From NCBI GenBank assembly GCA_025054615.1, contig JANWZO010000004.1, positions 1-44,981 of the forward strand: a DNA stretch of 44,981 nucleotides, in the 5' to 3' direction. The position numbers and the translations under genes were made by a program. The notes below the pieces were generated by a model. That model had not been told where the DNA came from, did no database searches, and saw only the letters and a program-made list of their open reading frames with translations. Origin of the DNA: Kiritimatiellia bacterium (GTDB lineage: Bacteria; Verrucomicrobiota; Kiritimatiellia; CAIVKH01). Each line of letters begins with the position of its first letter. Position 1 is the first letter of the stretch. Positions 1-44,981 of the stretch are shown here, one piece after another.

Positions 1-214
1 GCATCGTCCAAGCGCAACGGATTTTTTCGACCCGACTCAATAACATTAAGCATCCTACGATCATTCTGACTTCTTCGAAATTCTCCCATCGCGCGGTCTT
101 GCCTCCGCCTCAACGGAGTTATTCCATCGAGTTCGCAAGGGGACATTTTTTAGAGAGTCAATAACAAGCGCATTCAATGGAGTTGTCTTACCGATCCTCG
201 GCCTCTAAAAGGCT

Positions 215-1330
215 ATGGATTCGGAGAACACGCTTATGGCCGACTGGTTCAGCCGACTCAACGAGACAATGATCGCCGGCAACGAATTGTGGCGAATCGG
301 CGCATTCTTTCTCGCCATGCTGGCCGGGCTACTTGGCGGCAAAATGGCCCACTTAGCTGCATCGCGGTCCGCGGACTCCCTTCAGCGGCGAGGTCGTGAA
401 TTAGCAGGTGTTGCGCTCCGATCCATAGCCCGCGTGTTTCGGTTTGCCGGATTCATCATCGGCTTCAAGATTGGGTTCTCATTGCTGAACGCGGGACCAG
501 ACGCAACGGTATTCGCGAAAACCCTGTTTGGCGTCTTTGTAAGCCTCGCCGTCGGCTACACGGCATATTCCCTTGTCGACGTGGTCGATCACTGGCTCAT
601 TCGGTTGATGAGCCGACAAACGGGAAATCTCGGCGAGATGGTTCGCCCCATGGTGCGCGCGAGCCTGAGGATCACGGTGGTGGTGCTCACCCTTCTGCAA
701 ATCGCGCAAATTTTGACGGACAAGCCGCTGACGTCCATTCTGGCCGGCCTGGGCGTGGGCGGACTCGCTGTCGCGCTCGCCGCCCAGGATACCGTCAAAA
801 ACTTTTTTGGCTCGCTGGTCATTTTTGCGGACAAACCGTTTCTCGTCGGCGACCGCATCATCGTCGATAATACTGACGGAGTCGTTGAACAGGTTGGTTT
901 TCGATCCACGAGGATCCGAACCCTCGAGGGAAGTCTGGTTACCATCCCGAATGGTGAACTGGCAAATAAGGCGATCCAAAATATCGGGCAACGCCCTTTC
1001 ATCCGGCGAACGCTTAACCTGTCCATCCCCTACTCGTCTTCGCCGGAGAAAATTCAGCGGGCCCTGGAAATTCTCCGGGAACTCCTCGCCAATCACGAAG
1101 GGATGAAACCCGAATTGCCGCCGCGGGTTTTATTCAACGATTTTGCGCCGTCCTCGCTGAACATCCTTGTGATGTATTGGTATCATCCCCCCGACTTTTG
1201 GGCTTTCCAAGCGTTCAACGAGCGCATCAACCTTCGGATCTTTGAACGATTCACGGCCGAGGGAATCGAATTTGCGTTTCCCACGCAAACCGTTCACGTG
1301 GTCAACACGCCCGGCAGCTCACGGTCCTGA
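215..1330 (+). CDS. Small-conductance mechanosensitive channel, MscS family
   Basis: Inner-membrane channel of the MscS family, which opens under membrane tension to release solutes on osmotic downshock. Hydrophobic segments lie near residues 28-46, 72-92, 100-120 and 150-168. They are followed by the glycine/alanine-rich pore helix (about 172-200, with GLGVGGLAVALAAQD) and the beta domain carrying FGSLVIFADKPF and VTIPNG. The C-terminal alpha/beta domain is complete, so the length of 371 aa fits a mid-sized MscS protein with extra N-terminal helices. The start is uncertain. ATG 215 has AAAAGG only two bases upstream, whereas ATG 236 (residue 8) has GGAGA at 223-227 with normal spacing. A weak promoter-like pair (TTGTCT 183-188, TAAAAG 206-211) would also favour the second start. 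It stands alone and converges with the next gene. Family assignment is secure. Confidence 0.93.
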   Translation: MDSENTLMADWFSRLNETMIAGNELWRIGAFFLAMLAGLLGGKMAHLAASRSADSLQRRGRELAGVALRSIARVFRFAGFIIGFKIGFSLLNAGPDATVFAKTLFGVFVSLAVGYTAYSLVDVVDHWLIRLMSRQTGNLGEMVRPMVRASLRITVVVLTLLQIAQILTDKPLTSILAGLGVGGLAVALAAQDTVKNFFGSLVIFADKPFLVGDRIIVDNTDGVVEQVGFRSTRIRTLEGSLVTIPNGELANKAIQNIGQRPFIRRTLNLSIPYSSSPEKIQRALEILRELLANHEGMKPELPPRVLFNDFAPSSLNILVMYWYHPPDFWAFQAFNERINLRIFERFTAEGIEFAFPTQTVHVVNTPGSSRS

Positions 1331-1354
1331 TAAGTACCGGCCCGCTGTCCGCAA

Positions 1355-1879
1355 TCACTCAAATCCGAATTTTCCGGATCGGGCAGAGGGAATGCCGGCG
1401 CGCTGAGGTTCCATCAAGAGCTTGACTGCTTCGAACACCACTCGGAAACGCCGATCGAATTTCTTCTCCAGCGCCTCGACCCTTTTTGCCAGCTCCTCGT
1501 GAGAGGCCATCAGTTGTCGGAGCCGCACGAATGCGCGCACCACGTGGAGGCTTGCCTCCACCGCCGCGGGACTGTTCAACACCGCGGCGAGCATCACCGC
1601 GCCGTGCTCGGTGAAGGCGTAGGGCAGAGAAGCCGAAAACTTTAGTTTTCGGAGGTGGTCACAAGTTGTGACCACCTTTTGTTTTTCTTCCGCCGTCAGT
1701 TGAAACATGAAATCCGGAGGAAAGCGATCCGCGTTCCGTTTCACCGCCTGATTGAGGACCTTGGTCGGCACGCCGTAGAGATCGGCAAGGTCGGCGTCCA
1801 GCATCACGCGTTGCCCTCGCAGCACAAAGATGCCGCGCTCGATCCTTTCTGTGGGCACCGGCCAGTCGGAACGACTCAT
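1355..1879 (-). CDS. ORF6N domain-containing protein
   Basis: Carries an N-terminal ORF6N domain (about residues 8-95), a domain found in phage antirepressor-like proteins and in stand-alone chromosomal copies whose function is not established. Visible hallmarks are RGQRVMLDADLADLYGV, VLNQAVKRN, RFPPDFMFQLT and YAFTEHGAVMLAAVL. The C-terminal half (ASHEELAKRVEALEKKF) looks like a coiled coil, as is usual for the family. The start chosen is ATG at 1879 because the domain begins just after it. The frame stays open to 1936 but those residues are not domain-like. No other phage gene is nearby, so this is an orphan copy, possibly laterally acquired. DNA binding is an inference from the family. Confidence 0.85.
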   Translation of the reverse strand: MSRSDWPVPTERIERGIFVLRGQRVMLDADLADLYGVPTKVLNQAVKRNADRFPPDFMFQLTAEEKQKVVTTCDHLRKLKFSASLPYAFTEHGAVMLAAVLNSPAAVEASLHVVRAFVRLRQLMASHEELAKRVEALEKKFDRRFRVVFEAVKLLMEPQRAGIPSARSGKFGFE

Positions 1880-1962
1880 AGTTCGGTTGTACCCTCTCCT
1901 GAGGCTATAACGGCATGTGCCCTTGTGTGCGGCCAAAGATCCGTGCTACTCAACCGGGCCAT

Positions 1963-2544
1963 ATGCGCCTGATTTTAGCCAGCGGATCGCCCAGGCGGCG
2001 AGCGCTACTTTCACAGCTTGGTCTGGATTTCGATGTGGACGTTTCCGGGATCGAGGAACACCCATGGCCTCGCGAGTCCCCCTATTCCTATGCGCTGCGC
2101 AACGCGACCGAAAAGGCCCGCGCCGTCGCGATCCGCCACCCCGACGCGCCGATCCTCGCGGCGGACACGATTGTCGTGCTCGAAGGCAAAATTCTGGAAA
2201 AACCGACCAGTCCGGAAGAGGCGCGCGAGATGCTTCGGTCCCTGTCCGGGCGCACCCATCTGGTCGTGACGGGGGTCTGCCTCCGCGTGCCCTGCGAATC
2301 CGGCTTTCGCGAAATGGCCGACCTCGCCCAGACTTCAGTGACGTTTCATGCCCTCACGGATGAGGACGTGGAGGTGTATATCCGGACCGGCGAACCACTC
2401 GACAAGGCCGGCGCATACGCGATCCAAGGCGGTGCCGCGAAATTCGTCGCGCGTATTGAAGGCCCATATGACAACGTGGTGGGATTACCTCTCGAGACGG
2501 TCTCCCGGCTGCTCCGTCGGGCCGGGGTGAGGTTTTCCCCTTGA
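1963..2544 (+). CDS. maf: Maf family nucleoside triphosphate pyrophosphatase (dTTP/UTP type)
   Basis: Cytoplasmic house-cleaning enzyme that hydrolyses non-canonical or excess nucleoside triphosphates to the monophosphate and pyrophosphate. The N terminus MRLILASGSPRR is the Maf signature. Further hallmarks are ALRNATEKARAV, the catalytic ADTIVV, LSGRTHLVVTGV and the C-terminal AYAIQGGAAKFV with GPYDNVVGLPL. At 193 aa it has normal family length. The frame is open upstream to 1915, but starting at ATG 1963 puts the signature at residue 1. The IQG-bearing region suggests the YhdE-like dTTP/UTP subgroup, a family-level inference. It follows the divergent ORF6N gene and is convergent with the S8 protease gene. 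Confidence 0.94.
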   Translation: MRLILASGSPRRRALLSQLGLDFDVDVSGIEEHPWPRESPYSYALRNATEKARAVAIRHPDAPILAADTIVVLEGKILEKPTSPEEAREMLRSLSGRTHLVVTGVCLRVPCESGFREMADLAQTSVTFHALTDEDVEVYIRTGEPLDKAGAYAIQGGAAKFVARIEGPYDNVVGLPLETVSRLLRRAGVRFSP

Positions 2545-2609
2545 GGAACCGTTTGATTCCCCACTTGCTCATCGAGCGCGGACTCGCCTCGCTGGTTGCC
2601 GAAAGAAAC

Positions 2610-4178
2610 TCACTTAGTTGGCGAGGATTCGGAGCGGCCGCGAAGCCGCGCTTGCGCCCCCGCATCAAGCACGCCAAATCCAAAGCGCTCATCCCGACCC
2701 GGTTTGCCCGCATCCGTCACCGCAGCGCGAAGCGCATCGATCGCTTGCTGAGCCGTCGTGCCGGGGTTTCGGGCGAAAAACAGAGCGATCTCGCGCGCGA
2801 CCCAGGCGCTGGCGATTGAGGTTCCTGCATATAGACCTGCGGGTCCCTGATAGCCAATCGGCATGACCGCGGCGCCGGGTGCAGCGACCGTGACAAAATC
2901 TCCGCGGTTCGAATTTTCCCAGAGGTCCCCCTTCGACGCCAAGGCGCTCACGGCTATCACCCCCTTGTAGGCGGCCGGATAGACCGGACGGCCGGTCGGT
3001 TCGTTCCCGGCCGCCGCGACGACCACCAACCCTTTTGCCTGCGCATAGGCGATCGCTTCCTCGAGGAAAGGGCTGTGCGTCGGCGTGCCCCAGCTCAGGT
3101 TCAACACACGAGCCCCTTGGCGGACCGCATAGTCAATAGCGCGTAGGATCGCGAAATTTGAAGTCACACCTCGGTCGTCAAATGCTCGTATCGCAAGAAT
3201 CGGCAGTCCTTCGTCCGATGGAAGAGATCCCGTTGGCCGGATCATTCCGGATGCAAGCAGCGCCATCTGGGTTCCGTGCCCGAGGGGATCGACGGGCTCC
3301 CGATCGGGGGCCATCGCGTTGAACCGGCCGACGACCCAGGCTCCAATCCCGAGTTCGTCCCGCACCCCGGAATCCAGAATCGCGAGGGGAGGCGCCCCGC
3401 GCAGGGGCTTGGCCGGCGAGTCTGCAACGAGGGCCTCTTTTGACATCGGGCTGTCGAAATCGGCCCGCGGCAGTGGCGTCGCGAAATTCGGTTCCGCAGA
3501 TTCGATTAACGGGTTGCGATTCGCCCTCTCGACCAAATCGAAGATGTTGACCCCTGGTGCCACGCGCAACTGGTAGACGCCCAGTGAGGGAACGCTGGCG
3601 ACGATCGATGCGCCGACTGACCTCAGCCAATTGCGAAACTCTTCTGCGCGAACCCCCCGCGCGACGCGGACCAGGAGTTCATCCGCGACGATCAGCGGAC
3701 TGTCGGGAAATGGGCCTTGAACAACCCGGAGCACGTTCTCCGGCTGAAGGGGCCGTATCCGCTCCTTCTCGCCGGGGCGAAACACGTGTAATTCAGCCAG
3801 CCGCGGCCACTCGCCCAAGGGGCCCGGGACAACCTCCCAAATCGCCGCATACGCGAACGGCTCGAGGAGGGCGGCCAGCGCCTCCTCCACCGGGGCCGCG
3901 CCGCAGGATCCCGTGACGAGCACGTCGATCGACGGGTCGTACTGCACACGGACCCCCTTTTCCGCAAACCGCGCGAGAATATTCGTCAGCGGCTCCCTCT
4001 CAACGCGAAGGCTGATCCGGTCGTGGTCGAATTGCATCTCGACCGCCCAGCCCGACACAGCCAGACCGACAACGACAATCAGAACAATCCAGGTTCGGCA
4101 GTTCACAATCAGTTGGACAACTTTCGCGGCGGTCCAATCAACCTGATATCGGCCACTTTTCGCAAGATTGTGCCGCAC
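2610..4178 (-). CDS. Secreted S8 (subtilisin-like) serine protease with N-terminal STN-like domain
   Basis: A 522-residue predicted exported protease. A hydrophobic segment at residues 29-46 acts as signal peptide or anchor. Residues 48-115 (ISLRVEREPLTNILARFAEKG, then VQYDP and VEEALAALLEPF) resemble the STN domain of secretins and TonB receptors. Residues 165-235 look like an I9/fervidolysin-type propeptide. The S8 catalytic domain follows with Asp269 (AILDSG), His301 (GHGTQ), oxyanion Asn392 (AAAGNE) and Ser454 (GTSIAS), so it should be active. The start is GTG 4178, with no clear ribosome binding site. A later GTG at 4106 is possible but would shorten the n-region. The gene diverges from rsgA across a very short interval with a shared AT-rich -10 box. 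Substrate is unknown. Confidence 0.88.
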   Translation of the reverse strand: MRHNLAKSGRYQVDWTAAKVVQLIVNCRTWIVLIVVVGLAVSGWAVEMQFDHDRISLRVEREPLTNILARFAEKGVRVQYDPSIDVLVTGSCGAAPVEEALAALLEPFAYAAIWEVVPGPLGEWPRLAELHVFRPGEKERIRPLQPENVLRVVQGPFPDSPLIVADELLVRVARGVRAEEFRNWLRSVGASIVASVPSLGVYQLRVAPGVNIFDLVERANRNPLIESAEPNFATPLPRADFDSPMSKEALVADSPAKPLRGAPPLAILDSGVRDELGIGAWVVGRFNAMAPDREPVDPLGHGTQMALLASGMIRPTGSLPSDEGLPILAIRAFDDRGVTSNFAILRAIDYAVRQGARVLNLSWGTPTHSPFLEEAIAYAQAKGLVVVAAAGNEPTGRPVYPAAYKGVIAVSALASKGDLWENSNRGDFVTVAAPGAAVMPIGYQGPAGLYAGTSIASAWVAREIALFFARNPGTTAQQAIDALRAAVTDAGKPGRDERFGFGVLDAGAQARLRGRSESSPTK

Positions 4179-4196
4179 TCTTCGTGAAGCTAATAT
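4168..4196 (+). promoter_or_regulatory. Sigma70-type promoter of rsgA overlapping a divergent -10 box
   Basis: TTGTGC (4168-4173) and TAATAT (4191-4196) are separated by 17 bases. Transcription would begin around 4203, at or just before the rsgA ATG at 4205, implying a leaderless or nearly leaderless message. The same AT-rich core read on the other strand gives TATATT (4197-4192), placed to start transcription close to the GTG of the protease gene at 4178, though its -35 is weak. The -35 of the forward promoter lies inside the protease coding region. Confidence 0.5.
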
Positions 4197-4204
4197 ACCT
4201 GCGC

Positions 4205-5311
4205 ATGACGTCAGGCAGAGAAGATTCGGCCCGCCTGCTATCCCTCGGATTTGACGAATATTTCGCAGCTTGCGCAGCGGCTTGCGGAGCGACCGGATCG
4301 CCCGCCCGCGTGGTGCGCGACGGGCGCGACCTTTGGCACATTGTCGACGAAGGCGGGGAGCGTATTGCCGCGTTATCCGGCCGCTTCCGGAAATCCATCG
4401 TCTCGCGCGCCGACTGGCCCGCGGTGGGCGACTGGGTTATGGCGGAAACCAGACCCGACGCGGATCGCGCCACCATCCATGCTGTTTTGCCGCGTAAAAC
4501 CGCGATCCGCCGAAAACTGCCCGGCGAAGAGGTCGATTCCCAAATTGTGGCCGCGAATGTCGACCTCGTATTTATCGTCAGCGCGCTGGATGGAGGCCGC
4601 AATTTTCACCCTCGCTCGATCGAACGCTATCTCGCTCTCGTGCGGGAGAGCGGCGCCCAACCGGCGCTCATCCTGAATAAGTCGGACCTATGCGCGCAGC
4701 CGTTGCCCTTCCTTGAGCAGGCACGCGCCCTCGCACCGGATACCCCCGTCTGTCTCACCTGCGCTCTGACCGGTCAGGGGATGGACGCGGTCGTCCGGCT
4801 CACCGAACCGGGCCGAACATGTGCCTTTATCGGACCATCCGGCGTTGGAAAATCTGCCTTGGTCAATTGGCTTATGGGGAAGGAAGTGAAAGAAACCGGC
4901 GAAGTTCGGGAGACCGACCGCCGAGGCCGCCATACCACCACGTATCGGGAGCTTCTCATGCTTCCAAATGGAGCGTTGGTGATCGATACGCCCGGCCTTC
5001 GTGAAATACGAATCTGGGCGGACGAGGACCACCTCGCCGAACTCTATCCCGAGATCGCCGAGCTCGCGGCCGGCTGCCGGTTTTCTGATTGCCGTCATGA
5101 CCGGGAACCAGGCTGCGCCGTCCGGCAGGCCGTCGAGCATGGAAGCCTGCCCCCCGAGCGGCTTGCTGCATTCCATCAACTGCGAGCGGAATTAGCCGAA
5201 TTGGCTGAGCGACGGAGAATCCATGAACGCAGGCGGGAGCGCCGACACCGCCGAATCCTACAAATCGGCATAGATCGAGAGACGGCGGTCAAACGGGGAC
5301 GCGGCGAATGA
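4205..5311 (+). CDS. rsgA: Ribosome small-subunit-dependent GTPase A
   Basis: Circularly permuted GTPase that acts late in 30S subunit maturation. The N-terminal OB fold (about residues 25-105) is followed by the permuted G motifs: NKSDL (G4) at 158-162, GPSGVGKS (P-loop) at 210-217, and DTPG (G3) at 261-264. A zinc site follows with Cys291, Cys296, His298 and Cys304. All key residues are present. I chose ATG 4205. The frame also has GTG at 4184, but a promoter-like element ends at 4196, which makes 4205 the better start. The stop overlaps the next gene's ATG (ATGA at 5308-5311), so the two are probably translationally coupled. Confidence 0.95.
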   Translation: MTSGREDSARLLSLGFDEYFAACAAACGATGSPARVVRDGRDLWHIVDEGGERIAALSGRFRKSIVSRADWPAVGDWVMAETRPDADRATIHAVLPRKTAIRRKLPGEEVDSQIVAANVDLVFIVSALDGGRNFHPRSIERYLALVRESGAQPALILNKSDLCAQPLPFLEQARALAPDTPVCLTCALTGQGMDAVVRLTEPGRTCAFIGPSGVGKSALVNWLMGKEVKETGEVRETDRRGRHTTTYRELLMLPNGALVIDTPGLREIRIWADEDHLAELYPEIAELAAGCRFSDCRHDREPGCAVRQAVEHGSLPPERLAAFHQLRAELAELAERRRIHERRRERRHRRILQIGIDRETAVKRGRGE

Positions 5312-5886
5312 AGCCCGCTCCCCATTACCTTCGAGAGGCCATAACTCTTGTGATGGCCGCAGCTTCGGTCGCATCGGCTTTCGGGTCGGACCCTAGACCC
5401 GAGATTCCTGCGGAGTCGTCTGTCCAGACTGGCCGCACGGAACAGGCAGACTCCGACGCAGGGAATCGACGAACCAATTCGCCTCCACCGGTCCTCGTTG
5501 GACTCTCTCTGGCAGTTGGAACAGGGGGGTGGATCATCTCCGGTGTCGATTGGAACTCCGCAGATCCGCGCGCCGACGAAACCGAACCTTCACGGCCTGA
5601 GCCACTAGCCCCCACAGGAGAACTGCCGGAGAGGAAGGACGTACTGGAATTCCGCTGGAGCCCCGTTGAGGGCGCGCTCGGCTATTTAGTGGACGTCGAC
5701 CTCTGCTCAAACGGCGATGCTTGTACGGACTATCGGTTCGATCGCGTTGTCGAAACGTCGTTTGCGACAAGCTGGCCATCCGGTGTAGATCGGGGCCGCT
5801 GGCGCGTACGTGCCATTTTCGAAGGGAATCTGGCAGGACCTTGGAGCGAATTCCAAGTCTTCATGTTTCCCCCCCCGGAGCCATAA
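5308..5886 (+). CDS. Secreted protein with fibronectin-III-like C-terminal region
   Basis: A 192-residue protein I do not recognise as a named family. An N-terminal signal peptide is likely (residues 1-26, with VMAAASVASAFG). A low-complexity Pro/Glu/Arg-rich linker follows, containing one short hydrophobic stretch near 62-82 (VLVGLSLAVGTGGWIISGV). The C-terminal region from about residue 112 (LEFRWSPVEGALGYLVDVD ... WRVRAIFEGNLAGPWS) has the spacing of a fibronectin type III-like beta sandwich. It overlaps rsgA by four bases (ATGA), an unusual partner for an exported protein. Function is unknown; an envelope role is an inference from the signal peptide. Confidence 0.7.
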   Translation: MKPAPHYLREAITLVMAAASVASAFGSDPRPEIPAESSVQTGRTEQADSDAGNRRTNSPPPVLVGLSLAVGTGGWIISGVDWNSADPRADETEPSRPEPLAPTGELPERKDVLEFRWSPVEGALGYLVDVDLCSNGDACTDYRFDRVVETSFATSWPSGVDRGRWRVRAIFEGNLAGPWSEFQVFMFPPPEP

Positions 5887-6284
5887 CGCCCGGAGACCAA
5901 TCGCGGTCAGGGAGCGGCGCCATGCGGGGGAGAGTGATTGGGTTCGCCTATCCATCCCCGCTGATCCCGTCAAAACACTGCAGAAATGTCCGCGTTTCAG
6001 ATGAAAAGTCGGGCGGAGGGGATGCCGACAACGCAGCCCGATCGCCCGTCAGCGCCGTCGCTAGCCGACTCTCTCTTTGGCTTGACCCTTGGCGTTCGGC
6101 GTTTACGCCAACCTCACCCCCACACACTGAGTATCTACCACACGTCAGTCTTGCGTAAGCGCGACTTCGTGTCGAACCTCATAATCCGCCCGGGTTCGCG
6201 GCTCTCCCCCTTTCCATGACACTCTTGCCATCGTTCCTTGCCGAAGTTCCGTTTATCGGATAAGGTACTTCGGAGAGTTTCATC
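5887..6284. other. Non-coding interval upstream of ftsH
   Basis: About 400 bases without a convincing gene. Open frames crossing it lack start signals and coding character. There is an inverted repeat TTGGCGT (6089-6095) / ACGCCAA (6105-6111) without a following T run, so it is not a standard terminator. I saw no recognisable riboswitch. The last 15 bases carry the ftsH ribosome binding site (GGAG, 6272-6275). The ftsH promoter presumably lies here, but no hexamer pair with good spacing stood out. Confidence 0.4.
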
Positions 6285-8300
6285 ATGGATTCGTCTCCAA
6301 AGAATTCGCCCGGTTCATCGTCCGACGACAACCGCATGCCGTTTCGCGGCATGGCCCTCTGGTTCTTGCTACTGGCCGGCCTTCTATTCATCTTTCAGAT
6401 GTTTTCGCAAGGCCCTGAGCGCGTCTCGAAAATCCCCTACAATCCCGATTTTCTTGCGCTGATCGAAGAGGGCAAAATTCAGAAGGCGGAAATCGTGATG
6501 GAAATGTCCGGTTTTCGCTTCGTGCGGGGGGAGTTGAAGGAGATCGACGAAAAAACCGGTCGGCCGAAGAAATTCAAGGTCAACATTGCATCAACAGATG
6601 AGGTTCAGAAGCGCCTGACCGAAAAGGGTATTCCCTTCGAGGTGATCCCGCAAAATCCCTATCTTTGGCAGGTGTTGTCGGGCGCGATCCCCTTCCTGCT
6701 GGTGATGGGGCTGCTGTACTTCCTTTTCATGCGCCAGATGCGGATCGCCGGCAAGGGCGCGATGAGTTTCGGGAAAAGCCGCGCCAAACTTTTGCAGAAA
6801 GGAAAAAATCGCATCACCTTTGCCGATATCGCGGGGGTTGAAGAGGCAGAGGAGGAAGTCACTGAAATTGTCGAATTTCTCAAGGATCCGAAGCGCTACC
6901 AAAAACTGGGCGGCCGAATTCCGAAGGGCGTTCTCCTCGTCGGGCCGCCCGGCACCGGCAAGACTCTCCTCGCCAAGGCCATTGCGGGCGAGGCGAATGT
7001 TCCGTTCTTCAGCATCAGCGGTTCGGATTTTGTGGAGATGTTTGTCGGCGTCGGCGCCTCCCGCGTGCGGGACATGTTTGAACAAGCGCGAAAACATGCG
7101 CCCTGCATCATCTTTATTGACGAAATCGACGCGGTCGGCCGGAGCCGTTTCAGCGGGATCGGCGGGGGCCACGACGAACGCGAGCAGACCTTGAACGCCC
7201 TGCTCGTGGAAATGGACGGCTTCGACACGCAGGAGGGCATCATCATTATTGCCGCCACCAATCGGCCGGATGTGCTCGACAACGCGCTGCTGCGGCCCGG
7301 CCGGTTCGACCGCCAGATTGTGGTGGACCTGCCCTCGCTTGAAGGCCGGGAGGCCATCCTCAAAATCCACACCAAAAAGGTCCGGCTGGCGAAAGATGTG
7401 GACCTCCGCCGAATCGCGCGCGGAACACCCGGCTTCTCAGGCGCGGACCTGGCCAATCTGGTGAACGAAGCGGCGTTACTCGCCGCCCGCCGCGGGGCCG
7501 AATTCGTAGAAATGAAAGATCTTGAGGAGGCGCGCGACAAGGTCCGGTGGGGCCGAGAGCGGCGCAGCCGCCTGCTCGACGAGCAGGAAAAACGGCTGAC
7601 CGCCTACCATGAGGCCGGTCACGCGATCGTCCTCGCGCTTCAGGAAGAGAGCGAGCCGTTGCACAAAGTCACGATCATCCCGCGGGGGCAGGCCTTAGGC
7701 GCTACAATGCAGCTTCCGGAGAAAGATCGTTATACCCAAGGCCGGCGGAAATTGCTGGGCATGCTGGTTGGCCTGATGGGTGGCCGCGCCGCCGAGGAAC
7801 TGGCCTGCAGCGATATTACCACTGGAGCTCAGAACGACCTGAAGCAGGCGACTCGCCTGGCCCGCATGATGGTGTGCGATTGGGGGATGAGCCCCGAGCT
7901 CGGTCCGCAGTCATTCGGCGAGCGCGAGGAATTGCTGTTCCTCGGACGCGAAGTGTCCCGAAGCCAGGACTACAGCGAAGCGACCGCCCAGAAAATCGAC
8001 CAGGAGGTCAATCGAATGCTTCGGGAAGCCTATGCGAAGGCGATTGAGATTCTTCGGACCCATCGCGACAAGCTTGACCTTGTCGCCCGGATGCTGATCG
8101 AACGGGAAACCTTGGAGGGCTACGAAGTGATGGAGCTCATCCGCTACGGGCGTTTGCTATCCGAAGCTGAGCGGCAGGCGCTTTCCAATACAGCCCCTCC
8201 GCCATCGCCCGCTCCATCGCCTTCGGCCGTGCCGGTGACCCAACCGGCGTCCCGCGAGGAACCCGTTCTCGGCGCAAATCCGACCCCCTCCCCCGCGTAG
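6285..8300 (+). CDS. ftsH: ATP-dependent zinc metalloprotease FtsH
   Basis: Membrane-anchored AAA+ protease that degrades misfolded membrane proteins and short-lived regulators. Two transmembrane segments (about residues 24-41 and 125-147) flank a small periplasmic domain. The AAA module has GPPGTGKT from residue 220, Walker B IIFIDEID and the second region of homology [12 protein letters not shown]. The M41 protease domain has the zinc motif HEAGH from residue 442. The C-terminal 30-40 residues are a Pro/Ala/Ser-rich tail, probably disordered. GGAG lies 10 bases ahead of the ATG. It heads a run of genes continuing into folP, with the folP ribosome binding site directly after the ftsH stop. 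Length of 671 aa is typical. Confidence 0.97.
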
Positions 8301-8309
8301 AGGGGCTAC

Positions 8310-9170
8310 ATGGCTCCCGCGTTGCTCTGGCGGTGCCGAGACCGGCTGATCGATTGTTCTGCGCGTCCGCTTGTGATGGGCGTGCTCAATGTCACCCCGG
8401 ATTCCTTTTCGGACGGCGGCCGGTATCTCGACAGTGAACGAGCGGTCGAACGCGGCCTGGAAATCGCCAGCGAGGGGGCGGATATCATCGATGTCGGCGG
8501 CGAATCTTCTCGGCCCGGCGCCGTGCCCGTGTCGGCGGAGGAAGAGCTTCGGCGAGTCAAACCGGTCATTGAAGAGCTTGCCCGCCGGACGGATCGGCTG
8601 ATTTCGATCGACACTTCGAAGGCCGCAGTGGCGGAGGCGGCGCTGGCCGCGGGAGCCCACATCATCAACGACATTTCGGCGCTGCGCGGTGACGCTCGGA
8701 TGGCGGCGCTTGCCCGCGAAACCGGTGCTGGAGTGGTGCTGATGCACATGCAGGGCACGCCGCAAACCATGCAGATCGATCCGCGGTACGAGGATGTGGT
8801 TCGCGAGGTCAGCGACTTTCTCAGCGAGCGAATCGACGCCGCCTGCCGGGCAGGGATCAATTGGGAATGCCTCGCGATCGATCCCGGCATCGGATTTGGC
8901 AAAACCGTCGAACACAACGTCGCTCTGTTGGCCCATCTTTCACGCCTTACGGCTATGGGCCGCCCCGTACTTGTCGGCGTTTCGCGAAAGCGTTTCCTCG
9001 GAGCCCTCACGGGTCGGGACGTCCATGACCGACTCTTGCCCAGCCTGGCCGCGCTCGCGTTTTCGGTGGCGCAAGGGGCGCACATTTTGCGAGTCCACGA
9101 CGTGAAGGAGTCTTGCGAAACGGCTCGACTGGTGGCTATCCTGCGATCAGGCCGTGTGCCACCGAAATGA
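8310..9170 (+). CDS. folP: Dihydropteroate synthase
   Basis: Condenses 6-hydroxymethyl-7,8-dihydropterin pyrophosphate with p-aminobenzoate in folate synthesis; cytoplasmic TIM barrel. The two family signatures are clear: MGVLNVTPDSFSDGG (about residues 23-37) and IDVGGESSRPGA (60-71). ISIDTSKAAVAEAAL, IINDISAL, DPGIGFGKT and GVSRKRFLG follow. Length 286 aa is normal. The ATG at 8310 is preceded by AGGGG (8301-8305), immediately after the ftsH stop. The ftsH-folP order is widespread in Gram-negative bacteria. The stop overlaps the cdaA start. Confidence 0.96.
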   Translation: MAPALLWRCRDRLIDCSARPLVMGVLNVTPDSFSDGGRYLDSERAVERGLEIASEGADIIDVGGESSRPGAVPVSAEEELRRVKPVIEELARRTDRLISIDTSKAAVAEAALAAGAHIINDISALRGDARMAALARETGAGVVLMHMQGTPQTMQIDPRYEDVVREVSDFLSERIDAACRAGINWECLAIDPGIGFGKTVEHNVALLAHLSRLTAMGRPVLVGVSRKRFLGALTGRDVHDRLLPSLAALAFSVAQGAHILRVHDVKESCETARLVAILRSGRVPPK

Positions 9171-10045
9171 CGTTTAAGGATCGAATCGTTTTTCCCGGGC
9201 CGAATGGCCTGCTCGAAATCGCCTTCATGGCGGTGGCCATCTATTATTTGCTTCTCTTTTTCAAAGGCACTCGCGGCGCCCAGGTTCTCTACGGGTTGGG
9301 CATCCTCTATCTCGGCCTCATGGCGTTGACCTACCTGTTCGAGCTGGACACGCTTAACTGGCTTATCCAGCGTTTCACGGTCTACCTCTCGGTCGCGCTA
9401 TTGATCATCTTTCAACCGGAGATTCGCCGCGCTCTAGCGGAGCTGGGGCCCCGCCATTTTTCCGCCGGCGAGCGGGAAGATCGCGCTACGGTTGAAGCCC
9501 TCCTGGAGGCGGTGCGCCGGCTCGCCGAAAACAAAATCGGCGCGCTGATTGCCATCGAGCGTGGCGTCAATACGGCGCCCTATCAAGAGGCGGCGACGCG
9601 GTTGGACAGCCTGCTGTCGCCGGAATTGCTCACGTCAATTTTTTTCCCCAACAGCCCCCTGCACGATGGCGGCGTGATCATTCGCGGCGGCCGCATCGTT
9701 GCCGCAGGATGTTTGTTCCCCCTTTCGCAAAAACCCGAACTGAGCCGTTCGCTCGGCACCCGCCATCGGGCAGCCATCGGCCTCTCCGAGGAGACCGATG
9801 CGATCGTGATCGTAGTTTCCGAGGAAACGGGCACCGTATCCGTCGCCTACAAGGGCCGCTTGCGGCGCGGCATCGAGCTGGACCGCCTCGAGCGCTTCCT
9901 CATCAACATGCTCGTCCGGGCAAGGCATGCAGGGACTTCAACCGCCGCGCGCTCCCGACGATGGCTCGAGGTTTTGCGGCTGCCTCGTCCGCGCGTCCGG
10001 GAGACCGTGGCCGCCGCCCTCAATGAGGGTTCTCATGGCCGCTAA
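9167..10045 (+). CDS. cdaA: Diadenylate cyclase CdaA
   Basis: Makes the second messenger cyclic di-AMP from two ATP. Three transmembrane helices occupy roughly residues 14-32, 36-58 and 68-84. The DisA_N catalytic domain follows with LHDGGVII (165-172) and GTRHRAAIG (197-205), the latter being the conserved RHR motif. The canonical DGA triplet reads DGG (167-169) here. I take ATG 9167, which overlaps the folP stop in ATGA, rather than the in-frame start at 9113 that lies inside folP and adds non-homologous residues. The end overlaps the ybbR homologue by 11 bases. The pair cdaA-ybbR is a known conserved unit. Confidence 0.94.
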   Translation: MTFKDRIVFPGPNGLLEIAFMAVAIYYLLLFFKGTRGAQVLYGLGILYLGLMALTYLFELDTLNWLIQRFTVYLSVALLIIFQPEIRRALAELGPRHFSAGEREDRATVEALLEAVRRLAENKIGALIAIERGVNTAPYQEAATRLDSLLSPELLTSIFFPNSPLHDGGVIIRGGRIVAAGCLFPLSQKPELSRSLGTRHRAAIGLSEETDAIVIVVSEETGTVSVAYKGRLRRGIELDRLERFLINMLVRARHAGTSTAARSRRWLEVLRLPRPRVRETVAAALNEGSHGR

Positions 10046-10982
10046 CCCCTATCTGCTGCTTCGAGCCGTTCGCAATAACTGGCGGCTCAAGTTGATCTCG
10101 GTGGCCCTCGCGGTCTTCGCGTGGTATGCCGTCCGTGAATTTACCAGTTACACATCCGTTGTGCGTGAAGTCCGCGTGAATGTCCTTCTCGACGAAGGGT
10201 GGGCTGTGCTGGATCGGTCGGTGGAGGATGTCGACGTGCTTTGCCGAGGGTCTCAGAGCGATATCCGTTATCTGACCCGCGACCAGGTGCGCGTCGAGGT
10301 CGATCTGCGGGGCCGCTCTGTTCCCGGCGCGATCGAGGTGCCGCTCAGACCGCAAAACGTCAAAATCTCGGGCGGCGCGAGAGCCGTCAGTGTCGAGCCA
10401 CCCGAATTGACGCTGACGCTCGACCGCGAAGGCGAGCGCGTCGTGCGCGTCCGCCCGGACATTGTGGGCAATCCGCCCGAGGGCTTTGAACTCGCCGAAA
10501 TCACCGCCACGCCCGCAGAGGTCCGCCTGCAGGGGCCGCAGGGCCGGCTGGCCGCGGTCTCGGAGGTGCGCACCGCCCCGATCGACCTCGAGGGCCGGCT
10601 CAAATCTTTTTCGCTCACGCGGACGATTCTGCCGCCCAGTGAGCTCTGGAGCGCGCGTGTGGACCCCGACCGCGCGCGCGTGGACGTGCGGATCGTGGAA
10701 CGTTCATCAGCAGCCGAGCTTTCCGGCATCCCGATCCGCCTACTGGTCCCGCCCGGCACGCCACAGATTCGAATCATCGACGGCCGAGACCAGGTAAAAT
10801 TGACGATCCGAGGCCGTGCGGATGCTGTACGCCAGCTAACGACCACAAATGTGACCGCCTTCGTCGATTGCTCCGGCCTGGAACCCGGCCGGGCGGCCGA
10901 ACTGCCCGTTTTGGTCAACGCCCCGGCCGGCGTTGAAATTGTGAATCGAGAACCATCGCACATTACGGTCCAATTGCTATAA
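10035..10982 (+). CDS. cdaR: YbbR-domain protein, probable CdaA regulator CdaR
   Basis: A 315-residue protein with one N-terminal membrane anchor (about residues 16-34, KLISVALAVFAWYAV) and an extracytoplasmic region made of three YbbR-like beta repeats (about 40-130, 135-215 and 220-315). In Firmicutes the homologue binds CdaA and modulates cyclic di-AMP synthesis; the same role is inferred from adjacency. ATG 10035 has GAGGG at 10025-10029; ATG 10023 in the same frame lacks such a site. The stop codon overlaps the next ATG (TAATG at 10980-10984). Confidence 0.88.
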   Translation: MAANPYLLLRAVRNNWRLKLISVALAVFAWYAVREFTSYTSVVREVRVNVLLDEGWAVLDRSVEDVDVLCRGSQSDIRYLTRDQVRVEVDLRGRSVPGAIEVPLRPQNVKISGGARAVSVEPPELTLTLDREGERVVRVRPDIVGNPPEGFELAEITATPAEVRLQGPQGRLAAVSEVRTAPIDLEGRLKSFSLTRTILPPSELWSARVDPDRARVDVRIVERSSAAELSGIPIRLLVPPGTPQIRIIDGRDQVKLTIRGRADAVRQLTTTNVTAFVDCSGLEPGRAAELPVLVNAPAGVEIVNREPSHITVQLL

Positions 10983-11644
10983 TGCTGACTATGCGAATAC
11001 GTCTCGCATGTCTGCTGCTCATCATCGTCGGGACTGCCTATCAGCTTCATGCCGACGAGGCGGAGGAGACCGTCGATTCGCTCATCGCCCAAATTTACGA
11101 GATGTCGTCGAAGCTTCCGGAGCACTCGCGCGTCGCCGATCCGCGGCTGAGCAAGCTCGCTGCGCTGTATGAGCAGAATCGCCTCGAGGAACTCGTCATA
11201 GAGTCGCGTGAAATCATCCGTGCGGATCCGGCCAACCTCCCCGCGCGCTACTATGCCGCGACCGCCCTCATTTCGCTGCGGCGATATGAAGCCGCGCGCA
11301 CCCTCCTCGAGCAGTTGCTTGAATTGCACCCGCAGCATCCCGCGCTGCTGAACAATCTGGCCTGGCTCTACGCTGCTGCCACGGATCCGGCAATCCGCCA
11401 GCCGCAGCGGGCCCTCGAGCTGGCCCGCCGCGCGGTCGTCATTGAGCCCAACAGCTTCCACATTTGGAACACCCTCTCCGAGGCTTATTTCGTCAACCGT
11501 GATTTCGAGCGCGCCTTGCGGGCCGCGGAGGAAGCCCTTCGCCTCGCCGAACAGCAGAAGGCGCCCGCCGATCTAATCGCCAAATACATCAACCACGCTG
11601 AAAAATGCAAAGAAGCCCTCACCGCCTACTCGATATTCGAATAA
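10982..11644 (+). CDS. Exported tetratricopeptide repeat protein
   Basis: A 220-residue protein with a signal peptide (residues 4-23, MRIRLACLLLIIVGTAYQLHA) and a helical body of TPR-like units: about 70-103 (LPARYYAATALISLRRYEAA), 104-140 (PALLNNLAWLYAAA) and 150-185 (SFHIWNTLSEAYFVNRDFERAL). It begins with the A of the cdaR stop codon and overlaps the following lipoprotein gene by 40 bases, so translation is tightly linked. The role is unknown. TPR units usually mediate protein contacts, so a scaffold in the periplasm is a reasonable inference. Confidence 0.85.
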   Translation: MLTMRIRLACLLLIIVGTAYQLHADEAEETVDSLIAQIYEMSSKLPEHSRVADPRLSKLAALYEQNRLEELVIESREIIRADPANLPARYYAATALISLRRYEAARTLLEQLLELHPQHPALLNNLAWLYAAATDPAIRQPQRALELARRAVVIEPNSFHIWNTLSEAYFVNRDFERALRAAEEALRLAEQQKAPADLIAKYINHAEKCKEALTAYSIFE

Positions 11645-12294
11645 TCGTTGCAATCGCCGTCTTCATCTGCGCCGGGTGCGCGACCGCCGAGGTGGCTCAG
11701 GCGCCAGCCGAGCCGAAACCGCCCGCACTGGATCCCGGACGATGGAAATCCCTCGGAACGGTGTCCGTCGATCCGGATGTCCGCGCCGTCATCGCCACGG
11801 GCTTTGTCAACCAGGTAGAGGGCGCCATCGAACTGCTGATCTGCGGACCCGGCGGGAAAACCCACGAAAGCGTCTTCGTGATGCAGGCACATCCGATGGA
11901 CCTGCAGACAGCCCTCCTCCTGCTGAACCTCGAACCAGGACCTCCGCGCTCTGAATTGGGTGAGGGCCCGCCGCTGGGGCCCACCGTGGATATCTGGGTC
12001 CAGTGGGAAGACGATCAGGGTCGGACTGTCTCGCATCCCGCCGAAACGTTCGCCTACAACATCGAAACCAAAGAGGTCCTGCCCCATTCCGGCTGGGCCT
12101 TCACCGGTTCCGTGGTGATCGACGGCCAATTCAAGGCTCTCGCTGAAGAAAGTTTTGCCGCGACATACTGGGATCCGTGGGCCATTCTCAACATCCTCAA
12201 CGAAGTGGGGGCGAACGACGAAATCCTCGCCGTCAATCGTGCGCTGGTTCCGCCGCTTGGCACGCCGGTCCGTTTTGTGATCGTTCCCCGTTAG
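11605..12294 (+). CDS. YdjY-domain lipoprotein
   Basis: Predicted lipoprotein of 229 residues with lipobox ICAGC (Cys at about residue 24). The mature part matches what I know of YdjY-domain proteins: the GFVNQVEGAIELLICGPGGKTHES block, AHPMDLQTALLLLNLEPG, a beta strand with VDIWVQWEDD, GWAFTGS and a C-terminal PPLGTPVRFVI. The biochemical function of the family is unknown. It overlaps the preceding TPR gene by 40 bases and is followed by a TIGR03790 gene after 23 bases, suggesting that the three act together in the envelope. Confidence 0.88.
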   Translation: MQRSPHRLLDIRIIVAIAVFICAGCATAEVAQAPAEPKPPALDPGRWKSLGTVSVDPDVRAVIATGFVNQVEGAIELLICGPGGKTHESVFVMQAHPMDLQTALLLLNLEPGPPRSELGEGPPLGPTVDIWVQWEDDQGRTVSHPAETFAYNIETKEVLPHSGWAFTGSVVIDGQFKALAEESFAATYWDPWAILNILNEVGANDEILAVNRALVPPLGTPVRFVIVPR

Positions 12295-12317
12295 ATCTTA
12301 TCGCCACCGCTGCCATC

Positions 12318-13880
12318 ATGCGCCGCGTCGTGGCGATCCTTGCCTTCCTCCTCGCCGCCGCGGCCGCTGGCGCGGGCGATGACCGCGACGGCGTCGTGTT
12401 GTTGGTCAACCGCGCCGTCCCTGAGTCCCGCGCCCTCGCCGAGCTCTACTGCCAGCTTCGCGGCCTGCCGCTGGAGCGGATCTGCGAGCTTGAGCTGCCC
12501 CTCGATGAGCAGATCAGCCGCGAAGACTACGAACGACTTCTCCGCGACCCGCTGCTGGACTGGTTGAGGCGCGAGGGCTGGATCGATCAAATCAAACGGG
12601 ACCCTCGCCGCGTGCGCAGCCACGAATCCGGTTGGGTCACCGTCAAATCGCGCTTGCGCATCCTTTGCTCCTTTTACGGCGTTCCGATTCACATTCGCGA
12701 TACCCGCCCCTGGCTGCTGGAAAAAATCCGAAATCTTCTTACGCGATCCCCGCAACGGGACGAAGCCGCCGTCGATTCGGAACTCGCCCTCCTGTTGCAC
12801 AGCCCTTATGACATCGAAGGCCGCATCGGCAACCCATGCTTCGGCCAGCTCCGCTGGGACCATTCCGCCGCATCCGGGTTTGTCATCCTTGCGGCCCGAC
12901 TTGACGGTCCCGATCCCGACGTGGTCGAACGCATGATGCGCGACGCGGTCGACGCCGAACGCAACGGGTTGCATGGCCGGATGTATTTCGATCTGCGCCA
13001 GGCCGCATCAGACGAGTACAAGCTTGGGGATTTCTGGATCACCGAGGCCGCCGAACGATTTTCGCGAGAGGGTTATGACGTCGTCATCGAGCGCACGGAG
13101 CTTCTGTTCCGCGAGATCGACCCGATGGATCATGCAGCCCTCTACCTCGGGTGGTATGCCCCGCACGTAACCGGGCCGTTCGCGCGCACGGGCTTTGCGT
13201 TCCGGCCGGGCGCGATCGCCAACCATCTCCACTCCTTCAACGCCGCCCGCCTGCGGACTTACACGAACCACTGGGTCGGCCCTCTGTTGGCCGCCGGAGC
13301 CGCCGCAACGTGGGGTTCTGTGTCCGAGCCCTTTCTCGGTGCAACGCCGCACCTTCCCATCTTCGCCGACCGGCTCTGCCGGGGGGCGACGTTCGCGGAA
13401 AGTGTCTATCTCTCGCTGCCGTTCCTTTCTTGGCAGATTACCGTCATCGGCGACCCGCTCTACCGCCCGTTTGCCACTCCTCCCGACGAGCAGGCTCGGA
13501 ACCTCGAGACCGCCGGACGCCTGGAAGAGCTTGCATGGGTTGAGCTACGAAAGATCAATCGGCTTGTTCGCGAGGGCCGTCTTCTGATTGCGCTGGATCA
13601 GGCCCGCGCCGCCTTGCGACAGCGGGAAAGCGCGCCGCTACACGAGAAGGTCGCCAGTCTCCTCGCGACGAACGGACTGATCGACGAATCCATCCCCCAC
13701 TATGAGCGGGCTCTCGAACTGGCGACCGACGCCGGAGAGGCCCTTCGGATCGGGAGCGACTATCTGGCTCACCTTCGAGCGGCGGGCCAGGACAGCCTCG
13801 CGGAAGGCGTAGAAACCCGACTTCGAGAACGATGGCAAAATAGCCCCTTCCTCGGCCTGCTCGAGCCTGATGGCCGGTAA
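12318..13880 (+). CDS. TIGR03790 family protein
   Basis: A 520-residue exported protein. The signal peptide is MRRVVAILAFLLAAAAAGAG. The N-terminal region (VVLLVNRAVPESRALAELYC, LPLERICELELP) matches the TIGR03790 family of unknown function known from several environmental phyla. The C-terminal 130 residues are helical and contain a TPR-like unit (NGLIDESIPHYERALELA). I start at ATG 12318, the only start that gives a signal peptide; the frame is open upstream to 12177 inside the lipoprotein gene. The stop overlaps the tatD start by 11 bases. Family assignment is fairly sure; function is not known. Confidence 0.85.
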   Translation: MRRVVAILAFLLAAAAAGAGDDRDGVVLLVNRAVPESRALAELYCQLRGLPLERICELELPLDEQISREDYERLLRDPLLDWLRREGWIDQIKRDPRRVRSHESGWVTVKSRLRILCSFYGVPIHIRDTRPWLLEKIRNLLTRSPQRDEAAVDSELALLLHSPYDIEGRIGNPCFGQLRWDHSAASGFVILAARLDGPDPDVVERMMRDAVDAERNGLHGRMYFDLRQAASDEYKLGDFWITEAAERFSREGYDVVIERTELLFREIDPMDHAALYLGWYAPHVTGPFARTGFAFRPGAIANHLHSFNAARLRTYTNHWVGPLLAAGAAATWGSVSEPFLGATPHLPIFADRLCRGATFAESVYLSLPFLSWQITVIGDPLYRPFATPPDEQARNLETAGRLEELAWVELRKINRLVREGRLLIALDQARAALRQRESAPLHEKVASLLATNGLIDESIPHYERALELATDAGEALRIGSDYLAHLRAAGQDSLAEGVETRLRERWQNSPFLGLLEPDGR

Positions 13881-14682
13881 AGCGATAAAAAATATGCCGA
13901 CTTTCTTCGATACCCACGCTCATCTGGATACCTTTGACGAAGACGGCTCTTTGCACGACGTGCTGGACCGAGCCCGGAATGCCGGTGTGAGGCGGATCGT
14001 CGCGATCGGCGGCACGCCGGCAGCAAATGCGCGAGCGCTCTCGCTCACGCGAGAAAATTCTGACATGCTTCGGGCGGCGGTCGCCTACGACCGCGACGAG
14101 GCCAGGGCGGGGCACGACATCGATGCCCTTCGCCTCCTCGTTCGCGACCCGCTCTGTGTTGCTGTTGGTGAGACGGGCCTCGACTACCACTACAGCCCCG
14201 AAACCCGCGCCGAACAGATGGCCCTCTTTGAGCGCATGTTGACCCTTGCCGCTGAAATGGGGAAACCCGTGGTCATCCACAGCCGCGACGCTGAATCGGA
14301 CACTCTTGCCGCCCTCCGCGCCCACGTCCGGCAACCGGGGGTGCCCGTAGATCGTCCCGGCGTGCTTCACTGCTTCACCGGCTCGCTGGAGTTCGCCCGT
14401 CATGCAGCCGATCTCGGTTTTTTCATCAGTTTCAGCGGAATTTTGACGTTCAAAAACGCCGACTCTCTTCGGAAGATCGCCCGCCAACTTCCGGCCGATC
14501 GGATTCTGGTCGAGACCGACGCTCCCTACCTTGCCCCGGTACCGCACCGCGGCTCGCGCAACGAACCTGCTCGGGTTGCCGTCGTAGCCGCCGCGCTTGC
14601 CGACACCCGCCAGGTTCCGTTAGAAGAAATGGCACAGCAACTGTGGGACAACGCCAACCGATTGTTCGGATGGCCATCATGA
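13870..14682 (+). CDS. tatD: TatD family metal-dependent deoxyribonuclease
   Basis: Cytoplasmic TIM-barrel hydrolase of the TatD family (3'-5' exonuclease or D-aminoacyl-tRNA deacylase activities are reported in the family). Metal-binding motifs are complete: FDTHAHLD, GETGLDYH, VIHSRDAE, LHCFTGS and LVETDAPYLAP. ATG 13870 overlaps the preceding stop. ATG 13894 (MPTFFDTHAHLD) is an equally plausible start that most family members resemble more. The stop codon lies in the ribosome binding site (GAGGA 14681-14685) of the next gene, so the two are probably co-expressed. Confidence 0.93.
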   Translation: MAGKAIKNMPTFFDTHAHLDTFDEDGSLHDVLDRARNAGVRRIVAIGGTPAANARALSLTRENSDMLRAAVAYDRDEARAGHDIDALRLLVRDPLCVAVGETGLDYHYSPETRAEQMALFERMLTLAAEMGKPVVIHSRDAESDTLAALRAHVRQPGVPVDRPGVLHCFTGSLEFARHAADLGFFISFSGILTFKNADSLRKIARQLPADRILVETDAPYLAPVPHRGSRNEPARVAVVAAALADTRQVPLEEMAQQLWDNANRLFGWPS

Positions 14683-14692
14683 GGACCTGCCC

Positions 14693-15661
14693 ATGAATGA
14701 ATCAGAAATGCGTCATGCGATCGGCGTCGATTTCGGCGGCACCTCCGTCAAGCTCGCGCTCGTCAACGAGCGCGGCGTCATTCTGGGCCGGCGCAAATTC
14801 GAGACCCGAGAGGCCCCCACCCAGGGCGAATGGCTCGAACGCGTTGCGCGGGAGGTTCGTGACCTTCATGAAAAAGAGGGCGGAAACTGCCCGATCGCCG
14901 GTGTCGGTGTGGGCGTGCCTGGATTTGTCGATTTCGAGCGCGGGTACATCTACGAACTGCCCAACGTTCCAGGCTGGAATGGCGTCCACCTCGGTCCGAT
15001 GCTCGAAGACCGGCTTGGCCTCCGCACGCGCATCGACAATGACGTCAACGCGATGGCGCTCGGGGAATGCACTTTTGGGGCTGGGAGAACGTATCAGCAC
15101 GCCGTCTTTGTGACGCTGGGCACAGGCGTCGGCGGAGGACTGCTGATCAACAACAAGCTTTACCGCGGCGCGCATTGGATGGCGGGCGAAATCGGCCATG
15201 TGTCGATTGACATGAACGGAATTCCGTCGCCGACTGGATTTGGCGGCGTCGAGCAGTATGTGGGCAATCGCCGCATCGTCGAGCGGATGGAAAAGGCGAT
15301 CGACTCGGGCCGCCCCACCATTCTGCTCGACCTCGTGGGCGGCGACCGCTCAAAACTTTCGCCGAGGGTGCTCAAAGAGGCAGCCGACAAGGGGGATGCG
15401 GTAGCACTCGAAATTCTGGATTATGTGACCGACTGCCTTGCGACGGCATTCGCCTCGATCACCTATATTTTGCAACCCCAGGCATTTATCGTTGGCGGCG
15501 GGGTTGCCGAGGATGCGAAGCTGCTCTTCCAACTGCTGCGCAAAAACGTCGACAAGCGCCTCAGCGCCCACTTCTCCCGAAGGCTCGAAATCAAACCGGC
15601 CGAACTCGGGTCCGACGCTGGCGTTATCGGGTGCGCAACCCTCGCGCTGATCGAACAGTAA
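14693..15661 (+). CDS. ROK family protein, probable sugar kinase lacking the zinc motif
   Basis: A 322-residue ROK-fold protein, likely a glucokinase-type sugar kinase. Visible are the phosphate loop GVDFGGTSVKLALV (11-24), GVGVGVPGFVD (70-80), IDNDVNAMALGE with catalytic Asp117 (114-125), FVTLGTGVGGGLL (139-151) and GEIGHVSID (165-173). ROK proteins normally continue with a CxCGxxGC zinc site. Here the segment is IPSPTGFGGVEQY (177-189), with no cysteine at all. The fold and catalytic Asp are intact, so activity is likely, but metal binding must differ. No DNA-binding domain is present, so it is not a ROK repressor. GAGGA precedes the ATG by seven bases. Confidence 0.88.
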   Translation: MNESEMRHAIGVDFGGTSVKLALVNERGVILGRRKFETREAPTQGEWLERVAREVRDLHEKEGGNCPIAGVGVGVPGFVDFERGYIYELPNVPGWNGVHLGPMLEDRLGLRTRIDNDVNAMALGECTFGAGRTYQHAVFVTLGTGVGGGLLINNKLYRGAHWMAGEIGHVSIDMNGIPSPTGFGGVEQYVGNRRIVERMEKAIDSGRPTILLDLVGGDRSKLSPRVLKEAADKGDAVALEILDYVTDCLATAFASITYILQPQAFIVGGGVAEDAKLLFQLLRKNVDKRLSAHFSRRLEIKPAELGSDAGVIGCATLALIEQ

Positions 15662-15738
15662 GGCAGACAGCCGCCGCCCAACCGGCATCCGGTATTCCCT
15701 CACTTCGAGGACGGACGACATTGCCCGACAGACTAACC

Positions 15739-16374
15739 TTAGAGACCTCCTGAAATTGGCGAATCTGACCGATTCGACGCTACGTGCCCGGCCGGCAGCC
15801 ACCAAACGGCCTCGTGGGGCGCAGACATTCCCTGCAGCAAAAGCGATAAGCGAGCGGCGCGCGGGACGATCGTGCTCCCTGAATCGGGCGGCCAGTTTGA
15901 ATACCAGGTGCTCCCGTCATGAAGCTGCAGTTCCAGAAAACGAACCCGACGGGCGACAATGTTGGTAGCGGCGCGGATCGAACCGGACAGCGGAGTCAGC
16001 ACACGTATTAGATCACGATTGTCTTCGTCGGAACCCTTAAGCGCATAGTGGACACGGTACGGGTTTCCCCATAGCCACTCCTCGGCACGCCCCTCTGAAA
16101 ACACCGCGCAAAACGACACCGAAAACGGCGTGGAGGAAAGTGCCAGCGCACAGGAGAGATCCCCTGCCGGTACGAACATCGCGGTGAGGTCGGCTTCGAT
16201 CCTCGATGCGGCCGTGGCCGATAACCGAGCAGTGCCCGTCCGCTCAAGAAGGGTAGCCACAGCCCGCGATGAGACACTCAACGCAATCCACACGATCCCG
16301 GCAACGAGTGCGGCAATCGACAGGGCAACCAATAGCTCAACCAGGGTGAAACCGGATGAGCGATCGCCGGACAT
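15739..16374 (-). CDS. Prepilin-type pseudopilin, GspJ-like
   Basis: A 211-residue protein with a type IV prepilin leader: a short basic MSGDRSSG, then the processing site before FTLVELLVALSIAALVAGIVW with the conserved Glu at +5. The C-terminal globular part (VRFLELQLHDGSTWYSNWP) resembles minor pseudopilins of the GspJ type in type II secretion, though this is a weak match by eye. It follows the FHA gene by 17 bases on the same strand and probably shares its promoter. No other gsp gene is in the window. Confidence 0.8.
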   Translation of the reverse strand: MSGDRSSGFTLVELLVALSIAALVAGIVWIALSVSSRAVATLLERTGTARLSATAASRIEADLTAMFVPAGDLSCALALSSTPFSVSFCAVFSEGRAEEWLWGNPYRVHYALKGSDEDNRDLIRVLTPLSGSIRAATNIVARRVRFLELQLHDGSTWYSNWPPDSGSTIVPRAARLSLLLQGMSAPHEAVWWLPAGHVASNRSDSPISGGL

Positions 16375-16391
16375 TCGGGGGCGCAGACCCG

Positions 16392-16889
16392 CTAATTCGA
16401 AAACAGCTTGACGAGCAGGTAAAGGTTGACCCCGAGGGCGATAGCAGCCAGCCCGATGATGACCGGCATCCAGACGTTCAGATTCTCACGCCGCCGCGCG
16501 CCGAAGGGCGAAATGTTGTCGAACGACTCGGGCATCGCCGCGGTACCCTGGCTTTCCAGGACCTCCGTCTGAACGGCAGCCTGAGCATCCTCGAAACTCA
16601 TGGTTTCCGAGTTGAAGAGAAATTCCACGGAGCCAATCTGGATGAGGTCTTTCGGACGCAGGACCGCTTCCTTAATTTCGCGCGAATTGACCCGGGTGCC
16701 GTTCGTCGATCCGAGATCGCGCAAGACGTAGGCGTCGCCTTCCCGTTTGATCACGGCGTGATGTCCGGAAACCGTGGCGTTGCTGATGGCGATGAGGTTA
16801 TCCGAGGCGCGGCCGATGGTGACCTCCTCTTCGCCGATCGGAAAAGATTTGCCCTTCAGGTCGCCAGACATGCCGATGAGTACTGCCAT
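16392..16889 (-). CDS. FHA domain protein with C-terminal membrane anchor
   Basis: Forkhead-associated domain protein, which binds phosphothreonine peptides. Conserved FHA residues are Gly26-Arg27 (TIGRA), Ser41 and His44 (SGHH), and Asn63 in the STNG motif. After a linker rich in Ala and Glu, a hydrophobic segment at about 145-162 (VWMPVIIGLAAIALGVNLYL) anchors the C terminus in the membrane, so the FHA domain faces the cytoplasm. The start at 16889 has GGAGG with good spacing and a strong upstream promoter. The partner kinase is not in the window. Its link to the pseudopilin gene downstream suggests a regulatory or assembly role in a secretion or pilus system. Confidence 0.9.
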   Translation of the reverse strand: MAVLIGMSGDLKGKSFPIGEEEVTIGRASDNLIAISNATVSGHHAVIKREGDAYVLRDLGSTNGTRVNSREIKEAVLRPKDLIQIGSVEFLFNSETMSFEDAQAAVQTEVLESQGTAAMPESFDNISPFGARRRENLNVWMPVIIGLAAIALGVNLYLLVKLFSN

Positions 16890-16912
16890 GCGAGTCCTCC
16901 GACGTTGTCGCG

Positions 16913-16941
16913 ATAATCGCATGTGGAGGATGGAGTGTCAA
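16913..16941 (-). promoter_or_regulatory. Sigma70-type promoter of the FHA-pseudopilin pair
   Basis: On the minus strand, a consensus -35 TTGACA (16941-16936) is separated by 17 bases from GATTAT (16918-16913), four of six matches to the -10 consensus. Initiation would fall near 16906, leaving a leader of about 17 bases that contains the GGAGG ribosome binding site of the FHA gene. This is the best promoter by eye in the window. Confidence 0.65.
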
Positions 16942-17063
16942 CGCGTGCGCGCTTCGAGCGTGGAAGCCGTTCCGCCGGCCGGTGTCTCGGATCACGCGGG
17001 TTCGCCTGGATTCCATCATGGCATCGGCCGCATATCCCCGATACACTTCCGACTCACATATTC

Positions 17064-18248
17064 ATGAGGGTTTGCGTCGATATCCAATCGGCCGTTGGCG
17101 CCCGCGCCGGCGTGGGCCGCTACACGATGTTCCTGGTTCAGCATTTGGGGCTCGAGCGCGGCCCGAATGAGGTCGCGGCATTCCATTTCGATTTCAGGCG
17201 ACGCGGTCCGCCTTTTGCCGCCGAGGGCGTACAGATGCGTCGGGCCGTCGGCATTCCGGGACGCCTCCCGCAGTTTGCCTGGAAAACCACTGGATGGCCG
17301 CCATTCGATTGGTTCGCGGGATCCGCGGATGTGTACCATTTTCCCAACTTTATCATCCCTCCCCTGTCTCGCGGCGCGGGAGTGGTCACCATTCACGACC
17401 TGGCCTTTTTGCGCCATCCGGAAACGATCGAATCCAAGAACCTCGCCTATCTGCGCCGACACATTCGGGAAACCGTCCGCCGCGCCGATGCGATCATCGC
17501 CGTTTCAGAGTTCACCGCTCGGGAAATTGTCGAGCTGCTCGGCGCTTCGCCCGATGTCGTGCATCCGATCCACTCAGGGTTGGACCCTGCAATGCGGCCG
17601 GCGCCGCCGGAAGCCATTCGATCGCTGTGCGCGCGGCTCAACCTGGACCGTCCCTATCTGCTGTCCGTCGGAACACTCGAGCCGCGCAAAAACTTCACCT
17701 TCCTCGTCGAGATCTTCGAGCGGCTGACCTCGTTCGACGGCGTGCTCGCGATCGCCGGTCGCCGCGGTTGGAAATTCGAGCCGATTCTTTCGCGAATTAA
17801 CCAATCGATCCGCCGCGATCGCATCCGCCTCCTCGAGACTCTGCACGAATCAGACCTGCCGGCGCTCTATTCAGGGGCTGAATTGTTCATCCTGCCTTCC
17901 CTTTACGAAGGGTTCGGGTTCCCACCACTGGAAGCCATGGCATGCCACACGCCTGCCGTGGTCTCAACGGGCGGCGCTCTCGCGGAAGTCTGCGCGGACG
18001 GCGCGCTGGTGATTGACGGGTACGACCCCAACGAATGGGCCTTTCGCATAGCTCGGCTGCTCGATTCCACAACGGAGCGAGAGGAACTCCGGCGCCGGGG
18101 AATCGCGCGTGCGGCTCAATTTTCCTGGCGCGAGACCGCACGGCGCACCTGGGCGGCCTATGAGGCATCACTCGCTCGGCACGAAAGCAATGCGCCGCCG
18201 AAGTCGAAGCGAACCACGTCCTCTGAACAGCTCTCTTTCAAACCGTGA
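17064..18248 (+). CDS. Glycosyltransferase family 4 (GT-B fold), first of pair
   Basis: A 394-residue GT4-type glycosyltransferase, probably acting at the cytoplasmic face in polysaccharide synthesis. The N-terminal Rossmann half opens with MRVCVDIQSAVGARAGVGRYT, with VVTIHDLAFL further on. The nucleotide-sugar half has LLSVGTLEPRKNF (about 208-220) and the EX7E-type motif YEGFGFPPLEAMACHTPAVVS (about 280-300). The start is ATG 17064; the frame extends upstream to 16923, but the domain begins at 17064. No clear ribosome binding site is seen. The stop overlaps the start of a second GT4 gene. Confidence 0.9.
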   Translation: MRVCVDIQSAVGARAGVGRYTMFLVQHLGLERGPNEVAAFHFDFRRRGPPFAAEGVQMRRAVGIPGRLPQFAWKTTGWPPFDWFAGSADVYHFPNFIIPPLSRGAGVVTIHDLAFLRHPETIESKNLAYLRRHIRETVRRADAIIAVSEFTAREIVELLGASPDVVHPIHSGLDPAMRPAPPEAIRSLCARLNLDRPYLLSVGTLEPRKNFTFLVEIFERLTSFDGVLAIAGRRGWKFEPILSRINQSIRRDRIRLLETLHESDLPALYSGAELFILPSLYEGFGFPPLEAMACHTPAVVSTGGALAEVCADGALVIDGYDPNEWAFRIARLLDSTTEREELRRRGIARAAQFSWRETARRTWAAYEASLARHESNAPPKSKRTTSSEQLSFKP

Positions 18249-19390
18249 AGATCTGCATCGACGCACGCTGGATTTTTAGGGAACTCTCCGGCATCGGGCT
18301 CTACACACAGGAACTCATCCGCGCCCTCGCGCGCATCGATACCGAGAACGACTATATCCTTCTTTTCCAATCGGCAGAGTTGGAGGATCGCGTACGGGCC
18401 GACACGCGCTTCCACGAATCACCGCGCTTCCGCTCGATTCGGGTGCCGTACGGCGTCTTTGACCTGCGAAGTCAGATCGCGCTCCCTGGCCTTCTCGCCA
18501 GGCTTCATATCGACGTGTTTCACTCCACCAATTACATGATGCCCCTGTTCCGCCTCGGGCGGTTTCAGCGCGTGGTCACGATCCACGACCTGATCCCCCT
18601 GCTGTTCCCTGACCATGCCCCCAAGTCCCGAAAAACACGACTCTTCCCTCTCTACAGGCGACTGATGCTCGAAGTCGGCCGGCGTGCCGAGATAATTCTC
18701 GCCCCCAGCGCGTCGACGCGCAGGGATATTCTCAGAGAGCTGCAAATCCCGCAGGATCGGGCCTACCGGGTGGTGGTCACTCCGGAGGGCGTCACTCCGG
18801 ACTTTCGCCCCGGCCCGCGCCCCACCGATCGCAAAGAAAAGGTGATCCTGTATGTCGGCCGGCTGGATCCCTACAAAAACGTGCCGCGCCTCGTCGAGGC
18901 GCTCGCCGGCGTGCGCGCGAACGGCGTGCCCGCTCGACTGCGGTTGGTGGGTCCGCCAGATCCACGTTACCCTGAGGCGCGAGACCGCGCACGGGAGCTT
19001 CACGTGGAACCCTTTGTGGACTGGGTCGGGTACGTATCGCACGACCAACTGATTCGCGAATACCAGACGGCTGATGTCTTCTGTTTGCCGTCCCGCTATG
19101 AAGGATTTGGCCTGACAGTGCTCGAGGCGATGGCCTGCGGGACGCCGTGCGTGTGCAGCAATATCGGGTCGCTCCCCGAAGTGGCCGGCGACGCCGCGCG
19201 CACGGTCGATCCCGCGATTCTTCCCCAACTGGTGAGCGCTCTCACCGAAATTCTCAGCGATCCGGCTCTCTGGCATGAGCTTTCGCGCCGCGGGCTTCAG
19301 CGTGCAGCGCAGTTCACGTGGGAACGAACCGCGCGACTGACCCTTGACGCCTACCGGCGCGCCGCCGAATCCGCATCAGGAACAAATTAG
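18245..19390 (+). CDS. Glycosyltransferase family 4 (GT-B fold), second of pair
   Basis: A 381-residue GT4-type enzyme related to its upstream neighbour. It begins MKICIDARWIFRELSGIGLYT and contains VVTIHDLIPLLFPDH, ILYVGRLDPYKNVPRLVEAL and YEGFGLTVLEAMACGTPCVCS, the conserved donor-binding motifs. It starts with GTG at 18245 within the previous stop codon (GTGA overlap), so the two are translationally coupled and likely work in one pathway such as exopolysaccharide or glycan chain assembly. The two are probably an old duplication. Sugar and acceptor cannot be read from sequence. Confidence 0.91.
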   Translation: MKICIDARWIFRELSGIGLYTQELIRALARIDTENDYILLFQSAELEDRVRADTRFHESPRFRSIRVPYGVFDLRSQIALPGLLARLHIDVFHSTNYMMPLFRLGRFQRVVTIHDLIPLLFPDHAPKSRKTRLFPLYRRLMLEVGRRAEIILAPSASTRRDILRELQIPQDRAYRVVVTPEGVTPDFRPGPRPTDRKEKVILYVGRLDPYKNVPRLVEALAGVRANGVPARLRLVGPPDPRYPEARDRARELHVEPFVDWVGYVSHDQLIREYQTADVFCLPSRYEGFGLTVLEAMACGTPCVCSNIGSLPEVAGDAARTVDPAILPQLVSALTEILSDPALWHELSRRGLQRAAQFTWERTARLTLDAYRRAAESASGTN

Positions 19391-19525
19391 TCACGCCGCA
19401 ATCGGTTCAGCGAACAACCTCAAGGCCCTCGCCATTCCTAGCGGGCGGCTCCGAAAGTCAACCGTAGACTTGACGCAGCTCTAAATTCATTTCGGGTCGG
19501 CAATTCCAGCTCCGGCCCGCCGAAC

Positions 19526-20878
19526 CTAATCTCGCCCCAAGCCGCGCCGGATTCGATCCCGATACCAAAATGCGCTATCTTTCGGAATCCGCTGAAGCGT
19601 CGACCAATCTACCCAGACAATTCCGAACCGCTGTCGATATCCGCATTGCCACTCAAAATTATCCAGAAGCGACCAGACGAAGTAACCGTCCAACGGCGCG
19701 CCGTCGCGCTTTGCACGCTCACAAGCGTCGATATGGCTCGCCAGATAATCGATGCGGCGCTGGTCCTTTACGCGGCGGTTTTCGTCCGGCCCGTCTCCGT
19801 AGCTGGCGCCGTTTTCTGTCACAAGCATCGATGTGGGGGCATAGTCGCGAGTGATTCGCATCAAGGTCTCGTATAGGCCCTGCGGATAGACCTCCCATCC
19901 CATCTCGGTCGGCTCGCCTTCCGGGGGCAGACTCCGAATCTCGCCTGGCGCATCCCCGGCGGCCACTCGGGCGCAGGTGTAGTAATTGACTCCCAGAAAA
20001 TCGATGGGGCGGCTAATTTCCTCAAAATCTCCAGCATGGACGAAGGGGAGAGGGCCGGCCGGAAGTCGACCATCTCGCCGGTATGCCGCGACGCGGTCCT
20101 CGGGATAGGCCCGCCTGAACAGCGGATCGAGATACCAACGGTTGAAATCGCCGTCGAGGGCGCGCGCGGCTTCGGCGTCCTCCGCGCGCGCAGAGGCGGG
20201 TATCACCCAGAGCTGGTTCAGCACGATCCCAACTTTTGCGCCGGGGACGTTCGCGCGTAGAATCGGCACAGCCCGTCCATGCGACAGCAACAGATGGTGC
20301 GCTGCCGCGAGCGCCGCCGCTGGATCGCGCACACCGGGCGCGTGAATTCCGTTCGAATAGCCAAGGGTCGCGATACACCAGGGCTCGTTGTGGGTTGTCC
20401 AGTATTTCACGCGGTCTCCGAGCGCTCGGCTCACCCGGTCCACATATCGGGCAAAGTCATCCACAATATGCCGGTTCCGCCACCCGCCCTCGTCCTCCAG
20501 GGCCTGGGGCAGATCCCAGTGGTAGAGCGTCACGAACGGCTGGATGCCCTGCTCTAGGAGCGCGTCGACCAGCCGATCATAAAACGCGATCCCGCGTGGC
20601 TCCTCGCGCCCGCGACCCTCAGGAAAAATTCGAGGCCATGCGATCGAAAAGCGGTATGCATTGACATCAAGCTCCGCCATCAGCGCGATGTCCTCTGCGT
20701 ACCGATGATAGTGGTCGCACGCCACATCGCCCGAATCCCCCCGTTCGACGGCCCCCGGCACACGGCAAAAGCGGTCCCAGATCGATTCCCCGCGACCGTC
20801 CTCCCGCACAGCGCCTTCGATTTGATAGGCCGACGTAGCGACCCCCCACCAGAATGTCTTGGGCGATGATTGGCTCAT
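19526..20878 (-). CDS. GH1 family beta-glucosidase
   Basis: A 450-residue family 1 glycoside hydrolase that releases terminal beta-linked glucose or related sugars. It opens with FWWGVATSAYQIEGA. The catalytic acid/base is Glu165 (THNEPW) and the nucleophile Glu355 (VTENGAS). The subsite motifs NAYRFSIAWPRIFPEG and YFVWSLLDNFEW are intact. No signal peptide is seen, so it is probably cytoplasmic and acts on imported oligosaccharides. GGAGAG precedes the ATG by about nine bases. Upstream lies the cluster of hairpins. It is convergent with the glycosyltransferase pair. Confidence 0.96.
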   Translation of the reverse strand: MSQSSPKTFWWGVATSAYQIEGAVREDGRGESIWDRFCRVPGAVERGDSGDVACDHYHRYAEDIALMAELDVNAYRFSIAWPRIFPEGRGREEPRGIAFYDRLVDALLEQGIQPFVTLYHWDLPQALEDEGGWRNRHIVDDFARYVDRVSRALGDRVKYWTTHNEPWCIATLGYSNGIHAPGVRDPAAALAAAHHLLLSHGRAVPILRANVPGAKVGIVLNQLWVIPASARAEDAEAARALDGDFNRWYLDPLFRRAYPEDRVAAYRRDGRLPAGPLPFVHAGDFEEISRPIDFLGVNYYTCARVAAGDAPGEIRSLPPEGEPTEMGWEVYPQGLYETLMRITRDYAPTSMLVTENGASYGDGPDENRRVKDQRRIDYLASHIDACERAKRDGAPLDGYFVWSLLDNFEWQCGYRQRFGIVWVDWSTLQRIPKDSAFWYRDRIRRGLGRD

Positions 20879-20993
20879 GCGTCGTGGCTCTCCATGCAGC
20901 CGTCAACATGTAGAGAATCTGAAATCAGCTCGCAACAGATCATTCCGATGCGTTGGCCGCGAGAAATCGATCAGCCAGAAATACGCCTCGGAG

Positions 20994-21222
20994 GGCGCCG
21001 TTTCACCGGCGACGATTTCAATTCCCGTGGAGGGCCCAGTTCGACCCGCGCCTTCTGGGGACAGGGTGGAACCTGTCCCTCCAGATGCGGACCCTATGTG
21101 GAGGGCGCGGTTCCACCCGCGCCGGTTGTGGAGGGCGCCGTTCCACCGCCGCCATCGTGGATTCGATTTCCGGACGCCGTGGAAGGCGTCCCTCCAACGG
21201 TCGGGTTGGAACCCGACCCGTT
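20994..21222. repeat. Cluster of seven short hairpins with a near-constant hexamer loop
   Basis: Seven units of about 20-26 bases lie between the lamin-tail gene and the GH1 gene. Each has a 6-8 bp stem around the loop TTCCAC, or its complement GTGGAA: A) 20994-21013, loop TTTCAC, 6 of 7 pairs; B) about 21027-21053, loop TTCGAC, degenerate; C) 21058-21079, loop GTGGAA, 8 perfect pairs; D) 21104-21123, loop TTCCAC, 7 perfect; E) 21134-21153, loop TTCCAC, 6 of 7; F) 21172-21191, loop GTGGAA, 7 perfect; G) 21199-21218, loop TTGGAA, 7 perfect. Most units are preceded by TGGAGG in the orientation where the loop reads TTCCAC. Stem sequences differ between units yet remain self-complementary. A, B, D and E lie in one orientation; C, F and G in the other. 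No T-run follows any of them. Confidence 0.85.
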
Positions 21223-21250
21223 CTAGGTCGATGTGGGGGCCTTGGCGCGG

Positions 21251-24001
21251 TCAGGGATTCTCGAGCTCGACGCTGACGCGGTAGGCACGGAAGTTTGTCA
21301 CCACGCCGTCGGGCAGGGAAATGTTGCCGCCGGTGCCAGCAACGGGGCCGGCAATGGATGTCCAGAGCTGAGTCCCGGTAAGTTGTTGCGCGGCCCACAG
21401 CCGATACAGACGGCCGGTCACCGAAGGTGTTACGATGAACCGTGATGCAGCATTGGTGATCGCGATGCTCCGCAGGAAATTCGTCGCGCCACCTGGCGGA
21501 ACCGGTACCGTGCCGGCGATGAATTCCTCCAGATTCGAGAAACCATCGCCATCGTCATCGGCCTGGTCCCCTGTGTAAGATCCCACAGAGCCCCAGTACG
21601 CAACGATGTATGCGGTCTGCGCGGGGCTGTAGGACGATCCCGCGGGGATCGTTTGGCAATCGTTGAGAAGTCCGCGTGAATGCGGCCGATTCGTCGACCA
21701 CGAGAACGCGCCGTAGTTTGTGCCACTCCCACAGAGCTGGAGCGAGTGGCCGACCGGGCCGGTGGTTGGCTGCGCGACACCAATATCCGTGGAGGTCAGT
21801 CCAGCGGCGGGCCCGTTGGTGACGGTGAAAAACCCTTCGTAACTAATAAATTGCAGCACTTGTGTGGCCCCGTAGACGAGCGCGATGCCGTCCGGGCCAT
21901 TTTGGATATTCGAAATCGCAAACCATAGTGTTCCGAACCCGTTGGACTGATCCGGGATCACGCCGGAAAGATTCGTTGAGGCATAATGGCAGAAGCAGGC
22001 GCCGCCGCCGTCGTAGAGCCACAGCGAATACCCGGTAAGATTGACTCCCGCAGGTCCGGCGATTTCCACGCCCTCGTCCACATCAACACCGTTATTGTCG
22101 TAATGGAGCTCGTTGATCCACACATTGAGGGAGGGGGCCGGACCAAAGGTATCGTCATCCGTAATCGTGAGAGTGAATGTGGCGGGGGATCCAATGCCGC
22201 CGCCGACAACGTTCGTAAGCGTGAGGATCACGGTTTCATTAGTTTCGACCAGGGCGTCATTGTTGATTGTGATGACGAAAAATGCCGAGGTGGTGGTCCC
22301 GATAAGCGAGAAGTTGGTTGAATCGATTGTATAATCGTTGCCAGAACCTAGGGTGGCCGTGCCGCTCAATGCGATCGAACCGCTAAGGTTTCCTGAAGGT
22401 TGGGTCTTGAATACAGCGACCGTGTACGCGCCGCCGGCTTCTCCGATAGATGCCGAAGCAAGCGCGAAATAGACATTGGTTGCCGGCCCTCCGCCGCAGG
22501 GTACGATATTCTGGCCCACATTAAGGATCCCGCGGCTGACCGTGCCCGTGACCCAGGTAAATGCGGCATAATTTGTACCGGCGCCGGCGAGTTGAAGCGT
22601 ATCGGAAATGCCATTCTGTGTGCCGACGTTTTGAGACGTTACGCCATCCGCGGGTCCACCAGACCCTGTCATGGGGCCCTCATAGCTGATGAATTGCACC
22701 AGCGTCGTCGTGCCGCCAACGACCTTGGCCAGCGCAATGCCGTCCGGAGCACCGTTTTGCAGATTCGGCGTATCGAATGCCACGGCGCCAAACCCGCAAC
22801 CTTCGTCGGGAATCGTCCCCGAGCAAAAAACGTTGCTGTAGGGCATATTCCCCGATCCATTGTACAGCACTAGCAGATAGTTACTGAGATCCAGACCTGC
22901 CGGACCTGCCAGCTCAACGAATTCGTTAGAATCCGTGCCTGGCGGGTCATAGTTGAACTCGTTAATCCATGGCTCGCCCGCGGGCGGCGGGGCAAAATCG
23001 TTGTCGTTGATCGTCAATGTAAATGTCGAGGGCGTCCCAACAGTGGCGCCGGTGACGTTTGTAATCGTCAAAACGACGGTTTCGGAAGATTCGACAATGG
23101 AATCATCATTGATTGTGATCTCTATGGCAATCGAGGTTACGGCCCCGATGAGAGAAAAATTCGTTGTGCTGATGGTGTAGTCATTTCCGGATCCCAAGGT
23201 CGCCGTCCCACCGATCGAGAGGGATGCGCTGACGTTTCCGGACGGTTGGGTCTTGTAAACCAGCACGGTATACGTACCGCTTCCCTCGCTGACGACGTCT
23301 CCCGAGACACCGAACTGAACGGTGGTTGCGGACCCTCCGCCGCGCAGGCTAAGGATGAATGCCTGATTATTCGCGTTGTTCCATGTGCCGATGCTGCCGG
23401 CGGCACGGTCGCCAAGGGCATTGTTTCCATCATAATCGGCAAGAGCCTGGTTCGGAGTCATCGCCTCCGCGGATTCATTCATACCCGAATCTCCAGTAAC
23501 TGTCCGGAGCTTGGGCGAGGGCGACGACGCAAAAAATGTGTTCGTTCCAGCGACCCCGGACGCGAACGTGTGGATGGCGCCGGTTGTGCCAGACCGGCCC
23601 GATCCCGCGCCCTTGATTTGGACAATTTCATGCGTCGCAATGTCGAAGGTGCCCGATTCCGCGGCAAAATAGGTTAGATTGGAGAGGCCGACATCGAGGT
23701 TGTAGTCCCCGGAGCCGACTGTCGTATCTGCAGCCGAATCGTCCTTGCGAAGAACGATGATGGTGCCAGCAGGAAGGCTGGACCACAGCGCGTTGCTCGT
23801 GAACGAATAGCCACCTCCGTTGTCGTTGCCGCCGCTTGACGAATAATCTTTCAGGATCATGCCGCGCATGTCGAGGCCGTCCTGAATGACCAGCAATTCA
23901 ACGATGTCCGGCGATGCATTTCGAAATTCGTTGATCACCACAGACTGCGCCACTGCATTTACAGTCGCGATCAAGGCGAAACATCCGATGAAAATCCTCA
24001 T
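21251..24001 (-). CDS. Secreted lamin-tail / Calx-beta repeat protein
   Basis: A 916-residue exported protein with signal peptide MRIFIGCFALIATVNAVAQS. It contains three lamin-tail-domain-like units, each opening with an INEF/INEL strand (about residues 22-160, 350-500 and 625-780). Two Calx-beta-like units (about 235-340 and 510-620) alternate with them, each with SGNDYTI and ending in an acidic DND or DDD. A calcium-loop segment DQADDDGDGFSNLEEF lies near residue 815, a short C-terminal beta region follows, and no LPXTG or PEP-CTERM signal is visible. GGAGG precedes the ATG by eight bases. It follows the two large surface-protein genes upstream on the same strand after 89 bases. Likely function is surface or matrix attachment, an inference from domain types. 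Confidence 0.87.
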   Translation of the reverse strand: MRIFIGCFALIATVNAVAQSVVINEFRNASPDIVELLVIQDGLDMRGMILKDYSSSGGNDNGGGYSFTSNALWSSLPAGTIIVLRKDDSAADTTVGSGDYNLDVGLSNLTYFAAESGTFDIATHEIVQIKGAGSGRSGTTGAIHTFASGVAGTNTFFASSPSPKLRTVTGDSGMNESAEAMTPNQALADYDGNNALGDRAAGSIGTWNNANNQAFILSLRGGGSATTVQFGVSGDVVSEGSGTYTVLVYKTQPSGNVSASLSIGGTATLGSGNDYTISTTNFSLIGAVTSIAIEITINDDSIVESSETVVLTITNVTGATVGTPSTFTLTINDNDFAPPPAGEPWINEFNYDPPGTDSNEFVELAGPAGLDLSNYLLVLYNGSGNMPYSNVFCSGTIPDEGCGFGAVAFDTPNLQNGAPDGIALAKVVGGTTTLVQFISYEGPMTGSGGPADGVTSQNVGTQNGISDTLQLAGAGTNYAAFTWVTGTVSRGILNVGQNIVPCGGGPATNVYFALASASIGEAGGAYTVAVFKTQPSGNLSGSIALSGTATLGSGNDYTIDSTNFSLIGTTTSAFFVITINNDALVETNETVILTLTNVVGGGIGSPATFTLTITDDDTFGPAPSLNVWINELHYDNNGVDVDEGVEIAGPAGVNLTGYSLWLYDGGGACFCHYASTNLSGVIPDQSNGFGTLWFAISNIQNGPDGIALVYGATQVLQFISYEGFFTVTNGPAAGLTSTDIGVAQPTTGPVGHSLQLCGSGTNYGAFSWSTNRPHSRGLLNDCQTIPAGSSYSPAQTAYIVAYWGSVGSYTGDQADDDGDGFSNLEEFIAGTVPVPPGGATNFLRSIAITNAASRFIVTPSVTGRLYRLWAAQQLTGTQLWTSIAGPVAGTGGNISLPDGVVTNFRAYRVSVELENP

Positions 24002-24090
24002 TACAACACCTCCAATACCTTCTTACAGATGGTACAGACTTTTTATCCTTTGATTAGCCGATTGCGAAATTGCCATGAGAGATTGCTGAC

Positions 24091-25041
24091 TCATTCGACC
24101 AGCCGCACACGCAACACGCCTGGAGCGAGGTTGGTGACAATCGTTTGCGCAACCGCTCCCGTCGCGGTCAACTCCTCATTAACATTCGTGAAGTAAAAAT
24201 CTGCTGGATCGCCTGCGAATTCGGCGTGTTGCAACTGATAGACTTTGCCGGCCACGGCATCCCACTCGACGATTATCGCGTCAGAATCCTCAACCGGATT
24301 GAGGCGGACCATTTGTAGGTGAGAAGCCGGATCCAGCGGATCCGTGCCCGCACGGACTTCATCGTGGTCACTCACACGGTCTCCATCGCTGTCCGGATTG
24401 TCTTTGTCGGTTCCGTAGCTTTTCTCCCATGAGTTGTGGAGGCCGTCCCAATCGTCATCTCCCGTATCGAGCGGCCTGTCGATCTGCGTAACGTCGATGA
24501 CAAACACGCCATAGTGTGACACCGGGTTGGTGAAGACTGTGCTATCGGCATAAAATGAGGATTCCTCGCGCGTTGGCCTGTTGAAGATACGGGCGAAGAT
24601 ACGCGCGCCGTTTGAACGATCGATCAGCAGCGCGCCCGACACTTTTCCGAGGGCGCCAGCGCCGGGATCCACGCCGGCTCCGATGTACGTGACGGCCAGT
24701 ACCTCATTGCTGGGGTGTGGCGAACCATCCGTTGACGGCGGGTAGATTCCAGCGTCTGCAGTCAGAATCTCCACACGAGCTCCGGGTTCCTCCAATGTGC
24801 CAGGAAGAACGTTCCCAAATTCGTCGACCATTGAGGCCGCAGTGTCGTACGCGAGCGGAGCGTTGAGACCCCCCCAAGCGGTCGAAGCGAACAGACCGCC
24901 AAGAAATGCCACGATGCAGGTCAGCAGGAATAGGGGGCGGATCGCTAGGGAGTATCGCGGCCCAGTGGGAACAGAAAACGGGTTCGCCGACTCCATGCGC
25001 GGCATATCCCAGCAATCCGATAACATGATCATGCTCTTCAT
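24091..25041 (-). CDS. Exported protein with thrombospondin-type-3-like calcium loops
   Basis: A 316-residue protein. A hydrophobic segment at about residues 34-56 (PLFLLTCIVAFLGGLFASTAW) serves as a long signal peptide or anchor. A central region of unknown fold is followed by acidic loops DTGDDDWDGLHNSWEKSYGT and DNPDSDGDRVSDHDEVRAGTDP, typical of TSP3-like calcium repeats. A C-terminal beta-rich region has VEWDAVAGKVYQLQHA, similar to segments seen in other secreted PVC-type proteins. I start at ATG 25041, which overlaps the stop of the giant gene in ATGA; the frame is open to 25089 but this overlap is the better evidence. Function is unknown; it is likely a partner of the giant protein. 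Confidence 0.78.
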   Translation of the reverse strand: MKSMIMLSDCWDMPRMESANPFSVPTGPRYSLAIRPLFLLTCIVAFLGGLFASTAWGGLNAPLAYDTAASMVDEFGNVLPGTLEEPGARVEILTADAGIYPPSTDGSPHPSNEVLAVTYIGAGVDPGAGALGKVSGALLIDRSNGARIFARIFNRPTREESSFYADSTVFTNPVSHYGVFVIDVTQIDRPLDTGDDDWDGLHNSWEKSYGTDKDNPDSDGDRVSDHDEVRAGTDPLDPASHLQMVRLNPVEDSDAIIVEWDAVAGKVYQLQHAEFAGDPADFYFTNVNEELTATGAVAQTIVTNLAPGVLRVRLVE

Positions 25042-28000
25042 GGTGAGAAATTCTTCGTGGGCGCGCTGTAGGTGGGCGCGTTGGTCCAAATGACAACCGA
25101 CGGTTTGCGCCGGACAATGATGATGGCATCGTCCGGTTCAATGATCTGGCTCATCGCGCTGGGCATGGTGTTCGGCGAGCCGCTTGTGGCGAGCCGCCAT
25201 GGCGCGTTCGAATGCACGGCGAGTGTGCTCAGCCAAATGCGCATCCTCGGTTGCGTCAGAGATCCCTGGCTGAGTCCATTCGTCGGCTGATTATTGAGAA
25301 TGCGGATCTCGTCCGCGAAATTCGGATGCACGCCACCCTGGAAGCCACTGAACTGTTTGACGAAATTGGAAACGGGAATCCGTTCAGCCATTTGCTGGCT
25401 CAACACGTGAAACTCCGGCGCGTTGGTGTTTGACACGGCGGGGATGGTGCGCACGAGCGCCTGCGTGGCCAAGCGACCTACCAGCACGAGGTTCGTCGGC
25501 AAAGCATTGGTCGGCAGCTCAATGAGGAAACCCTGGCCGAGCGGAACCCGCTTGTTGTTGGCGTTGCCCGTTCCGCCGAGCTGATAGATCCAACCAGCAC
25601 TGCTGGAGAGCCAAACGATGCAGGTTGGCGCAGAACCTTGATGATTGATTGCGTTGGAGTGCGCGAACCAGGATATCCGGGTCGACGATGCGAAGGTCGT
25701 CCCGGCGGGCAGCGTATTGGTGCCGAAGACATAGGCGACCGTGCTTTCCATTTCATTCGTGGTAGCCGGATCTGGGAAGCTGAACAGCGAGTACCAATTT
25801 TCGCCCGGATTCATCCGCAAAGCCTTGGCCACATAAATCTCTGCGCTTCCAACCCGAGGATTCTGGTTGGTCTTCCAACGATCCTGTCGGGCGACGCGAT
25901 AGAAGCGATACGTGGTTCCGGTCAGCAGCCCGGGCGCCACGCGGTTGGTGCCTCCGAAATCGGACAATCGAGGGCGATTGGTATATTGAAGGAACTGCCA
26001 CTGGCTGGTCAGGGTGTTGCGGAAGCCGTGCGGCGAATCGATAAAAATGACGTCGTAGTCGCGTAACACTGACTCATTGGTAGGACCGGTCCACTTCAAA
26101 TCCAGGCCCAGATTCGCGCGGGTCAAGCCCTGAGTGACGATGAACCGGTCCGTGTTCCCAATCACGCTGGTGGCCAAGCCGATGTTCCCAGCGAGATCAC
26201 GACCCTGAATTTCGATGCGATAATACGTGTCGAATTGCAGATTGGAGAGGACGAGATTGGTAAATGCCCAGTTTCCGAGGGCGTTCGAATAGCCGGCGGA
26301 AGTCCGGGTCAGAGTGATTGTTAGGGCATTTGGCGCTGGCGTTCCATTCGTATCGAGGACCTCGTAATACCGCACTATGTAGGAATCCCATGGGGACAGG
26401 GCGGAGCTATCACTCGAGCGCCATCCCGCTGCCTGAGCTTCATTGGTGCCGCCCGGCCGCCATTCCACCTTGATCTCGGAGCTTTCATCGATGCTTGGAT
26501 CAAAGAGATATCCGGCGGCCGCGTCCGTTGCGCGCAGCTGGGTTGCGCGCGGCGGAGGGCTGGTATCGACGCGCACCACGAGCGGTTTGAGATTGCCGAT
26601 GGCGCGGTCCGCAGGACGGTCATTGTCATCATCCACGGCGAAGACGAAGCCGGTAATGATGCCCTCCTGGTGCAGGATGCTGGCCGTGTGACTTGTCACC
26701 GAGGCCGAAATTCCGCTACCCGCGTTGGTGGTGGAGGGAACGGTCGTGCCCACGGCAGGCATCACAAGTCGGTATTCGTCAACCCCAGAAAAATCATCGA
26801 CAGCGGCGGTCCAGCGAATCGTCAATTGATTCGTGCTTACCCACTCGGGGTTCGGCGTGATGTTGATGTCATCCATGTAGACCTGCACGCCCGTTGCCGC
26901 GCGCACCAGGCGGAGCGTGACCACGCCGTCCACATTTACATTCCAGCTCAGCATTTCGAATTCGGGATTCCGCGCGCCGACGAGGTGAGTTCCCAGATTT
27001 GTCCACGTGGAGCCATCGAGGCGTTCGAGCCAGACCGCGACGTCGTTCGTGGGTTCTTCCGGACCGAAGCGACCCGCAAAGACGGTGAAGGTTCCCGGAT
27101 CTCTGACCGGGGGCAATTGCAGCCAGGTGTTCGTCGCAGCGGCGTTGGTGAGCAATCCGATTCGACGTGTTCCCGAGACTTTCGGGTTTAGCGAACCCCA
27201 AAGAACTTCTCCGCTTGCAATGTACGTGCCGTTGCTGACCGTGTTCGTCCACGAACCACTAAATGAAACCGTGTTGGTCCATCCGGTGGCCGGCTCAAAG
27301 GTTTCAAGGAAATTGGTCTCGTTGCCCGTCGTGCCCTCAGCCACTGCGCTTGCGATCACAGGTCCGCGAGCATCGTCGTCCGCGATTCGAACGAATCCTA
27401 CCTGATGGGAGATCAGCGTCATCCGGTCGTTCGGCCGATCATCATCCGTATCCGGGATCGTGACCCACACCGGCCGGGTCGTCGTCGCCAGTGGATTGAG
27501 ATGGATGTTGGTGGCCATCAACGAGCCGATGTACGAGTAGCCGAACACGCCTCCACCAAAACTCCAGATATTCGTCAGGACCTGATTGGTGGCAGTCTGG
27601 GCCGATGAGAGGCTGGCATTGTAGTTCGACACGTTGCCGACCATCACCGACCCGATGCTGAAACTCATGACCGTATTGGTACTGCCCGTGTTACCGCGGC
27701 TGACCCCGCTATCCACATCCCGGGCACCAAAAGCGAACTGGAGACCGATGGATCCCGATGCCGCCAAATCTCCATCCGATAGAGTCCAAACCGTGTTCGT
27801 ACCGGTTCCACTTCGCCGGTCGAGGCTTCGCATAGTTTCCCCTGCGGCGAATGTCCCGCCATTGGTCAACACGACGAAGGGGCGGGCGGCGGCATTCGGG
27901 AATGTCAAATCCGCCAATACGGGGGTGTTTGTATCATCGTCGATAACGCGCCAGATGCCGAAGAGGGTGTTGCTGCGGTAGGCCGCATCCGACGGGCGAT

Positions 28001-31000
28001 CGTTATCCAAATCGGCCATCGTCGCCCGAATGGGCCGATTGCTTTTTCCATCCGCGTGGAGGTCTCCAATCTGGCTGTACGAGATGGATGTAAATTGCCA
28101 GACACTCGTGGACGCCGCCCCCGTCGTGCTTGCGCTGCTGAGTCCGGCCTGATATGCCGCTGTGTTGTTCGTGGCCAAACCGCCAACCGTCACGGCCATG
28201 TTCGTCCCATCGAAGGCCGTCCCGCGCGCCAAGCCGCTGTAGGTGTCGTACGCGTTGAAACTGAATCGAATCGGGTTTGTTGATCCGACCGTCGCCAGTG
28301 CGCCATCTGTTACTTCGTAATAGGTGATGTACCCCGCATTGAATTGGAAATTATCAAACCGATTGTTGCCGAGTCCGGATACAGCATTCGTTCCGAATGT
28401 GATGCGGAATGAAATCTGCGGCGCGCCATTTAGATTGGTATACGAGGACAGATCAAACGTGTGAGTGCCCCATGTGTCGAGGGCCGGTGCCCAATTAGCA
28501 TTGACGACGACGAAGGGGCCCGACCCAACAGCAACCTCAATCCGATTGGAGTCGTATCCGGTGCTGGAGCGCCGCGCCGCGAAACTCACCACGAGGTCCT
28601 TCCGGCCCGACATGTCGAGATCGAAACGGAGGGACCGCCCGATATTCCCCGATCCCTGAACGGTAAGGTCATCGCCCGCAGGATCATTCTCGTAGGAATT
28701 GAGGGACGTGCCTGTATTAGAATTGGTCGAGATCAACGTGTCGACCAATGTGCCCGAGCCGTGGCTGACGGCCATACGCGAGCCGGCATTATTGAAATTC
28801 CACGCCGCAACGAGCTCCGTGCGGTTCGTCGAAGCGAGTGACTGTGTTCCAATCATCAGCGCGACACCGCCAGGTCCAACGATGGGCGGATCCGGATCGT
28901 CATCATAGACGAGGACGGGAAGCCGGTTGGTCCGATACTGGGTATCGTTCGATCGATCATTGTCCATGTCAGCAACCGCCGTGAGCGCTGTAACCGTGCC
29001 CAGGGTGATGTTGGAATATGTCCCAGCTGGCGCACTCACTCGGTTGGTCACCGGGGTCTTGGTGCCATCCGCAAAATTGACGGGGAAAATGTTCGAAACG
29101 ATTACAGACCCGTTTGTGTTCAGAAGCATGAAATACGGCGCGTGGCCGAAGGGCTTATTCGTCGCGATGAGGCCGGCGTCCAGATCGCGGACCACGTTTG
29201 TCACGCGGTAACCGCCGGCCAGCACCTGGGCGTCCGACAGCTCGGGCGAATTCCAGTCGAAATCGCCCGGTCCAATGACGTTGAACGAATAATTCGTGAT
29301 GTCCAGATATCCGCTAGGGAAAGACTGCCAGTTGTTCGAATTGCTAATCTGGCTCAGAAGATACGATGCGGTGCCTGTGGTCGGCCCGATGTAGCGCGCG
29401 TTGACAGGATTCGGGGCGATCGGCACGCTCACCGCATTGACCCCATTCGTCAGCCCGCGATAAAGCATGGAATTCTGATTATTCGTGCCGCCGCCCGGAT
29501 AGGCGAGGTTGGTGAACCAACCGGGTCCGAGATTCAGCGCATATAGGAACGTGATATTATCCGGATCGGTGGTGGGACTGGCCGTGCCATTATACTGGTA
29601 AACCACAATCTGGTCCCCGGCGTTATTGATGTTCGTAATCGTAAGTTCCACAACCGTACCCACGTCCATGTTTCCGGATGCAACCCAGGTATTGGTGTGG
29701 AATTCATTGAGGTTATACCAGTTGTTCGAATTGGCATCCCAGCCGCAGTCGGTGAAGAGCAAACGGGTTCCCGCCGGGAAAGGTGCAAGTACAACGAAGG
29801 AGAATCTCTCCTGAGTGTGTGCGCCATTCAACCCGATGAGCGCAACCGCGCCCGGCAACAGATTCGAAGAACCGGAGCCCCCCACGCCATCAAGGGTGAA
29901 TTCGAAAAGTTCCGGTGGATTGGGGTCGTCGTCTTTCACAAAAAATTGCAAAGCGGTATTCACCGTCAACGCGCGCCAGAGCGGAATCGGGTCCGCGCCG
30001 TTGGGCGCGTTCGTCACGCCACCACCCATATTGTTGTTCTCGGCGCTCAGCGTGATGTAGAACGTGTCGTCGAACGATGAATTCGTAATCGAAAATGCCT
30101 GCCGCTGATATGTCGTCACGACCGTGGCGCCGTTCACACCGATCCAGTTCGTAAACGGCGCGTCAAACCCGAAACTCTGAAATTGCGACCCGGTACCGGC
30201 GAGGACCACCGGGTCGAAATTCGGATTCACGCGCCCGGCGCGCGAGCCGATGTTGAGAGAGCCGTTGGCGTTGGTCAGGAAGACGCCGAACTGATTGCTC
30301 CACAAAACGGCAATGTCCAGAGGATCAGATGTATTCGCCAAATCGGCATCCGTAACTGTGATGTCGTTCGATGCGCCCTGTGGATTGAGTGATATATTAT
30401 AATTAGTACCGACGTAGAGTAACCGCGGCACCGGTCCATTTGCCATCGCCTGAAATTGGGCTTCTCCATCTCGACGGGTAACCTGATACCAGTTGGTGCC
30501 CACTCGAATTTCGTCGTAGTACACATGCCCGATTTGCACGCTCGACGCGGCACCGATCGCCAAACGAACGCCTGTCAAGCTTGTGATATGCCCAAAGCTC
30601 TGCGTGGTTGTGACTTGCCAGTACCCCTTCGGTTCCTCGGCAATGGAATCACTGCCGAGTTTGTACGATGTCGCGCTTAGCTCGCGGGTCGCGAAATCGT
30701 ATTTCGCCACGATCACATAATCGTTGCCGACCCCGTGCAGAAGGTTGTTTGACGACACCGCATTCGCGGAGCTCTCGGCAATCCCCAGGGCTTGATTCGC
30801 GGCGGCCACCTTGCCGATAAACGCTTTTTCCGTCGAACCCTGCATGAGCCGGATGCCCGCAAACTTGTCGGTGCCGTTGTATTGGTAGTTTTGGATCCAG
30901 GCGAAGTAGACGGTTCCGTTCGTGAACGGCTGCGCAAACGCCCTCGTCGCCAAGACCGTACGACCATTGACATCGCCGTATAGGACCACTTTGTTCCCCG

Positions 31001-34000
31001 TGGGAGGCGGGTAGGAGGAATTGGTCACGTGGAAGGAGCCAGACGAGTAGTCCGCATAAGGATCGCCGCCCAGAATCCAGAAGTTCGACCATCCGGAACC
31101 GCCCCCACCTCCGTTCAGGGTGCCGGAGCTGGATGCGAATCCGTCGTAGATCACGGGCCCCACGCCCGGCGGCGAGATCCCGAGGAGGTCTTCCCAGGTC
31201 GTCGCAACTCGAAGTTCATCAAAGTAGGTCGTACCCGGCGTCCCGGATCCCGTTGTGCCTGCGACGAGCCGCACAGCATTGATCTGGCCAACGAGATTGC
31301 TTGCCTTGGTGACGCTAATGTCCCACGTCGCGGGCTCGTTGGTCGGTACGGAGTCGGTGCCAATCTTGAACGCGCTGGCGACAGCCTGGCCGGCTGCCCA
31401 ATCATACCGGAGAATGACAAGATAATCCTGCCCGAATCCGTTGTTCATGACTCGCGTAGACGAGGTGCCGTCGATGCCTAGCCTCAAATCTGCGGTGGAC
31501 ACCTCTCCGGCAAACAGTCGTTCTGTCGTATTTGAAAACAGTTGTACGCCGACATATTTGCCAGAACCCGCGTATTCGAAATTCACGATATATCCCACGT
31601 AAATTCGCCCGTCTGAAATCGGCGTGGCAAGGCGGCGGCTGATTCCCAAGGTTTCACCATCCAGCGGGCTGACAGCGATCTTGTTGGCGCGCGGAGTCGG
31701 GTAGTCCGCAATCGCGGAGAAACTCAGATTCGAAACGGAGAATCGATTCGTGTCGCCGACCCAGATGTTCGTGCCCCACCCCGATCCTCCGCCTAAGTTG
31801 AACGCTTGTACACCTGAGGTGTAGGCAAACACTTCGACGATCTCGCTGACCCCATAAATCCCGACAGTTGCCGAGGCCGAAACAACTGAGGAGTAATGGT
31901 TGCTGAAAATCGAGTGAAACGCGTAGTGATTCGTGCTGCCCGGTCGCACCACGTGCTGGAGGTTCGAGCCCGCACCCTTATAAATAACCCGCGTGTGGCC
32001 GGAAATCACATCTCCGACGTTGTATAACGTCCCATTGATCGGCGCGGCGGGCGCGTTTGTTTCGCGGTGCAAAATCAGCACATCAAACGCCGGAGATTTT
32101 GTCCATCCGAGGCGGACGAATTCGTTCCCGTCATTCGTAACGCCCGCCGAAAGGACGGATGTAATCGCGTTCACCGTGAAAACCACATCAAACAGCTGCG
32201 GACTATTGGAGGCGGTATTGGGACCGACCCCGGTGTTGAACACAACGACCCGCCCCGTGTGAACGCCTGCCGCGAGATTCGTCGCCCACAGCGTCAACGA
32301 ATGGGACTGTGAGTTACTCTCCGCTATGGAGACACCGGCGGTCGGGCTGACCACCAGCCATGCCGGCGCGTTGTTTGTAATCTGGTACGACAGCAACCGC
32401 TGACCGACATTGGTGACTGCAAACGACAACGTAACCGCGCCGCCGATAGTGCTTGTAGCTGCCAAGTTGCCTCCAATTCCGATGCCCGGCGGATTGTAGG
32501 CAAGGGTCGTTACCGATTGAGTATCGGAATTCGGACTCACACAGGTTCCTCCACCAACGGCCCGGACTCTGTAATAATATGTGACGCCATCGGTGAGCCC
32601 CGTCACAAGTGCACTCGTGCCTGTGACGACGCGATTGGAATATCCTGGAACAAAAGCAGATAGGATCGAATCACCAGTTAGCATTACATCATCGATTCGA
32701 AATTCCACTGAGGAAGAGGATTGAAACCGGATCCGCATATTCGTTCCGGCCATGGAAGCGGGAACATCATTCGTGCGATAGTACCAAGTTGCAGTACCGG
32801 TTCCCGTCGGCAACGATATCGTTCCGCAGGAGACCCAGTCCGTCCCATTCGTACTCGCTTCAAGCGCCAAGGAACTTCCATCTTCTGCATTCGTCGACTT
32901 TCGTACGCCGAATCGAATCCGCATATTCGAAAGCCCCGATGAGTCGATCCCAGCGATGATGAAATTTTCGCTAGGTGCATTAAGCATGACATTAAATCCG
33001 CCTGACGCAGTTGGATAGCCGGAGGAGGGAAACGTATTCCGCATATCGCCGCTTCCGCTCATGGTCAGAGCCACGTTATCGAATCGGTTGTTGCTCTCGT
33101 GAGTGGCGATGCTGTCTCCATTTGCCCCCGAAGTCCCCATCGATTCGTAAAAATTCGTGACCGAAACAGATGCGGAAAACGTCGAAGAGGTTGCCACATC
33201 GAGTCGATAGGAAGTAGCTCCCGCCAGGGCAAGCCAGTTTGCCGTGAAATTCGTGTAACCGATGCCGCTTGCGGCTGTCACAGTTGGCCCCGCCGTGTAA
33301 CACGGCGTGGTGAGGGAGAACTCGGAACCGTAGCCTGTGCCCGCGCTGTTTTGCGCAAAGGCACGATAATAATAGGTGACGCCCGGCACCAAATTCGTCA
33401 TGATCGCAGTGAATACTCCGGTCCCTGCACCATTGGTGGTTTGAGCTCCAGGTACAGTCGGCCCGGGCGAGGTGCTCCATACGACACCGCGATTGGTCAC
33501 GCTTGCGCCGCCGTCGGAGGTCACGTTCCCGCCGCTCGTTGCCCATGTCAAATTTGTGTCTGAAGCCTCCGTCGTTGTGACTATCGGCGGGGATGCGCCG
33601 GGCGGAGAATACACGAGCTGAAGATTGGTCCCCGACTGGGCCACGCTGAAGGATCCGCCAAAAGATGGCGTGAATCCAGCCGTATTGACAGCAAAGCGGG
33701 ACGGATCGAAACCAGAAATGCTGGATCCATTCATGATGGTCCAAGCATAGGACCCGGCGCTGTTGAAGCCGGCGGGATTCCCGTTCAAGTAAATCGTGAA
33801 GGTTCCCGACGGGGGAACAGTCAGCACACCGGAACCCGTTACCACGTCCCAATGAGTTCCTGGCGAGCCGGACACATTTGAAATGTCGAACGTATAACCC
33901 CCTCCGCTTTGAAGCGTGATCGATCCCGCGGTCAGGACACCCGTGCTGCCCGCCGAGTTACCTGGGCTGACGAGTCCGCCGATCGTCAAATTTCCAACCG

Positions 34001-35993
34001 TGCCGGTGCCGGAAAGCGTAGCCCCCGTTATCACCAAAACAGCGGAATTCGGAATGGATCCGCTTACCAGAAGGGTCCCGTTACTGACGGTCGTCGGACC
34101 GCTGTACGTATTATTCCCCGACAGAGTCAACGTACCAGTGCCTTCTTTGCCCAAACCGCCTGTTCCCGAAATGGTACCTCCGAAAGTCGTGCTGGAATTG
34201 CCCGCTATGGTCAAATGGCCGGATCCGAGTGTCACAGATCCGGACCCCGCGAGTGATGCCACGCGGGTATTGTTGTTACTCAAATCGAACGTGCCCGCAC
34301 TGCCGACTGTCACCGCAGTGTTGGACGAAAGCCTGTCGACGCCACTCATCCTCAACGTGCCGCCATTCACGACGGTTGAGCCCGTATACGTGTTGACACC
34401 CAACAATACGACCAAACCGGGTCCTTGAACGGCAAGACCTCCGCTCCCGCTAATCGCACCGCTCGCCACCACTTCTCCCGCACCGGTGACTGTCATTACG
34501 TGGCTGCCGAGGCTAATGGTCGAATTGAACAGGATCCGCGTTTCATTGCTGACCGCGAATATCGCATCCCCGCTGAGCGTCGTCGCCGCCAATTGCAACG
34601 TGGAGGTGCCAGGCGATTGCACGAAGGCGCCTTTTATGACGGTCAGGCGATGGGCACCGATGCTAAGGGTGCCGAGTCGGTTGGAATGATTCGCTGGGGA
34701 TGTCCCTGCCCGGTCCGGTGTGATTCTCGCGTCTCCCGTCACCGTTACCGGATATTCGTTGAGCGTCAAACCGGTCCGGCCAAGCTCGAGTTCACCCCCG
34801 GCAAGGGTGATGCTGCATGCGGCAGGGCCGATCGGATTGTCCACGTTACCGAACCGCACTTTGCCGGCCTGAATCGTCAATGTACCGCTGGTCCGACCGG
34901 CTCCCGCGGCCGAGCCAAGGATTAGTTGACCCAGTCCCGTTTTCGTGAAATTTCCGGAGCTCTGAAGAGATCCGAGCGTCAAAACCACGTTATCATCGAT
35001 GTCAAATGTGGGAGGCGTGGCGCTGAAGGTTGTATTGCCGAATGTCAGTCCCGCTGAACCGCTGCTCACGTTCGGCCCAACCGCAACTCGCAAGGTACTC
35101 GCGTTGATGGTCAATGTCCCCATGGTGCTGGTGATTCCAGAACCGCTGGAGTATCGACCGACGGAAATTGTTGTGTTCGTGTTGATGGTGGTGTTGCGAT
35201 TGAAACTGATATTTGCGTCATTTCGGAGTCGAAGCGCAGTCCCGGTGGCGCGGATGAATATGCTGCCGCTGCCCAAGGCCGAGGGACTGCGACCTGCCTC
35301 GACGGCGCCAGTGAAGATATTGATGTCTCCACTGAACGTGTTGTTGTTCGTCAAGATGACCGTGCTGTTTTGAAGAACCGTCAACCCGCCGGCTCCGGAG
35401 ACAACACCAAACAGCGAGACGGTCCAACCGTTGTTCCCCCAAATGTTGATTGGAGATCCCTGATTGTTGAGGGATCCACGAATCGTGAGGCTCCCATTGA
35501 TGGGGTTAATTTCAAGAGGATCTGCAAAATCTCCATCGCCTTCGACAGAATGTTCGATCGCATGATGACCGGTTGAAAGATTCTCAATCTTGGGGTCGGC
35601 TCCACTGAAATCGTACAGTCGCACGGCATTCCCGCGATTCGTTCGGCTGACTGTCGCTGAGGAACCGAAAATGATTTGATGAATATTGTAGGTGCCCGCC
35701 ACGTTGTTTGTCGTGACAGGACGATGATTGTTGTTGAAACGGAGGATATTTCCGGGAGGCGGCTCATTCCATAAACCGCCGGGATCCCATCGCGCACCTG
35801 CCGCCCCCTGTCGCCAAAATTCATCCGGCGCATCGCTTCGCCAGTCGTACACAGTTTGCGCCAATGAGGACCTCAATCCCCCCGGAATGCCGCAAAAGAT
35901 TCCTATCAAAATGCAGATCAGGTAAACCGGTTTGACGCCGAAAGCGACCGACCGCGCATGTCCCCATGTGCTGATCAACGAAGCCGACAACAT
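25038..35993 (-). CDS. Giant secreted multidomain protein with autotransporter-associated beta-strand repeats
   Basis: A 3651-residue exported protein, rich in Asn, Thr, Ser and Gly. The signal region is about residues 21-46. The N-terminal third has parallel beta-helix repeats of the PATR type near 200, 370, 520 and 620 (for example GTGTLTLSGNNTYSGPTTVSN). Fibronectin III-like modules follow near 870-900 and 1130-1160. Two tandem related jelly-roll-like modules cover about 1380-1605 and 1610-1835, and a lamin-tail-like region 2040-2250. Then come four modules ending in DxDxDRPxD motifs (near 2344, 2662, 2851 and 3122), and a distinct C-terminal domain of about 270 residues beginning RMNPGENWYSLFSFP. 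No C-terminal beta barrel is present, so it is not a classical autotransporter. The single uninterrupted frame of 11 kb argues for function. GGAAAG precedes the ATG. Probably an adhesin or matrix protein. Confidence 0.88.
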   Translation of the reverse strand: MLSASLISTWGHARSVAFGVKPVYLICILIGIFCGIPGGLRSSLAQTVYDWRSDAPDEFWRQGAAGARWDPGGLWNEPPPGNILRFNNNHRPVTTNNVAGTYNIHQIIFGSSATVSRTNRGNAVRLYDFSGADPKIENLSTGHHAIEHSVEGDGDFADPLEINPINGSLTIRGSLNNQGSPINIWGNNGWTVSLFGVVSGAGGLTVLQNSTVILTNNNTFSGDINIFTGAVEAGRSPSALGSGSIFIRATGTALRLRNDANISFNRNTTINTNTTISVGRYSSGSGITSTMGTLTINASTLRVAVGPNVSSGSAGLTFGNTTFSATPPTFDIDDNVVLTLGSLQSSGNFTKTGLGQLILGSAAGAGRTSGTLTIQAGKVRFGNVDNPIGPAACSITLAGGELELGRTGLTLNEYPVTVTGDARITPDRAGTSPANHSNRLGTLSIGAHRLTVIKGAFVQSPGTSTLQLAATTLSGDAIFAVSNETRILFNSTISLGSHVMTVTGAGEVVASGAISGSGGLAVQGPGLVVLLGVNTYTGSTVVNGGTLRMSGVDRLSSNTAVTVGSAGTFDLSNNNTRVASLAGSGSVTLGSGHLTIAGNSSTTFGGTISGTGGLGKEGTGTLTLSGNNTYSGPTTVSNGTLLVSGSIPNSAVLVITGATLSGTGTVGNLTIGGLVSPGNSAGSTGVLTAGSITLQSGGGYTFDISNVSGSPGTHWDVVTGSGVLTVPPSGTFTIYLNGNPAGFNSAGSYAWTIMNGSSISGFDPSRFAVNTAGFTPSFGGSFSVAQSGTNLQLVYSPPGASPPIVTTTEASDTNLTWATSGGNVTSDGGASVTNRGVVWSTSPGPTVPGAQTTNGAGTGVFTAIMTNLVPGVTYYYRAFAQNSAGTGYGSEFSLTTPCYTAGPTVTAASGIGYTNFTANWLALAGATSYRLDVATSSTFSASVSVTNFYESMGTSGANGDSIATHESNNRFDNVALTMSGSGDMRNTFPSSGYPTASGGFNVMLNAPSENFIIAGIDSSGLSNMRIRFGVRKSTNAEDGSSLALEASTNGTDWVSCGTISLPTGTGTATWYYRTNDVPASMAGTNMRIRFQSSSSVEFRIDDVMLTGDSILSAFVPGYSNRVVTGTSALVTGLTDGVTYYYRVRAVGGGTCVSPNSDTQSVTTLAYNPPGIGIGGNLAATSTIGGAVTLSFAVTNVGQRLLSYQITNNAPAWLVVSPTAGVSIAESNSQSHSLTLWATNLAAGVHTGRVVVFNTGVGPNTASNSPQLFDVVFTVNAITSVLSAGVTNDGNEFVRLGWTKSPAFDVLILHRETNAPAAPINGTLYNVGDVISGHTRVIYKGAGSNLQHVVRPGSTNHYAFHSIFSNHYSSVVSASATVGIYGVSEIVEVFAYTSGVQAFNLGGGSGWGTNIWVGDTNRFSVSNLSFSAIADYPTPRANKIAVSPLDGETLGISRRLATPISDGRIYVGYIVNFEYAGSGKYVGVQLFSNTTERLFAGEVSTADLRLGIDGTSSTRVMNNGFGQDYLVILRYDWAAGQAVASAFKIGTDSVPTNEPATWDISVTKASNLVGQINAVRLVAGTTGSGTPGTTYFDELRVATTWEDLLGISPPGVGPVIYDGFASSSGTLNGGGGGSGWSNFWILGGDPYADYSSGSFHVTNSSYPPPTGNKVVLYGDVNGRTVLATRAFAQPFTNGTVYFAWIQNYQYNGTDKFAGIRLMQGSTEKAFIGKVAAANQALGIAESSANAVSSNNLLHGVGNDYVIVAKYDFATRELSATSYKLGSDSIAEEPKGYWQVTTTQSFGHITSLTGVRLAIGAASSVQIGHVYYDEIRVGTNWYQVTRRDGEAQFQAMANGPVPRLLYVGTNYNISLNPQGASNDITVTDADLANTSDPLDIAVLWSNQFGVFLTNANGSLNIGSRAGRVNPNFDPVVLAGTGSQFQSFGFDAPFTNWIGVNGATVVTTYQRQAFSITNSSFDDTFYITLSAENNNMGGGVTNAPNGADPIPLWRALTVNTALQFFVKDDDPNPPELFEFTLDGVGGSGSSNLLPGAVALIGLNGAHTQERFSFVVLAPFPAGTRLLFTDCGWDANSNNWYNLNEFHTNTWVASGNMDVGTVVELTITNINNAGDQIVVYQYNGTASPTTDPDNITFLYALNLGPGWFTNLAYPGGGTNNQNSMLYRGLTNGVNAVSVPIAPNPVNARYIGPTTGTASYLLSQISNSNNWQSFPSGYLDITNYSFNVIGPGDFDWNSPELSDAQVLAGGYRVTNVVRDLDAGLIATNKPFGHAPYFMLLNTNGSVIVSNIFPVNFADGTKTPVTNRVSAPAGTYSNITLGTVTALTAVADMDNDRSNDTQYRTNRLPVLVYDDDPDPPIVGPGGVALMIGTQSLASTNRTELVAAWNFNNAGSRMAVSHGSGTLVDTLISTNSNTGTSLNSYENDPAGDDLTVQGSGNIGRSLRFDLDMSGRKDLVVSFAARRSSTGYDSNRIEVAVGSGPFVVVNANWAPALDTWGTHTFDLSSYTNLNGAPQISFRITFGTNAVSGLGNNRFDNFQFNAGYITYYEVTDGALATVGSTNPIRFSFNAYDTYSGLARGTAFDGTNMAVTVGGLATNNTAAYQAGLSSASTTGAASTSVWQFTSISYSQIGDLHADGKSNRPIRATMADLDNDRPSDAAYRSNTLFGIWRVIDDDTNTPVLADLTFPNAAARPFVVLTNGGTFAAGETMRSLDRRSGTGTNTVWTLSDGDLAASGSIGLQFAFGARDVDSGVSRGNTGSTNTVMSFSIGSVMVGNVSNYNASLSSAQTATNQVLTNIWSFGGGVFGYSYIGSLMATNIHLNPLATTTRPVWVTIPDTDDDRPNDRMTLISHQVGFVRIADDDARGPVIASAVAEGTTGNETNFLETFEPATGWTNTVSFSGSWTNTVSNGTYIASGEVLWGSLNPKVSGTRRIGLLTNAAATNTWLQLPPVRDPGTFTVFAGRFGPEEPTNDVAVWLERLDGSTWTNLGTHLVGARNPEFEMLSWNVNVDGVVTLRLVRAATGVQVYMDDINITPNPEWVSTNQLTIRWTAAVDDFSGVDEYRLVMPAVGTTVPSTTNAGSGISASVTSHTASILHQEGIITGFVFAVDDDNDRPADRAIGNLKPLVVRVDTSPPPRATQLRATDAAAGYLFDPSIDESSEIKVEWRPGGTNEAQAAGWRSSDSSALSPWDSYIVRYYEVLDTNGTPAPNALTITLTRTSAGYSNALGNWAFTNLVLSNLQFDTYYRIEIQGRDLAGNIGLATSVIGNTDRFIVTQGLTRANLGLDLKWTGPTNESVLRDYDVIFIDSPHGFRNTLTSQWQFLQYTNRPRLSDFGGTNRVAPGLLTGTTYRFYRVARQDRWKTNQNPRVGSAEIYVAKALRMNPGENWYSLFSFPDPATTNEMESTVAYVFGTNTLPAGTTFASSTRISWFAHSNAINHQGSAPTCIVWLSSSAGWIYQLGGTGNANNKRVPLGQGFLIELPTNALPTNLVLVGRLATQALVRTIPAVSNTNAPEFHVLSQQMAERIPVSNFVKQFSGFQGGVHPNFADEIRILNNQPTNGLSQGSLTQPRMRIWLSTLAVHSNAPWRLATSGSPNTMPSAMSQIIEPDDAIIIVRRKPSVVIWTNAPTYSAPTKNFSP

Positions 35994-36318
35994 GGCTTTC
36001 CATCCAAATGCCGATCAGATTCAAAATTTACATCAGGACACAAATCTCATGCGTTTGAAATTGGCTTTTTTATCGCTAGCCGATCGTAAGTGTTGTGTAA
36101 GGGCGGAGCCGGCACTATTCCGTCGTTACGGCTTGCACTAGCGTCACTTCGATCAAATTAAAGCGTTTCTATTCGAGCGGATTTCGTTATGCTTCTGTTA
36201 TTTATTGTGTCGACGGCGGATTCGACGTGCGGAGCTCCATGCGCGACCTATCCGATTCAGCCGCCATGGGTCCGAACAATGCTTGCAAGTGCTTTCCAGC
36301 AGCGTAGGTTGAATTGCC
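35994..36318. other. Intergenic region between divergent surface-protein and DoxX genes
   Basis: About 325 bases, AT-richer than the flanking genes, between the giant gene (- strand) and the DoxX-like gene (+ strand). It must hold promoters for both but I could not assign a hexamer pair with good spacing. No repeat of the hairpin type found at 21 kb is seen here, and no coding frame with a credible start. Confidence 0.4.
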
Positions 36319-36771
36319 GTGGAGCATCTATTTGACAGAATCGACCCGCTGATCGCCGGATGGATGGAAAGAAACGGAATCCGTATGCTCCGCGTCTCTC
36401 TTGGCATCGTCTTTCTCTGGTTTGGGGCGCTGAAAACAGCCGGAATGAGCCCCGCGCAGGAGCTTGTAGCGCGAACGGTGTACTGGGTTTCACCCGAGTT
36501 CTTCATTCCGGTGCTGGGCTGGTGGGAGGTGATCATCGGCGTTGGGTTGTTGATCCGGCCGCTGGCTCGAGTGGCAATCGCCCTCCTGTTCCTTCAAATG
36601 CCTGGTACGTTTTTGCCGTTGGTGCTACTACCGGATGTCTGTTTTACATCCATACCATTCGGCCTCACAATTGAAGGTCAATACATCGTCAAAAACCTGG
36701 TGCTCATCAGCGCCGCCATTGTGGTGGGCGGAACTGTTCGCGAGCGATCCGGAGTCAGCCGTAAACTCTAG
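36319..36771 (+). CDS. DoxX-like four-helix membrane protein
   Basis: A 150-residue integral membrane protein with four predicted helices (about residues 24-42, 64-82, 84-103 and 120-138). The pattern MLRVSLGIVFLWFGALKTAG and the C-terminal IEGQYIVKNLVLISAAIVV fit the DoxX family; the related DUF417/YkgB group is an alternative. Members are linked to thiosulfate oxidation, redox stress or quinone contact, but many have no known role. It starts with GTG at 36319. It lies 115 bases upstream of hypF on the same strand; a functional link is not evident. Confidence 0.78.
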   Translation: MEHLFDRIDPLIAGWMERNGIRMLRVSLGIVFLWFGALKTAGMSPAQELVARTVYWVSPEFFIPVLGWWEVIIGVGLLIRPLARVAIALLFLQMPGTFLPLVLLPDVCFTSIPFGLTIEGQYIVKNLVLISAAIVVGGTVRERSGVSRKL

Positions 36772-36886
36772 ACCCAGCCTTCTGACCGCACATGGCACGG
36801 TCCGCCTGAAGCGTCAAGCGGGCATAACTCTATGCCCCCGACTCACGAATGTTGCTTGATAACGCCCGGGGTTGCATGCTCTCCGC

Positions 36887-39163
36887 ATGCAGGTTATGGA
36901 ACTGCTCGTTACGGGAGCGGTGCAAGGCGTCGGGTTTCGACCTTTGGTCTTTCGCATAGCACATCGGCTCGGGCTGGGCGGCGCAGTGTGGAACGAACCC
37001 GGTGGCGTCCGAATTCGGCTGGTGGGACCGCCGATCCGCGTCGAGCTTTTCGCCCCGACTCTGCGCCGGGAATGTCAGCTACCCGCTCGAATCGACCAGA
37101 TCCGCGTTCTATCCGTCTCGGAGGCAGACGCGCCAGAGCCGTTTCGAATCGCAGACAGTTCGATTGGCGGTACACGAGAGGCTCTGGTGATGCCGGACCT
37201 GGCGACCTGCCCGGCCTGTCTTCGTGAACTCTTTGACCCCCGGAACCGCCGATACCGGCACCCCTTCATCAACTGCACCCGCTGCGGACCGCGCTACAGC
37301 ATCATCACCGGCATTCCGTACGACCGAGAGCGGACCACCATGCGCGATTTTCCCATGTGCTCGGAATGCCGGGCCGAATTCGAAAACCCGGAAGATCGCC
37401 GCTTTCACGCCCAACCGATCGCCTGTCCCCGATGCGGACCCGCCGTCGAGTTGTTGGATGCGCGCGGGACGCGCATAGGCGGGCGCGATTGGGCAGTGCG
37501 TGAAACCGTGCGGCGATTGCGCGCGGGGCAAATTGTGGCCGTGAAGGGGATCGGCGGCTTCCACCTGATGTGCGACGCGCGGTCGGAGGAAACCGTTCGC
37601 GAACTGCGCCGGCGCAAACGGCGCGACGAAAAACCGTTCGCCCTCATGGTCCCGGATCTCGCTTGGGCCCGCGAGCTGGCCGAGTTGTCGGATCTTGAAA
37701 TCGATTTGCTGCTCTCGGCGGCCGCACCGATTGTCCTAGTGGCGCGACGTATGACGAATGGAGTCGCCGAATCGGTAGCGCCCCGCAATCCTCAACTCGG
37801 CCTCATGTTGCCCTACGCGCCGATTCACCACATGATCCTTAGGGAATTTTCTGCCCCCCTCGTCGCAACGAGTGGAAATCTTTCCGATGAACCCATTTGC
37901 ATCGACGAGCGCGAGGCCGTCGAACGATTGGCGGGCATCGCCGATGCATTCCTCGTGCACAACCGGCCGATCGCCCGCCCGCAGGACGATTCCGTGGCCC
38001 GCGTGGTTGACCGGCGGGTCTGCATGATCCGGCGCGCCCGGGGCTATGCCCCGCTGGCGATTCCTCTGCCTTTCGAGACCCGCCCCGTTCTCGCCCTCGG
38101 GGCGCACCTCAAAAATACCATCGCGCTCGCGTTCCACGATCGTATTGTGTTGAGCCAGCATCATGGGGACCTCGACTCATGGGAAGCCCGGCGCGCCTTC
38201 GAGCAGGCCGTCGAGGACCTGCCCGCGCTCTACGGCGTCCGACCGGAGATTTGGGCCGTGGACGCTCATCCGGATTACGCGACATCCCTCTACGCTCGAG
38301 ACCATGGACTGCAGGCGATTCCGATCCAGCACCATCATGCGCACATCGCCGCAGCCATGGCGGAACACGGGCTGGAAGGTACCGTATTGGGTGTAGCGTG
38401 GGACGGCACGGGCCTTGGGAGCGACGGCACCATCTGGGGCGGCGAATTTCTCCTTGTATCTCGATCTTCATTTCTGCGGATCGGTCGATTGAGCTGCTTC
38501 CGGCTGCCGGGGGGCGATTCCGCGATGCGCAAGCCCGTCCACTCAGCGTTTGGTGTTTTGAGCGCCGCATGCCCCGACAAACTGCCTGAGCTCGCGGCCC
38601 GCGTGCTCGAAATGGATGAGGAATCAATCCGGATTTGTGCCGCCCTCATTCGCAGCGGCGAAAACGCACCTCTAACCAGCAGCGCAGGCCGCTGGTTCGA
38701 CGCAGCCTCGGCCTTGCTGGGGGCTTGTAGACGAGCGACTTATGAGGGCCAAGCCGCCCAGATGCTGGAATTTCTCTGCCGCGGGACCGAAGTGACAGCC
38801 CCCTATCCCTACGAGTTACGCACCGAAGAGTCGGTGGTTGTGTTCGACTTGGCTCCCGTCATCCGGGCGTTGTTGGATGAGATACGGACCGGCGCCGCAC
38901 CTTCCATCTCCGCCTCGAGATTCCACAACACCATGGCGGACATCATCGCCACGATGGCCCAGGCCCATCCGAATCTCCCGGTTGTGTTGAGCGGAGGGTG
39001 TTTCCAGAACCGGGTTCTTCTCTCCCTTGCGATTCGGCGGCTTCGCGAACTCGGAAGGCAGGTTTACTTTCCGGAGCAGGTCCCGCCAAACGACGGCGGA
39101 ATTTCGCTGGGACAGGCGGCTATCGTGGCTTGGAGATTGAATCTTGGGCCAAAAGCACCATGA
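36887..39163 (+). CDS. hypF: [NiFe]-hydrogenase maturation carbamoyltransferase HypF
   Basis: Uses carbamoyl phosphate and ATP to make the cyanide ligands of the [NiFe] site by carbamoylating HypE. All domains are present in order. The acylphosphatase domain has VTGAVQGVGFRPLVFRIA (about 5-90). Two zinc fingers follow (CPAC ... CTRC and CSEC ... CPRC), then the YrdC-like domain (VAVKGIGGFHLMCDA). The Kae1-like carbamoyltransferase has VLALGAHLKNTIAL, QHHHAHIAA, WDGTGLGSDGTIWGGE and LSGGCFQNRVL. The longest frame begins with TTG at 36872; ATG 36887 or 36896 is more likely. hypC follows 32 bases later. Hydrogenase structural genes and hypABDE are not in this window. Confidence 0.95.
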   Translation: MQVMELLVTGAVQGVGFRPLVFRIAHRLGLGGAVWNEPGGVRIRLVGPPIRVELFAPTLRRECQLPARIDQIRVLSVSEADAPEPFRIADSSIGGTREALVMPDLATCPACLRELFDPRNRRYRHPFINCTRCGPRYSIITGIPYDRERTTMRDFPMCSECRAEFENPEDRRFHAQPIACPRCGPAVELLDARGTRIGGRDWAVRETVRRLRAGQIVAVKGIGGFHLMCDARSEETVRELRRRKRRDEKPFALMVPDLAWARELAELSDLEIDLLLSAAAPIVLVARRMTNGVAESVAPRNPQLGLMLPYAPIHHMILREFSAPLVATSGNLSDEPICIDEREAVERLAGIADAFLVHNRPIARPQDDSVARVVDRRVCMIRRARGYAPLAIPLPFETRPVLALGAHLKNTIALAFHDRIVLSQHHGDLDSWEARRAFEQAVEDLPALYGVRPEIWAVDAHPDYATSLYARDHGLQAIPIQHHHAHIAAAMAEHGLEGTVLGVAWDGTGLGSDGTIWGGEFLLVSRSSFLRIGRLSCFRLPGGDSAMRKPVHSAFGVLSAACPDKLPELAARVLEMDEESIRICAALIRSGENAPLTSSAGRWFDAASALLGACRRATYEGQAAQMLEFLCRGTEVTAPYPYELRTEESVVVFDLAPVIRALLDEIRTGAAPSISASRFHNTMADIIATMAQAHPNLPVVLSGGCFQNRVLLSLAIRRLRELGRQVYFPEQVPPNDGGISLGQAAIVAWRLNLGPKAP

Positions 39164-39195
39164 TAGGCGTATGAGCGATTCGAGGGCCTAATCCG

Positions 39196-39495
39196 ATGTG
39201 TTTGGGAATCCCGGGTCAAATTGAGGCCATTACAGACGATGGCGAACTAACCCGCTCCGGCCGCGTTCGCTTCGGCGGGATCGTCAAGGAAGTCAACCTC
39301 GCCTACGTGCCCGAGGCAAAGGTTGGCGATTATGTGGTTGTCCATGTGGGATTCGCCATCAGCGTCATCGACGAACAAGAAGCCGGAAACGTGTTTGAGT
39401 ACCTTCGGCAAATGGATGAACTCGGTGAGCTAAGCGAGTCCGCCGACGGTCAAGCCTCCGGCAGTGAACCCGTTAGCCGCGCCCGCCGGGTTTGA
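39196..39495 (+). CDS. hypC: HypC/HypG/HupF family hydrogenase assembly chaperone
   Basis: Small chaperone that, with HypD, delivers the Fe(CN)2CO group to the hydrogenase large subunit. The N terminus MCLGIPGQI has the essential Cys2. The OB-like core contains VRFGGIVKEVNLAYVPEAKVGDYVVVHVGFAI, and the ending IDEQEAGNVFEYL is standard. A 20-residue Ser/Glu/Ala tail extends beyond the usual 75-80 residues. GAGGG (39182-39186) precedes the ATG. It lies 32 bases after hypF. Its 3' end overlaps the convergent DUF2892 gene by 23 bases, entirely within the unusual tail. Confidence 0.95.
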   Translation: MCLGIPGQIEAITDDGELTRSGRVRFGGIVKEVNLAYVPEAKVGDYVVVHVGFAISVIDEQEAGNVFEYLRQMDELGELSESADGQASGSEPVSRARRV

Positions 39496-39673
39496 AACCC
39501 ATTCTTTGGAAGATCTTCTCGGCTGGACAAAATCCGGTAAACGCCGACTGGATCAGGTTCACGCCCACAAAAGCGGTGAAGGCAAACCACCACGGGTGAA
39601 CCCACAGGCCGAGCGCCAGGCTGACGAGGACGAATGTTCCGGCGAGAACGCGTATGGCATTTTCGAGCGTCAT
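39473..39673 (-). CDS. DUF2892 (YgaP-type) membrane protein
   Basis: A 66-residue protein with two hydrophobic segments (about residues 7-24 and 28-44) and the conserved NLIQSAFTGFCPAEKIFQRMGF, the hallmark of the DUF2892 domain found alone or fused to rhodanese in YgaP. The Cys in GFCP is retained. It lies 15 bases downstream of a thioredoxin gene on the same strand, so a link to thiol or sulfur chemistry is likely. It overlaps the end of hypC by 23 bases on the opposite strand. Confidence 0.85.
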   Translation of the reverse strand: MTLENAIRVLAGTFVLVSLALGLWVHPWWFAFTAFVGVNLIQSAFTGFCPAEKIFQRMGFKPGGRG

Positions 39674-39688
39674 GCGGCTCCTCCTTCG

Positions 39689-40042
39689 TTATTTTGCGGG
39701 AACTCCATTACTGGATAGAACCGTTTCCAAGGCCCGGATCAGAACGGATGCCTGCTGAACACCAAGGAAAGCGCCGACGGGCTGGCCGTCTTTGAAGATC
39801 GCCAAGGTGGGGATGGAACGAATTCCGAACCGCGCAGCAGTCGCCGGAGCTTCATCGACATTCAATTTGGCCACAAGGGCCCGGTCCCCCATCGCGGCTG
39901 CAACCTGATCGAGAATGGGACTTTGAATGCGGCAGGGCCCGCACCATGGCGCCCAGAAATCGACCAGCACTACACCCTTCGCAATCACCGCGTCGAAATT
40001 GGTGTCGTCCACATGTTGTACCCCTATGTTCATGGTTTTCAT
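39689..40042 (-). CDS. trxA: Thioredoxin
   Basis: Cytoplasmic dithiol-disulfide reductase of 117 residues. The active site WAPWCGPCR lies near residues 30-38, the cis-proline segment is SIPTLAIFKDGQPVG, and KLNVDEAPATAARFGI is in the expected place. The start is ATG 40042, which has AAGGAG eight bases upstream; the longer frame to 40048 would use TTG inside that spacer. It is followed by the DUF2892 gene, a common pairing with thioredoxin or rhodanese-type proteins. Confidence 0.95.
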   Translation of the reverse strand: MKTMNIGVQHVDDTNFDAVIAKGVVLVDFWAPWCGPCRIQSPILDQVAAAMGDRALVAKLNVDEAPATAARFGIRSIPTLAIFKDGQPVGAFLGVQQASVLIRALETVLSSNGVPAK

Positions 40043-40222
40043 GGTCAATTCTCCTTTTCATCACGTTAGATGCCCTCTGCGTGGATGGAGTTCCCGAAAA
40101 AGGAAGGGCGGGCCTGCGGGCGGGCCGGCCCCACGGATTGAATCGCTCTCGATGCGAGTTGCGATTCCCCCGTGTCTCGTGTACCAGATGGGTTGTCGCC
40201 TAATTCAAGGGAACGCGTCCTC

Positions 40223-40299
40223 GCCCCGGTAGCTCAGCTGGACAGAGCAGCGGTTTCCTAAACCGCAGGTCGCGCGTTCGAATCGCGCCCGGGGCGCCA
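40223..40299 (+). tRNA. tRNA-Arg (anticodon CCT)
   Basis: Full cloverleaf by eye: acceptor GCCCCGG (40223-40229) pairs with CCGGGGC (40289-40295). The anticodon stem is GCGGT/ACCGC with loop TTCCTAA, anticodon CCT reading AGG. The T stem is GCGCG/CGCGC around TTCGAAT, the discriminator is G40296, and CCA is encoded (40297-40299). A possible weak promoter TTGCGA (40159-40164) with TACCAG (40182-40187) lies upstream. The next ORF begins only four bases after the CCA. Confidence 0.95.
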
Positions 40300-40303
40300 C
40301 GCC

Positions 40304-41119
40304 ATGGCATTATTTGAGCGTTATATCGCCATTGATTATTCCGGGGCCAAGACTGCCGATGACCCGTTGCCCGGACTACGCGCGTATCTCGCCACTCGAA
40401 CCGCGCCGCCCCGCCCCGTAAGGCCGCCGATCCGTGGACGTCATTGGACCCGGCGGCACTTGGCTGAGTGGCTTGCGCAGGTCCTCGAAACCGGCGGACC
40501 CACCCTTGTGGGAATCGACCACGGATTCTCGTTTCCGCTGTCCTACTTCATTGAGCACCATCTTCCGCTAGATTGGGACCTGTTTCTTTTGGATTTCGAG
40601 CGCCACTGGCCTGCCCGACAGCCAGGCATTAGGATCGACGACCTGCGCCGCGGCATCGTGGGACACGCAGCTCGGCGGCAGGGGAATTCACGGTGGCTCA
40701 GGCTCTGCGACATCGCTGCCGGTGCTGCCAAATCTGTCTTTCTCTTCGACGTCAACGGCTCCGTCGCCAAGTCGACCCACGCCGGTCTGCCATGGCTGCT
40801 CTACCTCCGAGGACGATTGGGATCCCGCGCGCACTTCTGGCCCTTCGACGGATGGACGCCCCGGTACGGCGCATCAATCATTTGCGAAATCTACCCCTCT
40901 CTCTGGCGCCATGCCTACCCCCGAAGAAATCGCACCCCGGATCAGCACGACGCCTATGCCGCCTGCCGTAGGCTACGCGAAGCGGATCTGTCAAGGGAAC
41001 TCCCCTTGTGGCTTTCGCCGCCGCGCGATCCGGACACCGAGCGCCTGGCCCGAATCGAAGGGTGGATTTTGGGTGTCGCGCCCGCACCAAGCCCGAAAGT
41101 GCCCGCCCGAAGCGCTTGA
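40304..41119 (+). CDS. DUF429-like protein, predicted RNase H-like fold
   Basis: A 271-residue protein of unknown function. The spaced acidic motifs match an RNase H-like fold of the DUF429 type: YIAIDYSGAKT (Asp near 10), LVGIDHGFSFPLSYF, ICEIYPSLW and QHDAYAACRRLR. The C-terminal LARIEGWILGV is a pattern I associate with this group. Nuclease or transferase activity has not been shown for most members. The ATG at 40304 is four bases after the tRNA-Arg CCA, with no ribosome binding site outside the tRNA. No alternative start exists before the first motif. Confidence 0.72.
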   Translation: MALFERYIAIDYSGAKTADDPLPGLRAYLATRTAPPRPVRPPIRGRHWTRRHLAEWLAQVLETGGPTLVGIDHGFSFPLSYFIEHHLPLDWDLFLLDFERHWPARQPGIRIDDLRRGIVGHAARRQGNSRWLRLCDIAAGAAKSVFLFDVNGSVAKSTHAGLPWLLYLRGRLGSRAHFWPFDGWTPRYGASIICEIYPSLWRHAYPRRNRTPDQHDAYAACRRLREADLSRELPLWLSPPRDPDTERLARIEGWILGVAPAPSPKVPARSA

Positions 41120-41145
41120 ATTTTCTTCGAAATTCCGTGTATCCC
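41116..41145 (+). promoter_or_regulatory. Possible promoter of the SGNH-hydrolase lipoprotein gene
   Basis: TTGAAT (41116-41121) and TATCCC (41140-41145) are separated by 18 bases, and a TG dinucleotide precedes the -10-like box. The -35 overlaps the stop codon of the upstream gene. Initiation near 41152 would leave about 13 bases before the ATG. The -10 is weak. Confidence 0.3.
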
Positions 41146-41164
41146 ATTTGGGCCGGGAATTTTG

Positions 41165-41818
41165 ATGAACATGATGAAGCAGTTGCGTATTGCGGTCCTG
41201 CTGGGATTCGCCTCCTTCCTGGTTGCTGGATGTTTGGACGGGGGAGGCGACTCCAAATATGATGACCACGATTTCGGGGATAACGATCGTAATAAAGTCG
41301 TTGCCTTGGGCGATTCCATCACGCAGGGCTATACCTGCGAAGACGAGACAAAATCCTACCCGGATCGAATTGCCGAAATGACCGGGCTCACCGTAATCAA
41401 CGCCGGGGTCAGCGCGGAGAGGTCCGGAGCAGCGGCCGCGCGGGCGGGCCGCGTCCTGGACCGGCACAAACCCGGCTTTCTGCTGATCCTCACCGGGCAC
41501 AATGATGCCATCTTCGACGTCAGTGCGGATGCGGTCATCAACAATATTCGATCCATCATCAACGCCGCCCTCGCCCGCAAGACCGTGCCGATTGTGGCCA
41601 CGCTGGTGCCGATCGGGGCACCTCGGCGGTTCGCCACAGGCCCGGCCCGCGAGTACAGCGCGCGCATACGGGAGCTCGCCAAGGAAATGAACGTCGAACT
41701 GGTTGACCTCGAAATGGAATTTGGCGACCGGGCGAGAGAGCTGCAATGCGACGGGCTTCATCCCAACGATGCGGGCTCTGCCGTGATCGCGGCTGCCTTC
41801 GCAGACAAGCTGCCATAA
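41165..41818 (+). CDS. SGNH/GDSL-hydrolase lipoprotein
   Basis: Predicted exported lipoprotein esterase or deacetylase of 217 residues. The lipobox LVAGC is at about residues 19-23. An acidic linker (SKYDDHDFGDNDRN) precedes the SGNH blocks: GDSIT (nucleophile Ser), NAGVSAE, GHNDA and the terminal DGLHPND with catalytic Asp and His. All four blocks are intact. The frame can also start at TTG 41162; ATG 41171 and 41174 are further options. Lipoproteins of this type act on lipid, peptidoglycan or polysaccharide acyl esters; the substrate here is unknown. Confidence 0.9.
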   Translation: MNMMKQLRIAVLLGFASFLVAGCLDGGGDSKYDDHDFGDNDRNKVVALGDSITQGYTCEDETKSYPDRIAEMTGLTVINAGVSAERSGAAAARAGRVLDRHKPGFLLILTGHNDAIFDVSADAVINNIRSIINAALARKTVPIVATLVPIGAPRRFATGPAREYSARIRELAKEMNVELVDLEMEFGDRARELQCDGLHPNDAGSAVIAAAFADKLP

Positions 41819-41863
41819 GCCTTGCCAACGTCCTTTTTCTCCCACTACAGTCCGCCCAATCGT

Positions 41864-42643
41864 ATGCAACCGGAATCCAACACATCGGAATCACCGACTT
41901 CGCCCGCATCCACTGCCCCATCGCTCAAAGACAGGCTGCTCGAGATTCGGGAGGTTCCCGAGGCGATTGATTTCCTGCGCGAAAACGGCGTGGCCATTCT
42001 GATCGGCGCAGGTGCCGCGGCCGCTCTCTTCCTCGGCTGGTCGCTTTATCGGAATTTTCAGGCGCAAAAACATGCGGAGGCGGCGCAACTGCTGTTCTCG
42101 GCGCAGAGTGTCGAGCAGATTCAAGAGGTAGCCACACGGTATTCCAGCGCGCCCGTGGCCCCCCTTGCCAAATTGGTGCTGGCCGGCCAGGCCTATGATC
42201 AGGGCGACTATGAATACGCCCATACGCTGTTTACGCAGTTCGTGCAAGAACACCCGAACCACGACATGCGCGACCAGGCCGCCTTCGCCGCGATCACATG
42301 CCTCGAGGCTGCTGGGCGGTTCGAGGAAGCCCGCGAGGCATACGCGGCGTTTTCCGCGGAACGACCCGGGCACTATCTGTCCCCTGCAGCGGAATTCGCC
42401 CGAGCGCGGTGCCTTGAGCAAATGGGAAGGCTGGAAGAGGCTCGCGACGAGTACAGGCGCTTCATCGAGTCGGCTCCGGACGACCGCTGGCGTGCGCGCG
42501 CCGAATCGGCCATCGCTTTTGTTGAAAAGGAGATCCGCGCGCGTGGGGGCGCCCGCAACCCCGGTCTTTCTCCGGTGACGCCGATTACGGTTCCGACGGG
42601 GAATCTTTCGGACCGGGCTCCCGCGACGCCTGTTGCTCCTTGA
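41864..42643 (+). CDS. Membrane-anchored tetratricopeptide repeat protein
   Basis: A 259-residue protein with a Ser/Pro/Thr-rich N terminus, one transmembrane helix (about 41-60, GVAILIGAGAAAALFLGWSLY) and a helical C-terminal region with TPR-like units (APLAKLVLAGQAYDQGDYEYA; RDQAAFAAITCLEAAGRFEEA; SPAAEFARARCLEQMGRLEEA). The layout resembles YfgM-like or tol-associated TPR proteins. I use ATG 41864; the frame opens at TTG 41822 but those residues are not supported by a binding site. The 3' end overlaps the convergent CpXC gene by 59 bases. Confidence 0.82.
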   Translation: MQPESNTSESPTSPASTAPSLKDRLLEIREVPEAIDFLRENGVAILIGAGAAAALFLGWSLYRNFQAQKHAEAAQLLFSAQSVEQIQEVATRYSSAPVAPLAKLVLAGQAYDQGDYEYAHTLFTQFVQEHPNHDMRDQAAFAAITCLEAAGRFEEAREAYAAFSAERPGHYLSPAAEFARARCLEQMGRLEEARDEYRRFIESAPDDRWRARAESAIAFVEKEIRARGGARNPGLSPVTPITVPTGNLSDRAPATPVAP

Positions 42644-43310
42644 GAAGCAGCGCGCGCGCGCTGATATGCGGGCCGGGGAAAAGTTCCAAGAGGTCCGCCG
42701 ATTTTTCCTCGCCGCTGAAGGTTTCCTCCAGCGCGCGATATGCCTCCCGCGAATATTGCAGGACCGCCTCGAATCGGCGCGATTGGGCGTCCTGAACCAC
42801 GAAACAGAGGTGCTCGGGCGTTGAATCCGTCGCGTTAAAAAGAAGAATCTTGCGGGTCGGGTCGAGCCGGGCGGCATTTCGCGAGTACATCGTGAATTTG
42901 ATGTATTCGATGAGCCGTTCGTCCAATCCCGCCTCAACAAGAAAGATGCGCTCGATTAGCTCTACACGATTGAACACAAGATGGACGTGAGGCGCGCGGA
43001 CATCATCCGGCAACAAACCGGATAAATCTTTCAGCAGCGCGATAAACTGCTCCTCGCCTCGGGCATAGTCCGACTCCGAGACCGGCACCCAGAAGATCAG
43101 CAACCGGCGATCGGGATCGCTGTAGACGAGATTTTTGTCGATCCGAAAGGAAAATTCGCATTCCACGCAGGTGACAGCGTTCAATTTGTTTTCCATCAGC
43201 ATGGTCCGCAGGTAGGGATCCGTCTTCACATTGACCGCGTCATACAGGGAGACGGTTTGAGCCCTCCCGCACTTGGGGCAACTGATGGTATAGGAGCTCT
43301 GCTGCGTCAT
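42585..43310 (-). CDS. CpXC domain protein
   Basis: A 241-residue protein beginning with a zinc-ribbon-like pair: ISCPKCGRAQ (Cys11 and Cys14) and VTCVECEFSF (Cys48 and Cys51). This is the CpXC domain of unknown function. The rest is predicted alpha/beta (LLIFWVPVSESDYARG, HVHLVFNRVELIERIFLVEAGLDERLIEYIKF), with a Ser/Glu/Pro-rich end. No signal peptide or membrane segment, so it is cytoplasmic. It is divergent from the NYN-like gene, with 113 bases between, and overlaps the TPR gene on the other strand by 59 bases. Confidence 0.83.
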   Translation of the reverse strand: MTQQSSYTISCPKCGRAQTVSLYDAVNVKTDPYLRTMLMENKLNAVTCVECEFSFRIDKNLVYSDPDRRLLIFWVPVSESDYARGEEQFIALLKDLSGLLPDDVRAPHVHLVFNRVELIERIFLVEAGLDERLIEYIKFTMYSRNAARLDPTRKILLFNATDSTPEHLCFVVQDAQSRRFEAVLQYSREAYRALEETFSGEEKSADLLELFPGPHISARALLLKEQQASREPGPKDSPSEP

Positions 43311-43355
43311 TCATCATGACGCTACCGAAAGCTCATTCGGCGCGTCAATCGCAGC

Positions 43356-43384
43356 TTGCTGATCGAGCCGCTCGCGAGTATACA
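43356..43384 (+). promoter_or_regulatory. Sigma70-type promoter of the NYN-like gene
   Basis: TTGCTG (43356-43361) and TATACA (43379-43384) are separated by 17 bases. Initiation near 43391 gives a leader of about 33 bases that contains AGAGGAAA shortly before the ATG at 43424. Confidence 0.6.
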
Positions 43385-43423
43385 AGTGAATCTTTGTCTG
43401 TAGGGAATACTAGAGGAAACAGA

Positions 43424-44089
43424 ATGGGATTCATCGCTACCATCAAGTCGGTCTTTGGAGGAACAGAGGGTTCGAGCCAGGGCTATCGGGTCTGCATTGT
43501 GGACGCCGAGAAATTTGCAGATCCCCGCGATGGCCGCGTCGGCCCCCCAGAACGATTTCGCGCCATTCAGCAGCTCGCCCGTTTCAGGGAGCGGGAACAA
43601 CTGGAGATCATCGCCATTGTTGGCGGCCGGCCCCTCCGCGAAGTGGCCGACGGTGAAACGTATAACGGCGTGCGCGTTTATTACGTGGAGGAGAACAAAA
43701 CCATCGCAGACCAGATCGAAAAGGCCCTCGCATCCGCCGGCGCAAGAAAATCGCTAGTGATAACGAATGACCGCCAGCTCGAAGCGCGCATGCGCGAGCG
43801 CGGAGTGGCCACAATGCGGATCACCACCTTCAAGCGGGGCGTCGAAAGCAGCGAAGCCTCCGCCGCGGAGGAAGGATCACCCAAAATGGACCGCGATCGG
43901 GAGCGCCGACCGCGCCGAAGCATCCGGGCGGAGCGCCCGCCGGAAGAACAGGCCGCGGCGCCCACAGCCCCCGCTGCGCCCGAGGATCGAAAAGCAGAGC
44001 CGGCTTCCAATCCCACCGAATCCACGGCAAAGGCACCGCCTGCGAAACCTCAGGACACCATCGACGGGCTAATCGATCGAGTCTCCTAG
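43424..44089 (+). CDS. Predicted NYN/PIN-like nuclease-fold protein with disordered tail
   Basis: A 221-residue protein. Residues 20-137 form an alpha/beta domain with acidic residues at the positions expected for a NYN/PIN fold: Asp27 (CIVDAEKF), Asp96 (TIADQIEKAL) and Asp116 (VITNDRQLEARMRERG). LEIIAIVGGRP lies between them. A YacP-like RNase is the closest family I can suggest; this is by pattern only. Residues 145-221 are Arg/Glu/Pro/Ala-rich and likely disordered, possibly RNA-binding, ending with a short conserved-looking IDGLIDRVS. Start at ATG 43424 with AGAGGAAA upstream; the frame extends to 43316 without support. Confidence 0.68.
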   Translation: MGFIATIKSVFGGTEGSSQGYRVCIVDAEKFADPRDGRVGPPERFRAIQQLARFREREQLEIIAIVGGRPLREVADGETYNGVRVYYVEENKTIADQIEKALASAGARKSLVITNDRQLEARMRERGVATMRITTFKRGVESSEASAAEEGSPKMDRDRERRPRRSIRAERPPEEQAAAPTAPAAPEDRKAEPASNPTESTAKAPPAKPQDTIDGLIDRVS

Positions 44090-44981
44090 CGACCCGACGT
44101 CTGTTCATCCGAGCGGCGCCCTCCGCGCGACTGCGCACTGCGCCGCGTGGAACTGATCCGAAGGGGCTTCAGGCGCAGACAATAGGTATGGCCCTTTTTG
44201 GTTTGCGCGGACCACACGGGTCCGTTGCCGGATGCGCCGTCAACCGACCACGATTCCCCCCATCCATGACAAAGGGTAATAGGTCCGCCCGCAAGACTGC
44301 GGACGCGAATCTCGATCACACGACCCCCGCGAACGGTCGCCCCGATCAGGAAGGCGCCTTCCACGCGAATGCCGTCGAACTCGAAATCGGTCCAATCTCG
44401 CGGACGCGCCGGCAAGACATGCACCGAGCCTTTTCGCGTGTGAACCAGCATGTCCATGATCGCCGACAATGCCCCCATGGCCGCATCCATCTGCATCTGG
44501 TCATACGTTCGGGGCGCGCTTCTCTCCGGCGGTTCCATGAACGGGCCATGGATCCAAGAGCTTACGCCGATGGCATGAGCGTTATGAAGGGTTTGCCCGC
44601 CCTCATTCGTGAAGAGCAGGCGAAGCGTCCGCAACATCTGCCAGGCGGCGTCGCCTTCTCCGAGCCGCGCGAAAATTTGCGCCGCCCACGGAAACGACCA
44701 CCCGACCCATTGCCCCTGTCCCATCTCGACCCATCGCAGGATGCCGTGGCGAACGGCTACCCGATGGGCTTCATCCCGCGGATCCAGCGTCTCGAAAGGA
44801 TAAAGACCGGCCAGGTGCGAATGATGCCGGTGGCTTTCCGTGAGGTCCTGCCCCTGCCACAAAACAATACGAGGCTGTAATTCTGGAACGCCCCACTCCT
44901 TCGCCAGCGGCATAGCCGAGTACGGAGGCAACTCTTCGCGCACACGACGCCATCGCGGGTCCTCCGGCTCCCCCAATACGG
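44086..44981 (-). CDS. GH95 family alpha-L-fucosidase-type enzyme, C-terminal part
   Basis: The frame is open to the right edge of the window, so the N-terminal catalytic part is missing. The visible 296+ residues carry QDLTESHRHHSHLAGLYPFE, WSFPWAAQIFARLGEGDAAW, FTNEGGQTLHNAHA, MQMDAAMGALSAIMDMLVHT and the C-terminal beta domain VHVLPARPRDW ... VEGAFLIGATVRGGRV. These match the (alpha/alpha)6 barrel and tail of GH95 enzymes that remove alpha-1,2-L-fucose or alpha-L-galactose from glycans. An Arg/Ser-rich tail ends the protein. It overlaps the convergent NYN-like gene by four bases. Confidence 0.88.
   Translation of the reverse strand, partial: VLGEPEDPRWRRVREELPPYSAMPLAKEWGVPELQPRIVLWQGQDLTESHRHHSHLAGLYPFETLDPRDEAHRVAVRHGILRWVEMGQGQWVGWSFPWAAQIFARLGEGDAAWQMLRTLRLLFTNEGGQTLHNAHAIGVSSWIHGPFMEPPERSAPRTYDQMQMDAAMGALSAIMDMLVHTRKGSVHVLPARPRDWTDFEFDGIRVEGAFLIGATVRGGRVIEIRVRSLAGGPITLCHGWGESWSVDGASGNGPVWSAQTKKGHTYCLRLKPLRISSTRRSAQSRGGRRSDEQTSGR

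Follow-up and report, generated by a model that had tools for sequence, protein, structure and literature searches.

The window, by which we mean the whole analysed stretch of 44,981 nucleotides from a Kiritimatiellia bacterium, contains an intergenic gap of 372 bp that is bordered on one side by a GH1 beta-glucosidase-like gene, at its start, and on the other by a gene with a Calx-beta domain, at its stop. This gap holds seven 25-nt units, all intergenic, which span positions 20989-21223 and are built from TGGAG, a 7-nt arm beginning with GG, the 6-nt loop TTCCAC and a complementary 7-nt arm. The features are listed below, each unit being written as head, arm, loop and arm.

19526-20878, minus strand: GH1 beta-glucosidase-like gene, its start bordering the array gap
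20879-21250: intergenic gap with the array (372 bp)
20989-21013, plus strand: unit 1, decayed; CGGAG-GGCGCCG-TTTCAC-CGGCGAC; 6 of 7 pairs
21028-21052, plus strand: unit 2, decayed; TGGAG-GGCCCAG-TTCGAC-CCGCGCC; 5 of 7 pairs
21059-21083, minus strand: unit 3; TGGAG-GGACAGG-TTCCAC-CCTGTCC; 7 of 7 pairs (8 bp counting the next base)
21099-21123, plus strand: unit 4; TGGAG-GGCGCGG-TTCCAC-CCGCGCC; 7 of 7 pairs
21129-21153, plus strand: unit 5; TGGAG-GGCGCCG-TTCCAC-CGCCGCC; 6 of 7 pairs
21172-21196, minus strand: unit 6; TGGAG-GGACGCC-TTCCAC-GGCGTCC; 7 of 7 pairs
21199-21223, minus strand: unit 7, head lost; GAACG-GGTCGGG-TTCCAA-CCCGACC; 7 of 7 pairs
21251-24001, minus strand: Calx-beta-domain gene, its stop bordering the array gap

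Three of the units combine a flawless head and loop with seven pairs and the remaining ones are decayed. An earlier note on this DNA had described seven hairpins in both orientations, and our analysis confirmed this cluster: all four stems quoted there occur in the window, with units 1, 2, 4 and 5 on the plus and units 3, 6 and 7 on the minus strand. The TGGAGG said to precede most units does so, with the exceptions of unit 1 (CGGAG) and of unit 7, in which the head is lost. Predicted folds of four representative units as single-stranded DNA gave the expected hairpin at -7.6 to -9.7 kcal/mol. Neither terminator-like sites (a GC hairpin with a T-run) nor promoter-like sites were found at the array, in agreement with the earlier statement that it is not a terminator. 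A search of the array against Rfam returned nothing above the gathering score, the match to mir-667 (19.5 bits, gathering score 70) being a chance one, and inspection of the unit sequences showed the CGTC tag of CGTC-tagged palindromes (RPE) to be absent from the unit ends. Elsewhere in the window, positions 25038-35993 on the minus strand form one uninterrupted reading frame of 3651 aa.

The unit family and its stems

The genome of the window (2.48 Mb in 51 contigs) contains 40 exact copies of the skeleton TGGAGGG-N5-TTCCAC and none of the reversed control pattern, and about 60 units were recovered with a covariance model. The possibilities raised beforehand, that the pattern occurs only here or as often as in shuffled sequence, thus do not apply. 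In the stretches sampled for placement, 43 of 44 units were intergenic where 87% of the same DNA was called coding by a simple home-made gene caller based on GC by codon position. Across the class the full skeleton was present in 42 of 346 genomes, many of those surveyed being metagenome bins, with a patchy distribution and controls of about zero; it was not found in seven other genomes of the family to which the window's genome belongs. Carriers among the matches listed include Kiritimatiellae, Lentisphaerae and Opitutia, and further bins labelled Candidatus Sumerlaeia, Deltaproteobacteria and Anaerolineales. Carriage of the units by viruses was considered and rejected, with only 2 of 22 skeleton matches in IMG/VR fully paired. 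A tandem array of a similar alternating hairpin, GGCCGAG-TTCCAC-CTCGGCC, was seen in Halopseudomonas pertucinogena (L117:2423-2730) and is probably unrelated.

It had been proposed that the structure of the units is kept and not the sequence of their stems, and this is borne out by two lines of evidence. Among 31 distinct units of the window's genome, six of the seven pairs vary on both sides and pairing is kept in 88.9% of cells. The covariation score was 0.589, compared with 0.158 for shuffled alignments (none of 500 shuffles was as high) and at most 0.142 for slid ones. An unbiased test, in which the search pattern placed no constraint on the five inner stem bases, gave full pairing at all five positions in 90 of 156 skeleton matches listed from public genomes, with 27 different stems; the chance expectation is about 0.1%. 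Over all loci collected we counted 57 stems in 253 unit contexts. Head and loop are far more constant. When loop lengths of 3-12 nt were tried on perfect TGGAGG-headed hairpins of the collected loci, all 202 had a loop of 6 nt, which read TTCCAC in 162 and was of the CTCC type in about 20, and the head of perfect TTCCAC hairpins was TGGAG in 245 of 263. A pseudoknot between head and loop (TGGA with TCCA, GGAG with CTCC) was considered and dropped as not general, since neither GTAG-headed sister REPs nor GGCCCC loops keep such pairing.

The units occur singly, as inverted pairs of the kind called REPINs and in clustered mosaics like BIMEs; as short, multi-copy and mainly intergenic hairpin repeats they share the general description of REPs. 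They are scattered without a gene in arrays of one to seven units and are thus not the ends of IS200/IS605 elements, in which subterminal hairpins bound one autonomous transposase gene. Neighbouring units follow a strict rule. Among TTCCAC units no more than 60 bp apart, none of 67 opposite-strand neighbours shared a stem, compared to 13 of 37 same-strand neighbours (Fisher p 3e-7, with loci treated as independent). When units of the window's own genome were compared at the third stem position, those with C and those with A or T were oppositely oriented in 50 of 53 cases. Equal stems on opposite strands would form one palindrome of about 50 nt, and selection against it is the likeliest cause of the unlike stems, to which the inheritance of composite blocks also contributes. 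The earlier suggestion that units are created repeatedly remains unproven: about 7-9 stem classes recur in the window's genome, so that copying within classes together with divergence of the stems fits equally well.

RAYT genes with units in related genomes

A search with Pfam PF01797 revealed no unit-linked transposase, and none whatever in the unit-rich genome G028. The resulting picture of unit-rich genomes without a RAYT was overturned for the relatives by a RAYT of the NF047646 type that itself carries units. In genome G022 (contig C41) a unit pair lies within an open Y1-transposase gene, the N-terminus of which is also coded through units, and sister hairpins follow the stop. The protein scored 12.6 bits with PF01797 (cut-off 23) versus 86.9 bits with the NCBIfam model NF047646 (REP-associated tyrosine transposase). 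Used as a query it led to unit-carrying RAYT genes in G051 (C60), G103 (C2) and G141 (C7), and an HMM search added one of 220 aa with six units on the SKYG50 contig L162, which was binned with Chloroflexota, perhaps wrongly. RAYTs with TTCCAC units in or beside the gene are thus present in five related genomes. The advice of the earlier note to look for a linked RAYT was sound, and a place for the hairpins outside REP/BIME biology found no support, given these genes and the REPIN- and BIME-like arrangement of the units; its interpretation is in this sense only partly supported.

The partner belongs to the TnpA_REP family of HUH Y1 transposases: all ten aligned RAYTs matched NF047646, their HxH and Tyr positions are invariant, and the best PDB match of the profile was 4er8 (annotated as TnpArep / TnpA_REP, E 3.4e-16). 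A tree was built from 48 RAYTs with callable flanking hairpins, the G141 gene, whose nearest relative is L162 at 74% identity, being left out. GGAG-flanked and GT(A/G)G-flanked genes were strongly clustered in this tree, with 6 label changes for all groups together versus 16.9 when shuffled. Within a 100/99 clade in which 13 of 15 genes are GGAG-flanked, three RAYTs carrying TTCCAC units (L162, L242 and L302) make up a supported subclade. The G051 gene (L258) has mixed TTCCAC and CTCCGT units and groups with CTCCGT genes, so the loop type can change within a locus. CTCCGT-loop (CTCYGY) sister units flank sister-clade RAYTs and reach up to 198 copies per genome (in G048, G057, G014 and other relatives). 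The presence of a RAYT alone does not correlate with units, since some genomes, such as G045, have RAYTs of this family and no TTCCAC units.

Several RAYT loci show further peculiarities. In five genes (L162:4309-4428, L095:3835-3886, L258 at about 1810-1950, L247 and L248) extra segments containing hairpin units lie just before LWQRDFWDTQ, and that of L258 consists of three tandem 39-nt steps (a unit plus 14 nt) repeating DGVEPVPPGGPNP. A frame of 1396 aa in G141 (L304, C7:~11000-13400) runs from an N6-methylase-like protein (NPPY motif) into repeated N-terminal halves of the RAYT and has about 17 units in it, a pattern resembling amplification between repeats. The RAYT L308 (G337:C64:12003-14719) is flanked by alternating GGAG units with another fixed loop, GGCCCC or GGCCTC.

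Presence and absence of units can be compared between two species of one genus, where an orthologous RAYT locus carries a 52-bp inverted pair (stems TCGCG/ACGGC) in G022 and lacks it in G045, both flanks being homologous. The aconitase gene of G022 (C60, L093:5081-5132) also contains an inverted unit pair in frame, reading GGYTVYL-GGSRSTATADGVEAVPP-EKMSIYDA, an insert of 14 residues relative to 2b3x. Together with the unit-carrying transposase genes, this difference at the RAYT locus suggests that the units are mobilised by the RAYT.

Neither query recovered the body of a cognate RAYT from the genome of the window, although matches with E values up to 1 were admitted, and G028 and G011, which also hold units, likewise yielded no cognate RAYT. 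Two copies of the RAYT 5' flank are present in the window's genome: positions 1-119 of contig C20 match the L162 RAYT locus at 99% identity over its 5' flank, its start codon and its first unit, and positions 650-715 of contig C33 match the flank and start codon at 93%. Several contigs of this genome end in or near unit arrays. Taking the missing body, the two flank copies and these contig ends together, the units look orphaned, the RAYT having been lost with relics left behind, or else the gene is unassembled; with no cognate body found, the unit population is probably no longer mobile. A Y1-transposase fragment at the end of contig C6 was rejected as a partner, being of another type and with no units nearby; there the contig ends inside the transposase (L031, 151525-151710), preceded by the repeat GTAAAGGGGTCAGTTCTTG.

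Interpretation and comparison with REP systems

We regard the cluster as a BIME-like mosaic of a GGAG-headed REP variant, the units of which would be moved by a RAYT-type HUH/Y1 enzyme, and assign this reading a probability of roughly 85%. A unit in single-stranded DNA, for example the lagging-strand template, would fold into a 7-bp hairpin with the TTCCAC loop and GGAG at its 5' foot. The enzyme, of RAYT (TnpA_REP) type, would read foot and loop and not the letters of the stem, would cut beside the hairpin and would put units back, singly or as inverted pairs, mostly between genes. As only the pairing of the stem would matter, stems might drift by compensatory change, and inverted neighbours would keep unlike stems, probably since identical ones form one long perfect palindrome and not two hairpins. 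More tentatively, and at somewhat less than even odds, a RAYT lineage of Kiritimatiellae and neighbours might have exchanged the GT(A/G)G guide of REPs for GGAG and might read foot and loop only, which would leave stems as free, mutually orthogonal barcodes with inverted partners kept unlike against long palindromes. The unit might then also serve as a harmless in-frame linker of Gly, Thr, Ser and Pro that can live inside genes, including its own transposase.

It is unlikely that another single-strand DNA or repair process spreads the units, with RAYT genes as nothing but tolerant landing sites. The unit-rich genomes G000 (that of the window), G028 and G011 without a cognate RAYT would fit such a process, as would the aconitase, which indicates that coding sites beyond RAYTs accept units. 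However, RAYT loci are the densest unit sites in several genomes (all five full skeletons of G051, about 17 units in G141, the six of L162), units also occupy the immediate 5' and 3' flanks of the RAYT there, which is the defining arrangement of REPtrons, and sister-clade RAYTs carry sister hairpins with other loops. Less probable still is that selection maintains the hairpins site by site as functional elements of RNA or DNA, such as mRNA stabilisers, protein-binding loops or attenuators. A conserved structure with varying sequence, and an array placed downstream of one gene and upstream of its neighbour, would suit this explanation, but both orientations occur in one gap, number, order and neighbouring genes vary between loci, terminator-like and promoter-like sites and an Rfam family were not found, and the distribution is patchy even within the family; secondary roles of the hairpins may nevertheless exist. 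Chance is a negligible explanation even though short GC hairpins arise easily in GC-rich intergenic DNA, given the empty reversed-pattern controls, the excess of full pairing among the matches listed and the absence of units from 40 first-order Markov resamples of the window, which itself has 6 units at the set threshold.

Among known systems, the GGAG-headed REP variant in many respects resembles the group-3-type REPtrons of Stenotrophomonas and Marinomonas (PMC8266576, PMC2817692), with four fixed bases at the 5' foot, GC-rich perfect stems that change without losing their pairing, BIME-like mosaics, a RAYT flanked by inverted REPs and, presumably here too, loop positions read by the enzyme. 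Described REPs have a GT(A/G)G foot; in Stenotrophomonas they are perfect palindromes that leave 2-4 bases unpaired in the middle and show complementary changes (PMC2817692), and experiments on group-3 RAYTs showed that these enzymes depend on an intact stem and on certain positions of the loop (PMC8266576). The TTCCAC family departs from these systems in its GGAG foot, which stands in place of GT(A/G)G, and in its loop of 6 nt where theirs has 2-4. Several classes of stem also coexist in a genome, units can be read through in frame within the RAYT gene, and the window's genome yielded no cognate RAYT. In a previous survey of 66 REP families the foot was always GTAG or GTGG, and the loop had between 2 and 5 nt (PMC6006769). 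GTAG- and CGTC-tagged palindromes share with the units their size, stems of 6-9 bp and head or tail dimers, whereas the head of the TTCCAC units is neither GTAG nor CGTC; GTAG families were reported from the PVC superphylum, in Opitutus terrae, and the GTAG-3 dimers of Enterobacteriaceae are formed exclusively by unlike elements (PMC3733652). The CTCCGT-loop units of the same class have the same GGAG head, stem length and loop length; unlike the TTCCAC units they have another loop and identical-stem inverted pairs occur among them (G048, G057). Like the E. coli REP/BIME elements (y, z1, z2), the TTCCAC units form intergenic mosaics of unlike units on opposite strands (heterodimers). REPs of E. 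coli need a stem bulge and GTAG, whereas the stems of the TTCCAC units are perfect, without a bulge, and headed by GGAG.

The family is almost certainly a GGAG-headed variant of REP and not a canonical REP, because the logic of REPs is matched while the foot is (T)GGAG and not GT(A/G)G; for this reason we do not file it with the canonical GT(A/G)G REPs, though it would work like one. In the literature searched, GGAG was not combined with RAYT or REP, and no such repeats were described in Kiritimatiellota. RAYT searches that use Pfam PF01797 alone miss the NF047646-type lineage with TTCCAC units. The finding extends REP/RAYT biology, in a class that has received little study, to a GGAG guide with a fixed 6-nt loop. 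It also provides natural stem-swap data on which parts of a REP matter, and the strict rule of unlike stems in inverted pairs hints, in a form that can be tested, at how REPINs escape the instability of palindromes.
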